This document shows, piece after piece, positions 1-64,000 of a stretch of DNA of 64,000 nucleotides. Source of the stretch: Onthophagus taurus (taxonomy: Eukaryota > Arthropoda > Insecta > Coleoptera > Scarabaeidae); assembly GCF_036711975.1 (NCBI RefSeq), contig NC_091973.1, forward strand, positions 14,322,001 to 14,386,000, written 5' to 3'. The position numbers and the translations under genes are program-made. The stretch's first letter is position 1, and each line of letters begins with the position of its first letter. The notes beneath the pieces were generated by a model. That model was not told where the DNA came from, searched no databases, and was given only the letters and a program-made list of their open reading frames with translations.

Positions 1-411
1 CGTAATAAGGTTAATATTTAACTTAAAACAGAGGGATTCCTGTCGTCCTGTGTTTAGAAAACACAAAATGTTGACGGTAATTGCGATATACATATATAAA
101 TGTTGCATGTACGTGAAATCTAATAGCGACAAATTTAAACCCGTACCGTCCCACCACGCATATAATACTAGAAACATCAACATATTAACTTTAGACTTGC
201 ACAACTCGGCATTGTACGAAAACTCGCCGCTCTACTCGTGCGCCAATATATTTAACAAATTACCAAATGTTGTTAAATCTTTACCTTTGGACAAATTTAA
301 AATTACTCTCTGGATGAATACTATAACGATTAGTACTTATTTTTGACATACCTTATACTACTAACTATAGTCTGAAAGGGTGAATAAAGGTGATTTGATT
401 TGATTTGATTG
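1..411 (+). mobile_element. 3' end of a Jockey/CR1-type non-LTR retrotransposon
   Basis: An open frame runs from the window edge (base 2) to the stop at 346 and encodes the C-terminal tail of a LINE reverse-transcriptase protein. The segment RDSCRPVF followed by a hydrophobic Tyr-rich stretch and HHAYNTRN is typical of the region after the RT domain in Jockey/CR1-like elements. The 3' UTR is short and ends in a TGATT pentamer array (about 389-411), a usual 3' terminus for this group. Endonuclease and RT domains lie outside the window, so completeness cannot be judged. A related tail lies on the minus strand at 59,247-59,669. Confidence 0.75.
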
Positions 412-1205
412 AAAACCTAACCTAAAAATTTATCCTGACGCCATCTTGTAGTGTGCGGCGAAGGGGGAGGAGGTTTACCGGATGAGCGATAGATGGCGCG
501 CGCGTAAATTCCAAAATTTAATTTTACCTAACAGACTTTGAAACCTTAAAGGCGTGCATCACAACGTTTGAATGCGCGCGCTCAGGAAATTAGGAATATT
601 TCGGAAATAATGCAATCAACCCAACTTAGGTATATTGAAGCAGTTTAAAATAAAACTTACAAATAGATATTATCATCAATGTATATGCACAATTAAACAA
701 ATAAACTCTAAATTTATCGGTACTTTTTACAAATTCAATTATATGAGTAGGCTTCGGTTTACCAAGATCCCTGGTACCTTTATACACTATACATTGATCT
801 TCTAACTTCAAAAATTTCTTGATCGATAATATAATTAGCGAGCCGGTTACGCAAAAACGTTGAGAAAGCAGCTTCTAACTCCATCAGTACCGAAGGCCAG
901 GCGCAGATCGGAAGACGCTTTGCATGTAGAATGGGGTAAGGTAAATCCAACTGAAGTTCGGATACATTTTTCTTCCGTTTAAACTCAGAGAGGCCCAAAT
1001 CTACATAAAATGCAAATTAACTAGTTTTTATTAAATCACCAAGGTTAAGTAAAGTCCAATGCACCACGCCAGCGGGAGTGTTAAGTTAACTTGTGGTTAC
1101 AATAATGCTGAGCAATAGAATTATTAACGGAAAGGAAATACATACAGATAAATAGAAATTTAAACCGTTAATTCTAAGGAGCAATATTAGGAAGCAATCA
1201 ATTAA
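412..1205. other. No recognisable gene
   Basis: About 0.8 kb of AT-rich sequence with a more GC-rich patch around 450-590. Two overlapping minus-strand frames (626-811 and 780-998) are short and match no family I recognise. They could be one decayed gene fragment because the reading shifts from one to the other near 780-810. No repeat, RNA gene or promoter stands out. Confidence 0.4.
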
Positions 1206-2389
1206 ATGTTTAAATTTAATTTTAAGTTTACATTTTCGATAAATTTCATAACATCCATCATTAATATCATTAAAATCTCCATAATAATAAAAATACATTT
1301 TCCAAACGCAAAGTTCATGATTTGGTTATTTCATGTATTTCAAATATTTAATAAAGAGATTTCTGCTAAAAAAATGAATATTACAACCAGTGAAGTTCAA
1401 AAGAGCAAATTGTTTCTACAAAAATTAACTTATGCTAAATCAGAGCATGAATATGACACAATTTACAAAGAAATGATAGACAATGTACTTGAAATTGTAA
1501 AAGATTATTATGAAACAAACTGGGCCCCTATTACTGATCAATGGGTAAAATATCTGTCTTTCCAAAATTTATGTCTATCAAATACTACAATCAGTTGGAG
1601 AACTTAAACTTTAATTTAAAAAGCGTAATAAGCCGATATAGCCCTCTAGAAGATTTTATCAAGCACTTGTTTGTTTACATAAACAGGTTCCGTACTGGAC
1701 AAGACGTCAAAATCTCACAAATGTTAAACAAGCGTTTGGCAAAGCCGTTTAAGACTGGATCTGTGAAAGCGTTATATTGCGAACTTTTGACGACATTTGC
1801 ATATGAAAAAGTTGAAAAACAGCTTGAATTGTCAGATTCATGTACTGACTTCAAAAATATTGAGGATGACACATTTTTGGCTATATCGACAGAAGGACTG
1901 TTAAAAATAACACCATTAGATTGTGAATGCATGTTCCGTAAATCCAATCAGTTACCCTGCAGACATATATTTAAATGCAGAAAACTTTTATCATTGTCTT
2001 TATTCGAACTCGTCCATCTGCTTATGTCTAAACAGATGAACGAGACGGTACTCTGAACAAATACTACAAGAATGTGAAAGTAATTTGTCAACTAATGTTG
2101 AATTGGTTGAGACAGCAAATGCCAAGGAGATAACAGTTAAAGTAACCAATATAAAACCAAAATTTATGACAAGTCACCAAAAATTCAAAATGATTGATGA
2201 CCAAGGGAAATAATGGCTAAGTTATGCAGTGAAGTGTCAACACCAATATTTCACAAAAGATTAGATTTTATTCAAAATGTTATTAAGCTCTGGTCTGAAG
2301 GAAAAGATACTGCTTTAAACAATATATTCTCTGAAAAGTTTGAAAAAGAGGAAGACATTGAAAATAATGCTTCTTTTTTTAGAATATAA
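1206..2389 (+). pseudogene. MULE-derived / ZSWIM-like protein relic
   Basis: Two overlapping frames, 1,206-1,607 and 1,541-2,056, plus coding-like sequence to 2,389 (last piece from about 2,213), form the C-terminal half of a Mutator-like transposase or a ZSWIM protein domesticated from one. The second frame ends with a SWIM zinc-finger pattern, C-x-C followed by C-x-H (DCECMF then LPCRHIF, about 1,918-1,965). Upstream segments rich in Lys and aromatic residues (WAPITDQWVKY) fit the region after the DDE domain. A frameshift lies near 1,541-1,600 and further breaks follow 2,056. The DDE catalytic part is not present. The 3' side is cut off by the Penelope-like element that starts near 2,381. 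Confidence 0.5.
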
Positions 2390-2466
2390 AAAATTATAAA
2401 AACCAAATGGGCCTCAAAGTCTCAATTTATTTAAAATTTTTTTCTTTCTAAAATATATTTAAATTT

Positions 2467-2506
2467 ACATGGTACATGTTTCGACTTTCGTCATCATCAG
2501 CCAAGT
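2467..2506 (-). ncRNA. Hammerhead-ribozyme-like motif in PLE terminal repeat
   Basis: Read on the minus strand: stem I ACUUGG, core CUGAUGA, a short stem II closed by a GAAA loop (GAC/GUC), core GAAA, a 2-bp stem III (AC..GU), cleavage triplet GUA, then CCAUGU closing stem I with one U-U mismatch. PLE terminal repeats are known to carry minimal type I hammerheads with very short stem III. One extra U lies between CUGAUGA and stem II. The partner copy at 11,204-11,243 keeps the fold through a C-G to U-A swap in stem I. Confidence 0.6.
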
Positions 2507-2856
2507 CTATAAACATCAGCAACAAATATATTAAAACGTTAAAGTAAATTAAAGTACTACTTACAGTCAAAGGTGTAAAAAGGTAAAATACATCAAAGAA
2601 TAAACACGTTCAACACATAATCACAATCGAAAATACTTATAAAATAGCGAAGCGAAATTTTCTTCTATTTTAAAAATAAACTATTTCTAAACAAAATAAA
2701 ATTATAGAACGAACGACCAAAACAAGAAAGGAAAAAAGTCTGTCAAACAACACGAGAAGAAACACAGTGAAGCGGTCAAACAAGAAATATTGACGAATAA
2801 AAATCGGTATTCGTGTAACCAAATTTAAAAAGAATATAAACATCATCAAAAAATTA

Positions 2857-4106
2857 TTAATATTTAAGAAAAGAAAACAACGGTTTATAGAAATCATCAT
2901 TAATTTGATCATTAAGTAGGTTGGAATTCAAATTTCTTTTCTCTTTATCAATTTCTAGTCTTTCTAATAAGTGAAGTTTAAGACCCTTATCACATTTATG
3001 AATTAATTTAACGTTGTCATAGTCAATAATATGACCTGTTTCGATGTGGTGTTTAAAAACGTTAGATGATAGTCTATTTTTGTGTTTTTGCATTCTTGTG
3101 TGTAATTTCCTACCAGTCTGACCGATGTAAATAGCTTGACAATTCTTACACTTTATAGAATAAACACCGCTATTGTTACAATCTTTCTCAATCTGTTTGT
3201 AATTCGAAAAAATGTCAATAAGCTGATTATTGCCTTACTAAAACTTATGTTTACGTTATATTGTTGTAAAAGATGTTTAATTTTACAGTTAATTCTGTTG
3301 TAAGTGAGTGACTTGAAAATATTATTGGATTTTATTGTTGGTGTATATAGAGGATCGTGTTTAATAATATTTCTGTACAGAATGTTATCAATGATTCCTT
3401 TGGGAAATCCATATTTAGATGAAAGTTTGAAGATATAATTAATTTCTTTAAATCTGGATGTATTGCTAATGGGGTATGAAAAGACGCGATCAATGAATGA
3501 GCAGAATGCAGCAAGTTTGTGGCTGTTACAGTGGTTGGAATCGTAAGGAATAACTATGTTAAGAGAAGTGGGTTTTCGAAAGATTTCAAAATTGAAGTTT
3601 TGTTGCTCTCTATTAATAGTTAAATCAAGAAAATTAAGTTTCTTATCACTTTCGATTTCTAGAGCAAATTTTAGTTTATCGTGTATATTGTTCATGTAAT
3701 GCTACATATCAGTGAGATCTGAGACGCTACCATTCCACACGCAAAAAAAGGCGTCCACATAGCGGACCCATTTTATTATATTTTTGTAATAAAGATTTTT
3801 ATTGCTATTGATGTATTTATTTTCTATATCATTTAATTTATATATCTTAACTTTAACTTTTCCGTTAAAACGACAATAATTTTGGTCGATTATGTGTTTG
3901 ATGATATTAGTAAGGTCAGTGGTAAGATTTTTGTCTTTAAAATATTTTGCAAAGATGTTTTCAACTATTTTTAGTGTATAATTAGTATCAACGTTGTTGT
4001 AAAGATTACTAACATCAAATGAGACAATAATGTATTTTTCAGGTTTTATGGATTTAATTTTATTTATAAATTCTAAAGAGTTTCTAACGGCAAAGTCAGG
4101 TCTAAA
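2857..4106 (-). pseudogene. Penelope-like RT/GIY-YIG ORF, C-terminal part
   Basis: Three minus-strand frames give a decayed PLE protein. 4,118-3,702 carries RT motifs: SFDVSNLYNNV, then NYCRFNGK, then the degraded active site WVRYVDAFF, where the second Asp of YVDD is replaced by Ala. The segment between them that should hold the GMPLS-type motif has been replaced by unrelated residues. 3,695-3,153 holds the RT thumb (LNFLDLTI, FRKPTS). 3,093-2,857, with the bases just upstream, holds the GIY-YIG endonuclease region (IYIGQTGRKL, then FKHHIETGH). At least two frameshifts separate the pieces. The N-terminal part lies beyond the BEL insertion at 10,482-10,664. Confidence 0.75.
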
Positions 4107-4111
4107 GTCGA

Positions 4112-4403
4112 TGAACAATCCGGTAGTAACCGTGCTCAGATAAAAAAAGGTGGAGGTTTTGGATGGCGATTTGTGTTTAAATAAAAGAATAAAATAATAA
4201 AATCTATTCTTACTTATATTTCCTTCCCCATTTTTCCCTTCCTTATCACAATACTTTGAATTTTAGTTTTACGCACATTGATTAATTTAACGCACGATAC
4301 ACACGTGGTGGTGGTCGAGTCGCAAGAGGCCGAGCGCCCCCTCTCAAAAGTTTATATATAAAATTATTTCAAAAACCGGTCGGTACAATGGGTTGCCTGA
4401 ACA
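4112..4403 (-). repeat. BEL element 3' LTR
   Basis: 292 bp, identical by eye to the copy at 10,190-10,481. In sense orientation it begins TGTTCAGG and ends GATTGTTCA. An AATAAAA-type tract lies inside on the plus strand only, so I assign no polyadenylation site. Confidence 0.93.
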
Positions 4404-4609
4404 TTACCACCCACCAAAAAATAAGTGAATAATTATTTTTTCAACAAACAAAAAAAAACTAGTGAAAATTGATAATTGTCTAACACAAGAATTATTGAAT
4501 TTATACAAATCAAAAAATGAATTTGACTATTAAGTAATTACAGGAATTATAGAAATCTGTATTAATCTCTCATTATCTCTCTGTATTAATCTGTAATCTG
4601 TATTATTGA

Positions 4610-7600
4610 CTATTCGGTTGGCAATAAACATAATTTCGCCACAGGGCGCTTTAGCGTGCCTTTAATGGTTTTTACGTCGACCACGCGAATCAGACCATCT
4701 TGACCGGGATATGTTTGTATTATTCGTCCAGTGGTCCAGTGCAACGGGGGTTTTGAGTCCTCCTTAATAATAACCAAGTCGCCGATCTTAACAGGTGGTA
4801 TCGATTTGTTCCATTTGGATCGTTGTTGGAGGGTGTGTAAGTATTCCCTTTTCCAGCGACCCCAAAAATCTTGAACCATTCTTTGTAGCATACTCCATCG
4901 AGTTAATCTGTTTAGTGGTGCAGCTGTAACATCTGGGTCTGGAATACTCAGATTTAATGGCCCTAAACATAAAAAATGTGCTGGCGTTAACGGCAATAAA
5001 TCATTGGGATCGGTGGATAAAGAACATAATGGCCGAGAATTTAGTACGGCCTCAATTTGACTTAAAACTGTGGATAACTCCTCAAATGTGAGTATTTGAG
5101 ATCCAATAACTCGAGTGAGATGATACTTTACAGATTTAACTCCTGCTTCACTCAGACCGTTGAAATGGGGTGCCCCAGGTGGGTTAAATTTCCACGTGAT
5201 GCCCAATGTTGTGCCGGTGACGTCCGCCAACTGTCGAAGTTTATTGTAAGCCCCGATGAAATTGGTGCCTTGGTCACTGAAAATGGTGTTACAATTACCA
5301 CGCCGAGATATAAATCGTTTCAGAGCGGCGATAAAGGCATCCGTTGATAGATCTGAAACTACTTCTAAATGGACCGCTTTAGTGGACGCACACACAAACA
5401 AACATATATACGATTTTACAGACCGTACACCTCTAGCTCTGTGCATGGTGGTGAATATAGGACCAGCAAAATCCACTCCTACTACTGAGAATGGCTTCAA
5501 GTCGGTCACACGAAATGTTGGTAGGTCGGCCATCAATGGGGTATAAGACTTTGGCTTGGCTTTGAAACATCGGATGCAGTTGGATAGAACTTGATAAATC
5601 GCATGACGAGGAGAGATGATCCAATATCGCTGAGATAACAATGATGATAACGTTCGATGTCCAGGGTGCATAAACTTAAGATGAGCTTCTTCAATTATGA
5701 GTCTGGTTAACCGAGACGTTCGCGGAAGTAATAATTGATGTTTTTGCTCAAACGGCACTCCCGAATTACACAACCGACCACCCACCCTGAGCAACCCATC
5801 ACGGTCCAAGAAAGGAGCAAGTTGACGAAAGGGTTTTTTGGGCAATTCATTGTTTTGGATAGATTTAAAAATATCCGAGAAGTGTTGCCGCTGAACATGT
5901 TTGATTAAAGTATCCAATGAATGTTGGAGTTCAAAGGCTGATAGTATTGTTGACGTAAATCGTTTTTTCTTGCGAGAATGATATATAAATCGAAGAACAT
6001 AAGCGACAATTTTTTGGATTTTAGACAACGACGACAATTTGGTAAGTAGATTGTCAAGAAAATTTGGTATAACTTCTGTTGAACAAACTTGTAATGCTCT
6101 TTTCTCCAAATTAATTTTCTCATTCGGTATAGCACAAGGATTATTTGGCCAATTTCGATCATGATCCAAGAACCATCGAGGACCATGCCACCAAATATCA
6201 GAATTGAGAAGTTGCTCCGGATTAAGACCTCGAGAGGCACAATCAGATGGATTGTGAGCAGACGGAACATACCGCCAACAGTTAGCAGGTAAAATATTCT
6301 GAATATGAGCCACTCTATTCGCTACGAATGTTTTCCAATTATTAGGAACAGAATTCAGCCAGTGTAAAACTACTTGTGAATCCGACCAAGCAGTGATAGA
6401 TTTAATTTTAAGTACAGATGTAAGAATCGGTTGAATGGTTTCAAGAAAGTCAACAAGAAGAGTTGCTCCGCACAATTCCAATCTAGGAATTGTAATTGTT
6501 TTAAGAGGTGCTACGCGAGATTTACCGCCAATGAAGTAGGTACGGATGGAATTATCAATTGTGTGATATCTTAAATAAGCGCAAGTAGCGTATCCAATCT
6601 CAGACGCGTCGCAAAAAAGATGGAGTTCACATATTAAGTAATCTTCGGATGATATAAATCGTGGTAATTCAAAGTTTGACAATAACGATAATTGTTGTTT
6701 AAAGGATTTCCATTGATTTACCAGGTAATCCGGGGGAATTTCGTCCCAGTCGCATTGCAATTGCCAAAGCTGTTGAATGATGTGTTTAGCTTTAAAGGTG
6801 CAAGGAGTAAGGAATCCCAAGGGATCATAAATACGGGCGATATCGGAAAGTATGTGACGTTTGGTGATGGAATTGGAACGTGGGGAGTAATGATATTTAA
6901 ATACGTCTTTAGTTGGATCCCATTGAAGGCCAAGGATTTTAATACAATTGGATTCTGGATCTAGGGACAAAGGAGGTTGCAGATCATCTTGGGAGACTGA
7001 CTCGAGGACGTCAGAACAGTTGCTTGCCCATTTTCGGAGTTTGAATCCTCCTTGTCGAAGAAGTTCAATTAAATCCCTTTGTAAAACAAGTATTTCTTGA
7101 ATCGAATTGGCACCCGTTACAATATCATCAACATAAACGTTATGTTTCAGGACATGAGAAGCTTGTGAATACTCTTCTGAATATAAATTAGACAACTCTA
7201 GGATTGTTCGAAGCGCTAGAAAGGGCGCAGAAGCAATACCGTAGGTAACTGTATTAAGTTGATAAATTTGAATGGGTTCGTCTGGAGAGAAACGCCATAA
7301 AATATATTGATATATTCTATCTGCTGGTGTAATTAAGATCTGACGATACATGTGCTGTATGTCGCAGATAAAGACAAATTGAAATAAACGAAAGTTCAGT
7401 AAAATATCAACAATGTTTTGTTGCAACTTTGGACCAATTAGGAGGAGATCATTTAGAGATTTTCCATTTGCTGACGCAGCAGAGGCGTCAAAAACGACTC
7501 TCAATTTAGAATTTGGATTTTCATCACGAAATATACCGTGGTGAGGAATAAAATAATTATTGTTGGACATGGGAAAATTAGAAGGAAGCAGAGACATGTG

Positions 7601-9679
7601 ATCTGACGATAAATAATCTCTCATAAACTCAACGTAGTTTTCACGAAGAGTTATGTTTTTAAGCAGTCGACGCTCCAATAAGTTAAATCTTTTTAAAGCC
7701 ATATTATAAGAATCCCCAAGCATAGGTTTTTCGGCCTTGAACGGCAGCGATAATATAAATCTTCCTTCAGTATTACGCAGGTATGTATTCTTGAAATGAA
7801 GTTCACATTTTTCTTCTTCTTTTGACATAATTTTATTTTCAGGTATGGATTCCAGCTCCCAAAAGTCACGTAACGAGGAGTTTAATGAATCATCGATGGT
7901 AGACACACAGGTGGCCAATGATTTATTTGAAGACAGTTCTGATTTACCCATCACTATCCAGCCGAAAATAGAATGCAAGGCTATGGGATCGTTCTGGTTA
8001 CCGCAAATACGACCACCAGTAAATAATTGAGGAACCAATTCAGCTCCTAATAATAAGTCCACTTCGTTAGATGAATAATTATGGGCAGGATGAAAATCGA
8101 GATGTTTGAGGTGATCGTATGAGTTAATGATAGAGGACAATGAAGGTTGTGCTGAACAAATTGAAGAGGTAATGATGGCTTTTAGATCGAAGGATACATT
8201 ATTTGATTGGCAGGATTGGATAGTACAATTAACGCTTCCTTTGTTGCAGATCGATTTCATTGAATTCAATCTGCATATTTCCAGTGACGAATCATTTTGA
8301 CGTGATAATCGAAGGCGCTGCGTTAGTTTGGTAGTAATAAAATTCGACATGCTGCCGGAATCAATTAGCGCTCTGGCCAAATGAAGTTGACCGAATCGAT
8401 CTCGAATGTGTACAAATGTGATGGGTAATATAACTTGACGTTTATCAATATGAAGTGATGAATCATCTGATGTGGCTCTCACATGAAGAGCAGACACAGT
8501 TGATTGGTTCGATTCGAAATGAAGTAATGTATGATGTCTTTGATTACAGGAATGACATCGATGCTTGGACGAACAATTATTTGTTGAATGATTTTTATTT
8601 AGACAATTGCGACATAAATTATGGTCTCTTGCAATCTTTAACCTGTCAACTGGTGACTTGTTATGGAATTGTGGACATCGATATATATTATGAGATTCTG
8701 GGCATAAAATGCATTTGGCTGTTAATTTTACCTCTTCAACTTTCAGATTGACGACCTTTCCACGAGGCAGACTGGATGAATTGATCTTAAGGTAAGCTTT
8801 ATCTGAAAATGTTAACGATACAGATTCTAAAGCCTTTGCTTGTTTTTCTAAAAAGTCTATTAACTGAACATAGGTTGGAATTTCAACATTTGTATGTTCA
8901 GATTCGAACTTCGTTTTAGATGAAAGATTCAACTTCTGGAGCAAAATATTAAATAATAAGAAATCCCATTGGTCCACGGGAAATCCCAACATACGGAAAC
9001 CCTCGACATTTTCTTTGAATAAGTCGACAATCAAGCGAAATGATTTTGAAGATTCTTCAACCATCGGTTTCATTGCAACGATTTCATTGAAATAAAGTGT
9101 TGCTAGATGGCGTTTATTTTGGTATCTCGCCTTTAAAGTGTTGTATGCAATAAGATAATTGTCATTGGTAACTGGGAACCCTTTTATGATATTTAGAGCT
9201 TCTCCAGTCAGCGATGTTAGCAAATACTGATACTTTGCCACAGGAGATAGCGATTCATTATCATGGACCATAGTACGATACAGGTCAAAAAAGTTGGGCC
9301 AATTTTTATAATTGCCAGCGAAAGTTGGAAGAGATAATTTATTTAATTTTGGTGTTGACAGGTTTTGATGATCATTGGTTGGACTTGTAGTAGTAAACGT
9401 AGAAGAGTGGATTAGAGCCTTAATAGTAAAGTATGCCATATCCACTCGTTTTCGAATGGTATCTTGCTCATCGAACGCTTCCTCCGAAATTAACCCAATG
9501 ATCTGATTGTGAATTGTTTTGAAATCATCATATGAAGTATCTGCTTCTTGTGCTTGAGCGATAAATATTAAACGTTCTACAGGATCGTCTTTTACAGCCT
9601 TACCCAGGTTCATTGACTCAATGAGCCGATTTTCAAATACCTGGCGCCGCATTAATAATTTGTCTAATTCCTCTGCCAT
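4610..9679 (-). CDS. BEL/Pao gag-pol polyprotein
   Basis: One ORF of 1,689 residues. The in-frame codon before ATG 9,679 is GTG, so I start at MAEELDK. Order: N-terminal gag (DUF1759-like, residues about 1-300); Cys/His knuckles about 320-395 (KCILCPESH, CRNCLNKNH, CHSCNQRHH); aspartic protease with IDSGSMSNF near 440; reverse transcriptase with YVDDIVTG near 851; RNase H beginning around LFCDASEIGYA near 1,017; integrase core from VDFAGPIF near 1,397, with the second Asp in FSDQGTNFIGA and Glu in the HFNGLSEAGVKS segment; and the BEL-type C-terminal domain (DUF5641) ending near 1,689. Length and order are those of full BEL elements. It makes the virus-like particle, copies the RNA and inserts the DNA. 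No frameshift or stop is present. Confidence 0.95.
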   Translation of the reverse strand: MAEELDKLLMRRQVFENRLIESMNLGKAVKDDPVERLIFIAQAQEADTSYDDFKTIHNQIIGLISEEAFDEQDTIRKRVDMAYFTIKALIHSSTFTTTSPTNDHQNLSTPKLNKLSLPTFAGNYKNWPNFFDLYRTMVHDNESLSPVAKYQYLLTSLTGEALNIIKGFPVTNDNYLIAYNTLKARYQNKRHLATLYFNEIVAMKPMVEESSKSFRLIVDLFKENVEGFRMLGFPVDQWDFLLFNILLQKLNLSSKTKFESEHTNVEIPTYVQLIDFLEKQAKALESVSLTFSDKAYLKINSSSLPRGKVVNLKVEEVKLTAKCILCPESHNIYRCPQFHNKSPVDRLKIARDHNLCRNCLNKNHSTNNCSSKHRCHSCNQRHHTLLHFESNQSTVSALHVRATSDDSSLHIDKRQVILPITFVHIRDRFGQLHLARALIDSGSMSNFITTKLTQRLRLSRQNDSSLEICRLNSMKSICNKGSVNCTIQSCQSNNVSFDLKAIITSSICSAQPSLSSIINSYDHLKHLDFHPAHNYSSNEVDLLLGAELVPQLFTGGRICGNQNDPIALHSIFGWIVMGKSELSSNKSLATCVSTIDDSLNSSLRDFWELESIPENKIMSKEEEKCELHFKNTYLRNTEGRFILSLPFKAEKPMLGDSYNMALKRFNLLERRLLKNITLRENYVEFMRDYLSSDHMSLLPSNFPMSNNNYFIPHHGIFRDENPNSKLRVVFDASAASANGKSLNDLLLIGPKLQQNIVDILLNFRLFQFVFICDIQHMYRQILITPADRIYQYILWRFSPDEPIQIYQLNTVTYGIASAPFLALRTILELSNLYSEEYSQASHVLKHNVYVDDIVTGANSIQEILVLQRDLIELLRQGGFKLRKWASNCSDVLESVSQDDLQPPLSLDPESNCIKILGLQWDPTKDVFKYHYSPRSNSITKRHILSDIARIYDPLGFLTPCTFKAKHIIQQLWQLQCDWDEIPPDYLVNQWKSFKQQLSLLSNFELPRFISSEDYLICELHLFCDASEIGYATCAYLRYHTIDNSIRTYFIGGKSRVAPLKTITIPRLELCGATLLVDFLETIQPILTSVLKIKSITAWSDSQVVLHWLNSVPNNWKTFVANRVAHIQNILPANCWRYVPSAHNPSDCASRGLNPEQLLNSDIWWHGPRWFLDHDRNWPNNPCAIPNEKINLEKRALQVCSTEVIPNFLDNLLTKLSSLSKIQKIVAYVLRFIYHSRKKKRFTSTILSAFELQHSLDTLIKHVQRQHFSDIFKSIQNNELPKKPFRQLAPFLDRDGLLRVGGRLCNSGVPFEQKHQLLLPRTSRLTRLIIEEAHLKFMHPGHRTLSSLLSQRYWIISPRHAIYQVLSNCIRCFKAKPKSYTPLMADLPTFRVTDLKPFSVVGVDFAGPIFTTMHRARGVRSVKSYICLFVCASTKAVHLEVVSDLSTDAFIAALKRFISRRGNCNTIFSDQGTNFIGAYNKLRQLADVTGTTLGITWKFNPPGAPHFNGLSEAGVKSVKYHLTRVIGSQILTFEELSTVLSQIEAVLNSRPLCSLSTDPNDLLPLTPAHFLCLGPLNLSIPDPDVTAAPLNRLTRWSMLQRMVQDFWGRWKREYLHTLQQRSKWNKSIPPVKIGDLVIIKEDSKPPLHWTTGRIIQTYPGQDGLIRVVDVKTIKGTLKRPVAKLCLLPTE

Positions 9680-10189
9680 CACGTCTCAAGGGAGAAAGGA
9701 ATGGTCAAGGAGAATAATAGATATAGTATGATGTAAAAATAATAATGCTTCCAAGGGGAAGTAAAAGACCAAGATTTTACTAAAAAGTAAAGACCATCTG
9801 TTGCAGAAAACAACAAAAAAATAAATGTAACCGGTAAAGACCGAGAAAAAAAAGAAAAGAAAGAAAAACTGGTAACGACCCAAACCAAAAATTAATTCAA
9901 AAGAAAACTTAAAATAATTATTAATACTAAATAATTATTATAAACCGTAAATAATAAAAAATAATTGCAGGTAATTCCACTGGGGGATTGAGTAAATGTC
10001 GCCCTTACGACAGCGAACAAAACCCGTTTACCACGTTGCACGAGGTCACAGATAAAAACGGCGATAACACCAAAAAACGAAACGAATTTGTAAAGGAGAT
10101 CAATTGGCATAGAAAATACCGCAGAAACACGCTCTTTAAAAAGCCGGAGAAACAATATCACAAATTGCCGATCCGGCTCGAAGGACCAA
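9680..10189 (-). other. BEL 5' leader with tRNA-Tyr primer-binding site
   Basis: Noncoding leader between the 5' LTR and the ORF, rich in A/T runs. The primer-binding site lies at 10,171-10,188: on minus it reads TGGTCCTTCGAGCCGGAT, the complement of the 3' end of an insect-type tRNA-Tyr including CCA, one base from the LTR. The decayed BEL element at 49,392 has the same primer site at 49,707. Confidence 0.8.
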
Positions 10190-10481
10190 TGAACAATCCG
10201 GTAGTAACCGTGCTCAGATAAAAAAAGGTGGAGGTTTTGGATGGCGATTTGTGTTTAAATAAAAGAATAAAATAATAAAATCTATTCTTACTTATATTTC
10301 CTTCCCCATTTTTCCCTTCCTTATCACAATACTTTGAATTTTAGTTTTACGCACATTGATTAATTTAACGCACGATACACACGTGGTGGTGGTCGAGTCG
10401 CAAGAGGCCGAGCGCCCCCTCTCAAAAGTTTATATATAAAATTATTTCAAAAACCGGTCGGTACAATGGGTTGCCTGAACA
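10190..10481 (-). repeat. BEL element 5' LTR
   Basis: 292 bp, identical by eye to 4,112-4,403. It is followed by GTCGA, the target duplication, and then by the resumed PLE reverse-transcriptase frame. Confidence 0.93.
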
Positions 10482-10664
10482 GTCGATCTCTTTAAATAAA
10501 TCTCGAATAAGTGTGGCTAATCTGGAGGTAGGAGAATTATAGTATGCAGTTATTGGTCTGATGGGTAAGTCTTTTTTGTGGAGTTTAATGAGTGAGTAGA
10601 GCTGTGGGATGAAGCAATTCATAGGTATGAGATTCTTGGTATTAATCCCTAGTTCTAAGAGGTT
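10482..10664 (-). pseudogene. Penelope-like RT, N-terminal piece
   Basis: The minus frame from 10,622 down to the BEL boundary reads FIPQLYSLIKLHKK, then LPIRPITAYYNSPTS, the conserved K-h-H-K and PIRPI motifs at the start of the PLE RT. It joins the piece at 2,857-4,106 across the BEL insertion point, which shows that the PLE was there first. Upstream the copy stops at 10,664, where an inverted partial copy begins. Confidence 0.8.
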
Positions 10665-11331
10665 ACATCGAAACAGGTCATATTATTGACTATGACAACG
10701 TTAAATTAATTCATAAATGTGATAAGGGTCTTAAACTTCACTTATTAGAAAGACTAGAAATTGATAAAGAGAAAAGAAATATGAATTCCAACCTATTAAT
10801 GATCAAATTTATGATGATTTCTATAAACCGTTGTTTTCTTTTCTTAAATATTAATAATTTTTTGATGATGTTTATATTCTTTTTAATTTTGGTTACATGA
10901 ATACCAATTTTTAATCGTCAATATTTCTTGTTTGACCGCTTCATTGTGTTTCTTCTCGTGTTGTTTGACAGACATTTTTCCTTTCTTGTTTTGGTCGTTC
11001 GTTCTATAATTTTATTTTGTTTAGAAATGGTTTATTTTTAAAATAAAAGAAAATTTCGCTTCGCTATTTTATAAGTATTTTCGATTGTGATTATGTGTTG
11101 AACGTGTTTATTCTTTGATGTATTTTACCTTTTTACACCTTTGACTGTAAGTAGTGCTTTAATTTACTTTAACGTTTTATATATTTGTTGCTGATGTTTA
11201 TAGATTTGGCTGATGATGACGAAAGTCGAAACATGTACCATATAAATTTAAATATATTTTAAAAAGAAAAAATTTTAAAATAAATTGAGACTTTGAGGCC
11301 CATTTGGTTTTTATAATTGTTTATATTCTAA
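10665..11331 (+). mobile_element. Inverted 3' partial copy of the same PLE
   Basis: Plus-strand sequence matching the inverse of about 2,381-3,050: the end of the GIY-YIG coding region (ATCGAAACAGGTCA...), stop, then the 3' region with the hammerhead-like motif and the terminus. It carries several small differences and a frameshift relative to the left arm. It meets the minus copy head to head at 10,664/10,665. Confidence 0.75.
11204..11243 (+). ncRNA. Hammerhead-ribozyme-like motif in PLE terminal repeat
   Basis: Stem I AUUUGG, CUGAUGA, stem II with GAAA loop, GAAA, 2-bp stem III, GUA, CCAUAU. Compared with the motif at 2,467-2,506, a C-G pair in stem I is replaced by U-A while pairing is kept. 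Confidence 0.6.
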
Positions 11332-11482
11332 TACTATAACAGTCTCATATGGATTTCTTACAATCTTTTTTTTTATTCTTCTTAATTCTCTATCCAGGTT
11401 TTATTGTGGGGAGCAAATTTGGCATCTTATTTTATTTTGGGGATTAAATCCATTCCGAACAATCTCTTCGGAGAACCATATC

Positions 11483-12062
11483 AGTAGTATAGATTCGCCG
11501 ATTCAAGAACCTCCTCCTCGAACCTGCGTTCTAGGAGGAGGTTCTTGAATCGGCAAATTTTTTGGGGGTCAGAGGAGGTTCGATGAGGAGAGGAGGTTCT
11601 TGAATCGGCGATTCTTTTGAGGGTCGGAGGAGATTCGATGAAGAGAGGAGGAGGTCAATTAACTTGAGAAGGTCATGTTATTTTGACAAAATTATTAAAA
11701 ATCTATCTTTATTTAGGTTATGTTATTAAAAATTTATCTTTATAACCTGTTTACCTAGATGAAAACAATTACTATGTTTATCCTTCGACGCTTCTCAATG
11801 AACTGTTAATGTTTTTGATATATCTCTTAACTTATTGTACACAAAGGTATACGGTTTTAGCACATGTAGGTATACAAATAAGTGAGTCATGATCTACCTG
11901 CGGGATATTTTTTTAAAATTTATTGTGTAAAGGTATACGGAGCTTTAAAATATGCGAGGAGGTTCTTGAATCGGCTAATTTTTTGGGGGGATACGTTCGA
12001 GGAGGAGGTCAATTAACTTAATACTAGTAAGTGAGTCATGATCTACCTGCGAGATATTTTTT
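11483..12062 (+). repeat. Polinton left TIR
   Basis: About 580 bp, inverted match to 45,650-46,229 with scattered differences. The tip holds a perfect 22-bp hairpin (arms 11,497-11,518 and 11,533-11,554, 14-nt loop). The motif GGAGGTTCTTGAATCGGC recurs inside at about 11,536, 11,584 and 11,955. TGAGTCA occurs at 11,883 and 12,032, each within a longer repeat that includes CTACCTGCG and GTATACGGA. Confidence 0.9.
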
Positions 12063-12162
12063 TAATTTATTATGCAGAAGTATACGGAGTTATAAATATA
12101 CATGTATACAAACGCACTCGATGCATCCTCCTCCTCCCAATAAGTTTCAGGAGCGGTGAGGG

Positions 12163-12170
12163 TTTATAAA
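12163..12170 (+). promoter_or_regulatory. Candidate TATA box for PolB
   Basis: TTTATAAA lies about 70 bp before the PolB ATG at 12,240, just inside the left TIR. A start site about 30 bp downstream would fall near 12,195, after the only nearby upstream ATG (12,180). Inferred from position and sequence only. Confidence 0.4.
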
Positions 12171-12795
12171 CGCCTGCGAAATGTGGCATTGACGTAGTTC
12201 TTTCATAACAAGTAGAAGTGTACAACATTAAATTGTAAAATGGTCGTGTGTGAGGATTGTGGAAAAAGTTTTACTCGAGTTGACAATTTAAAAAGACATC
12301 AACGATTATCTTGTATTGGCAAGAGAATCAAGCTTGACGCACCGCAAATTCCAAAAGCAGTAAAATGTGAGGCTTGCGATGATTATGTAAATAGACAATG
12401 TTACTCTGCACATTTACGAAGCAACGCACACAAGCGTAACGCTTTTGTTATAATCGATGACGGAGTGGAGAGAATAGCTGGAGCATTCGGTGACAAAATC
12501 GTCAGTTATCGAATAAGTGAAGAAGGTTTTTTTGTGGATTTGGATGAATTTTCTCATAGAATTCGAGAAAAAATACTAAATCTAATACAAAGCGCAATCG
12601 ATATTCACCGAAATGTAAAATTAAATATGGAATGTTTTGGTTTGTATTTTTTACAATCAAATAAAGACTGTGAAATAAAATCATTCAATACGAAAAATAA
12701 GGTAGTATCATTAGCGTCGGATCTGTATAAAATATATAAGGAATTTATTGATGAAATTTCATCAAAAATGTCAGAATTCCAGGAACGAGATTCAG

Positions 12796-12859
12796 GTAAG
12801 CGTAATGTGACATAATATACCTATATATTAAAAAATAAATGTTTCAATATTTTATTTAG
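12796..12859 (+). other. Apparent spliceosomal intron in PolB
   Basis: 64 bp, from GTAAGC to TTTATTTAG. Without it the frame ending ...QERDS joins the frame GWTLMQILY with no loss; with it the upstream frame runs into a stop at 12,815. The residues on both sides are the conserved N-terminal PolB region that precedes the N-K-Y-N-P motif. Size and splice sites fit insect introns. Confidence 0.75.
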
Positions 12860-13262
12860 GATGGACTTTAATGCAAATTCTCTATATGGAGTTAAATTTA
12901 AACAAATATAATCCTATCAGAGCATCTAATTACATCGATCTACCATCGCAAATAAAAGCAAAGCGTGCTGTGATAAATATACAAAACGCGGATGATGCAT
13001 GTTTTGCATGGGCTGTAACATCCGCACTACATGAACCGAACGGTTTACCACAGAGGACATCTTCGTATCCGAATTACCTAGACTGCGGCTTAGACTATTC
13101 AAATATTGTTTTTCCAGTTAAATTACGAGATATACCTGTATTTGAAAAGCAGAACAAACTATCTATTAATGTATATGGAATAAATGAGTATTTTAAAGAC
13201 GGTGTTATGAATTATGACATAATTACAATGTATATATGTCGACAAAAAGAAGAAAGACATAT

Positions 13263-13432
13263 TGTAGTGTATTAAAGTACAAACATGTTTAAAAAGCCTC
13301 CCCTCTACTCACGATCGTCGATCGGTGCGCAATGCCGATCGCCCCGACACTGATTAATGGGTTGTCATAAGGTTAAGTGGTATTGAATATATTATAGTAA
13401 AATATGTACGTAGTTTTTATTCATACACTACA
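13263..13432 (+). repeat. Gypsy (PolB insertion) 5' LTR
   Basis: 170 bp, identical by eye to 17,612-17,781. It contains the palindrome-like ACGATCGTCGATCGGT and is followed after one base by the primer-binding site. Confidence 0.92.
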
Positions 13433-13454
13433 GTGGCGACGAGGATATTAAAGA

Positions 13455-14612
13455 ATGGTTGACAAAGAAGATGAAACACGCGGTAGTATGAGAAATATTG
13501 GTATACAGCATGAGTTCGATCCGAAAAATATAGAATGGACGGTGCATCGAGGTCGGCTGGAACAATTTTTTATTGCAAATGGTATTGTCGAAGACCGAAT
13601 TAAGAAAGCAATCCTCATCAACAGTTTGTCCCAGGAACCCTACAAGTTAGTAGAAAGTTATTTAATGCCAAAAAAATTATCAGATTGTCCATATGCGGAT
13701 ATAATAAGCGTTTTAAACAAATTTTATTCTAAGAAAAACGTGATCTTTGCTGAGCGCCATGTTTTTTACGCCGCAAAGAAAGACGTTTATGAAAACGTAC
13801 AGTCATGGGCAGTTAGAATAAAGAAATTAGCAACTAATTGTGAATTTGAGGCATTCCTTGAGACTGCGATGCGGGACAAATTCATTGTAGGCATAGGCGA
13901 TAGAAAAATCATAGATCGCTTATTTGCCGAAGACGACAAGTTAACCTTCGAGAAGGCGGTCGAAATCGCGGAACTGGTTGAGTCAGTTTTGGACGGCTAC
14001 GGGGTTGCGGCGAGCGAGGCTAGCGGCGGCGTTTCCCGATTCAAGACCGAGCCCGTAGAAGAAGAAATCCTGCGGCTGGATCAGCGATGGCACAGAAATA
14101 GGGGAAGAGGGAAGTCGGAGCGAGGCGGACATGGTACAAGATTCACGCGCGGCCAGAGCGGCCGAGCTTATGCAGACACGACGCCGACGTCAGCCGGTGC
14201 GTCATCAGCAAGGGGTGACATCCACGGTGGTGGCGGCGCAGTAAGGTGTTATAGATGCGGTAACGTAAATCACAGGGCAGATAGATGTAAATATAAAAAT
14301 TATATTTGTAATTCTTGTGGCAAAATAGGACATTTGAGCGCAGTTTGCAATAGTAAAAGAAAAGTTAATTATTTAGATATTTCATTAAATAATATTAAAT
14401 CAAATGTTGAATTATTCAAACCTATAATGGTTAAAATTACTGTACTTAATAAAGAGTATGAATTTGAATTGGACAGTGGAGCTGGTATATCAGTTATGTC
14501 AAAAGATTATTGGTTAAATAATTTTGGTCACTATCATTTGTATGAAACAAATTTACGGTTGGTTAATTATTGTGGATCTGAACTTAGAATGATAGGAAAA
14601 ATTAAACTTTAA
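13455..14612 (+). CDS. Gypsy gag with nucleocapsid knuckles and protease start
   Basis: 385 residues from ATG 13,455 to TAA 14,610-14,612. The capsid-like N-terminal half is followed by an Arg/Gly-rich linker (about residues 210-260). Two CCHC zinc knuckles follow (CYRCGNVNHRADRC and CNSCGKIGHLSAVC, about 262-300), then the retropepsin start ELDSGAGISVMS (about 337). The frame continues unbroken past the TAA into 14,613-15,179, so in the parent element protease and RT were probably one ORF and this stop is a mutation. Codon use is AT-rich except for a GC-rich linker. Confidence 0.85.
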   Translation: MVDKEDETRGSMRNIGIQHEFDPKNIEWTVHRGRLEQFFIANGIVEDRIKKAILINSLSQEPYKLVESYLMPKKLSDCPYADIISVLNKFYSKKNVIFAERHVFYAAKKDVYENVQSWAVRIKKLATNCEFEAFLETAMRDKFIVGIGDRKIIDRLFAEDDKLTFEKAVEIAELVESVLDGYGVAASEASGGVSRFKTEPVEEEILRLDQRWHRNRGRGKSERGGHGTRFTRGQSGRAYADTTPTSAGASSARGDIHGGGGAVRCYRCGNVNHRADRCKYKNYICNSCGKIGHLSAVCNSKRKVNYLDISLNNIKSNVELFKPIMVKITVLNKEYEFELDSGAGISVMSKDYWLNNFGHYHLYETNLRLVNYCGSELRMIGKIKL

Positions 14613-17482
14613 ATTACATATAATAAAAATAGAAAATACATTGAATTTTGTGTGGTAGATCATAATGGGAAATTACCATTATTGGGTCGTAATTTCATTA
14701 GTGAATTTAGTTTGGCCTTACAAGAAATTAAAAGTCTGCAATGCAGAAATACAATTAAAGATTATCTTGCGGAGAAATATTCTAAAGTTTTTTCAAAACA
14801 ATTGGGTACATTTAATAAATTTAAGGTGAATTTAAAATTGAAAGAAAATTGTACTTTTAAATGTTATAAACCTAGACCTGTTCCCTATGCTCTAAAAGAA
14901 AGAGTTGATCAGGAGTTAGATCGGCTATTAAGTGAAGGAATAATTTCTCCTGTAAGTTTTAGCAGTGTAGCAGCACCTATCGTCCCTGTACTTAAAAAAA
15001 ATAATACTGTCAGAATTTGTGGAGATTATAAAGTCACGATTAATCCCTATTTAATTATTGATAAATACCCACTTCCTAAGATCGATGATTTGTTTTCAAA
15101 ATTAAAGGGGGGTAAACAGTTTTCGAAAATAGATAGGCTTATTTACAGTTATTGCTCGATGATGAGTCCAAAGAATTAACTACAATTAGTACACATAGAG
15201 GTTTGTTTAAGTATAATAGATTACCCTTTGGTGTGGCTTGTGCTCCAGCAAAATTCCAGCGTACGATGGAATTACTGTTTAATAAAATGGATGGTGTATG
15301 TTGTTTTATGGACGACATCTTGATCGCTGGTCAAAACGATAAAGAGCATTTACATAGATTAGAGCAAGTTTTTGAAACTTTGCAAGATTGCGGATTGACG
15401 GTGACGGGAGAAAAATGTTCTTTTTTTGTACCATCAGTTTCATACTTAGGTTATGTAATTGATAAGAACGGACTTCATAAATCGATGAATAAAATAAAAG
15501 CAATCACAGAAATCCCGAAACCAAATAATGTCACCCAATTAAAATCATTCTTAGGAGCAATTAATTATTATCACCGTTTTATGCCAAATATACCAAATAT
15601 GTTACACCCATTGTATGAATTAATTAAAAAAGATGTTCCTTGGTGTTGGAGTAACGAATGTGATCAGTCATTTTCAACAATTAAACAAATTTTAGCTTCA
15701 GATCAATTTTTAGTTCATTATAATCCCGATTTACCAATTCAATTAACAGTTGATGCTTCAGAATTCGGGTTGGGAGCAGTGCTTTCCCATGTTTATGAGT
15801 CAGGAATAGTAAGACCAATCTGTTTTTCGTCCAGAACTCTTTCAAAATCTGAGAAAATGTATTCACAGATAGACAAAGAAGCATTAGCGATTGTATGGGC
15901 AATAAAAAGATTTTATCAATATTTATATTGCAAAAAGTTTATTTTGTTAACAGATCACAAACCATTAGTGTCTATATTTGGTCCTAAGACAGGAATACCT
16001 ACGATGACAGCTAACAGATTGCAAAGATACGCATTGTTTCTATCTGGTTTTGACTTTGAAATTAAATATGTCAAATCTTCTGAGAATGTTGCTGATTTTT
16101 TGTCACGCATGCCCTTACCTGAAACAGAAAAAGAAGAAGATCTATGTTACTATATTAATTATATTGCAAATAATACGGATATTCCTATAAATATTGAAAC
16201 TATTCGTTCTGAATTACAAAAGGATTCAATTTTATCACAAATTTATACTTACGTTAAGTCAGGTTGGCCTGCAAATTGCAATGATTATATTAAACCATAT
16301 TTTAAAAGAAAAAATGAAATAAATATTGAAGACGATATACTCGTCTGGGGTTATAGAGTAATTATTCCTGAAACTTTACGAAAAAATATATTAGATGAAT
16401 TACATTTAAATCACTTTGGAATTGTTAAAACAAAGAGTCTAGCGAGATCTTACATTTGGTGGCCTTCCCTAAACAACGAAATAGAAAATATGATTCGAAA
16501 TTGTTCATCTTGTAAAAGTATAAGACAGACCCCACAAAAAGTTTCCCTACAGAATTGGCCCTTGGCCGGGGTGTGGGAAAGATTACATATTGATTTTATG
16601 GGTCCTATTAACAATAAATTTTATTTAATTGTCATTGACTCATACTCAAAATGGCTAGAAGTTTATTCCATGTTATCAATAACTTCTTTAAATACGATCA
16701 ATAGACTTAGGGAATTATTTTCTAGATTTGGATTACCAAAAACAGTTGTATCTGATAACGGACCTCAATTAACATCACAAGAATTTAAAAATTTTTTAAA
16801 GTCAAATGGTATTACTCATATAACTTCACCTCCTTATCATCCAGCGTCTAATGGCAGTGCCGAAAATTCTGTAAAAACTGTAAAGAAATTTTTAATTAAA
16901 GTTTTGAAAGATTCAAAGAGAAATCTAGCCAATTTGAATTTGTTGTTAAATAATTTTCTTTTGGATTATCGTAACACAGAACATTGCAGTACTGGTGAAT
17001 CACCAGCAAGAATATTTTTGAATAGACCCTTAAGAACGAGATTTGATTTAATCAAGCCGAATTCTATTCAAAACAGAGATAATAAAACGTCTGCAATTAT
17101 TAAAGACAATATTATGGCTAGTAATAATCGTAATAAATACAATTTTAAGGGGGGAAGAAAAGTAGTATTTTCAATAGGACAAAAAGTTTTGGTTAAGGAA
17201 TATAAAGGTAGCAAATTTAGTTGGATTGACGGAAAAATAACAAAAAAATTAGGAAAGTTTGTATATATAATTTACTTACCTGATTCAAATACTTACTGTA
17301 AAAGACACGCGAATCAAATGATAGAATGTAAACAAAATAATAGTAGTAATGACAGTCATCCTTACCTTGATATGTTAACACATTCACATGTAACTTCGGG
17401 TGTTCTAATGAAGGCACAATCAATTAATAAAAATTTAACAGAAACTAATTCGTCACCTTCACTAGTTCATCACCTCACTTGA
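14613..17482 (+). pseudogene. Gypsy pol: RT, RNase H, integrase, broken
   Basis: Continues in the gag frame after one stop: protease end (LPLLGRNF), then RT (RPVPYALKERVDQELDRLLSEGII, then GDYKVTINP). Near 15,135 a small deletion removes the residues after the motif A Asp (KID) and shifts frame. Coding resumes in the 15,152-17,482 frame: RT with FMDDILIAG (about 15,306), RNase H (LTVDASEFGLGAVLSH), an HHCC-type region (HFGIVKTKSL...CSSCKSI) and integrase (HIDFMGPI, SDNGPQLTS, NGSAENSVK). The C-terminal part ends at 17,482. Two breaks in pol against identical LTRs suggest it moved in trans. Confidence 0.88.
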
Positions 17483-17611
17483 GGAAGATTTATCTTGTAA
17501 TGTAAATCGTCCAATTCGTAAAAGGCGTCCTCCCGATCGATTAGAATATAATTAAGAGAAAATGTTAAGTTTTGTTTTATTAATTAGTGTAAATTTTTAA
17601 GGGGAAGGAAA

Positions 17612-17781
17612 TGTAGTGTATTAAAGTACAAACATGTTTAAAAAGCCTCCCCTCTACTCACGATCGTCGATCGGTGCGCAATGCCGATCGCCCCGACACT
17701 GATTAATGGGTTGTCATAAGGTTAAGTGGTATTGAATATATTATAGTAAAATATGTACGTAGTTTTTATTCATACACTACA
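17612..17781 (+). repeat. Gypsy (PolB insertion) 3' LTR
   Basis: 170 bp, identical by eye to 13,263-13,432. It is followed by the duplicated CATAT and then the PolB frame. Confidence 0.92.
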
Positions 17782-20618
17782 CATATAAATTTATTATTGG
17801 TTACAAATGATTCCGGCAATAGTCACTATTGTTGGATAAAAAATCTGTCTCGATTACTATCATCGCAAGCATCGCAGAATGGTCATGAAAAGTACATTTG
17901 CGACGGATGCTTGGTATTCTTTACGTCAGAAAATAAACTTATCCGTCATCAAAGTGACGATTGCACCAAGGTAAGGGCAATTTTACCAACAACAAATTTG
18001 AAAATAAATAAATATGGAAATGAAGAAAAGGAAAATATACTACAGTTCGAAAATTTTGAACGACAATTAAAAATACCGTTCGTGGTGTATGCAGATTTTG
18101 AAGCATTACAGAAACCGATCGCCGATGCGGAAGCAACAGAACTTAACGATGATAATTCATACTCCGTCAAATGTTTCAAACACGAACCTTATGCATTTGC
18201 ATATTATATAAAATGTTCATATGACGAATCATTGTCGAAGTTTGAAATATATCGCGGATGTAATGCTGCTCAAATTTTCATGAGCAAGTTGGAACATGAC
18301 GTTCTGAATATATACAAAAATTATTTAAGCCAACCAAAAGAAATGCTCCCATTACCACCTATAGATAGATTAATACATGAGATGCAGGATATCTGTCACA
18401 TTTGTTCGCACAAAATAAAAGAAGGTAATAAAGTGTGCGATCATGATCACCTAACTGGGTTGTATAGAGGACCCGCACATGCTGTATGTAACATCAATTA
18501 TCAATTACCAAAGTTCATACCGATATTCTTTCACAATCTTTCGAACTACGATTGTCATATGTTTGTGAAAGATATGGCATTAAAAGAAGAAGACGTGGAC
18601 GTTATAGCACAGAATAAAGAAAAGTATATATCATTTTCGAAAAAAATTATCGTAGGAGAAAACATTGACAGCAAGGGAAAGCTAAGGCGGGTTCATATGA
18701 AATTGAGATTTGTGGATTCATTTAGGTTTATGGCTTTATCGCTAGAGAAGTTGGGTTCATTTTTGGAAGACAACCAATGCGTTCAAATCAGAAAATATTT
18801 TAGGAACGAACAACAGTTTCGACTTATACGTCAGAAAGGAGTTTTTCCGTATTCCTTTGTGGATTCATTCGAAAAGCTGAATCTTACCGCTCTGCCAGAT
18901 CGAAGTAGTTTTTACAATACTTTATGCGACGATAGTATAACCGAAGAAAATTATTGTCGTGCACAAACGGTGTGGAACTTGTTTAACTGTCGCACTTTAG
19001 GCGAATATAGCGACATTTATTTAACGTCTGACGTTTTACTTTTGGCGGACGTATTTGAGAATTTCCGAACCATCTCGATGAAGTATTACTCTTTAGATCC
19101 ATGTCATTACTTCACAGCGCCGGGCTTCGGTTGGGATGCATTATTACGAATGACAGGGGTAAAATTAGAATTATTAACGGACATAGACATGTTACACTTC
19201 TTTAAAAATGGTATTCGCGGTGGATTAAGTATGTGCACTAAACGCAGTGCGAAGGCTAACAATAAATTAATGATGGAATTTGATGAAACCAAAGACCCAT
19301 CTTATATTTTGTATCTCGACGCTACGAATTTGTATGGACACGCAATGAGACGAAAATTACCGACGGGGGGATTTCGATGGCTATCAGATGAAGAGATTCA
19401 AAAGTTAGATATTTACAATACGGAAGACGATTCCGAAAAGGGTTACGTGTTCGAGGTAGATTTAGAGTATCCGGAAGCAATACATGATGAACACAACGAT
19501 TTGCCATTTTGTCCAGAACGGATTCAGGTTCAAAAAATGCAAAGTTAATAGCAAATTTGGAAAATAAAACAAAATACATCATTCATTACGTGAATCTAAA
19601 GCAGTGTATCAAGTTCGGATTGAAACTAACGAAGATTTACAGAGTATTAGAATTTAAACAATCCAACTGGATGCGGAGCTACATCGATTTGAATTCCGAT
19701 AAACGTGCGAAAGCTAAGAATGAATTTGAAAAAAATCATTACAAAGCAATGAATAACATCGCATACGGTAAGACAATGGAAAATGTGGAAAAGCGAGTGG
19801 ATATAAGACTAGTTACCCACTGGGAATGTCGTCATAAGAAACCGGGCGTGGAAGCCCTAATAGCTAAACCAAATTTTAAATCTTCGAAAATATTTTGCGA
19901 TAATTTGATAGCCGTTCAATTGAACGTCGCGGAAGTTCGTTATTGCAAACCGCTGTATGTGGGTTTCAGTATATTAGAGCTTTCGAAAACCGTAATGTAC
20001 AGCTTCTTCTATGATTACTTAAAAGTTAAATATGGAAATAACATAACACTTTTTTACACCGATACTGACTCTCTAATCCTAGAAATTACTACTCCCAATG
20101 TATATGAGGATATAAAAGAAAATATTGAATTTTTTGACACGTCCAATTATCCGTTAGAGAATATACACAATATACCTCGCGGTCGATCTGTGTTGGGAAG
20201 AATGAAAGATGAATATCCAAACAGGTGCATAACGTCATTTGTTGGAACAGGAGCTAAGGCGTACTGCATCACCTTGTTGAATGATAATGTAAAAAAGGCT
20301 AAAGGAGTAAAGAAATATGTTATAGATAAACATTTAAGCGTGACCGATTATAAACGTGTGGTTGAATGTGGCGGATCGATTCATAAAAAAATGTACATTT
20401 TTAAGTCAGAATTTCATACTATGTATACCGAATTAAAGAATAAAATTGCTGTTTCATCGTGCGATGATAAACGATACATATTACCGAACGGATGTAATAC
20501 TTTGGCGTGGGGTCATTGGTTGATGAAAATATTGAATGCGAATAAATGAATTTAATTTTAGAAAAAATTGTAAAGAATAATAATAATAATAATAATGTAT
20601 TTGTAATGTTCGATTGTT

Positions 20619-20624
20619 AATAAA
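20619..20624 (+). terminator. Candidate PolB polyadenylation signal
   Basis: AATAAA lies 70 bp after the PolB stop, in the 190-bp gap between the convergent PolB and integrase genes. A short AAT repeat precedes it. The gap holds nothing else I can identify. Confidence 0.5.
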
Positions 20625-20743
20625 GTCTTGTGAACTTTTATATAGGTCTTTATATATACGTTCTAAAGAACGTTAGCTTTTGAGATCCAAGAATTATGAG
20701 ACGGACCTAATCCTAACCATTTCACAAACACTTGATTTCCTTT

Positions 20744-21598
20744 TCACCGTAGCACTTTTTCCACCAAGTAGACGTCAGGATATTTAACTTTTTGTAATTC
20801 CTCTCGATAAAAACCACCCATAATTTTTTCATTGGATGCATCTTTGAGCAGATATGTTGTTGGGAAAGTATTACGAACAGAATGTATTGTAAACACTTCG
20901 TTAGACCAATTGGGAGTATAGTTTTTGGTGAAGGCGTGTCGATGCTTGCTCACTCTGACGTGATCACCGACATTAAATTTTTTGGTATAAGGATCGGCAA
21001 TTTTTATGTAATTATAAACAGTTTTTAACAGTGTCGGTGCGTTTCTGTTATTTACCTCGCTAGGTTTCATTCCTATCGTCCTGTGAACTTGGTTGTTATA
21101 ATCCAGAATTAATTTGGGAAGCAATTCCAACCAACGATAGTTACCTTGCATACTAAATTCTTTCCACATTTTTTCTTTTATTGTTCTATTAAACCGTTCA
21201 ACAATAGAACTCTTTAAATTGGAAAATGAACTGTAGTGATTGATGTGATATCGTGACATGAGCTTTTTAAAATCCTCATTGTAAAATTCTTTTCCGTTAT
21301 CCGTTTGCAGATTCTTCGGTATGTTTTTCCGCTTTTCCGATAGAATTGTTTCCATAGCTCGCGTAACTTCTTTGCCAGTTTTGTTTTTTAGTGGTACAGC
21401 CCATCCATACTTTGAGAAAGAATTAATAACTGTTAGAATATATTTAAAATTACCATTTGCTTTTGAATAAGGTATCATCTCCACTAAATCAGCTTGAAAT
21501 AAGTCCGTTAAACCTTTTATAATAACACGTCTGCGTTTATACTTTTTCCTCACGGACGCGTGCAACTCGTTTACGACGGACCTTTTAATATCGCTCAT
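20744..21598 (-). CDS. Polinton retroviral-type integrase (INT)
   Basis: 284 residues from ATG 21,598. It cuts the host target and joins the element's TIR ends, giving 5-6-bp duplications in this class. The rve core shows the DDE triad: first Asp in FQADLVEM (about residue 37), second in LQTDNGKEF (about 99), Glu in SSIVERFNRTIK (about 132). The C-terminal part (NVGDHVRVSKHRHAF, then WSNEVFTIHSV) looks like the SH3/chromo-type DNA-binding tail. The N-terminal HHCC zinc-binding domain seen in longer Polinton integrases is not evident, so the protein is on the short side. The ATG overlaps the end of the next gene upstream by 4 bp. No break is visible. It faces PolB tail to tail. Confidence 0.92.
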   Translation of the reverse strand: MSDIKRSVVNELHASVRKKYKRRRVIIKGLTDLFQADLVEMIPYSKANGNFKYILTVINSFSKYGWAVPLKNKTGKEVTRAMETILSEKRKNIPKNLQTDNGKEFYNEDFKKLMSRYHINHYSSFSNLKSSIVERFNRTIKEKMWKEFSMQGNYRWLELLPKLILDYNNQVHRTIGMKPSEVNNRNAPTLLKTVYNYIKIADPYTKKFNVGDHVRVSKHRHAFTKNYTPNWSNEVFTIHSVRNTFPTTYLLKDASNEKIMGGFYREELQKVKYPDVYLVEKVLR

Positions 21599-22020
21599 TT
21601 TCTGGATATTTCAATGAGCAGTTCTACCATAAATGGTTTCTTGAGTAAAGTGGTCTTCGTTGTGGGTTTGCAAACTATTTTATCTCCAAAGGAGAGAACA
21701 TTTAACTTTTTATTTGGATCGAAGATACTTACGTTAATAATCATTTCAATGTCTCCTTCAAATCGGTATTTCACTATTTCACCAATATATAAAAAGTTTA
21801 TATATTTACTTACGTAACCTAAATTTTGAATAATGTAATAATTATCCGTTGTATCCGTAGTTCCATCTCCGCTAAACGTAAGTATTGTTGGTTGTTTGAA
21901 ATATAGTTGTAAGTTTTCACGTTTATTAAAATGAGCAGCAATGTTGTGTCCGTGTACGTGTTTACCAAACTTATCGATCGTCATACTAGACGAATGTTTT
22001 CCGAACTTGCTTAAACTCAT
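21595..22020 (-). CDS. Conserved-looking Polinton protein, unknown function
   Basis: 141 residues from ATG 22,020, ending 4 bp into the integrase start. I do not recognise the family. The N-terminus has a short duplicated motif, LSKFGKHS then IDKFGKHVHGH, followed by a mostly beta-strand pattern (YYIIQNLGYVSKYINFLYIGEIV, KYRFEGDIEMIINVSIFD). No signal peptide or membrane segment. The position between integrase and the next gene suggests cotranscription with integrase. The intact frame in an otherwise damaged element suggests that this copy decayed only recently. Confidence 0.6.
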   Translation of the reverse strand: MSLSKFGKHSSSMTIDKFGKHVHGHNIAAHFNKRENLQLYFKQPTILTFSGDGTTDTTDNYYIIQNLGYVSKYINFLYIGEIVKYRFEGDIEMIINVSIFDPNKKLNVLSFGDKIVCKPTTKTTLLKKPFMVELLIEISRK

Positions 22021-22089
22021 CTGCTCTAGTTCACAAACGTCGGTGTTTTAAAACAAAAAACGTGAGAGTCGTATATTTATGATAATATT

Positions 22090-23028
22090 TTAACGTATAA
22101 TCTCGGCCTCTGTTAGCTCCGATATTATTGATGATATTTCATTGTCATGTGCAGAATGACCTGCAGTTTGCGAGGCCATCAACAAACGCAGTCTGTCGAC
22201 AAGTTCGTTGGGATCGTCCCAATACTCGTATTCGATAAGAGCCCCAGGAACGACTTGTTTTTGTAATGCACCACCGACTTTTTTCTTCGGATTCGGCCAG
22301 TATTTAGCCCAATGCACCTTGGGTTTGTTACCTTCAACGATAGGCTTAATAATATTCTGAAATTTCTCACTTTCGTCTTCAGTAGTCATACCTGCCTCTG
22401 GAATGTAATTAATGTACGGAGCATTTGAACGTAGTAAGATATCTTTGTAGTTGCGCATGTCCTGAATTGTAAATTTGCCTGGTTCGTTTTTAAATAGTAA
22501 ATCGTATAAACCAACGGTTCCCGTGTATTTGAAATTTCCAACGTGAATATCCTGATCCTCAAAGTGTACAGGGCTGATTCCAATGTAGAAACCTTCGGGA
22601 GTTTCGCGAACACCGTATAAACGATCATAATCATCTTTTAAATCTGTTGTTAAACCAACAATATACGTTCTGGGCAAAGGATGAAACTGACTCAAAGCGG
22701 CTTGTACCTCTGGGGACTCCAATCTTTCTTCTATTTCATCTTTAAGTCGTTCTATTCGATTATGTGCGTCCGAAATAAGAGCTCCGGTATCCTCGCTAGA
22801 ATCGAGGAGTTCTTCTTTTTCGCCCGGCGGAACTTCATATACTTCTTCTTCTGCATGAGCTAATGGGTCAAGAGGAGAAGACGTGGGAGAAGATACCAAC
22901 CTTTTTTCAGGAGTCGATGTAGTAAATTTTCGTCGTTGTTCTTTTAATGGAACTTTCGGTTTTCGAATAAAATATTCGGTCTCGGTTTTAGCTGGTACGT
23001 CAGAAATATCCGGCGAGTAACGTTGCAT
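22090..23028 (-). CDS. Conserved Polinton hypothetical protein (312 aa, start uncertain)
   Basis: The first ATG in frame is at 23,028 (MQRYSPDISDV), giving 312 residues. The frame is open further upstream to about 23,130, and that stretch (for example LLSIPKRSLSPKEEK) looks coding although no ATG occurs in it. A branch-like CTAAC and a CAG acceptor at 23,116 suggest that a spliced 5' exon may supply the start. The N-terminal third is acidic and Pro/Ser-rich with a helical segment (DAHNRIERLKDEIEERL). The conserved core is FYIGISPVHFEDQDIHV, GTVGLYDLLFKNEPGKF, then MRNYKDILLRSNAPYINYIP, a pattern I associate with Polinton and adintovirus hypothetical proteins. Function unknown. A structural or core protein is a guess from its place beside the ATPase. 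Confidence 0.7.
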   Translation of the reverse strand: MQRYSPDISDVPAKTETEYFIRKPKVPLKEQRRKFTTSTPEKRLVSSPTSSPLDPLAHAEEEVYEVPPGEKEELLDSSEDTGALISDAHNRIERLKDEIEERLESPEVQAALSQFHPLPRTYIVGLTTDLKDDYDRLYGVRETPEGFYIGISPVHFEDQDIHVGNFKYTGTVGLYDLLFKNEPGKFTIQDMRNYKDILLRSNAPYINYIPEAGMTTEDESEKFQNIIKPIVEGNKPKVHWAKYWPNPKKKVGGALQKQVVPGALIEYEYWDDPNELVDRLRLLMASQTAGHSAHDNEISSIISELTEAEIIR

Positions 23029-23145
23029 CTTAGATATCAACTTTTCTTCTTTTGGAGATAGACTTCGTTTTGGAATGGATAGTAAAGGCGCAGTGTCAAG
23101 TTTTGCGACAATATCCTGTAATGGCCGTTAGTGAAGTCGTTAGTT

Positions 23146-23850
23146 TTAAACTTCAATGAATTTATCAAAACCCTTACGGTAACGTCCCTTAGATACACCA
23201 CAATCTAAATCAATAACTAGGATGCCGTGTCTATTCTCCCAACAAGCATCGCTAATTTCCTTTAGCCGATGAAACTCCATATCGCTCATTATGTGATCTT
23301 CAAATACGTGTTTTAAATTTGTTAAGTCTTGTTTAAATAACACCAAAAAGTTACAATTATCGCGAACTAATTGTTTTGGAATTGCACTATAACTTTGACA
23401 AATTAGAAAGCAATCAATGTTTTTATGCCGACCATACGAAAAAAATTCCTTAATGACATTTTGACCTGTACAGGAAACATCGTCAAATACGACTACCGAA
23501 TATTCTTTCGCATCTTCCGGTCGAATGAACTCGTCTATATTAGAAAATTCATAGTAACCGCAATCTTTTATAGGTTCAATTAAACGTCTTAAAAAATCAT
23601 ACTTATTTTGGTATAACGAATTAGAGCATAAGTACAAGTTTAGGAAGCGCAACCCATTACGTGCAACTAAAAGCGATAACATAGCATTTGTTTTTCCGAC
23701 ACCTGAGGGCCCTACAATTAAACCTCGCTTACATTTTCCACCAAATAAATTGCTGTGTCTTGTAAAGTGTTCTTCGACCGAACCATTACTAAAATTTACT
23801 ATAGGCAGTGTTAGAAGTTGCGGTAAACACTTTAATTTCTCGTCGATCAT
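23146..23850 (-). CDS. Polinton genome-packaging ATPase (A32/FtsK-HerA type)
   Basis: 234 residues from ATG 23,850. Walker A is IVGPSGVGKTNA (about residues 41-52). Walker B is YSVVVFDDV (about 109-117). A sensor-type region CFLICQSYSAIPKQLVRDN follows (about 137-155). This is the short A32-like ATPase that pumps DNA into the capsid in Polintons, adintoviruses and large DNA viruses. The whole frame is intact. A TATA box and an initiator-like TCAGT lie upstream at the proper spacing, so it probably has its own promoter. Downstream, the spacer to the next ORF contains two CTAAC motifs and a CAG acceptor. Confidence 0.92.
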   Translation of the reverse strand: MIDEKLKCLPQLLTLPIVNFSNGSVEEHFTRHSNLFGGKCKRGLIVGPSGVGKTNAMLSLLVARNGLRFLNLYLCSNSLYQNKYDFLRRLIEPIKDCGYYEFSNIDEFIRPEDAKEYSVVVFDDVSCTGQNVIKEFFSYGRHKNIDCFLICQSYSAIPKQLVRDNCNFLVLFKQDLTNLKHVFEDHIMSDMEFHRLKEISDACWENRHGILVIDLDCGVSKGRYRKGFDKFIEV

Positions 23851-23890
23851 GATTCTCGTACTAAATGAATTATGACATTAACAGGATAAG

Positions 23891-23927
23891 ACTGAATAAA
23901 AATATAGCAAAAGTAACTTTATATAGA
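23891..23927 (-). promoter_or_regulatory. TATA box plus initiator for the ATPase gene
   Basis: On minus, CTATATAAAG (23,918-23,927) is followed about 31 bp later by TCAGT (23,891-23,895), the arthropod initiator core. The ATPase ATG is 43 bp further on, with a single upstream ATG (near 23,867) in between. Confidence 0.6.
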
Positions 23928-23976
23928 GACATAAAATATATTGATTTATATAAAAATAATATCAATGTAACTTAAT

Positions 23977-24092
23977 AATTAACTTAAAAATTAACTTAAA
24001 AATTAACTTAAAAATTAACTTAAAAATTAACTTAAAAATTAACTTAAAAATTAACTTAAAAATTAACTTAAAAATTAACTTAAAAATTAACT
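23977..24092. repeat. 12-bp tandem array
   Basis: Nearly perfect copies of AATTAACTTAAA, about 9.7 units, between the ATPase promoter and the end of the coiled-coil/PPPY gene. Very low GC. Confidence 0.93.
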
Positions 24093-24116
24093 TAATAAAA
24101 AGAGGAGAAGGAGTAG

Positions 24117-24483
24117 TTACCACTCCTCCTCTTCTGGATGTAATTGGTTAGCTTCTTCATAAGGCGGTGGTGCTGCTGGTGCTGCTGGTGCCGGAGTCGT
24201 TGCCGGAATCGTTGCCGGAATCGGTGAGGCTGTGGTGCAGTGGTTAATATGCATGTTGTGCACATGCACTTCGCCCCTCACCACAGCCGATTCTGACACA
24301 CTCTGCAGCTGAGAAGATAAAATTAATAACATGGAAAAAAGTATTATAAGTATAACGTACCAACTTAAATATAGCATCTAATTTTACCTCCAACGAGGCA
24401 ACTTTCTGCTCCAATTCACATAGTCTTATCATATGATTAACTCTCATATTATCCATATGATTGCCTCTCATATTATCAGTCAT
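24117..24483 (-). CDS. Spliced coiled-coil protein with PPPY motif (104 aa)
   Basis: Two minus frames are best read as one spliced gene. Exon 1 is 24,483-24,361 (41 codons, ATG start); exon 2 is 24,308-24,117. The 52-bp intron (24,309-24,360) begins GTACGT and ends TTCTCAG, phase 0. Exon 1 encodes a leucine heptad helix (LEQKVASLEVKLDAIFK) that continues into exon 2 (LQSVSESAVV). A Thr/Pro/Ala-rich linker, APPPYEEAN, and an acidic tail EEEEW follow. PPxY motifs recruit Nedd4-type ubiquitin ligases and occur in adenovirus protein VI and in many budding viruses. Read unspliced, exon 2 would start with a hydrophobic stretch that could be mistaken for a membrane anchor. The start lies just after the stop of the 333-residue ORF. 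Family not recognised. Confidence 0.6.
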
Positions 24484-24490
24484 CTTTAAG

Positions 24491-25492
24491 CTAGGAAGGG
24501 AAGTTTACGCTATTAGTAGTGAAACTAGATAAAATACATTCAGCCTTTTTAATTTCACAGGTTAATGATGCTATGGTGATGTCGAGCGATATTGTTAAAG
24601 GGTTGTTACAGCTCGACGCCAGCCCTTCTCTAAACTGTGAAAGTTCTCTCAAAGAGGTTTGCAATTGAAGAACCTTTGCATGAAGGTCTTTATAAAAATT
24701 TTGATACAAATTATTAATTTCGGCCAAAATCTCCCCTTTGGTTGTTTCTACTGCTGTACACATTGCGTTTGAAAAAAGGCTGGCAGACACATCGGAAATA
24801 TCTGAAGTAGCAGGAATATTAGCAGGAATATTAGCAGGAATATTGTCAACCCTTAAGATGTGTACTTTCGGGCTAAACGAAGGAATTTCGGTGTTAGGGA
24901 TATTTGAGTTAGTAACGGGAGCCAATGAAGCTTTAGAAGAAGAAAAAGAAGCCTTAGTAGCTTTAAGATACTTCCGGTTACTACAGTGTTGTGATACCGC
25001 CATTAAAGCAAGAGAGTCGTCGGATTTATCGGACTCGTTCTCGGTAACCACTTTCGACTGTGTCATTTCAACCTTCGACGGGGTCGCTTGTTCAACTGAC
25101 ACATACTTGCGTTGGCTACGTCGCGAATGACCACGTGCCTCCCTTCTTTCTTGTCTTTCCTCTCTATACTTTTCTGACGGTACCCACACACCTGCAGCCT
25201 TCTTCCAATGTTCACGGTTCCCCGAATTCCGACGAAGTGAAAGGCGTTTCACATTTTTATCGTCGACATTCGCGGAACCTGCGACGTTCAGAAGCGACGG
25301 ATCTTGCTGCGCATTAGATTCCACGTTAGGATCCATCGGCTGCTCATTAGGCTGCACGTTTGGATCCAGCGCCTTCTCAACAGTCGATATGTTCAACAGG
25401 TTTATGTCAAAACTGTTTAACAGGAATGACTCCTGGCTGCTGGCGAAACCGGGAGCAGTTAAATCAATTTGACTAAAACCGTCTTGAGACAT
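24491..25492 (-). CDS. Polinton hypothetical protein with basic middle and helical tail
   Basis: 333 residues from ATG 25,492 (MSQDGFSQIDL). The frame extends 8 codons further without an ATG but crosses the proposed leader intron, so I start at this ATG, which directly follows the acceptor TTTATCAAG. The N-terminal third is acidic and Asn/Pro-rich; the middle is strongly basic (EKYREERQERREARGHSRRSQRK); then a Ser-rich part with three PANI repeats; the C-terminus is long helices (EILAEINNLYQNFYKDLHAKVLQLQTSL shortened here by description: about residues 245-300). No family recognised. The basic part suggests DNA or RNA binding, perhaps a core protein. It lies downstream of an unusual multi-intron leader. 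Confidence 0.6.
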   Translation of the reverse strand: MSQDGFSQIDLTAPGFASSQESFLLNSFDINLLNISTVEKALDPNVQPNEQPMDPNVESNAQQDPSLLNVAGSANVDDKNVKRLSLRRNSGNREHWKKAAGVWVPSEKYREERQERREARGHSRRSQRKYVSVEQATPSKVEMTQSKVVTENESDKSDDSLALMAVSQHCSNRKYLKATKASFSSSKASLAPVTNSNIPNTEIPSFSPKVHILRVDNIPANIPANIPATSDISDVSASLFSNAMCTAVETTKGEILAEINNLYQNFYKDLHAKVLQLQTSLRELSQFREGLASSCNNPLTISLDITIASLTCEIKKAECILSSFTTNSVNFPS

Positions 25493-26060
25493 CTTGATAA
25501 AAAAAAATTCATACATTAATTTATTTTATTTTAATAAAAAATCATGTATACTTACATCGCTTGATGAAAAGAACGTTAAAATCTAATTGCAGTGGGTGCT
25601 GAATGATATGATGTGAATGATAAAAAATTATTGTAGATATTATGATACAAACGTTCGAATAATAAAGTTATGCTTACCAACAAAAATTAAGATTTAAAAT
25701 AGAAGGAGCTATAGGAATGAAAAAAACAGATTAGCAACAATATATGTAAAGGAAAAGAAGGCTATACTTACCAGAAAAAAGTCGCCGAGATAACGAAGTT
25801 ATCAAAACTGATCGAACTGATCAAACGCAAAATGGAAGTGATCAGTAGTAAGGTCCTGTAGGAATTGAAAAAATAAAAATAACAATTTAACATAACAAAC
25901 AAATAAACAAGTTGTACTCACAAAAACAAAGTAGAAAGAGCTGTTATGATGAAACAAAACAAGAATATTTTACATATTATATAAGCAAAGTAAAAAAGGT
26001 TACTTACCAAATAAAACACGTCAGCAAAAAAGAGCAAGCTGAAGGATATCTAGGACTGGG
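25493..26060 (-). promoter_or_regulatory. AUG-free leader with five consecutive short introns
   Basis: On minus, five consensus GT-AG introns follow one another: 26,007-25,941 (67 nt), 25,921-25,856 (66), 25,771-25,709 (63), 25,677-25,599 (79) and 25,555-25,493 (63). Donors are GTAAGTAA, GTGAGTAC, GTAAGTAT, GTAAGCAT and GTAAGTAT. Acceptors are ATAACAG, CCTACAG, CCTATAG, ATTCAG and ATCAAG. The exons between are 19, 84, 31 and 43 nt, and the last acceptor abuts the ATG of the 333-residue ORF. No ATG occurs in any exon, while several occur in introns 1, 2 and 5. The 5' end of exon 1 is not determined; no clear TATA box is seen. Confidence 0.65.
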
Positions 26061-26414
26061 AAAAAAAAATTATTTGGGGGGGGGGGGGAATTTTAGATTT
26101 CCCCCACTCCCATCCCCACTCTTCCATCTCCACTTTGGGAGGAGCCTGAGGAGGAGCATGGGAGGAGCATAGGAGGAGCTTCAATAAACAATCCTTTTCC
26201 CTTTTTCTTTTCTCTTTTTTTTTTTTTTTCTTCCTTTTCCAATTTAATACTCTTTCAATTTACAACCCAAGTCATACCAACCCAACCCAATGTATACATA
26301 CCATGTATTCATTTAGATTAACTATTTTTTCTTTTAAATTAAAACAACTTTTTACACTTTTTACAATCTTTTATTATTATTAATTTACAATCTATAACTG
26401 ACAATGTTTATATA
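26061..26414. other. Intergenic, low complexity
   Basis: A run of 13 G (about 26,076-26,088), a purine-rich GGAGGAGC repeat (about 26,138-26,182) and a long T run (about 26,215-26,230), then AT-rich sequence to the next gene. No ORF of note. It could hold the promoter of the multi-intron leader on minus and the poly(A) region of the next gene. Confidence 0.5.
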
Positions 26415-26747
26415 CTAAACCTTACATAAAGAACAATCCTTTCTTGCCGATGGTGGACCATCAATATGCGTTTCCCAATGAGGCAAATTATAATGTTCAA
26501 AACAGGGCAGCTTGCTTTGTAATCGCTCATCGTTTCTATACTTCAACGGTAATTTAAACCAAACCGCCGCCAAATCTAACGGCTTTACTTTATTGATATA
26601 ATAATCGATTGGTAAATACCATAATTCGTAGTTTTTAATATTCGCAAAAGATAAATCAGATTCGTATCTTTCCATAATATCCCAGACTTTATTAATTATA
26701 AAAGTTGAAAGTCCCAATCTGGTAACTAACCGCCAAAGACGTTCCAT
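26415..26747 (-). CDS. Small Polinton protein with Cys/His tail, unknown
   Basis: 110 residues from ATG 26,747 (MERLWRLVTRLGL). The frame is open 37 codons further upstream, but that part overlaps the previous gene and reads like noncoding, so I prefer the internal ATG. The C-terminus has CFEHYNLPHW and CSLC, a possible zinc site. An aromatic-rich middle (YELWYLPIDYYINKV) precedes it. Function unknown. It follows the 159-residue gene with the same strand and close spacing. Confidence 0.55.
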   Translation of the reverse strand: MERLWRLVTRLGLSTFIINKVWDIMERYESDLSFANIKNYELWYLPIDYYINKVKPLDLAAVWFKLPLKYRNDERLQSKLPCFEHYNLPHWETHIDGPPSARKDCSLCKV

Positions 26748-26803
26748 CTTGAACTGCTCTACCGCTACTACCCGTCTGCCTTTCTCAATTCGTTTACATA
26801 TAG

Positions 26804-27283
26804 TTATAGATGTCTGAATACGTATGAAAATAAATAAAAAACATTCGATAAGGAGCACATACTTGGGCTCTTTTTATGATAGGGACACATCGGCGCACCA
26901 ACCTCCAATTTGCATTCATTTTCCGGCAATTCTTTTACCGGTATTGTTAAAATTCTTCTTAAAAATGTAGCTTTCTCACGTCCTTTTACGTACGCTACTT
27001 TTGTCGAACGACACAAATAACAAACGATCTCATCGAAACGAGACGCAGGAACAAACCCGTCGTTCCAATCAATACAATGATGATGACTCATTAACCAATT
27101 CGCCGTATTGCGAAATTTGGTAGATAGTGAAGAAAAGCTTCGACTAGGTTGAAACACGTAATGACTTATACAATGATTACTGTCGTAAGAAGCCAGTTCC
27201 TTTGGGATAAATTCTTCATCGTTTATCGTGAAACCTTGAATGTCCAAAATAATAAAATCGCTTTGAAAAACCATAATATCCAT
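26804..27283 (-). CDS. Polinton-associated protein, unknown (DIQGF family)
   Basis: 159 residues from ATG 27,283. It shows a pattern I associate with proteins found near insect Polintons: FIILDIQGF at the N-terminus, FIPKEL, HYVFQP, a WL...HHCIDWNDG segment, VKGREKATFL, and a C-terminal C..H......C (PMCPYHKKSPSMCSL). The first Asp after a hydrophobic strand, the central His residues and the late Cys/His group could make a nuclease-like fold, but I cannot confirm this. It lies directly downstream of the capsid gene on minus. Intact. Confidence 0.55.
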   Translation of the reverse strand: MDIMVFQSDFIILDIQGFTINDEEFIPKELASYDSNHCISHYVFQPSRSFSSLSTKFRNTANWLMSHHHCIDWNDGFVPASRFDEIVCYLCRSTKVAYVKGREKATFLRRILTIPVKELPENECKLEVGAPMCPYHKKSPSMCSLSNVFYLFSYVFRHL

Positions 27284-27356
27284 AATATACCACTATATGC
27301 AAACGTTTCCTTCGATGTTTAGAGATACACTAAATGACGTTGCTTCAACAGTACCA

Positions 27357-27924
27357 CTATATTAATTGCTTAACCATTTTCGTAAGAGGCGAATACACAA
27401 ATGCTCTGTCATGCAGAATTAATGTGTAAGCTGTCGTACCCTCCGGAATTGGATTTTTCGTTGAATACTCGATTTTTATTTCTACTCCGCTTTTATGTAT
27501 TGCTTCCTGTTGATACGTGCAATCGATTCCAATTAACGACGCGTAAGTTTTAAATTCTTCCGGTGAAAACAAAGGTTCGCTTTCTTGATAGTAGTATGCT
27601 TGCTGAAATCTTGAATACATATCATACAAAATCGCATAGTGATTGTTATCAAAATCCACATTCAAATTATCGTACGGAAAACGTTCTCCATTCAAGAAAA
27701 CGGTTACGTTCTTTAAGTTTATATTATCAAATAATGCCATGTTTCCTTTAAATATACCCTTTCGATTTGTTTGAAATCCGATGATTATAAATCTAGGCGT
27801 TTCCAATTGTGGAGCAGTTTTGACGGCCCAAGATTGCTTCGTAGTTTGAGGTAATTGAGGGTACTCGTGTATTTCCCACGATCGAAAAGGAACGTGAATG
27901 TCTACGTTTCTTTCTGATAGTTTT
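27357..27924 (-). pseudogene. Polinton major capsid protein (MCP), C-terminal half
   Basis: Double-jelly-roll capsid protein, second half. From the Gypsy boundary the frame runs VPFRSWEIHEYPQLP, then KTAPQLETPRFIIIGFQTNR, FDNINLKNVTVFLNGERFP, YASLIGIDC, EIKIEYSTKNP, and ends at 27,357 with a hydrophobic C-terminus. These strand patterns are typical of Polinton/adintovirus MCPs. The N-terminal half is at 40,991-41,687. The two halves are separated by the second Gypsy element with its PLE array, and GTTTT is duplicated at the break (27,920-27,924 and 40,991-40,995). Confidence 0.85.
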
Positions 27925-28616
27925 TGTAGCGTGCTGTGGCAGCAGCTCCATTTAAAAACATAAAAATTGTATTTCATTTGTTATTTTTTTTATATTTGCA
28001 CACAATTGTTTTTGAAGCAAAACAGAACAGACGCAAAATAAAAAGTCTGTCAAAAAGTTAATTTTATAATTGTATTATTATGTTGGCTAATACCTCATAG
28101 CCACATTTGGTGACCCCGATCAAAGCAACTCGCAACCTGGTAGATTCTTCCCCCAGTCCGATTAAACCAAGTCACAACCTGAAAATTATCCCTTCACCCC
28201 GACTAAACCAGCCCGGCAAATGAGATTCAACTAAAAAATTCAAGAATCACCAATTCAAGAATTAAGAAGAACCCAAGCAGAATCCATTCAACCGATTGTG
28301 GTCCAGCGAACATACGCCCCGACGTCCCTCGCACTCTATAATCGACTAAACGTTACCGTCGTCTAATCAGACTGCGCTACAGCGCTGTAAGTACTTTCAC
28401 TTATTCACCTATTTAGAATAACAGAAAGATTAAATTAGAAATTTTATTTTTATCATCCAAATTATTGAATTAAATCCGTTATAAATTTATGTCATACAAT
28501 GACATATTTCAAAATCATACAATAAAAATAAACAAAATTTTATCATTTTTTTAAAAGTTTTTATTAAATTTTTCAATCGTAGAGTTTCTTAATAAAAATT
28601 TAAATTTTGTTTCAAT

Positions 28617-29633
28617 ATGGCGACCACAGATAACGGTGACAATTTGATGACTGACGACCTTCAAAATGTCACTGCCATTAAATTTCTACCATTTTGGTCC
28701 TCCAATCCTGATTTGTGGTTTCGGCAAATAGAGGCCCAGTTTACACTGTCAAAAATTAAAAGCGAGAAAACAAAATTCAATTATATTCTCGCGAATTTAC
28801 CAACTGATATTATTACAACCGTAGTTGATTTAATTCAATCTCCTTCGGATACAACTCCTTACTCTTCCCTTAAAAACGCTCTGATAGAAAGATTATCACT
28901 GAGCGAAGAAAAAAGGCTCGATGATATTCTTTCTGGGACTCAAATGGGAGATCAGCGTCCGTCGGAGTTTTATAGGGCTATGTCAAGTACCGTCGGAGGT
29001 TCCCAAGTAGTAAGCAACGAATTGCTTCTGAAACTTTGGAAAAGACGCTTACCTCAAGCGGTATCAGTCGCGCTTCTCACATCTGGAAAGAAGGAAGTAG
29101 CAGACCTTCTATCTATCGCCGACAAAGTCTGGGAGACGTTAAATTCCTCCACACTTTCTTCCTCATTTTCCGACTCTCAACACAACACTTTTCATCACAC
29201 CTACAATTACACCCGTGACAACAACACTACACCACGAACGACACCGCGACATGACGAGCTTTTGACGGCAATTCAAAATTTGACAGTAACTTGCCAAACA
29301 TTATTAAAATCAGTTGCCCAACAACAGCAACAACAGGACTGCGTAACGAAACGTTTGGAGAGTCAGATAAATTCTTTATCTGCACAGTTTCAAAGCAATA
29401 CACCTTCAACTACGTCAAATTATTGTAATTGCCACCAGCGTCATACCTCTCGTGAGAGATATCGTTCTCATAAAGTTCGATCAAGAAGTAATTCCAATTC
29501 AACTAATTTGAATCACGTATGTTGGTATCATCGTAATTTTGGTAAAAATGCAACGAAATGCGATGGTGCCACATGCAGTTTTTATTCCGTATTTGCAGAT
29601 AGAACCACCACCAATAATTCAAAAAACCCGTAA
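28617..29633 (+). CDS. Gypsy gag protein (MCP insertion)
   Basis: 338 residues. It has the capsid-type helical region common to arthropod Gypsy gags: PFWSSNPDLWFRQIEAQF, then KFNYILANLP, MGDQRPSEFYRAM, and LLKLWKRRLPQAV. The second half is Ser/Thr/Gln-rich and ends with a Cys/His segment (CWYHRNFGKNATKCDGATCSF) in place of a classical CCHC knuckle. Frame intact. It is separated from pol by a stop and a few bases (29,634-29,660). Confidence 0.85.
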   Translation: MATTDNGDNLMTDDLQNVTAIKFLPFWSSNPDLWFRQIEAQFTLSKIKSEKTKFNYILANLPTDIITTVVDLIQSPSDTTPYSSLKNALIERLSLSEEKRLDDILSGTQMGDQRPSEFYRAMSSTVGGSQVVSNELLLKLWKRRLPQAVSVALLTSGKKEVADLLSIADKVWETLNSSTLSSSFSDSQHNTFHHTYNYTRDNNTTPRTTPRHDELLTAIQNLTVTCQTLLKSVAQQQQQQDCVTKRLESQINSLSAQFQSNTPSTTSNYCNCHQRHTSRERYRSHKVRSRSNSNSTNLNHVCWYHRNFGKNATKCDGATCSFYSVFADRTTTNNSKNP

Positions 29634-29639
29634 AGATTC

Positions 29640-32341
29640 GAAGGAAAAAAGAAGAAATGTTTTCTAAATTCAAAATTAAGACTGATAGTCAACCTCAACT
29701 TTTGGCAAATTCATTTAATACAAGACTTTTTATATTTGATAATCAAAATAATCTAAATTTTTTAATTGATACTTTCGGTTTTACCATTTAAACTTTTTCC
29801 CAAACACAACCAAGACACCGAATCAAGCCTTTCCGCAGCTAATGGTACTGAAATTAACACTTACGGAAAAAAATTACTCACGGTTTCACTGAATTTAAGA
29901 CGAAATTTTCCATTCGTCTTCACCATTGCGAACGTTAATAAACCAATCATTGGCGCAGACTTTCTTCATAAATTCGGTATCTTGGTTGATGTTAAAAACA
30001 AACGATTAATTGATTCAAAAACAGAATTATACTCAATTGGTACCAGTATCAAAACAAATGAACCAACACCAAAACTTTTTTCTTTCGAATCCATATATAC
30101 AAGCCTTTTAAAATCATTCCCATCACTAACCTCTACACCGGATTTTTCTTTACCAGTCAAACATCAAACAACACACAAAATTATAACTAATTCTCATTTA
30201 CCGTTTTGTCGTCCTCGACGTTTAGATGTACATAAACACGCAATAGCCAAAAAGGAATTTGATCAGATGGTAGCCATGGGAATATGTCGACCCTCTTCTT
30301 CTTCAACAGCATCGCCTCTACACATGGTCCCCAAAAAGGATTCCAATGATTGGAGACCATGTGGAGATTATCGACAATTAAATAAATTTACTATTCCGGA
30401 CCCCTTCCACATATTCAGGATTTCAACTTACATTTGAATGGATGCAAAATTTTTTCAAAAGTGGATTTAGTAAGGGCATATCATCAAATTCCGGTGGAAG
30501 AAGAAGACATTCCCAAGACAGCTATCACTACTCCTTTTGGTCTTTTCGAGTTTACTCGTATGCCCTTTGGCCTCCGTAATGCTGCTCAGACCTTTCAGAG
30601 ATTCATAAATGAAGTTCTTTCGGGTCTCAACTTCTTATTCGTTTATTTAGATGACATTCTCATTGCAAGTCATAACGAAGAAGAACATTATGTACATCTC
30701 GAGAAGTTATTTGAACGGTTAAGTACAAACCAAAAACATTGAAAGAACTACAAAGATTTTTGGGCATAATTAATTTTTATCATAGATTTTTACCGAACAT
30801 TTCTAATATTTTATCACCCCTTCATAATCTTTCATCATCGCTTTATTCAATTAAACAAAAATTAATAACATCTTGGTCAGATGAACATGAAATTTCCTTC
30901 GCAACAGCTAAAGATCTTCTAACGAAATCTACCGTTCTGGCTCATCCATCTCCTCACGCTTCGCTGTCACTTGCCACAGACGCTTCTAATACAGGTATAG
31001 GAGCAGTTCTGAGCCAAATTATTGATGAAAAACCGCAACCAATAGCATTTTATTCACATAAACTTTCTCCAAGTCAAGTTAAATATTCAACGTTCGACAG
31101 AGAGCTATTGGCAATATATTCTGCCATAAAATTTTTTAATCATTTCCTACACGGAAACAATTTTACAGTTTTCACCGACCACAAACCTATAACTACGGCA
31201 ATATTTTCATCAACAGAAAAAACACCAAGACAAACCAGGTACCTAAATTACATAACACAATATACATCCGATGTGAGATACATTAAGGGAAATTCCAATA
31301 TTGTTGCAGACGCTTTGTCCAGGACAAATATTGAATCCCTAAATTTTCAGTACCCCGACACACTTACACTTTACAAAGCTCAAGTCACAGATATCGAATT
31401 GTCGAACCTACTACATAAACAATTTTCTCACACTCACACTACAACACCCTATCAGTTATTGCTACAACCCACAACGCTACCTGATATCAAATTATGGTGT
31501 GAAATATCAACGGAATCTCCGCGAATCTACATTCCGCAGCAATTTAGAGAAATAGTTATACAAAAATTTCATGGTTTATCTCACCCTTGCATTCGAGCAA
31601 CCATTCATTTAATAAAAACAAAATTCTTTTGGCCTCATATGTCGAAACAAATTCGTATTTGGACAAAATCATGTTTACAATGCCAGAAAGTTAAGATACA
31701 AAGGCATACAAAATCGCCAATTCTCAAAATCAAAGTTCCAAAAGTTCGATTTGAACACATTCACATTGATTTGATTGGCCCACTTGTTCCATCTCTTGGA
31801 TGTACTTATCTGCTCACAGTCATTGAGCGTTTCACACGGTGGCCAGAGGCTTTTCCTCTAAAAGATATCTCTGCAGCCTCTATTGCAGATACTCTTTTCA
31901 GGCATTACTTCAGCCGTTTCGGTATTCCTACCATGATCACTCACGATCAAGGACGACAATTCGAATCACTATTATTTTCAAAATTCCAATTATTTTTAGG
32001 TACTCATCAAATACACACATCTGCTTATCACCCACAAAGTAACGGTATGATTGAACGATTTCACCGTACTTTGAAATCAGCGATTATTGCTCGAGGTAAT
32101 TCTACTAGATGGAACAATGACTTGCCTTTGATTCTCCTAGGTCTCAGGTCATCCCTAAAGGAGGATTTAGGTTGCTCATCCGCTGAATTGGTTTATGGTC
32201 AGCAACTCAGATTACCAGGAGAATTTTTCTTACCTACCGAACCATCAATTGAAACTGAACCATTATTATCACGTTTAAAATCATCTTTTGCTGACATTAA
32301 ACCAGTTCAGTCAACCATACATTCCAGCCAAAAACCTTTTG
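29640..32341 (+). pseudogene. Gypsy pol, 5' and middle part, broken
   Basis: Protease start is damaged: NFLIDT near 29,765 is followed at once by a deletion that removes the catalytic Gly and shifts frame into ILSVLPFKLFP. RT begins about 30,190 (RPRRLDVHKHAIAKKEFDQM, then WRPCGDYRQLN). A frameshift follows at about 30,420, coding resumes with [12 protein letters not shown] and [11 protein letters not shown] (about 30,640), and an internal deletion of roughly 40 codons falls at about 30,735 before ELQRFLGIINF. RNase H (LATDASNTGIGAVLS), HHCC region and integrase (HIDLIGPL, THDQGRQFES, SNGMIERFHR) follow without a break to the PLE at 32,341. Confidence 0.88.
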
Positions 32342-32398
32342 GACGAGTCGATTGTTCCAGGATAGGATCGTGATAAAAAATTTACGCAATTATTTTTT

Positions 32399-32442
32399 CA
32401 ATGCCAATATTTCGCAAATTATTGTTGCTTCATCAGGGCTTG
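32399..32442 (-). ncRNA. Hammerhead-like motif in PLE terminal repeat (left outer)
   Basis: On minus: CAAGCC, CUGAUGA, stem II GCAA/UUGC, GAAA, AUAUU-type short stem III region with cleavage after AUU, then GGCAUUG, which closes stem I with one bulged A. The same motif occurs in the other three terminal repeats of the array (35,303-35,346, 37,440-37,483, 40,352-40,395). Confidence 0.55.
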
Positions 32443-32706
32443 AGCATTTACTACAAACAAAACCAATAGTAACAGTAAGAAATTACAAAAACAATAAAAC
32501 TTACAATTGCCAGGAAAAAGGCGAAAAAACAGAGAAATCAAACGTAAAACTCGGCATCGAAAAACACGTGTGAGAAGTCGTTAAAAACAACCTGTGGCAT
32601 AAGCGCCTGCGTACGAACGTTACAAGTTAAATCGACAACTTCACGTGAGGCGGGAAGCGCGAAAAATTTAAAATTTAAAAATAAAATTAAAAAAGTAAAA
32701 AAATTT

Positions 32707-35187
32707 TTAAGTTGATTTGTACATTTCGAAAACCAGCGAATAAATACTACTCAAAGCGTCTATATCTGTCCTAAAATTAATCGTGTTTGGTTGGGTAGAT
32801 ATGTGGAACATTTCCAAAAATAATCTGTTGTGATAATTAGATTCCCTGTCCAAAATTTTAACTTCATCAAAGTTGAAAGGGTGGTCATTGTCAAGGCAAT
32901 GTTGTGCCAAAGCACAACCACGCTTCGAAACTCTAATATCGCTTTTGTGTTTACTAAGACGTTTTTTAAGCCATTGACATGTATGTCCCACATATCTACC
33001 CCCGCACAAGGAGCACGGTACAACATAGATAACATTTGACTGGTACTCCAACGGAGTCTGGTCCTTAAGTTTAGAAAACACCGTAGACAGTTTTGACGGG
33101 TAATGTTCGATATATTTAATATCATTATTGGGGATATTACTTTTAAACATAGTGATCAGTTTCTGTGTAAGTTCAGGTATATAAGTAATTTTCTTATAAG
33201 TAAACGGATTGTTGTCTGTGTTTGACTGAAGGTCCAAATTTTGGTTTGATGGTGAAGAACTAAAGAGCAATTTGTTTAAAAGTTTGGAAGGGTAATTATT
33301 GATCATAAAAATTTCTTTGAGTTTGTTGAGGTTGGTGTTGACCCACTGCGGTTCACAGATCTTCGTAATTCTATATTTCATGGCCATGACCGTATTAATT
33401 TTGTGTTTAATTTTGTGGAAGGATGAGAAATGGATATACCTCCCCGAGTACGTCGGTTTGGTATACCAGTCAAAAGAAATCTGGTTACTGTCATTTCTTA
33501 TAACTTTAGTGTCCAAAAATGGTACATACTTATTGGTTTCTAGTTCTATAGTGAATTGAATGTGCCTGTTGAAACTATTAAAAAGGGACAAAACCCTATC
33601 CTGGGAACCTTCGGGTATAGCTAAAATGATATCGTCAACATATTTCTTAATAAACGGCAAATGAAAATCCAATTGAGGTATAATCATATCTAGTGTATAG
33701 TCCATTACTATTTGCGCTAAGATAGGGGAGATTGGAGATCCCATGGGAGTGCCAAAAACCTGCTTATAGGTTTTTCCGTTAAAAGTGAAGACAGTGTTAT
33801 TGAATACAGTTGAAAGGCTTCTTAGGAAGAGACCCTGATCCATCGAGAAATGCTCCTGTACGAAATGCCATCTTTCCTTGATTATATTCACAACCAGTTC
33901 TATAGGGATGTTAGTGAAAAGACTGACTACATCTAGTGAAACCACCACAAAATGAGGGGGTAACTGTAGTCCTCTTAGTTCATTTACAAAGTCAAAAGTG
34001 TTCTTCACATTATAATCATTTCTGAAGTTGAAGGAAGATGTTAAAATTGATGACATCCACGTGGCAACACCATGCGATGCAGACCCCACAGCAGAAATGA
34101 TGGGTCTTAGAGGTAAATTAACTTTATGGATTTTGGGTAGGAAATATGCTTTGGAAACGATAGAGTTGTTATTGATAAGTTTCTTTAGTTCAGCTTCACT
34201 GATGTAATTGGCATTAAACAAATCTTTAATCATACCATTGATCTTGGTTTGGGTAATACCCGCAAGGTCTTTATTGCCTAGTTGTAAATAAGTGGTTCCA
34301 TCCCTGAGCATATCCTCCGCTTTATCTATGTATTGTTTTTTGTCCATCAAAACTGTTGTTGAGCCCTTGTCGGCTTTCGTGACGATGATGTTAGGGTTTT
34401 CTTTGAGAAATTTTTTCGTTTCATGCTTCATACGTATCAAGTGAGCTTCCATACCCGTGGGGAAAACTTCCGAGGTTAAATAATTGGTAAGAATGTTGGT
34501 GGCTTTTGCTCTAATTAAGTTCTTTTTATTACTAGGACAAGAAGAGATTATATTTTCAATTTCCATCAACAAGGTTTTCGAGCTAGCCTTCTTGTTTAAC
34601 TCTGGATCCACAAATTTGGGGCCCAACGACAACAGGATCCTGACACTCTCAGGGATCTCCACCTCTGTGGTGTTAACTAACCACTTATCAACATTGTCAG
34701 AGTTGAAATTAGCTTTAAAATCTTTAATTATATCTCTATTTAAGTTATCAAACTTCTTTACATTTAATTTTTTGACATTATTGTAAATTTTATTAAAGGT
34801 AACATGAACATTATCATTAAATGTCAAATAAATATTATGAGGTAAAACTTTTTTTATATTTTCTAACAATTTTTCAGTTAAATTAGTTAAATTATTGAGT
34901 TTATCTATTGTGATTTTAATTTCAAAACCTAACGTGCGTGTTGCTAACCTTTTACTGAAGGTTCCAATTTTTTGTAGTAGGGAACCTGCCGCACCATCCA
35001 TCAAACCGCAAAGGTTTTTTGATCCGTCGGAGATGTGTCTGGGAACGATACCGTGCTTTCTACATCTGATAAGGAAGGTTAATCTGTTTTTCAATTTCGC
35101 CATTTTGATGTTGTTGTTGGAGATGGTCTTCATGTCCATCTTGATTTTGTGACCATAAGATCGTTGAATGTCGTCGTAAAAACCCAT
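32707..35187 (-). CDS. Penelope-like RT/GIY-YIG protein, intact (left copy)
   Basis: 826 residues from the first ATG (35,187, MGFYDDIQRSYG); the frame is open 19 codons upstream without ATG. A basic N-terminal region is followed by KADKGSTTVLMD (about 270), FLPKIHKVNLPLRPIIS (about 335), VVSLDVVSLFTNIP (RT motif A), GTPMGSPISPILAQ (motif B), KKYVDDIILA (motif C, about 516), FLDTKV, then the C-terminal GIY-YIG endonuclease (VIYVVPCSLCGGRYVGHT, about 718) with KRLSKHKSDI and the conserved Asn-containing tail. This is the standard PLE layout. It copies the element RNA at chromosomal breaks. It differs from the right copy (37,599-40,079) at only a few residues (for example ILDRE versus IFDRE). 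Confidence 0.93.
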   Translation of the reverse strand: MGFYDDIQRSYGHKIKMDMKTISNNNIKMAKLKNRLTFLIRCRKHGIVPRHISDGSKNLCGLMDGAAGSLLQKIGTFSKRLATRTLGFEIKITIDKLNNLTNLTEKLLENIKKVLPHNIYLTFNDNVHVTFNKIYNNVKKLNVKKFDNLNRDIIKDFKANFNSDNVDKWLVNTTEVEIPESVRILLSLGPKFVDPELNKKASSKTLLMEIENIISSCPSNKKNLIRAKATNILTNYLTSEVFPTGMEAHLIRMKHETKKFLKENPNIIVTKADKGSTTVLMDKKQYIDKAEDMLRDGTTYLQLGNKDLAGITQTKINGMIKDLFNANYISEAELKKLINNNSIVSKAYFLPKIHKVNLPLRPIISAVGSASHGVATWMSSILTSSFNFRNDYNVKNTFDFVNELRGLQLPPHFVVVSLDVVSLFTNIPIELVVNIIKERWHFVQEHFSMDQGLFLRSLSTVFNNTVFTFNGKTYKQVFGTPMGSPISPILAQIVMDYTLDMIIPQLDFHLPFIKKYVDDIILAIPEGSQDRVLSLFNSFNRHIQFTIELETNKYVPFLDTKVIRNDSNQISFDWYTKPTYSGRYIHFSSFHKIKHKINTVMAMKYRITKICEPQWVNTNLNKLKEIFMINNYPSKLLNKLLFSSSPSNQNLDLQSNTDNNPFTYKKITYIPELTQKLITMFKSNIPNNDIKYIEHYPSKLSTVFSKLKDQTPLEYQSNVIYVVPCSLCGGRYVGHTCQWLKKRLSKHKSDIRVSKRGCALAQHCLDNDHPFNFDEVKILDRESNYHNRLFLEMFHISTQPNTINFRTDIDALSSIYSLVFEMYKST

Positions 35188-35302
35188 ATACCTGAGAGAA
35201 TATACAGAAACAAGGAGATTGTTGTTCAATCCCGTTAGCAACAAGGACGAGTCGATTGTTCCAGGATAGGATCGTGATAAAAAATTTACGCAATTATTTT
35301 TT

Positions 35303-35346
35303 CAATGCCAATATTTCGCAAACTATTGTTGCTTCATCAGGGCTTG
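35303..35346 (-). ncRNA. Hammerhead-like motif in PLE terminal repeat (left inner)
   Basis: Same structure as at 32,399-32,442, with a G for A change in the stem II loop region (CAAUAGU instead of CAAUAAU). It lies between the full and truncated minus copies. Confidence 0.55.
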
Positions 35347-35622
35347 AGCATTTACTACAAACAAAACCAATAGTAACAGTAAGAAATTACAAAAACAATA
35401 AAACTTACAATTGCCAGGAAAAAGGCGAAAAAACAGAGAAATCAAACGTAAAACTCGGCATCGAAAAACACGTGTGAGAAGTCGTTAAAAACAACCTGTG
35501 GCATAAGCGCCTGCGTACGAACGTTAGTTCGCTAGTTAAATCGACAACTTCACGTGAGGCGGGAAGCGCGAAAAATTTAAAATTTTAAATTTAAAAATAA
35601 AATTAAAAAAGTAAAAAAATTT

Positions 35623-37124
35623 TTAAGTTGATTTGTACATTTCGAAAACCAGCGAATAAATACTACTCAAAGCGTCTATATCTGTCCTAAAATTAATCGT
35701 GTTTGGTTGGGTAGATATGTGGAACATTTCCAAAAATAATCTGTTGTGATAATTAGATTCTCTGTCAAAAATTTTAACTTCATCAAAGTTGAAAGGGTGG
35801 TCATTGTCAAGGCAATGTTGTGCCAAAGCACAACCACGCTTCGAAACTCTAATATCGCTTTTGTGTTTACTAAGACGTTTTTTAAGCCATTGACATGTAT
35901 GTCCCACATATCTACCCCCGCACAAGGAGCACGGTACAACATAGATAACATTTGACTGGTACTCCAACGGAGTCTGGTCCTTAAGTTTAGAAAACACCGT
36001 AGACAGTTTTGACGGGTAATGTTCGATATATTTAATATCATTATTGGGGATATTACTTTTAAACATAGTGATCAGTTTCTGTGTAAGTTCAGGTATATAA
36101 GTAATTTTCTTATAAGTAAACGGATTGTTGTCTGTGTTTGACTGAAGGTCCAAATTTTGGTTTGATGGTGAAGAACTAAAGAGCAATTTGTTTAAAAGTT
36201 TGGAAGGGTAATTATTGATCATAAAAATTTCTTTGAGTTTGTTGAGGTTGGTGTTGACCCACTGCGGTTCACAGATCTTCGTAATTCTATATTTCATGGC
36301 CATGACCGTATTAATTTTGTGTTTAATTTTGTGGAAGGATGAGAAATGGATATACCTCCCCGAGTACGTCGGTTTGGTATACCAGTCAAAAGAAATCTGG
36401 TTACTGTCATTTCTTATAACTTTAGTGTCCAAAAATGGTACATACTTATTGGTTTCTAGTTCTATAGTGAATTGAATGTGCCTGTTGAAACTATTAAAAA
36501 GGGACAAAACCCTATCCTGGGAACCTTCGGGTATAGCTAAAATGATATCGTCAACATATTTCTTAATAAACGGCAAATGAAAATCCAATTGAGGTATAAT
36601 CATATCTAGTGTATAGTCCATTACTATTTGCGCTAAGATAGGGGAGATTGGAGATCCCATGGGAGTGCCAAAAACCTGCTTATAGGTTTTTCCGTTAAAA
36701 GTGAAGACAGTGTTATTGAATACAGTTGAAAGGCTTCTTAGGAAGAGACCCTGATCCATCGAGAAATGCTCCTGTACGAAATGCCATCTTTCCTTGATTA
36801 TATTCACAACCAGTTCTATAGGGATGTTAGTGAAAAGACTGACTACATCTAGTGAAACCACCACAAAATGAGGGGGTAACTGTAGTCCTCTTAGTTCATT
36901 TACAAAGTCAAAAGTGTTCTTCACATTATAATCATTTCTGAAGTTGAAGGAAGATGTTAAAATTGATGACATCCACGTGGCAACACCATGCGATGCAGAC
37001 CCCACAGCAGAAATGATGGGTCTTAGAGGTAAATTAACTTTATGGATTTTGGGTAGGAAATATGCTTTGGAAACGATAGAGTTGTTATTGATAAGTTTCT
37101 TTAGTTCAGCTTCACTGATGTAAT
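35623..37124 (-). pseudogene. 5'-truncated Penelope-like ORF
   Basis: About 500 codons identical in frame to the C-terminal part of the full PLE protein, beginning at YISEAELKKL and carrying RT motifs A-C and the GIY-YIG domain. The first residues of the long frame (37,158 to 37,125) come from antisense of the neighbouring copy's 3' end. The truncation point at 37,124 is the inversion junction, with a 3-4-base microhomology (TAAT/AT). Confidence 0.9.
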
Positions 37125-37439
37125 ATTTATTCGCTGGTTTTCGAAATGTACAAATCAACTTAAAAATTTTTTTACTTTTTTAATTTTATTTTTAAATTTT
37201 AAATTTTAAATTTTTCGCGCTTCCCGCCTCACGTGAAGTTGTCGATTTAACTAGCGAACTAACGTTCGTACACAGGCGCTTATGCCACAGGTTGTTTTTA
37301 ACGACTTCTCACACGTGTTTTTCGATGCCGAGTTTTACGTTTGATTTCTCTGTTTTTTCGCCTTTTTCCTGGCAATTGTAAGTTTTATTGTTTTTGTAAT
37401 TTCTTACTGTTACTATTGGTTTTGTTTGTAGTAAATGCT

Positions 37440-37483
37440 CAAGCCCTGATGAAGCAACAATAGTTTGCGAAATATTGGCATTG
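37440..37483 (+). ncRNA. Hammerhead-like motif in PLE terminal repeat (right inner)
   Basis: CUGAUGA at 37,446-37,452 and GAAA at 37,469-37,472, with stem I CAAGCC/GGC(A)UUG and stem II GCAA/UUGC. It precedes the plus-strand full ORF. Confidence 0.55.
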
Positions 37484-37598
37484 AAAAAATAATTGCGTAA
37501 ATTTTTTATCACGATCCTATCCTGGAACAATCGACTCGTCCTTGTTGCTAACGGGATTGAACAACAATCTCCTTGTTTCTGTATATTCTCTCAGGTAT

Positions 37599-40079
37599 AT
37601 GGGTTTTTACGACGACATTCAACGATCTTATGGTCACAAAATCAAGATGGACATGAAGACCATCTCCAACAACAACATCAAAATGGCGAAATTGAAAAAC
37701 AGATTAACCTTCCTTATCAGATGTAGAAAGCACGGTATCGTTCCCAGACACATCTCCGACGGATCAAAAAACCTTTGCGGTTTGATGGATGGTGCGGCAG
37801 GTTCCCTACTACAAAAAATTGGAACCTTCAGTAAAAGGTTAGCAACACGCACGTTAGGTTTTGAAATTAAAATCACAATAGATAAACTCAATAATTTAAC
37901 TAATTTAACTGAAAAATTGTTAGAAAATATAAAAAAAGTTTTACCTCATAATATTTATTTGACATTTAATGATAATGTTCATGTTACCTTTAATAAAATT
38001 TACAATAATGTCAAAAAATTAAATGTAAAGAAGTTTGATAACTTAAATAGAGATATAATTAAAGATTTTAAAGCTAATTTCAACTCTGACAATGTTGATA
38101 AGTGGTTAGTTAACACCACAGAGGTGGAGATCCCTGAGAGTGTCAGGATCCTGTTGTCGTTGGGCCCCAAATTTGTGGATCCAGAGTTAAACAAGAAGGC
38201 TAGCTCGAAAACCTTGTTGATGGAAATTGAAAATATAATCTCTTCTTGTCCTAGTAATAAAAAGAACTTAATTAGAGCAAAAGCCACCAACATTCTTACC
38301 AATTATTTAACCTCGGAAGTTTTCCCCACGGGTATGGAAGCTCACTTGATACGTATGAAGCATGAAACGAAAAAATTTCTCAAAGAAAACCCTAACATCA
38401 TCGTCACGAAAGCCGACAAGGGCTCAACAACAGTTTTGATGGACAAAAAACAATACATAGATAAAGCGGAGGATATGCTCAGGGATGGAACCACTTATTT
38501 ACAACTAGGCAATAAAGACCTTGCGGGTATTACCCAAACCAAGATCAATGGTATGATTAAAGATTTGTTTAATGCCAATTACATCAGTGAAGCTGAACTA
38601 AAGAAACTTATCAATAACAACTCTATCGTTTCCAAAGCATATTTCCTACCCAAAATCCATAAAGTTAATTTACCTCTAAGACCCATCATTTCTGCTGTGG
38701 GGTCTGCATCGCATGGTGTTGCCACGTGGATGTCATCAATTTTAACATCTTCCTTCAACTTCAGAAATGATTATAATGTGAAGAACACTTTTGACTTTGT
38801 AAATGAACTAAGAGGACTACAGTTACCCCCTCATTTTGTGGTGGTTTCACTAGATGTAGTCAGTCTTTTCACTAACATCCCTATAGAACTGGTTGTGAAT
38901 ATAATCAAGGAAAGATGGCATTTCGTACAGGAGCATTTCTCGATGGATCAGGGTCTCTTCCTAAGAAGCCTTTCAACTGTATTCAATAACACTGTCTTCA
39001 CTTTTAACGGAAAAACCTATAAGCAGGTTTTTGGCACTCCCATGGGATCTCCAATCTCCCCTATCTTAGCGCAAATAGTAATGGACTATACACTAGATAT
39101 GATTATACCTCAATTGGATTTTCATTTGCCGTTTATTAAGAAATATGTTGACGATATCATTTTAGCTATACCCGAAGGTTCCCAGGATAGGGTTTTGTCC
39201 CTTTTTAATAGTTTCAACAGGCACATTCAATTCACTATAGAACTAGAAACCAATAAGTATGTACCATTTTTGGACACTAAAGTTATAAGAAATGACAGTA
39301 ACCAGATTTCTTTTGACTGGTATACCAAACCGACGTACTCGGGGAGGTATATCCATTTCTCATCCTTCCACAAAATTAAACACAAAATTAATACGGTCAT
39401 GGCCATGAAATATAGAATTACGAAGATCTGTGAACCGCAGTGGGTCAACACCAACCTCAACAAACTCAAAGAAATTTTTATGATCAATAATTACCCTTCC
39501 AAACTTTTAAACAAATTGCTCTTTAGTTCTTCACCATCAAACCAAAATTTGGACCTTCAGTCAAACACAGACAACAATCCGTTTACTTATAAGAAAATTA
39601 CTTATATACCTGAACTTACACAGAAACTGATCACTATGTTTAAAAGTAATATCCCCAATAATGATATTAAATATATCGAACATTACCCGTCAAAACTGTC
39701 TACGGTGTTTTCTAAACTTAAGGACCAGACTCCGTTGGAGTACCAGTCAAATGTTATCTATGTTGTACCGTGCTCCTTGTGCGGGGGTAGATATGTGGGA
39801 CATACATGTCAATGGCTTAAAAAACGTCTTAGTAAACACAAAAGCGATATTAGAGTTTCGAAGCGTGGTTGTGCTTTGGCACAACATTGCCTTGACAATG
39901 ACCACCCTTTCAACTTTGATGAAGTTAAAATTTTTGACAGAGAATCTAATTATCACAACAGATTATTTTTGGAAATGTTCCACATATCTACCCAACCAAA
40001 CACGATTAATTTTAGGATAGATATAGACGCTTTGAGTAGTATTTATTCGCTGGTTTTCGAAATGTACAAATCAACTTAA
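37599..40079 (+). CDS. Penelope-like RT/GIY-YIG protein, intact (right copy)
   Basis: 826 residues from ATG 37,599. Same domains as the left copy: KADKG box, K-I-H-K and RPIIS, RT motif C YVDD at about 39,144, GIY-YIG from about 39,752 and a C-terminus ending FEMYKST. No break. The upstream terminal repeat (37,160-37,598) probably carries the promoter; an upstream frame without ATG continues to 37,542. Two intact, nearly identical ORFs at one locus point to a recent event or to local duplication. Confidence 0.93.
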   Translation: MGFYDDIQRSYGHKIKMDMKTISNNNIKMAKLKNRLTFLIRCRKHGIVPRHISDGSKNLCGLMDGAAGSLLQKIGTFSKRLATRTLGFEIKITIDKLNNLTNLTEKLLENIKKVLPHNIYLTFNDNVHVTFNKIYNNVKKLNVKKFDNLNRDIIKDFKANFNSDNVDKWLVNTTEVEIPESVRILLSLGPKFVDPELNKKASSKTLLMEIENIISSCPSNKKNLIRAKATNILTNYLTSEVFPTGMEAHLIRMKHETKKFLKENPNIIVTKADKGSTTVLMDKKQYIDKAEDMLRDGTTYLQLGNKDLAGITQTKINGMIKDLFNANYISEAELKKLINNNSIVSKAYFLPKIHKVNLPLRPIISAVGSASHGVATWMSSILTSSFNFRNDYNVKNTFDFVNELRGLQLPPHFVVVSLDVVSLFTNIPIELVVNIIKERWHFVQEHFSMDQGLFLRSLSTVFNNTVFTFNGKTYKQVFGTPMGSPISPILAQIVMDYTLDMIIPQLDFHLPFIKKYVDDIILAIPEGSQDRVLSLFNSFNRHIQFTIELETNKYVPFLDTKVIRNDSNQISFDWYTKPTYSGRYIHFSSFHKIKHKINTVMAMKYRITKICEPQWVNTNLNKLKEIFMINNYPSKLLNKLLFSSSPSNQNLDLQSNTDNNPFTYKKITYIPELTQKLITMFKSNIPNNDIKYIEHYPSKLSTVFSKLKDQTPLEYQSNVIYVVPCSLCGGRYVGHTCQWLKKRLSKHKSDIRVSKRGCALAQHCLDNDHPFNFDEVKIFDRESNYHNRLFLEMFHISTQPNTINFRIDIDALSSIYSLVFEMYKST

Positions 40080-40351
40080 AACTTTTTTTTACTTTTTTAA
40101 TTTTATTTTTAAATTTTAAATTTTAAATTTTTCGCGCTTCCCGCCTCACGTGAAGTTGTCGATTTAACTTGTAACGTTCGTACGCAGGCGCTTATGCCAC
40201 AGGTTGTTTTTAACGACTTCTCACACGTGTTTTTCGATGCCGAGTTTTACGTTTGATTTCTCTGTTTTTTCGCCTTTTTCCTGGCAATTGTAAGTTTTAT
40301 TGTTTTTGTAATTTCTTACTGTTACTATTGGTTTTGTATGTAGTAAATGCT

Positions 40352-40395
40352 CAAGCCCTGATGAAGCAACAATAGTTTGCGAAATATTGGCATTG
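40352..40395 (+). ncRNA. Hammerhead-like motif in PLE terminal repeat (right outer)
   Basis: Same structure as 37,440-37,483. It lies in the terminal repeat that ends at the 12-bp target duplication. Confidence 0.55.
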
Positions 40396-40478
40396 AAAAA
40401 ATAATTGCGTAAATTTTTTATCACGATCCTATCCTGGAACAATCGACTCGTCCTTGTTGCTAACGGGATTGAACAACA

Positions 40479-40747
40479 AAAAACCTTTTGTTCACAAAGA
40501 ATTATTCAGGTCAAACTTTGTATTTATTAAAATTACTGGAATTAAACCTACGTTGTCTCCTAGGTACGAAGGTCCCTTCAGAGTGTTGAAGAGATTTTCA
40601 AAATTTTTCGTGGTATTGAAAGACAGTAAAGAAATGAATGTAAGCCTCGATTTGCTGAAACCGGCTTTCTTTCTGAACGAAAACGTTTCTCCTGAAGTCA
40701 ACAATTTAATAATTAATAAAACTAAAAAAGTACATTTTAAATTTTAA
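40479..40747 (+). pseudogene. Gypsy integrase C-terminus, cut off by the PLE array
   Basis: From the duplicated AAAAACCTTTTG the Gypsy frame resumes: HKELFRSNFVFI, then LSPRYEGPFRVLKRFSKFFVV, the SH3-like C-terminal domain typical of Gypsy integrases, and the stop at 40,745-40,747. It follows in frame from the segment ending at 32,341. A purine tract GGAGGGGAAGTGGA precedes the 3' LTR at 40,810. Confidence 0.85.
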
Positions 40748-40990
40748 TTCAAATTTTTGATTAAATGTTATCCCTCTTTCTGTTCTTTCTTTATAGGAGG
40801 GGAAGTGGATGTAGCGTGCTGTGGCAGCAGCTCCATTTAAAAACATAAAAATTGTATTTCATTTGTTATTTTTTTTATATTTGCACACAATTGTTTTTGA
40901 AGCAAAACAGAACAGACGCAAAATAAAAAGTCTGTCAAAAAGTTAATTTTATAATTGTATTATTATGTTGGCTAATACATCATAGCCACA

Positions 40991-41687
40991 GTTTTGTTAA
41001 TGCCAACTATTCGCGTAATCCCACCGCCACGTGAGGAACTCTCCATATAATTTTATTAATGATCAATTTCAATTTTTCGTCGTTCGGAGCGGCTGCTGGT
41101 TGAAAGATGACGTCCGTATCATCGTGTCCGCGAATTAGCACAAGTTCCTGTCGAACGTTCATCATGATCTTTCTGAAATCTTCTGCGAATCCTAGCAACG
41201 TTTTTAGCTTAACGCTAAGACCGAAATTTCCATTTTTATCTAAAGCCTTTGAAGCACCCGCTATATCATCTTTCCAAGGTTTTATGTGCCAACCGGCGTT
41301 CTCTAATTTCACCACCTCGTTCTGTGTAGATGAGAAATAACCCTTCATGCATGAGCTTATACCGACGTTCCGCACACCATCAACATGTACTCCGTTAATA
41401 AGATATCGAATATCGCTAAACATAAATGCAACGGTATTGTTAACCAATTGCCCCGTTGCGCTGGCATCTTTTGTTATACTTCCGTCCGCGGCTAACTTAC
41501 GAACGCTACCCTCGACGTATAGATAACTCTCGCTCGGTAAAGTATAATTATCTATTTCCGGAATTGAAATTCTAATTTCGTCATTGTTATCGAACGTGGT
41601 CGATCCAAACGGTTGATGCAAATGGAATTCATAACTTACGATAGAGTGATCTGTTTTTATCTTATCGGTTACTTTTAAAATGTCCAT
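40991..41687 (-). pseudogene. Polinton major capsid protein (MCP), N-terminal half
   Basis: From ATG 41,687 (MDILKVTDKIKTDHSIVSYEFHL shortened: the first strand region), then IPEIDNYTLPSESYLYVEG, FMFSDIRYLINGVHVDGVRN, LLGFAEDFRKIMMNVRQELVLIR and WRVPHV. This is the first jelly roll of the hexon-like MCP of Polintons. An in-frame TAG at 41,007-41,009 ends the frame 12 codons short of the Gypsy boundary and is a separate lesion from the insertion. The C-terminal half is at 27,357-27,924. The ATG overlaps the stop of the upstream basic ORF (TAATG). Confidence 0.85.
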
Positions 41688-41863
41688 TACTTTAACACTT
41701 CGTATCCTAACTGAACTAAATACCTTCGATTGACTGGTGATAATCGATGAATGGATCGTCTTCTACTGCCGCTACGTTGACTGATGACGCGCGCTTTATA
41801 GTTTTCTCCATTAAACAATTTTCTCGCTCTGTCTCTTCTTGACCACCGTATTCTTTTGTTTTG
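41687..41863 (-). CDS. Arg-rich 58-codon ORF between penton and MCP, no ATG
   Basis: Directly after the penton stop (TAG, 41,866-41,864), and in the same frame, lies an open stretch of 58 codons with 14 Arg and 4 Lys against 3 acidic residues (for example RWSRRDRARK and SGSRRRSIHR). Its TAA shares a base with the MCP ATG (TAATG), the kind of tight packing seen between real genes. It has no ATG. It could be reached by readthrough of UAG-CAA, by splicing to the AG of that same TAG, or it may be a former penton tail or a separate gene that lost its start. Small Arg-rich proteins serve as DNA-condensing core proteins in adenoviruses. Role inferred only. Confidence 0.45.
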   Translation of the reverse strand, partial: QNKRIRWSRRDRARKLFNGENYKARVISQRSGSRRRSIHRLSPVNRRYLVQLGYEVLK

Positions 41864-42631
41864 CTATAACACTGTCATAACGTTAGTCAAATTTAAATAA
41901 TTCAATTTATCGATCTCAGGTGAACTCACTGTTATTTCTTCTTCTCTGAAGTCTACCAAGTTTCCGTCCTGATCAAGTATACGTACTGTTAAGCTACTAA
42001 TCACGTTCGTTAAAACCGGTAAATAAATAGGCAGTTGTGGTGATTCGATTATTTTAAAACCTGCCGGAACGTTTGGGAAAAAATGATATAAAACGTGCAC
42101 GGGAACTCCGTTATTATACGATCCCGTCACTAAATTACAATAAATTTGTAAGGCGTTCGTTTTATTTATGTTTACTACGAAATCGGATTCCACTTCCGTA
42201 TCTCTAGGTAATATTTGAGGCTTGAAGCCAAGTAACGGCCCTATAGAATTATCGCATGCAAAATTAATTCGACGCGTACTTTTTATTAAAGAATGTTGTG
42301 TGTTATTATTCCCCTTAATCCTTATTACGACTCCTTTAGCGTGTCTTTTGTCTAGCTGTTCATTCACGAACTCGGCAATATCATCAATATCGTACGTTCC
42401 AACAGGTACTATTATATTGTTTTTAAAATGTCCTGTCTTATCTTCGTATTGGATTACGTTGTTGTTTTTATTAACGTTTGCTAAACTATTAAACGTTTCG
42501 AAATTCAAAAGAGCCAACTCGTAACTACCAAATTCGTTCAAATAGATCGGAGGATTAAAATTACAAGTCAATTCAGATGACTTTCCAGTCAACGTAAATG
42601 TATATGTCGTGTGTATTGCTTCTTTCTCCAT
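41864..42631 (-). CDS. Polinton penton / minor capsid protein
   Basis: 255 residues from ATG 42,631. Single-jelly-roll vertex protein. Recognisable segments: NFNPPIYLNEFGSYELALL, FETFNSLANVNKNNNVI, VPVGTYDIDDIAEFVNEQL, IGPLLGFKP, HVLYHFFPNVPAGFKIIESP and LPVLTNVISSLTVRILDQDG, a pattern shared by Polinton and adintovirus minor capsid proteins. Intact. It lies between the protease and MCP as in other insect Polintons. The frame continues after the stop into the Arg-rich ORF. Confidence 0.88.
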   Translation of the reverse strand: MEKEAIHTTYTFTLTGKSSELTCNFNPPIYLNEFGSYELALLNFETFNSLANVNKNNNVIQYEDKTGHFKNNIIVPVGTYDIDDIAEFVNEQLDKRHAKGVVIRIKGNNNTQHSLIKSTRRINFACDNSIGPLLGFKPQILPRDTEVESDFVVNINKTNALQIYCNLVTGSYNNGVPVHVLYHFFPNVPAGFKIIESPQLPIYLPVLTNVISSLTVRILDQDGNLVDFREEEITVSSPEIDKLNYLNLTNVMTVL

Positions 42632-42661
42632 TACTTCTGAACGTCTAAACGTCTCTAGACT

Positions 42662-43033
42662 CTAATAGATCCTTTTATTACTTAGAAACTTCAGACACAA
42701 CTGTCCGCAATTTTGATCTATTTCTCTTTGATATCGACAATAATTATACTTTACTTGACCACCCCTACCGTCTGACAGCAAATATTGTTCAATTTCTAAT
42801 GGCGGTCTTAAATCACCGTAACTGTCGAAATAGTATATGTCCTTGTCGTCTTTCTTATAGGCGACCCAATGAGTCCCTCGTCCTTTCAAGTTGTCCAAGT
42901 TAACAATACCTCTTTCCTTCTTTTTAATCTTACTCGGGAGATTGTCTCTCATAAATATACCCCGGAAATGTGGAATTTTTAGTACTTTCGCAAACTTTTC
43001 CAACTCGACGTTAGTTAACGCACGACGAGGTAT
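42662..43033 (-). CDS. Polinton adenain-like cysteine protease (PRO), start unclear
   Basis: Maturation protease of the adenain/Ulp1 fold. Catalytic residues are visible: His in GTHWVAYK, Asp in YYFDSYG, a Gln/Asn segment and Cys in QNCGQLCLKFL near the C-terminus. Conserved N-terminal segments are LKIPHFRGIFMRDNLPSK and GIVNLDN. No ATG precedes this conserved region; the frame is open back to a TAG near 43,047, and the coordinate given is an ATA at 43,033-43,031. Either the start codon was lost or it comes from a spliced exon, as in the 299-residue gene. It begins within a few bases of the PLA2 stop. About 115-125 residues, short for the family but with all key residues. Confidence 0.85.
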   Translation of the reverse strand: MPRRALTNVELEKFAKVLKIPHFRGIFMRDNLPSKIKKKERGIVNLDNLKGRGTHWVAYKKDDKDIYYFDSYGDLRPPLEIEQYLLSDGRGGQVKYNYCRYQREIDQNCGQLCLKFLSNKRIY

Positions 43034-43038
43034 TCGAA

Positions 43039-43956
43039 CTAGTTTTTTGAACTAGTGGTTATACCGCAACCTTTCTTATAGGGTTTATTGAAGTAACCTG
43101 TGCCGCTAACATTATTCCCCTTTCCTTCAATAAACAAACCGCAACCGTTCTTATATGGTTTTATATAAAATCCGCTACCTACGGCCTTTGCTTCCATAGC
43201 CTTGTTATGTCTTCGTTCTTCATCTAATTGCTCTCTAGCTGTTTTCGCGTTGTTTATAGTTCTTGCAATAGCGGCAGCACCACCGCCGATACTACCTAGG
43301 GCACCTAAAGCTGCGAACAGGGGAATTAAAGGTAAAAATCCTCCCGTTTTCGGAATTCGAATAACTCGACCTCTAGGTCCGGAAATTCTTTTTCTTATCT
43401 TTTTCAAAGCTCCGTACGCCGCTTTAACGTTTGTCAACAAATTCTTAGCACCTGATCTCGATATTGCGTTGCGAGCGAATCGAAGTGCATCTACAAAAGA
43501 TATAGCTCCACCACGCTTTACACGCGTTCGGACTTTTTTTAAAGGTCGTCGACCCGTACGATTTCTTTTTCTACCTACGCCCATACCGACCGCTACTTTT
43601 GCTTTCATTAAGGCGGCAACTGCGAACGATGCCACTATTTCTCCAAAAGTAGACTCTTTATTTCGTATTCGTTCTTTCGCTGCTTTATATAATGCTCTGT
43701 CTGCGTCGTGTCTAAATTTTAAATTTGAACTGACCGTATATGCTATATCGTGTTTCTTACACGCTTCGTCTAATGCATTCACGCCTCGATCTCCTCTCGA
43801 TAATCTCTTTTCCAACTTGGTACCCGGTCCACAAAAATTATATCCTGGCAAATGAAGTTCTATCGGAAGTTTATCTATCAACTTGTTAAAAAATCCTCGA
43901 CCAATTCGTTTGCCTGTCAAACGATAACTGTTACGATTAGGTTCTAACAAATTCAT
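43039..43956 (-). CDS. Phospholipase A2-domain core protein of the Polinton
   Basis: 305 residues from ATG 43,956. Residues about 30-95 form a parvovirus VP1-type PLA2: calcium loop GYNFCGPGTKL, catalytic HD pair in ACKKHDIAY, and a second helix with DADRALYKAA. In parvoviruses this enzyme breaches the endosome, and adintoviruses carry it too. A strongly basic stretch follows (GRKRNRTGRRPLKKVRTRV, about 127-146), likely DNA or nuclear targeting. Then comes a Gly/Ala-rich hydrophobic segment (LIPLFAALGALGSIGGG, about 215-231), a charged helix, and two C-terminal repeats of the form G-x-G-(Y/F)-x-KPYK-x-GCG. All catalytic residues are present. It is next to the protease, so it may be a processed virion protein. 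Confidence 0.92.
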   Translation of the reverse strand: MNLLEPNRNSYRLTGKRIGRGFFNKLIDKLPIELHLPGYNFCGPGTKLEKRLSRGDRGVNALDEACKKHDIAYTVSSNLKFRHDADRALYKAAKERIRNKESTFGEIVASFAVAALMKAKVAVGMGVGRKRNRTGRRPLKKVRTRVKRGGAISFVDALRFARNAISRSGAKNLLTNVKAAYGALKKIRKRISGPRGRVIRIPKTGGFLPLIPLFAALGALGSIGGGAAAIARTINNAKTAREQLDEERRHNKAMEAKAVGSGFYIKPYKNGCGLFIEGKGNNVSGTGYFNKPYKKGCGITTSSKN

Positions 43957-44177
43957 TTTATAATTTCACTCCTTCTTCCTTTTCTTCACAGTTAAAAACT
44001 AGAAATGAAGCTCTGCTGTTGTGCTTTAAGCTTTTATTCCTTTTAAATATTTTACAAAAACAGTTTTGCTCTTAATTTATACTTAAATCTATTAATATTA
44101 TTATTATTATTATTCAGCTACACTTAAATCTACTAATATCCTAAAAATTAATTGTTACTCAGTTAAAAACATTTCGA
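43957..44177. other. Spacer between PLA2 and the 74-residue gene
   Basis: 221 bp, AT-rich, with a short TTA microsatellite (about 44,097-44,114). On minus, CAACAGCAG and CTAG could serve as acceptors before the PLA2 ATG, but no clear donor pairs with them. No ORF. Confidence 0.4.
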
Positions 44178-44402
44178 TTACTCTACAATGCTAAAACGTT
44201 CTTGATATATATTTAATCTATAATCTACATCTAAATATTTTTCTAATAACTTATTTACGTTTCTTATCCTAGTCTTAAATCTAATTCCGTCCAACATCTT
44301 TTCTTCCCAGTCACTTATCCTTGATTGTCTGTAAGCAAACGTCCAAGTGTGCATTCGGTACACTCTATTTTTCGATTCGCAAAACGTCACTTTTTTTTCC
44401 AT
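44178..44402 (-). CDS. Small basic Polinton protein, unknown
   Basis: 74 residues from ATG 44,402 (MEKKVTFCESKNR). The frame's first codon at 44,411 is GTG and overlaps nothing useful, so I use the ATG. It is rich in Arg/Lys and aromatics (MHTWTFAYRQSRISDWEEKML, described in part) with a C-terminal helix. It starts 11 bp after the stop of the 299-residue gene, which suggests a shared transcript. No family recognised. Confidence 0.5.
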   Translation of the reverse strand: MEKKVTFCESKNRVYRMHTWTFAYRQSRISDWEEKMLDGIRFKTRIRNVNKLLEKYLDVDYRLNIYQERFSIVE

Positions 44403-44412
44403 TTTATTCACT

Positions 44413-45377
44413 TCACATCTTCATTAATGCGTGCAAATCTAAATCCAGTAATACCTTATCCATACCGTATACGAGCAGTTCTTTAGTTACGCACAAATGT
44501 TCACTTGGTGCACCGTTTGAAGCAACCAATATATTCGATTTTATATCACCTTGCATTGTTGATACCACATCGATCACGCTATCGTAATAATTTTTATATT
44601 CCATACACTTTAATACTTCTACCCTACTCGAAACTAAATCGCTAAGTTTCCACAATTCGTGTAACGAATCGTAAGCCAGGTAAAATATTTCTGACCCCCT
44701 TTCCATTTTCAACACTTTTCGTACATTTTCTATCCATTGGCTGCTGCAGGTCACGCCGCTTACAACGAAATGTGGTGGTGTCGATAAATCACCAACAAAA
44801 CTATTCATAATCAATTGTCTGCTATTAACCACATTTTTCCATTCGTCTTCGGTAAAAGTTATGCATTGCCCTTTTCCCATTAATCTTATAACCGGATCAA
44901 AATATAGATTGGCAGACATGCCAACCGATATCCATTTCGTTCGACTTTTATTTAAATAATATGTACTCTCGGAGAATAATGGCGCTTGATTACCTTTTTG
45001 GAGATTATTTTTCACTGCTTCGTTTAATACTACGTTACTTGTGAAAGGTAACTTTCCACAATTTTCTACATAATGTTGTTGATTGCTAGGAAATACGTAC
45101 TCCGCTAAGTCGGAAGCCAACAAATTAACTCCATCGAATACCACATCCTTTTTTCTTTGATTATCACTTCCTAGCGACACATTTGTTGCAGTTGTCTCAT
45201 TACAATTACCCTCCATTTTGATGTTTCGGGCAGGTTTTTTATTTTCACCCTTTTCAAATGAATTTACAGCAGCTCTCTTAGTTGGACATTTGGGGTTCGG
45301 TCTGGTTGCCACTAAACATCAATATTATTGTTTACATTAGTACATTATCTACTTGCATTACATTTGAATTACTTACT
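44413..45377 (-). CDS. 299-residue Polinton protein whose ATG is made by splicing
   Basis: The long frame begins at GTG 45,312 (not ATG). A 65-bp intron (45,376-45,312, GTAAGT to GTTTAG, with TACTAAT inside) joins an A at 45,377 to TG at 45,311-45,310, giving ATG followed by GCAACCAGA, so the start codon is split as A|TG. The protein has a basic Lys/Pro-rich start (NPKCPTKRAAVN) and a region KWISVGMSANLYFDPVIRL, then KGQCITFTEDEWKNV. That region recalls the PC4/p15 single-strand-binding fold (strand, basic loop, then ITFTEDEW helix), with low confidence. The rest is unrecognised. It is the first minus-strand gene from the right TIR and so perhaps the earliest expressed or the promoter-proximal gene. 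Confidence 0.65.
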
Positions 45378-45400
45378 CGTTACGTTAAAAATCCTCTGTA

Positions 45401-45461
45401 CTAAATGCACCAAAAATCTACACGATATTTTTAATATGTACTAAATACACAAAAACCTTAC
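45401..45461 (-). other. Second leader intron upstream of the 299-residue gene
   Basis: 61 bp on minus, GTAAGG to GCATTTAG, leaving a 24-nt exon (45,400-45,377) before the start-codon intron. No ATG occurs in the leader between the TATA box and the split ATG. Less certain than the next intron because ATTTAG occurs twice. Confidence 0.45.
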
Positions 45462-45503
45462 TCTGAAGCACAACACTCTGCGGTACAACTTCGACCAACG
45501 TTT

Positions 45504-45514
45504 GTATTTATAGC
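45504..45514 (-). promoter_or_regulatory. TATA box for the rightmost Polinton transcript
   Basis: GCTATAAATAC on minus, about 130 bp before the split ATG and just inside the right TIR. A start about 30 bp on would fall near 45,480, ahead of the two leader introns. Confidence 0.55.
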
Positions 45515-45649
45515 AATACATAAGGTTGCTGGTGGGGGGAGTAATATTTCACATCATTACCGAATATATCTATTATACATGTTCTAACACGTCATTATAT
45601 CGTGAGACGTCAGACAAAACGCATGACAAATTTATTAAGAAGCTCTTAA

Positions 45650-46229
45650 AAAATATCTCGCAGGTGGATCATGACTCATCTACTACTAACAAGTTAGTTG
45701 ACCTCCTCCTCAAACCTGTCCTCCCAAAAAATTTGTCGATTCAAGAACCTCCTCGCATATTCTTAAATACCCGTATACCTTTACATAATAAAATAAAAAA
45801 ATATCTCGCAGGTAATGACTCACTTATTTGTATACCTACATGTCTCAAAACCGTATACCTTTGTGTATAATAATAAATTAAGAGATATATCGAAAACATT
45901 AACAGTTCATTGAGAAGCGTCGAAGGATAAACATAGTAATTGTTTTCATCTAGGTAAACAGGTTACATATAAAGATAAATTCTTAATAACATAACCTAAA
46001 TAAAGATAGATTTTTAATAATTTCGCCAAAATAACATGACCTTCTCAAGTTAATTGACCTCCTCCTCTCTTCATCGAATCTCCTCCGACCCTCAAAAGAA
46101 TCGCCGATTCAAGAACCTCCTCTCCTCATCGAACTTCCTCTGACCCCCAAAAAATTTGCCGATTCAAGAACCTCCTCCTAGAACGTAGGTTCGAGGAGGA
46201 GGTTCTTGAATCGGCGAATCTATACTACT
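45650..46229 (-). repeat. Polinton right TIR
   Basis: Inverted match to 11,483-12,062. The perfect 22-bp tip hairpin has arms at 46,158-46,179 and 46,194-46,215. TGACTCA occurs at 45,672 and 45,816. Small indels separate it from the left TIR, so the two ends have diverged since insertion. Confidence 0.9.
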
Positions 46230-46234
46230 TAAAT

Positions 46235-47555
46235 TCTTTTTTGTTGATCAATTTTGGGTTTAACAAATTTGTCTTTAGTACACCTTCCGTAAATGGGTGT
46301 GTTTCGTGAGGCCATCATTGTTATCAATTGATTTTTTAATTACTTTTTTAACGCTTTGAATAGTCCTTTCTGCTAATCCATTCGATTGTTGGTGATGTGG
46401 TGTAGCTATTTTGTGATTAAAGTTCCATTTTCTTGAAAATACCAACAAATTTTCGCTTGTAAATTGTTTACCTGCATCCGTGACAACAATAGATGGGATG
46501 CCATATCGAGCAAATGTCGATTTCATTTTATTAATAACATTCAACAATCAGCAAATAAACTTTTCCATACAATTTATACAGATCTACTCCCACCTTATAC
46601 CAAGGAATTTGTTCAATTTTGTTAATAATCATTGGTTCTTTTCTATTAGAGTTTAAATATTTCAAACAAGAAGTGCACAACTTTGTATAATTAATTATAT
46701 CTTTTGTCATCCCACGTCAATATAAAAAATTTTTAGCTTTTTGTAGACTTTTAGTAATACCTAAATGTCCACTATGAATTGATGCTAATTTTATTTCTCC
46801 ATGTTGAAGTTACAACCAATCTATCATTCAAATAAATTAAATCATTAATTTCAGTTAAATTGAACTTTAGATTAATATACTGTTTAATATTATTTGGGAT
46901 ATTTTTTGATTTGTTAGGCCATCCTTTTTTTTAATGTTAGCTATTCATCTTTATCTGTGTCCTCAATAAGTAATTTTAATTTATTGACATTTATGTTAAT
47001 TTTCTTAGTAACAGTGCAAGTATGAAATTGAATATCTAAATTATGATTCAATAATTCCCCTAAAGGTGTTCTAGAAAGCGTATCAGCCACTATTAAATCT
47101 TTCCCAGGTTTATATATAAGATTAATATTATAATTTTGTAATGACTAGTAAAATTCTTTGCAATAGTGGTGGGCATGGATTTAGCGGTTTTTTAAATATT
47201 GTAATAAGTGGTTTATGGTCAGTTTCCACTGTCAACTTTCTACCAAAGACATATTGATGAAATTTAGTTACACCAAAGTAAATTGCTAACAATTCTTTTT
47301 CAATCTGTGCATAATTTAATTGTGTTTTCGTTAGGGACCTAGAAGCATATGCACCAGGATTACCGTTTTGCATTAATACGGCACCCAAACCATGACTAGA
47401 AGCATCGACTGATAAAACGATTGGTTTCTTGCTTGGAAATATGCTTGGATCGAAATATTGAAGAACTTTTTGACTGACTATCATTTGTTTTAATTGATTA
47501 AAAGCATGTTGTTGTTCATTACCCCATAAATAAATATCTAAATATCTTACTTCTT
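46235..47555 (-). pseudogene. Decayed Ty3/Gypsy fragment: RNase H to integrase
   Basis: Minus strand, adjoining the Polinton edge. 47,484-47,128 gives RNase H (LSVDASSHGLGAVL, then YAQIEKELLAIYFG, ETDHKPL). The middle, with many stops, gives a zinc-type segment (CTSCLKYLN) and an integrase start (WYKVGVDLY). 46,547-46,275 gives the second Asp (VVTDAGKQFTSEN) and Glu region (NGLAERTIQSVK). RT and LTRs are missing. Confidence 0.8.
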
Positions 47556-47559
47556 CATG

Positions 47560-47940
47560 TCAAATACGAGCTGACGAACGCTTTGTTTAAAGTAATTACT
47601 CAGCTCGACCCTAAACAACAAACGCCGATACCAACGTTTACATAGATGGTCTATGCAGACCAGATCTTAAAGGTCGCCTGCAATGATGACTACTCTTTAA
47701 CGTAGTTGAAAGCTGCAGTACCACTGATACCGCCCCTAGAGGGCGTAGTACTAAGTGTTGTCAGGGAAGTTGGTCTTGCTACCCTTTCAAGAATCCAAAT
47801 TTGGATTTCCGATACTGATGTGGATGTGTTTAAATTCATTTGTTTAAATTCAAGTCCTGAAGAAGCTTTAATACAAAAGCGAAATATTGGCATATGAAAA
47901 AATAAATGTCGTTTCAATAGTCCTCAATCCTATCCTGGAA
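47560..47940 (+). repeat. Solo PLE terminal-repeat fragment
   Basis: Ends in the same block as the array's terminal repeats: GAAATATTGGCAT..., an A-rich stretch, then ATCCTATCCTGGAA. A hammerhead-like core (CUGAAGA at 47,857-47,863, GAAA at 47,881-47,884) lies inside. The first 250 bp are only loosely similar, so this is a relative of the 32-40-kb family. Confidence 0.6.
47851..47896 (+). ncRNA. Hammerhead-like motif in the solo PLE repeat
   Basis: CAAGUC, CUGAAGA, stem II AGCUUU/AAAAGC-type pairing, GAAA, AUAUU, then GGCAUAUG. Stem I pairs GUC with GGC through a U-G wobble. Partly decayed. Confidence 0.45.
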
Positions 47941-48378
47941 ATAAATTTATTATTCGAGGTAATTAATAATGCTTTCCGAAAAGTGTTGAAGCTGCAACCA
48001 AACACACACATACTCGTCTAATGCGCTTATGCGCGCGCCGTTTGGGAACCGGGGAAAAAGCGACGTTTTCCGGGCTCGTATTCGCATTATCGAAATCATA
48101 GTAAAGAGAGTAAGAATTTATTCCATTTATTTTATTTTTAGTCATTTTCGAAAGTTATTTTCGGTTACTTACGTTATTTTAAGAATCTAAATACGTCATT
48201 CTTCATCATTTTTCGACAGCAAAAGAGAAAAATATACACTTGAGTTATGTTACCATTTCCAAGAATTTTCACTTTCTTTTTAGTTTTATTCCAACTCTTG
48301 CCTTTGGAAGCATTCTATTTTGGTTTTCTCATTTAATTTTTTTCCTCTTTTGAAACTTTTCCATTTAGTTTCAACCAT
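47941..48378. other. Probable remnant of a BEL leader
   Basis: AT-rich except for a GC-rich patch with GCGCGCGCC (about 48,033). No ORF. The next 200 bp begin with a gag-like ATG in a setting similar to other BEL leaders here, so this is probably a decayed BEL 5' region. No LTR recognised. Confidence 0.35.
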
Positions 48379-48600
48379 GGCTGACAAACTTGCTAAATTA
48401 ACTTTAAAACGTACTATTTTTATTATTTAAATTTCTGAAACCCTCACATTCGGACGTGCCTTAACTACCAATCGTGTTAATCCTATGCAAGATCAAATTT
48501 TTATTGAAAGAGCAAGCGATCTACGATAATTTTAAAAAGGCACACAATTCAATTATTGGTCTCTGTGATGAAGCCGATTTCAACGCTCAAGATGCCATTC
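48379..48600 (+). pseudogene. BEL gag N-terminal scrap
   Basis: Starts ATGGCTGACAAACTTGC (MADKLAKLTLKR), resembling the MEKLAKLKLRRN start of the BEL gag at 50,453. After breaks it continues with FKKAHNSIIGLCDEADFNAQDAI, matching the DFKTIHNQIIGLI segment of the other two BEL gags. It then changes abruptly into LINE sequence. Confidence 0.6.
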
Positions 48601-49065
48601 ATTGGACATCATGGACATCATTGGACATTAAGTACGATTTTGTATGTTTGAGTGAGCATTGGTTCACAGAATGTGAAGTATATAATGGATTAACTCTTGG
48701 CACTTGGTCACTAGTTTCCGGTTTTTCGCACTCTATAATTCGTGGAGGAGTTGCAGTTTTTGCGAAAAGAGACATTGCAGAGCTGAACTGTGAGCTATCT
48801 GCTGCCTACTACGAGATTTTTGATACGGTCATTGTTTGCTTGTACAGATCACCAAACGGGAATTTAGAAATTTTTCGTGATACTTTGGATCGGGCGTTAT
48901 ATCTGTTATATAACCGTAAAAGGGTATTATTATTGCCGGTGATTTTAACTTAAAATTTTGTACGTCCGTTTCAAGGGTGACCAATGTTGTGTATCTGTTT
49001 GCATCATATTGTTTTGTGCCGACAATTTTTGATGCTACTAGACTGACTAAGCGCATTGTCACCTA
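48601..49065 (+). pseudogene. LINE endonuclease (EEP) fragment fused to the BEL scrap
   Basis: Reads DFVCLSEHWFTE, then IIRGGVAVFAKRDI, VIVCLYRSPNGN and, after one frameshift at about 48,930, IIIAGDFNLKF and PTIFDATRLTK. These are the apurinic-like endonuclease motifs of a non-LTR element. The frame with the BEL scrap is continuous for 159 codons by chance or through a template switch. Confidence 0.7.
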
Positions 49066-49391
49066 GCTCAGTGCATTGGAATTCCAGTCCCCAAACGTTG
49101 TAAACCTTTATTTTCATTTCTAAAGGGCTTTAACCTTAAAATTAAAATTTAAAGTTTAAAGATTTTTCAAGTTTTTTGTTTGTTTTCCGATTTCCTACTG
49201 CGCGTCCACTTTGCATGTCATCCAACGACAGTCTCTTCTTCTCTTTCCGCCAATACGGTTGTTTCGTAACACCGAACACATTAAATAGATTTCTGATTTT
49301 TCTCCAATTTTTGATGACCATCAGTCTCTAAATGTAAGTTTTTCTAAGCTTTTTCATATCATTTTATATTAATTTATACATATTTTTAGTG
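49066..49391. other. No recognisable gene
   Basis: AT-rich flank of the second BEL element. One stretch (49,180-49,300) is more GC-balanced. No ORF or repeat identified. The bases before the LTR (TAGTG) do not match those after the 3' LTR (CTATT). Confidence 0.4.
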
Positions 49392-49704
49392 TGTCCGATC
49401 CGCAGACAATTTGAATTTAAACGAATTAAATTCAAATTAGTCTTGTATAACTTGTATTTCGCACCCCCACCACGTATGCCCGTCTATAAATTGTATTATA
49501 CCGTTAAACCCGCCCTTTTTCAAATTGTCATCGTCGTGATTGATGGGTCGAGTGAACCGGTTACCGTGCGTGTAATAAAAGACCAGTAAGAACATTTAAC
49601 TTTTTTGTTATTTCGATTACATTTTTCTGGTCCTTCGAATAAAACACCAAATTAGAATCAGCACCAATTTCATTAAGAACACCTAATTTCTATTAGCGTG
49701 TTCA
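49392..49704 (+). repeat. BEL (second) 5' LTR
   Basis: Begins TGTCCGATCC and ends GCGTGTTCA. An extra 7-8 bases near position 30 distinguish it from the 3' LTR. Confidence 0.9.
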
Positions 49705-49854
49705 TTTGGTCCTTCGAGCCGGATCTTTCTTCACGGTCTTCCATTTTATGCACGTTTTCAACGTGGTTCACTCTGCAAAACCATTTTTCTGTTTCTTTTG
49801 CTGTTTAAGCATTAATTTCAGTTTTTTTTTGTTCCCCTTGGAATTTTTAATTTT

Positions 49855-50232
49855 TTCTCATTTTTTCGGTTCTCCCTTGAGAACTTCCCCGTGGAATATT
49901 TTTCTTTTCGAATTTTTTGGTATTCTTTTTAATTTTTTCTTATTTTTTCGGTTCTCCCTTGAGAACTTAGTCCCCGTGGAATATTTTTCTTTCGAATTTT
50001 TTGGTATTCTTTTAATTTTTTCTTATTCTTTCGGTTCTCCCTTGAGAACTTATTCCCCGTGGAATATTTTTCTTTTCGAATTTTTTGGTATTCTTTTAAA
50101 TTTTTTCTTATTTTTTCTGTTCTCCCCTGAGAACTTATTCCCCGTGGAATATTACTCTTTTCGAATTTTTTGGAAGCATTTATTTGTTATTTCTTTATTC
50201 TCCCTTGAGAATTTATTTCCATGGAATATTTT
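49855..50232 (+). repeat. About 83-bp minisatellite in the BEL leader
   Basis: Five units, the last one partial, each with TTCTCCCTTGAGAACTT, CCCGTGGAATATT and TCGAATTTTTTGGTATTC. Each unit holds the short palindrome CTCCCTTGAG. It lies between the primer site and gag. Confidence 0.85.
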
Positions 50233-50452
50233 TTTTATCTTAAAATTCTTACTTATAAGAGAGATACATTTTCATTTAACTATTTCTGAATCAAAATTTC
50301 TTTTTTTTTTTTTTTGACGTTGTGTCCTTGGCTGCCTAATATCCTCCTTACCTTAATCCTTATATATACATATTTACATTTTATTTACATTCTATTTACA
50401 TTTTATTTACACATTTACACCTCTCCTCAATTCTTCCAATTTTTCTTAAAAA

Positions 50453-53400
50453 ATGGAGAAGCTTGCGAAACTAAAGCTACGTCGAAACGTCCTTCAAAAT
50501 CGTCTTTATGAAGCACGAGATAATGGTCGCAGTATCGCTGATGATCAAACCGAACGCTTAATATTTCTGGAACAATCCAAAAATGCTGATGATACTTACA
50601 AAGAATTTAAGACGATACATAATCAGATCATCGGTCTCATCGATGACACCGACTTCGATTCCCATGACGATATTCGCCGAGAGGTTGATTTGGCTTATTT
50701 TACAGTTAAGGCTATCTTTCAGTAACTTCAGCCAAGCTCCAATGCACCTTCTGAAATAGTTCCATCAACGTCGTCGCTCAAATTAAATAAAATTTCTATT
50801 CCAATTTTTGACGGAAATCATAAAGATTGGCCGACCTTCTGTGATTTATTTCGAACCCTTATTCATGAAAATGACTCCTTATCACCTATAGCAAAATATC
50901 AATTTACTAACCTCTTTAAAAGGGGAACCTTTCAATCTACTAAAGGGCCTTCCTGTCACCAACGAAAACTACTTGATTGCATATAACACCTTAAAAGAAA
51001 GGTATCACAATAAACGTCATTTAGCAACGCTGTATTTTAATGAGATTTTTAACCTAAAGGCTATTCGTGATGAATCATCAAAATCAATAAGATTTCTCAT
51101 CGATACGTTCAAAGAAAACGTCGAGGGTTTTCGTGCGCTGGGTTTTCCCGTTGATGGATGGGATTTTCTCTTGTTCAACATTCTTCTTTTGAAGCTTAAT
51201 GTCGCTACGAAAACGAAATTTGAGTCAGAGCATACATCGATTGAAATCCCAACATATGTTCAATTAAGAGATTTCTTGGAAAAGCGGGCAAAGGCATTGG
51301 AGTCAGTGGTGCTTACCTCAAATGAGAAAACGTCTAATCAATCGAAAATCCATCACAATCTTCGTAGTAAGCCGTCCATAAGCCTTAAAATTGAAGAAAC
51401 CCCTTCAAGGCTTAAATGTTTATTATGTTCTCAACCTCATCAGTTATATCGTTGTTCGACATTTCATGCTAAATCGCCTATGTCGTAACTGTCTTAATAC
51501 ATCTCACCAGACCAGTAACTGTGTATCGACGCATCGTTGCAAAGTTTGCCATCAAAAACATCATACCTCTCTGCATTTCGAATCAAGTAAACCATCACCA
51601 GTCCCCGTCGGAACTACGGCTTGTCATGTTAATCAACCGAACAATGACTTAAACCACCAAGTAATTTTACCGATTGCTTTCCTGTACGTCAAGGATCAAT
51701 TTGACAGATTACACCTCGTTCGTGCACTAATTGATTCAGGCAGCATGTCTAACTTTGTTACCGCCAAACTTGCCAGAAAATTGGGTTTGCCTCGTACCCG
51801 AAATTCTTCGTTACAAATCCGAGGACTGAACTCTATGTCATCCCTCTGGAATAAGGGAACAATTAAATGCAACGTTCAGCCATGTAATGCTTCTCAGATT
51901 TCTTTCGATTTCGATGCTGTGATTACCTCTAACATCTGCTCAGATCAGTCAACATATGAATCCATTCAGAAGGCTTATGATCATTTAAAGAATATACCTT
52001 TTCAAAAGGAATTCAAATCAAACCTAAAAGAAGTAGATTTACCTTTGGGTGCCGAATTGGTACCCCAGATACTCACTGGTGGACGTATACGAGGAGGGCC
52101 AAACGATCCTGTGGCTGTAGAATCTATATTTGGATGGTTACTTATGGGACGTTTATCATCGTCATCCTCAGCATCATCAACAACTTGCCTATCAACTCTT
52201 TCCTCGTCACTTTCTCTAGATGATACTATTCAGAAATTCTGGGAAATTGAATCCATTCCTGTAACATCTTTGAATACTTCAGAAGAAGAAACAGGTGAAA
52301 AACATTTTCGAGAAACTTACCAACGTATGACTAATGGTAGATTTGTCGTTTCCTTACCTTTTAAATCTAGCAAACCTTCCTTCGGAGACTCCTACCAAAC
52401 CGCTCTTAGAAGATTCAAATCCTTAGAAAATCGCCTTCTAAAAAATCCCTCCTTACACCAAAATTACGTATCATTTATGTCTGATTACCTCCTATCTGGC
52501 CACATGAGTTTGATCACCACTAATCCATCTCTCTCCTCTACTTCATACTACATAACCTATCATTGTGTCACACGCGCAGAAGGCGCATCTAGCAAGATCC
52601 GAGTAGTTTTCGACGCATCAGCTGTCACTTTGAATGTTAAATGACAATTTACTTATTGGTCCTAAATTGCAACAGAATATCGTCAAGGTCTTGCTTAATT
52701 TTCGTTACCATGAATTTGCCTTTACGTGCGATATACAACAAATGTATCGACAGATTTTGATTTCGGAAAATCACCGGAACTATCAGAAAATTCTATGGCG
52801 GTTCTCACCTGATGATCCCATAGAAGAATATATGTTAAACACCGTCACTTATGGCGTTTCATCAGCACCTTTTTTGGCGCTCAGAACAATTATCGAACTT
52901 TCACGTTTATATTCACATGAATTTCCGGAAGCTTCCAAGATTCTACAACTGACATCTATGTAGATGACATTGTCACAGGAGCGAGTTCTTTAATGGAAGC
53001 ACGTACCCTACAATCAGATTTGATATCATTATTGCGTTAAAGGAGGTTTCGAATTGAAAAAATGGGCGAGCAACTGTCGAGATCTTCTACAAGATGTTGC
53101 GGAGACTGATTTACAAAAGCCAATATCCATGGATTATGGAGAATTTAATTGCATAATGGTTATTGGCCTTCAATGGGACCCCAAAAGAAATCTATTTACT
53201 TACTCCTTCACTCCCATACATAAATCCTGTACCAAACGTTCCATACTATCTGACATTGCCCGTATATATGATCCCCTTGGATTTTTAACGCCTTGCACAC
53301 TTAAAACAAAAACTTTCATACAACAATTGTGGCAATTGAAATTATCCTGGGACGACACGCCTCCATTGTTCATTTCTGAAAATTGGAAAATATTTAAGAA

Positions 53401-55458
53401 TGATCTCATTCAGTTATCTAATTTAACTTTACCTAGATTAGTTATTCCGAATAACTCTGAATCCATACAATTGCATCTTTTCTGTGCTGCCTCTCAAATT
53501 GGATACTGTGCCGTTGCTTATTTACGTTGTCAAGTCCAAGGTACAATTGAATCTTCGCTTTTATGCGCAAAGGCTCGTGTAGCCCCCTTAAAAACTATCA
53601 CGATTCCACTGATTTGTTGTCAACAATTCAAGAAACATTATTTCTTAAAATCAATATTGATTCGATTACTGCTTGGACAGATTCGAAAGTTGTTTTATCT
53701 TGGATTTCCTCTTCCCCAAGTAGATGGAAAATATTCGTCGCGAATAGGGTCTCACATATCCAGGGAATTTTACCTACAAATTGTTGGAAACATGTTCCGT
53801 CTATCGATAACCCCGCAGATTGTGGTTCTCGCGGCCGTTTTCCCAGTCAGTTAATCTCCTCTACTTTATGGTGGAAAGGTCCTTCATGGCTTGCTGATTC
53901 ATCAAATAATTAGCCCGCATTATCTGAAAACATAAGTGATACACACGAAGTAGTTATTGAACAGCAATCCAAATATCCATATATCCTTGACACTTACCCG
54001 AATCATTTTATTGATGATCTTCTAACGAAATTTTCTTCTTTCATTAAAATTCAACGAATTATTGCATATGTTCGACGGTTTATTAACCACTGTAAAAAAC
54101 ATGATAAATATTCTACCATAAATTTATCACCATTTGAGATTCAATCTGCGTTAACGACAATTTTAAGTCATGTACAGGGTCAACATTTTTCAACGCTAAT
54201 TACTTCCATTAAAAATAATCAAATTCCTGAAAAGTCTTACCGTAAACTTGCTCCTTTTTTGGATCGAGATGGTATTATTAGGGTGGGTGGTCGCCTTAAA
54301 CACGCTACAATCCCGTTTGATCATAAACACCCAGCGTTGTTATCTAAAAACAATCGTGTGAGTGAACTTATTGTGGAAGAAATACATAAAACTTACCTCC
54401 ATCCTGGACAATGCACGCTTCAAGCTTTGGTGATGCAGCAATACTGGATCATCGCTGCAAGGAGTGTTATTCACCGAGGAGTGGTCTCCAGATGCTTCCG
54501 ATGTTTCCGTTGCAAGTCGAGATCATACGCCCCCTGGATGGCCGATCTACCATCATTTCGCCTCGCACAAGTTAAGGCGTTCTCCACTGTGGCTGTTGAC
54601 TTCGCTGGCCCCATTTTTACCACCATTAGCCGTCATCGGGGATCGCGGTCTACTAAGTCTTACATATGTGTATTTGTGTGTACATCCACAAAGGCTATAC
54701 ATCTTGAGTTGGTTTCAGACTTATCAACAGAATCTTTCACCGCTGCACTACGTCGTTTCCAATCACGTCGAGGTCAATGTACCCTTATTTTATCCGATCA
54801 AGGAACCAACTTCGTGGGTGCTTACAACCGACTGCGACAGATGGCCGATACCGCAGGCGAAAAACTCAATCTCCGGTGGCAATTCCATCCTCCAGGAGCT
54901 CCCCACTTCAATGGCTTAGCGGAGGCTGGAGTCAAATCCGTTAAATACGACTTGTTGCGTGTGATTGGTGAACAAAGACTCACCTTCGAGGAAGTTTATA
55001 CTCTACTAACACAAATAGAAGCAGTGCTTAATTCGAGACCATTATCACCACTTACCGAAGATCCGAATGATCTCCAAGCACTCACTCCCGCACATTTTTT
55101 GTGTCTCGAACCTATAACCTTTTCTGTTTTAGATTCTGATCTTACTCAGATTCCAATCAATCGTTTAGATCGATGGAAATTATTGCAAAGAATGATGCAG
55201 GATTTCTGGAAAAGATGGCATCAGGAATACTTGTCAACGCTCCAACAGCGACAAAAATGGAATATTCCTACATCTAATCCTTCCGTAGGCGATCTAGTAA
55301 TTATTCGCAATGAGCAGCGTCCTCCGTTACAATGGGAAATAGGTCGGATAGAACTTATTCATCCCGGAGTCGATGGCGTCATTCGTGTTGTCACAATTAA
55401 AACGATAAATGGCCGCTTGACGCGACCAGTAACCAAACTTTGTTTATTGCCAACTTAA
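50453..55458 (+). pseudogene. BEL gag-pol polyprotein, broken
   Basis: Homologous throughout to the intact BEL protein at 4,610-9,679. Gag starts at ATG 50,453 (MEKLAKLKLRRN). A stop lies at 50,723, a frameshift near 50,905, a small deletion within the Cys/His region near 51,480, protease at IDSGSMSNF (about 51,730), a frameshift near 52,640, a frameshift near 52,955 just before the intact YVDDIVTG (about 52,955-52,985), a stop near 53,037, and a deletion in RNase H near 53,610. The last 400 codons (54,259-55,458) are open and carry the integrase core (VDFAGPIFTT, LSDQGTNFVGA) and the C-terminal DUF5641-like domain. Not functional. Confidence 0.9.
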
Positions 55459-55637
55459 AAAAAAATTGTTTTGTTTTTACGAAAAAATAATTTTTCTAGT
55501 CATTGATATCATATTTATTATATTTTTACTTACCTGTTGACTTTTTTATTTCATCATTGTTAAATTCATTTCAAATTTTATATTATTCTTGTAAAAAAAA
55601 AATTTTACTATTTACATTTTTTTGTTGGTGGGTGGAA

Positions 55638-55943
55638 TGTCCGATCCGCATACAACTTTTCGTTTAAATTCAAATTAGTCTTGTATAACTTGTATTTCGC
55701 ACCCCCACCACGTATGCCCGTCTATAAATTGTATTATACCGTTAAACTCGCCCTCTTTCAAATTGTCATCGTCGTGATTGATGGGTCGAGTGAACCGGTT
55801 ACCGCCCGTGCAATAAAAGACAAGTAAGAACATTTAACCTTTTTATTATTTCGATTACATTTTTCTGGTCCTTCGAATAAAACACCAAATTAGAATCAGC
55901 ACCAATTTCATTTAAGAACCTCTAATTTTTATTAGCGTGTTCA
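55638..55943 (+). repeat. BEL (second) 3' LTR
   Basis: 306 bp, closely similar but not identical to 49,392-49,704, ending GCGTGTTCA. It is followed by a short TTA microsatellite and the truncated PLE. Confidence 0.9.
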
Positions 55944-56067
55944 CTATTATTATTATTGTAATTAAATAAATTAAGAAAAACCCTATTTTTTGAAAAACCG
56001 AACATTGCAGTTTTAGTTCAATTAATCAAAGTCACCACACACACAAGTGGGACACACTATTAAAACA

Positions 56068-56613
56068 TTAAAATAGGTATTCTTTTATTAAATTAATAGT
56101 AAGGGCAATAGGTATGTTAGAATATAAATTTTTTATATCCACGGAGATAAGTTTATAGTTCTTCTCTATTTTAATTTTAGATAATTTCTTAGAGAGTTCT
56201 GTAGAATTTTTGATTGTGTATTGAAAAGAGTTGTTAAAGGTTTTATATAAGATTCGTTGAATAATTTTCGCTATCTTGCTGGTTGGTGTATTAATATTTC
56301 CTATAATTGGTCGGATGCTTTTATCGATCTTATGTAACTTTATTAAACATTTCATGTGTGGGATTAAAATTTTCATTTCTGTAGAGTTAAAAATATTAAT
56401 ATTAAAAATCTTCAGGAATGGAAGGTTTTGTTTTATAAGTTTTTTCAAATTATTATTATATGCAACAGTCGGGTTGTTCTTAATCTCGATGATATTATTT
56501 TGTTTGAAAAAGGTGAAAATCATCTTTCTCAAGGATCACACAAATGTATATGCTTCTGTAATTCCCTGTGAATGAATTTCAAAACCGCTTCGTGTCTTGA
56601 CAATGTTTTGTAA
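56068..56613 (-). pseudogene. Penelope-like RT, N-terminal part
   Basis: Minus frame 56,532-56,068: NNPTVAYNNNLKKLI, then CLIKLHKIDKSIRPIIGNI and LISVDIKNLYSNIP (RT motif A). It ends before motif B, cut near the second BEL element. Upstream coding continues with a stop to about 56,613, where an inserted PLE composite begins. The matching N-terminal remnant is on the far side at 58,368-58,590. Confidence 0.75.
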
Positions 56614-56669
56614 TGTCAATTTAAATAAAACAAAAATTTTCCTCTTTCTTGCTATTTATTTTATTATGC

Positions 56670-56712
56670 TTCTAAATCGATTTCGAGGAAACAATCCTCA
56701 TCTTCAGTAGAA
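56670..56712 (-). ncRNA. Hammerhead-like motif, left arm
   Basis: On minus: UUCUA, CUGAAGA, U, stem II GAGGA/UCCUC, GAAA, 2-bp stem III (AU..AU), AUU cleavage position, UAGAA. Stem I and stem II are perfect. Confidence 0.6.
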
Positions 56713-57117
56713 TCTTATATAAAAATTTTTTTAAAAAACAATATGAAATAAATCCAAAATTTCTATAAATTTACTTACTGTCAGTTTAATTGAAAAAATA
56801 TATTAATCATCAAATTTAACACATCCTCCAAAGTTAACTTCATCTTTTTTATCCAAGCTTGAAAATTTCTTACTTTAATAATTGAACAAATATAATAGAA
56901 TATCAAATTCAAAACCAAAAGTTAAAATACACTTAAAACAAAATCCAAAATAATATAAAACAAAGCACGCGTTTACATTTGACAAAAGATACGAAAAATG
57001 ACTGAAGGTCAAAAGGAACAAGCAAGAAGGAAACTGGTATTCATCCTGAATAACACTGTTTATATTTAAATTTAAAATCTTTTAATAAAGTGAAAATAGG
57101 TGCAGTATTAATTTGTA

Positions 57118-57843
57118 TTAATTTTTTTTATTGTTAGCTAATTTATATATGAAATCTTTTTCGTTTTTTAAAGTTTCTTTGTCAAGTGGATAATCTAGTA
57201 TTCTGTTGATTAAGAATCTAAAATTTGCAAATTTCTGATTGTGTGGGTGGTATGAATTGAAGGGGATGGTAGTTAAAGAGTTTGTAGGTTTCCTGAAAAT
57301 ACTGTATTTAATTTTGTTTTCTATTGTCTTAGTTAAAGTAAGGTCCAAAAAATCTAATGAATTATCTTTTTCTATTTCCATGGTAAATTTTAATTTTTCA
57401 TGTATGTTGTTTAGATATTTTAAAAATTGTTTCAGCTGAGAAATGTCTCCCTTCCAAATGCAAAACACGTCATCTACATATCTACACCAAAATTTAATGT
57501 TTTCTACAAATATACTGTTATAATTAAGAATCATATTTTTCTCAATAAAGTCTAGATATATATCTGAGATTAATCCTGATAAGGGCATGCCCATCGGTAA
57601 ACCATCAGGTATGTGATAATATTTATCTTCAAAAGAACAATAATTCTGAGTAACTACGTGTTTAAGAATTTTATTTAAATTGTTCGACGTATTTTGATCT
57701 GCAAAGTGGTTCTCAAAAAGTTGCGAGACAACCTCAAGAGTAAATTCAATAGGAACATTCGAATACAAGTTTGTAACATCAAAGGAAACAAATAAAGAGT
57801 CGTCAATATTTAGATTTTTAGTTTTTTCAATAAAAACTAAAAT
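57118..57843 (-). pseudogene. Penelope-like RT core, truncated at both ends
   Basis: Minus frame: LFVSFDVTNLYSNVP (motif A, at about 57,770-57,800), GLPMGMPLSGLISDIYLDF (motif B), WCRYVDDVFCIWKG (motif C, intact YVDD), LDFLDLTLTK, FRKPTNS, FRFLINRILDYPLDK, ending at ANNKK where the terminal arm begins. Closely related to the copy at 60,350-61,771. Confidence 0.85.
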
Positions 57844-58264
57844 TTATTAAACGATCAAATACAAATTAATACTGCACCTATTTTCACTTTATTAAAAGAT
57901 TTTAAATTTAAATATAAACAGTGTTATTCAGGATGAATACCAGTTTCCTTCTTGCTTGTTCCTTTTGACCTTCAGTCATTTTTCGTATCTTTTGTCAAAT
58001 GTAAACGCGTGTTTTGTTTTATATTATTTTGGATTTTGTTTTAAGTGTATTTTAACTTTTGGTTTTGAATTTGATATTCTATTATATTTGTTCAATTATT
58101 AAAGTAAGAAATTTTCAAGCTTGGATAAAAAAGATGAAGTTAACTTTGGAGGATGTGTTAAATTTGATGATTAATATATTTTTTCAATTAAACTGACAGT
58201 AAGTAAATTTATAGAAATTTTGGATTTATTTCATATTGTTTTTTAAAAAAATTTTTATATAAGA

Positions 58265-58307
58265 TTCTACTGAAGATGAGGATTGTTTCCTCGAAATCGA
58301 TTTAGAA
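58265..58307 (+). ncRNA. Hammerhead-like motif, right arm
   Basis: Inverse copy of 56,670-56,712 with the same perfect stems: CUGAAGA at 58,270-58,276 and GAAA at 58,293-58,296. Confidence 0.6.
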
Positions 58308-58367
58308 GCATAATAAAATAAATAGCAAGAAAGAGGAAAAAAAAATTTTTGTTTTATTTAAATTGAC

Positions 58368-58760
58368 TTAAACAAAGCTTGCTAATGGATAATTTAATCA
58401 ATTTTGTAATGTGTTCTGATACCTTTCTTGATTAATCTCTTCTCCAAGTCTTCTTGGTGTTTGCGGAATAGTCTGGAGGATCTGATCTTAAAGGTTTTGG
58501 GAGTAACATTGAGTTCTATCGCTTGATATAAAAAATTTAGGTTGTCTTTGGTCTTTTCTCTCTTCAATCTATATCTTATATTATATATAAGCTATAAGAT
58601 ATCTCCGCATTAAGAAGTTTAAATAAAATGGTTTCCAAGTTCATCCTGGATTTTATTAAATATAACCAAAATGCACGATGAATGATCTTTATTTTATTTC
58701 AGTGCATGTTTCAGGTGATAACCTCACCCTTCTTCAGGCACGACTAGACAAAATAAAATG
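58368..58760 (-). pseudogene. PLE N-terminal region and terminal repeat remnant
   Basis: On minus, 58,590-58,397 reads FYQAIELNVTPKTFKIRSSR-like residues and FRKHQEDLEKRLIKKGI, the basic N-terminal helix region of PLE proteins. Before it lies a terminal-repeat-like block with CUGAAGA...GAAAC near 58,700-58,745 (stem I GUGC/GCAC, stem II present, cleavage triplet not canonical). It belongs with the RT part at 56,068-56,613. Confidence 0.5.
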
Positions 58761-59246
58761 AGAAGAAAATTAAAATCAATTACAGAGACAAAGTGCCAGC
58801 ATGACAAATTACCGTCAAAAAACTTAATGATGAAATAGACTGTGTTGGTGACACATGTTGCGAAGAGAACTTAACATTACCAATAATTCTATAACAGTTC
58901 AGGTCTAAAATAATCGTAATCCACCTTCTATTGTAATTATGTCTCACTACGTACTTAAATCCAAGGTACATGAATATAAGGTATGCTCATATGGTGAACG
59001 AATTTTAGCACGTACTGCGCATTGGCCCGCGTACGTCATCACCGTGTGTCACAGCTTAGCAGCCACTTGTAAGCGAGGGTTTGTTTACAAAATTACAAAC
59101 ATTGGGTTATTCCGTTTAAGTGTCGTTAGACTTTTATAATAAATAATAGTAATAATAATTTTATTGAATAAGTATGATTATACATTATTCTCGTCAATAA
59201 TATACAGTTCATAAGACTCAAAATATTACAATATTGCAAACAATTA
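58761..59246. other. No recognisable gene
   Basis: AT-rich, with a 66-codon frame at 58,939-59,139 that matches nothing I know. It ends with an AATAAT microsatellite (about 59,140-59,165), which is the 3' tail of the minus-strand LINE fragment next to it. Confidence 0.4.
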
Positions 59247-59669
59247 TTAATTTTTTTTTTTATATATATTTGGAAAATTCTTGTCCGCAAGGTATTCCTC
59301 AATTGAATAATACTCTTTTTCCAATAATATTCGTTTAACTTTCTGTTTGAACCTTTTGTTATTCAACTCTTTTATTTTTGATGCATCGTACAATTTGACC
59401 GATATATAGTTGAAAGTATTCTGGGATTTTTTGATTCTGTGATATGGTATTAACAGACTACTTCCATGACGCGTGTTATAGATATGTAGATCTTCGTTCT
59501 TTGGCAATGTGTCTTTCTTCGTATGAACATTAACCAGGCAGGTAAGTATGAAACAACCTGGGATAGTTAGTATTTTTAAGGTTTTAAAAAATGTTCGGCA
59601 GCTTCCAATATAGTCAAGCCCAGACAAGATTCGTATCAATTTCTTTTGCATTTTAAATATGTCGTACAT
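59247..59669 (-). pseudogene. LINE RT C-terminal fragment
   Basis: 140 codons on minus: KLIRILSGLDYIGSCRTFF, TLKILTIPGCFILTCLV, IYNTRHGSSLLIPYHR, and a Lys-rich end. Same type of RT tail as at 1-346. 5'-truncated, with a trinucleotide tail on its 3' side. Confidence 0.75.
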
Positions 59670-60349
59670 ATCATTTAATTTAGTGTATATTGACGTTAGA
59701 AAAGGTGTTAAATAGTTTAGTTTTTTTATTTGATAGTATTATTAATTATTAGTTAGATTTTTATGGTGGATATAGACGTTAGAAAAGGTGTTAAATAGTT
59801 TAGTTTTTCTTATTATATAGTATTAATAGTGTTTTGTTGATTACCAGGTAAATATATAAACATTTGATAAATCCTAATAAAATATTTGTCTTCTAGCTGT
59901 TAATAAAGTAGCCCCAACTTCTTTTAGTAAAAAGAAAAAATAAAATGAAGAAATTTTTAGGATAATATAATAGATAATAACCTGGTTTTATTTTCCCTTT
60001 CTACCTACAGAATAGTTATTTATGATATAAGTGTTAAAATTAAGATTTTATTTTGTGTGTGGAAATTTTGTCTTCTTTGAATGTTTTTAACATCGAGATA
60101 TACTATGTTTACTGGAGTGCGTGCTTTGAGCTAGAAAACGGCCTCCCCCACCCCATAACGGCAAAAAGCTTCAACGTAACATACGTAACATTTATTATTT
60201 TTCCTAACTATAATAACTTAAATATGTAATATTTGGTATTTTTTATCATTATTGAATAACATTATTTGAATTACTTAGTAAATATTGAATAAATTCATGC
60301 TGAATTATATCCATTAGTTAGTATTATTTGTATTTCTTGCCGTTATGGG
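59670..60349. other. Noncoding spacer with tandem and inverted repeats
   Basis: An about 83-bp tandem duplication (copies begin at 59,692 and 59,775 with GACGTTAGAAAAGGTG). Then 60,095-60,176 is an imperfect inverse of 60,331-60,425, including a perfect block TCCCCCACCCCATAACGGCAA against its complement, with about 150 bp of AT-rich loop. No ORF. Confidence 0.6.
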
Positions 60350-62117
60350 GTGGGGGAACATGCTGGCGAATCGGACCGTTTTCTCGACCAAGCGAATATC
60401 GTGAGCACGTACTCCAGTAAATTATACAATGCGATCAAGCATTTCGTAAAAGCAGACAAGGGTGCGGGTGTAGTTATATTAGATAACAATACATATTTGG
60501 AAAAAACATATGAATTTCTACAAAATAACAATTATATAAAGCTTAAAAATAATACGTTGGAGAAAATCGTCAGAAATACAAAACAGATAATTAATAAATG
60601 CAAGGAGACCCTGGTTGAGTATACTCCATTTTTAAAGAATTCCAATTACAAATATTTTAACAGCTCATTCTTCATAAGTATGAACCCCACCATTCCAAAA
60701 TTATACTCCCTCCCAAAGCTTCACAAAATGAACATGCCCATTAGACCTATTTCCTCCTTTAATAACTCACCTACCCAAAAACTTGTTAATTTTATGTTAA
60801 ACATATTTAAGGATATTAACTTTGCTCCGAAGTACTCCATTGATAATTCCACCCAATTCATAGAAATGACTAAAGATTTAAAAATAAAAGACAAAATTCT
60901 TGTTTCCTTCGACGTCACTAACCTTTACTCAAATGTTCCAATTGACCAAACATTAGAAATAACGTCAAAAATATTTAACTCATTTTCAGATAATAAAACG
61001 ATCGTCGAACATTTAAATTATATTTTAAAACACATAGTCACTCAAAATTATTGTACATTTAACAACGAATACTACTTTATCTCGGAAGGTTTACCTATGG
61101 GCATGCCTTTATCAGGTCTCCTAGCAGATATCTTTTTAGATTACATCGAACAAAACTATATTATAAATAATATTAATCCTCACAAGAAAAATATTAGTAA
61201 ATGGGTGAGATATGTCGACGACGTTTTTTGCATTTGGGAAGGGAACAGAGAAAATTTGATGAGTTTTTTGAATTATTTGAATAAAGTTAATAAGAACCTT
61301 AAATTTACTATAGAAATTGAAGAAAATGATCAACTTAATTTTCTAGACTTAAATTTAACAAGAACAGATAAATATAAAATTGAGTACAACATTCATAGGA
61401 AACCATCGACCATCTCAACAACTATTCCCTATGATTCAGAACATCCTATGTCACAAAAACTTGCTAATTTTAGATTTTTAATAAATAGAATATTTAACTA
61501 TCCCCTCTCCGAACAGAATAGGATAAAAGAAATTGACTATGTGTTTGAGCTTGCATATAATAATAAATTCCCAAAACATATTATTAATAGATTATTTCAT
61601 AAAATACAGCAACAAAGAGACCCACTTTATGTTAAAACTCTAAATAATTTGAAATATAAGCCCATTCCTTTCAATAATGTCACCTTTCAGGCAAAACACA
61701 TTTTTTCCAAATATAATCTTTCCTTGGCATTTTCGAATAATAACACGATTCTTCGACTTTTATCCAACTAACAAAGATATTTTCAAAGAATGTGGCATAT
61801 ATTCTATTGGTTGTTCTAATTGTAACTCAGTTTATATTGGGCAAACAGGGCGTAAATTGGAGACTCGTATACGAGAACACAAAACCAAAGATAATTCCAA
61901 TGTATTCAAACATCACATTGAAACAGGCCACAAGATAGACTATAATAACACTAAACTTTTACATAAATGTGAAAAAGGTTATAGGCTAGATCTGCTCGAA
62001 ATTTTGGAAATTAACAAACACAAAAATAACAATAACTGCGAATTATTAAATGATCAACTTCAATTATATAATAAACCTATTTTTATGTCTCTGAGAGATC
62101 ATAAAACAAGTATATAA
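60350..62117 (+). pseudogene. Penelope-like RT plus GIY-YIG, one frameshift
   Basis: The frame to 61,771 carries KADKGAGVVILD, LPKLHKMNMPIRPISSF, VSFDVTNLYSNVP, GLPMGMPLSGLLADIF, WVRYVDDVFCIWEG (motif C, intact), LNFLDLNLTR and FRFLINRIFNYPL. The GIY-YIG domain (GIYSIGCSNCNSVYIGQTGRKL, about 61,790-61,855; KHHIETGH) is in another frame from about 61,740 to the stop at 62,117. No ATG starts the frame, and the first 25 codons coincide with the inverted repeat at 60,331-60,425, so the N-terminus is lost or replaced. Otherwise well preserved. Confidence 0.85.
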
Positions 62118-62415
62118 CAAGTTTATTTGCCGGGATAGTTCAATGCAGGTTTAAAACCCGCTCAAGTCTTTTTCCCAGTTCCTTTGTTCTCGTCTCACCG
62201 TCGACATCTTTTCGTATTTCGTTTTTGACAAAAATTTTTAATATATTTTGATGTCGTATATTTATTTTACAGTTTGAGTTATATTGTGAATGTTTTTATT
62301 GTGATTATTTATTTAGAGCATTGTGAGATAATGTCAACTGAGTAAGACGTGCTTGTGCTGCGCTCCGCTGAAATTAGTCGTTAAATGGTGTACATTAGTT
62401 GAGTTTTGTTATATT
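62118..62415 (+). other. Probable 5' UTR of the LINE
   Basis: About 300 bp between the PLE stop and LINE ORF1, moderately GC-balanced near 62,150-62,215. The LINE's 5' end is not defined. An upstream frame without ATG continues from 62,353. Confidence 0.45.
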
Positions 62416-63090
62416 ATGGCTGGTAAAACGCGTTCAGCGGCCTTGTCTGTATCAGACAAAGATGATTTTGTTAAGTCGTGCATTATCGACATTGTTAAAG
62501 ATAAAGACTTCTTAAAAATTTTGCGCGACACGATTTCGAAGGAGGTGGAACGTGTTTTTTCGGAAAAAGTCAGGTTCCTTCACGACCGGATCGAGCAACT
62601 GAGCCAGGAAAACATCGTACTGGTCGCGAGGTGTGACGACTTGGAACAATACTCGCGGCGATCCAGTGTGCGTATTAATGGCTTGAAAAAAAGCCCTCCA
62701 AGTGAAGTTGAAAAATCGGTTCTTAAGCTGTTTAATGAAACTATGAACCTTAAAATCGATCAAAGTGCTATCGACCGATGTCACGCTGTTGGTCAGCAGA
62801 CTAAACATGGAACGCAAACTGTCCTTGTCAAGTTTGTGAGTTACAGGGATCGGCGGATGGTTATGATTAATAGAAAACAGCTCAAGGGAAAGAAAATATC
62901 TATAGCGGAGGATTTAACTAGAGAGCGCTTCCGTTTGTATCGCGAGGCGGTTAACCGGTTTGATTTTAAGGCTGTCTGGACTCTGGATGGCTCGATTTTT
63001 GTAAATTACAAAGGAAACAAAACTAAGGTGAGGTCCCTCGGCGATCTGGATCAGCTAAGTGCCTCTCAGAGTGAATTACACGCAAATTAA
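62416..63090 (+). CDS. Non-LTR retrotransposon ORF1 protein
   Basis: 224 residues from ATG 62,416 (MAGKTRSAALSV). A coiled-coil segment (LHDRIEQLSQENIVLVARCDDLEQYSRR, about 60-87, given here in part) is followed by the conserved RRSSVRINGL and AIDRCHAVG, then VLVKFVSYRDRRMVM and ISIAEDLTRERFRLY. This is the RRM/CTD-like nucleic-acid chaperone architecture of L1-ORF1p-like proteins in Jockey/CR1-group and related elements. It coats the element RNA. Intact. ORF2 starts 345 bp downstream. Confidence 0.8.
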   Translation: MAGKTRSAALSVSDKDDFVKSCIIDIVKDKDFLKILRDTISKEVERVFSEKVRFLHDRIEQLSQENIVLVARCDDLEQYSRRSSVRINGLKKSPPSEVEKSVLKLFNETMNLKIDQSAIDRCHAVGQQTKHGTQTVLVKFVSYRDRRMVMINRKQLKGKKISIAEDLTRERFRLYREAVNRFDFKAVWTLDGSIFVNYKGNKTKVRSLGDLDQLSASQSELHAN

Positions 63091-63435
63091 TTTTTCTATC
63101 TTGTTGTTGCAAGTAAGCTCTCCTTATATGCTTGTTAAGTTGCTTAAATTAAATCTATGGTTCTTCGCGCTACCCTTTGTTTTCGTTATATCTTTTATAA
63201 GTTTTGATTCTTTTTTTTTTTTTTTACTAATCCAGTTTATACCTAATTTTACTTACGTTATTCTTCATAAAACGCGGTGCGCAGAGGCATTGTTCGCGGA
63301 TTACTTTTGTGCGTTATTACTGAATGCTTATTATAGAGTGGCTTGTTTGAATTATTATTTTTCTTTTATTTATTAATTTTTTTTTTTTTTTGTTGCTTTA
63401 TTTTTTATTATTTAATTTTTTTGAGTCTCTCTCTC

Positions 63436-64000
63436 ATGGCTGCTTTTTGCGGGTTGGCTGTTGCTCACCTGAATGTCCGTTCACTCGTGGCTCATTTTGA
63501 CTGTGTACGTCACGTTATCCTGGAAAATAACTTTTCCATTTTTGCTTTATCTGAAAGTTGGCTCTCAGCAGATATCTCTAGCGATCTGGTTAGCATCCCT
63601 GGCTATCGTCTCTATCGACAGGATCGTGTTGGTAGAGGGGGAGGGGTTGCAATATACGTGCAGGACGGATTGAAATCTACTTTGCTGGAAAGTAGTAATT
63701 CAATTGAGCAATGCTGGATATCCTTCACTATAAATAAAATAAAAATTTGTTTAGGTGTCAGTTATAGATCTGAATTGCACAAGAAAAGGTTTTATATTGA
63801 CGAGCTGGAAACCACGCTCTCCTTAATCCGTCCCTGCTATGATCTCTGTGTCTTGTGTGGTGACTTCAATATTAACTTGCTTGATTTGGCTGACACATAC
63901 TGCGATGAGTTTCTGACGATGCTTGGGAACTTTGATCTGTCATTAACCATTGATCAGCCGACTAGGATAACTGCCACTAAGTGTAGCCTAATTGATGCAA
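63436..64000 (+). CDS. LINE ORF2, endonuclease domain, partial at window end
   Basis: Open from ATG 63,436 (MAAFCGLAVAHLNVRSL) to the last base, 188 codons. It shows the AP-like endonuclease order: HLNVRSL, FALSESWLSADI, GYRLYRQDRVGRGGGVAIYV, LGVSYRS, VLCGDFNINLLDL and QPTRITATKCSLIDA. Catalytic Glu (SESW), Asp and Asn (GDFN) are present. RT lies beyond the window. With ORF1 intact, this could be a full-length LINE. The type is Jockey/CR1 by motif style. Confidence 0.88.
   Translation, partial: MAAFCGLAVAHLNVRSLVAHFDCVRHVILENNFSIFALSESWLSADISSDLVSIPGYRLYRQDRVGRGGGVAIYVQDGLKSTLLESSNSIEQCWISFTINKIKICLGVSYRSELHKKRFYIDELETTLSLIRPCYDLCVLCGDFNINLLDLADTYCDEFLTMLGNFDLSLTIDQPTRITATKCSLIDA

Follow-up and report, generated by a model that had tools for sequence, protein, structure and literature searches.

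Polintons, also called Mavericks, are proposed kin of the adenoviruses, and an integrase, an ATPase and a capsid protein are among their core genes; to our knowledge, little is known of how Polinton genes are expressed. Adenovirus leader introns are long. Transcription from the adenovirus major late promoter starts 26 nt past the last A of the TATA box, and the tripartite leader measures 188-203 nt, with exons of 41, 72 and 75-90 nt and about 51-63% GC (PMC5429599). Vertebrate Mavericks carry inverted repeats and 6-bp duplications, and no introns were observed in the genes of intact vertebrate Mavericks/Polintons (PMC8097293). What stands out in the beetle Onthophagus taurus, as new here and unlike the vertebrate elements reported to be intronless, is a predicted multi-intron 5' leader in a Polinton. 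Our search of the open literature, with subscription papers mostly outside its range, found no description of such a leader among the titles and abstract openings listed.

The window (the whole 64,000-nt stretch of DNA that was analysed) holds a Polinton copy that is heavily interrupted by retroelements (Table 1). Its inverted repeats pair 11478-11744 with 45968-46234 and, together with neighbouring pairs, extend over 11478-12100 and 45648-46234, long repeats as expected of a Polinton/Maverick. The flanks of four relatives were read: their repeat ends lie 17.1-17.6 kb apart and all four have perfect 6-bp target site duplications, again as in Polintons/Mavericks, while the window copy's own flanks, compared for such a duplication, read CATATC and TAAATT and do not match. 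Pfam identifies a retrovirus-like integrase (PF00665, E 6e-12), an A32/FtsK-HerA packaging ATPase (PF04665, E 1e-8) and a double jelly roll major capsid protein in two pieces (PF21738, E 1e-59 and 7e-33), the capsid genes lying upstream of the leader, and the element also encodes a PLA2-like protein. A Pfam search of the element for protein-primed DNA polymerase B gave no polymerase match; a TDTDS motif in the ORF at 19509-20549 and an endonuclease VII-like match would fit such a polymerase. The ORF at 22020-21595 (minus strand) has a stop codon that overlaps the integrase start (ATGA, 21595-21600), as in termination-reinitiation.

The initial annotation placed an AUG-free leader of five consecutive GT-AG introns of 63-79 nt, with exons of 19-84 nt, directly upstream of the 333-residue ORF333. 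The introns are indeed there, at 26050-25493 on the minus strand and ending at the ATG of ORF333 (67, 66, 63, 79 and 63 nt), and separate internal exons of 19, 84, 31 and 43 nt; as claimed, every donor is GTRAGY, every acceptor ends in YAG or AAG, and the last one adjoins the ATG at 25492. Six ATGs start within 26060-25493 (at 25975, 25893, 25557, 25545, 25516 and 25512). The claim that all of them are intronic stands for five; the one at 25557 spans the exon 7 donor and would be lost on splicing. Nor does the leader begin where it had been thought to, because its apparent first exon is exon 3 of a longer structure, in a copy without the promoter-like site and exons 1-2.

Table 1. Features of the Polinton copy in the window, numbered from the first nucleotide of the window
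Feature	Coordinates	Strand	Remarks
Polinton copy, heavily retroelement-interrupted	11483..46229	.	Terminal inverted repeats starting AGTAGTATAG; ends at 11483 and 46229
ATPase-gene promoter-like site	23893..23925	-	TATA-like TATATAAAG from 23925; 32 nt on, A of TTCAGTC (23893)
ORF-S	24117..24490	-	ATG at 24483; acceptor CTTCCTAG reaches 24491, final base of the ORF333 stop
ORF-S coding intron, 52 nt	24309..24360	-	Conserved protein on both sides
ORF333, leader-carrying gene	24491..25492	-	dN/dS 0.47-0.48 against three second-subfamily copies
Leader intron 7, 63 nt	25493..25555	-	GTAAGT..AAG, acceptor adjoins ATG
Leader exon 7, 43 nt	25556..25598	-	
Leader intron 6, 79 nt	25599..25677	-	GTAAGC..CAG
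Leader exon 6, 31 nt	25678..25708	-	
Leader intron 5, 63 nt	25709..25771	-	GTAAGT..TAG
Leader exon 5, 84 nt	25772..25855	-	
Leader intron 4, 66 nt	25856..25921	-	GTGAGT..CAG
Leader exon 4, 19 nt	25922..25940	-	
Leader intron 3, 67 nt	25941..26007	-	GTAAGT..CAG
Leader exon 3	26008..26049	-	Preceding acceptor CCTAG ends at 26050
Poly-C point, ~300 bp of other copies missing (GC boxes, TATA, initiator, leader exons 1-2)	26076..26088	-	Alignment with L006, L003, L009, L032
65-nt intron before ORF299	45312..45376	-	Removal joins AACGA to TGG, giving ATG

The longer structure is found in other copies. Positions 26200-24491, used as a query against the 290.8-Mb assembly (33 contigs), match at about 40 places (40 of 105 candidates scored), the long matches being 78-98% identical, and the leader alignment contains 35 distinct rows. 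At the poly-C run, intact copies have about 300 bp of extra sequence consisting of GC boxes, TATAAGAAGG, an initiator-like GTCACTT and two more exons with their introns; the distance from the TATA to the A of the initiator is 32 nt. Exact TATAAGAAGG occurs in 23 of the 35 rows, and 21 of those 23 have GTCACTT at the start site. Judged by this alignment, the window copy is truncated and has lost the promoter-like site and the first two leader exons. In the intact copy L006, the predicted exons measure 29, 26, 47, 19, 84, 31 and 43 nt, a U-rich and AUG-free total of 279 nt, and the introns 62, 65, 67, 66, 63, 79 and 64 nt, with GTRAGY at all seven donors and a branch-like CTAAT 26 nt from the end of intron 5. 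Donor 1 is held by 26 of the 35 rows and GTRAGY by 26, 24, 27, 30, 33, 34 and 31 at donors 1-7, where the misses include rows without the region; acceptor 7 is ATCAAG in every row. Exons are ATG-free in 25 of the 26 full leaders, against an average of 6.6 ATGs in the introns. Single copies have broken sites, such as GCAAGT or GTTAAT at donor 7, which is expected because the copies are dead. The predicted leader RNA is less stably folded than shuffles (z = 1.14). As far as sequence anatomy goes, these copies have a TATA promoter followed by a series of short non-coding exons. Retro-processed copies were considered as proof of splicing and set aside: a joined-exon query returned essentially single-exon matches and no intronless genomic copy spanning several junctions among those listed (40 of 83 candidates scored). 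The same search found a few further places with leader exons, for example C10:15434353.

To see whether the splice sites had been under selection, we took the first six and last three bases of each intron as splice positions, compared them with intron interiors and exons, and took the private changes of single copies to reflect decay after insertion. Private changes fall on splice positions and interiors about equally (7/63 and 42/403). Fixed differences between the main group and the subfamily L031-L034, in contrast, number 1/45 at splice positions against 70/294 in interiors (Fisher p = 0.00027) and 30/177 in exons, in a test that comprises one split between subfamilies and introns 3-7 only. 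It is limited to these introns because L032, a subfamily 2 copy compared by eye, is nearly identical to L006 from the promoter to exon 3 and about 20% different downstream, a mosaic that points to recombination. The lone fixed splice difference is at acceptor 6, where exon 7 of L031-L034 is longer and the alignment is uncertain. Evenly spread private changes, combined with fixed changes that spare the splice sites, indicate that these sites were selected while the elements were active. On the basis of this single split, selection seems to have preserved the splice sites as the neighbouring sequence diverged. Exons and introns drifted nearly equally, which suggests that being spliced matters more than the sequence of the leader. 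One copy, L022, has a subfamily 1 leader joined with a subfamily 2 ORF-S. Duplication of modules throughout the family A leader seemed strong at first and was rejected, since it mostly disappeared without the splice motifs; what likeness remains is weak (2/2000 for the best of 21 pairs tested).

A similar arrangement exists in a second Polinton family. Matches to the ATPase group by identity to the window protein at about 85-100%, 61-62% and 48-50% (150 of 327 candidates scored). In family B (L071, 62% ATPase), an AUG-free leader stands before the gene upstream of the ATPase, with one ORF between. Its TATA-like site and initiator are 30 nt apart, its predicted exons before the ORF are ATG-free, and its introns of 60, 60 and 65 nt have GTRAGY donors; the leader stretch is 99-100% identical at all 40 scored places (of 60 candidates), and the first ATG past it is where the NCBI protein P0008 begins. 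Family B has the same plan as the window family, namely a promoter-like start, an AUG-free leader and GTRAGY donors before a gene upstream of the ATPase, but differs in its three introns, its unrelated leader sequence and a 141-bp tandem exon-intron duplication, 95% identical, that contains two of the introns. By BLASTP, its leader-carrying protein has no significant likeness to ORF333. That protein has a DPPLY motif. The family is very uniform, with 64 of the 150 scored ATPase matches at 61-62% and 40 with the same score (counted by eye). In families C (L072, 50%) and E (L081, 49%), no leader was seen by eye beside the ATPase in the 3.0 kb and 0.55 kb read, and the neighbours of the ATPase run the other way. 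No viral contigs with a related ATPase were found.

Another feature of these elements may concern translation. The ORF at 43051-42665, a candidate adenovirus-like cysteine protease, has no significant Pfam match, and its sequence and place suggest a protease. Both in the window (43051-42665, minus strand) and in family C (L072, 713-773, plus strand), it overlaps the PLA2-like ORF in the -1 frame, and its likely N-terminus is not preceded by an ATG. Within the overlap there is an in-frame A AAA AAC (43048-43042) in the window and a T TTT TTA in family C, and the same T-run was found in family E (L081). We suggest that a -1 ribosomal frameshift is the likely reading of this overlap. RNA folding downstream of the candidate site is not exceptional. 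In a preprint on related viruses, sites of this kind were predicted with a program (PMC11071296).

The gene behind the leader is, as judged by its dN/dS of 0.47-0.48, evolving under constraint. The structure model of ORF333 is of low confidence and mostly disordered, with C-terminal helices only; its matches are NCBI proteins of O. taurus, with no homologue outside Onthophagus among the 7 matches. One NCBI model, P0001, starts within predicted intron 7 (MYESFFIK, then MSQ), so this model retains intron 7 or starts inside it. ORF-S follows, with the acceptor CTTCCTAG 8 nt before its ATG. The NCBI model P0007 takes this acceptor, at the ORF333 stop, and removes a 54-nt coding intron from ORF-S, in a subfamily other than that with the 52-nt form; in the 63 matches examined, the 52-nt form is present in 29 and the 54-nt form in 24, while 10 have neither. 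However, the donor used by P0007 is inside ORF333 rather than at exon 7, and the model may simply skip the stop codon of a broken copy, as L032 has a TGA exactly there. The C-terminal part of ORF-S (24308-24117, minus strand) has PPPY near its end and an acidic tail closing in W.

Another case is ORF299 (45311-44413, minus strand, plus one upstream start-codon base), which has its own TATA-like site and no ATG at its contiguous start. The NCBI protein P0009 begins exactly at the spliced start, MATRPNPKC. The contiguous codon string ATG-GCN-ACN-MGN-CCN-AAY-CCN-AAR-TGY does not occur in the assembly, whereas the intron end, TTTAG followed by TGGCAACC, occurs 59 times, so the P0009 model must be spliced there. 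Together, P0009, a model made from RNA reads or by prediction, and P0007 lend independent support to predicted splicing in these elements. The structure model of ORF299 contains two beta4-alpha units (mean pLDDT 53), human PURA is the solved structure that it matches best (Foldseek E 4e-4), and on this model the protein is perhaps a single-strand nucleic acid binding protein. A firefly relative, P0012, ends like ORF-S (APPPY...ESEW).

A multi-intron AUG-free leader is, at the level of sequence, well supported by its structure, its copy number, the selection on its splice sites and the second family. We consider it probable that the window retains a damaged 3' portion of a Polinton gene's 5' UTR, that full copies are spliced from the TATA/initiator to ORF333, and that splicing licenses export and translation. 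From the anatomy and the pattern of selection that we observe, we infer that in full-leader copies RNA polymerase II would initiate at the TATA/initiator and that seven minimal introns would then be excised by the host spliceosome, leaving a 279-nt, U-rich, weakly structured and AUG-free leader joined to the ATG of ORF333. Because the introns hold AUGs (seven in L006), unspliced RNA should translate poorly. In our view, splicing would be what licenses the ORF333 mRNA to be exported and translated efficiently. ORF-S would be obtained through a second acceptor, located at the ORF333 stop. Local duplication of exon-intron units is, we hypothesize, how these leaders lengthen; the evidence for it is clear in family B and only suggestive in family A.

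It is extremely improbable that GT and AG motifs fell into this array by chance within an AT-rich spacer. Ts abound in the region, as do acceptors (19 pass our rule in L006), yet the 7 donors of L006 compare with an expectation of 0.33, and the antisense strand of its leader has no donor that passes. Under a chain rule that demands a GTRAGY donor, a pyrimidine-rich AG acceptor, introns of 50-100 nt and exons of 10-120 nt, the L006 leader forms a chain of seven introns, whereas 2000 dinucleotide shuffles gave chains of 0 (1606), 1 (383), 2 (10) and 3 (1). The window copy reaches five against at most two in 2000 shuffles, which bears out the low chance that the initial annotation had assigned to five alternating sites, and among 508 tiles of 748 nt on both window strands only two, both over the leader, exceed a chain of two. 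Taken alone, the absence of AUG is weak evidence (0 observed, against 2.3 predicted by shuffles; P = 0.07). Provided that the alignment is right, chance motifs are rejected by the chain test and by the fixed-difference test.

A less improbable alternative, to which we give appreciable though minority credence, is that the introns are real and spliced but useless, having arisen by chance duplication, with sites kept only since failed splicing leaves AUGs in the RNA. It has the same anatomy as our preferred explanation and differs on benefit only; that exons are hardly better kept than intron interiors, that duplication is plain in family B, and that AUGs reside in introns all accord with it. 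Less easily accommodated are two families with unrelated leaders before the pre-ATPase gene and two others with none beside the ATPase (by eye, in the 50% and 49% groups). The initial annotation instead likened the leader to that of adenovirus late mRNAs, and the likeness extends no further than the plan (a TATA and initiator, several short non-coding exons, strong donors). An adenovirus-type leader, with exon 7 alternately spliced to ORF333, ORF-S and genes further downstream, is in our estimation quite unlikely: ORF-S does have the good acceptor used by P0007, though with a donor inside ORF333 and perhaps only to skip a stop codon in a broken copy, but the ATPase comes with a separate TATA and initiator-like site, and the leader is itself downstream of the capsid genes. 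We do not file the leader under the adenovirus type, given the separate TATA-like sites of the ATPase and ORF299, the position of the capsid genes, and a sharing among many genes that is only a candidate; among the ORFs just downstream, it could be carried by ORF333 and perhaps ORF-S. We regard it as very unlikely that a host gene was the source of a captured promoter and leader. GTRAGY donors and introns of this size do fit insect genes, and the mosaic of L032 implies that parts move by recombination, but the scored places (40 of 105 candidates) match ORF333 or adjoin such a match, and the family B leader has the same plan in an unrelated sequence. On the most far-reaching reading, some insect Polintons would run an adenovirus-like late programme in which a strong TATA promoter yields a multi-intron leader and splicing of it to alternative acceptors determines the proteins produced; new leaders would continually arise and lengthen through tandem duplication of exon-intron units, with selection for being spliced. 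We think this broader scheme unlikely.

If multi-intron leaders are conserved in two Polinton families of a single beetle, these elements would be shown to rely on the host spliceosome, and the leaders would provide a marker of past activity. It would also become possible to test for a single ancient origin of spliced leaders in this lineage against repeated origins, and leader growth by exon-intron duplication within a mobile element would be a ready system for studying how introns multiply.

Compared with the systems described so far, the Polinton leader resembles the adenovirus tripartite leader in that a TATA is followed shortly downstream by the start site, in its several small non-coding exons and in its similar length (279 nt against 188-203 nt). 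It differs in having seven exons rather than three, minimal introns, one or two genes in place of many late genes, and a U-rich sequence in place of one with about 51-63% GC. Vertebrate Mavericks share with the beetle Polintons their inverted repeats and 6-bp duplications, and differ from them in their genes, which are reported to lack introns in intact elements.
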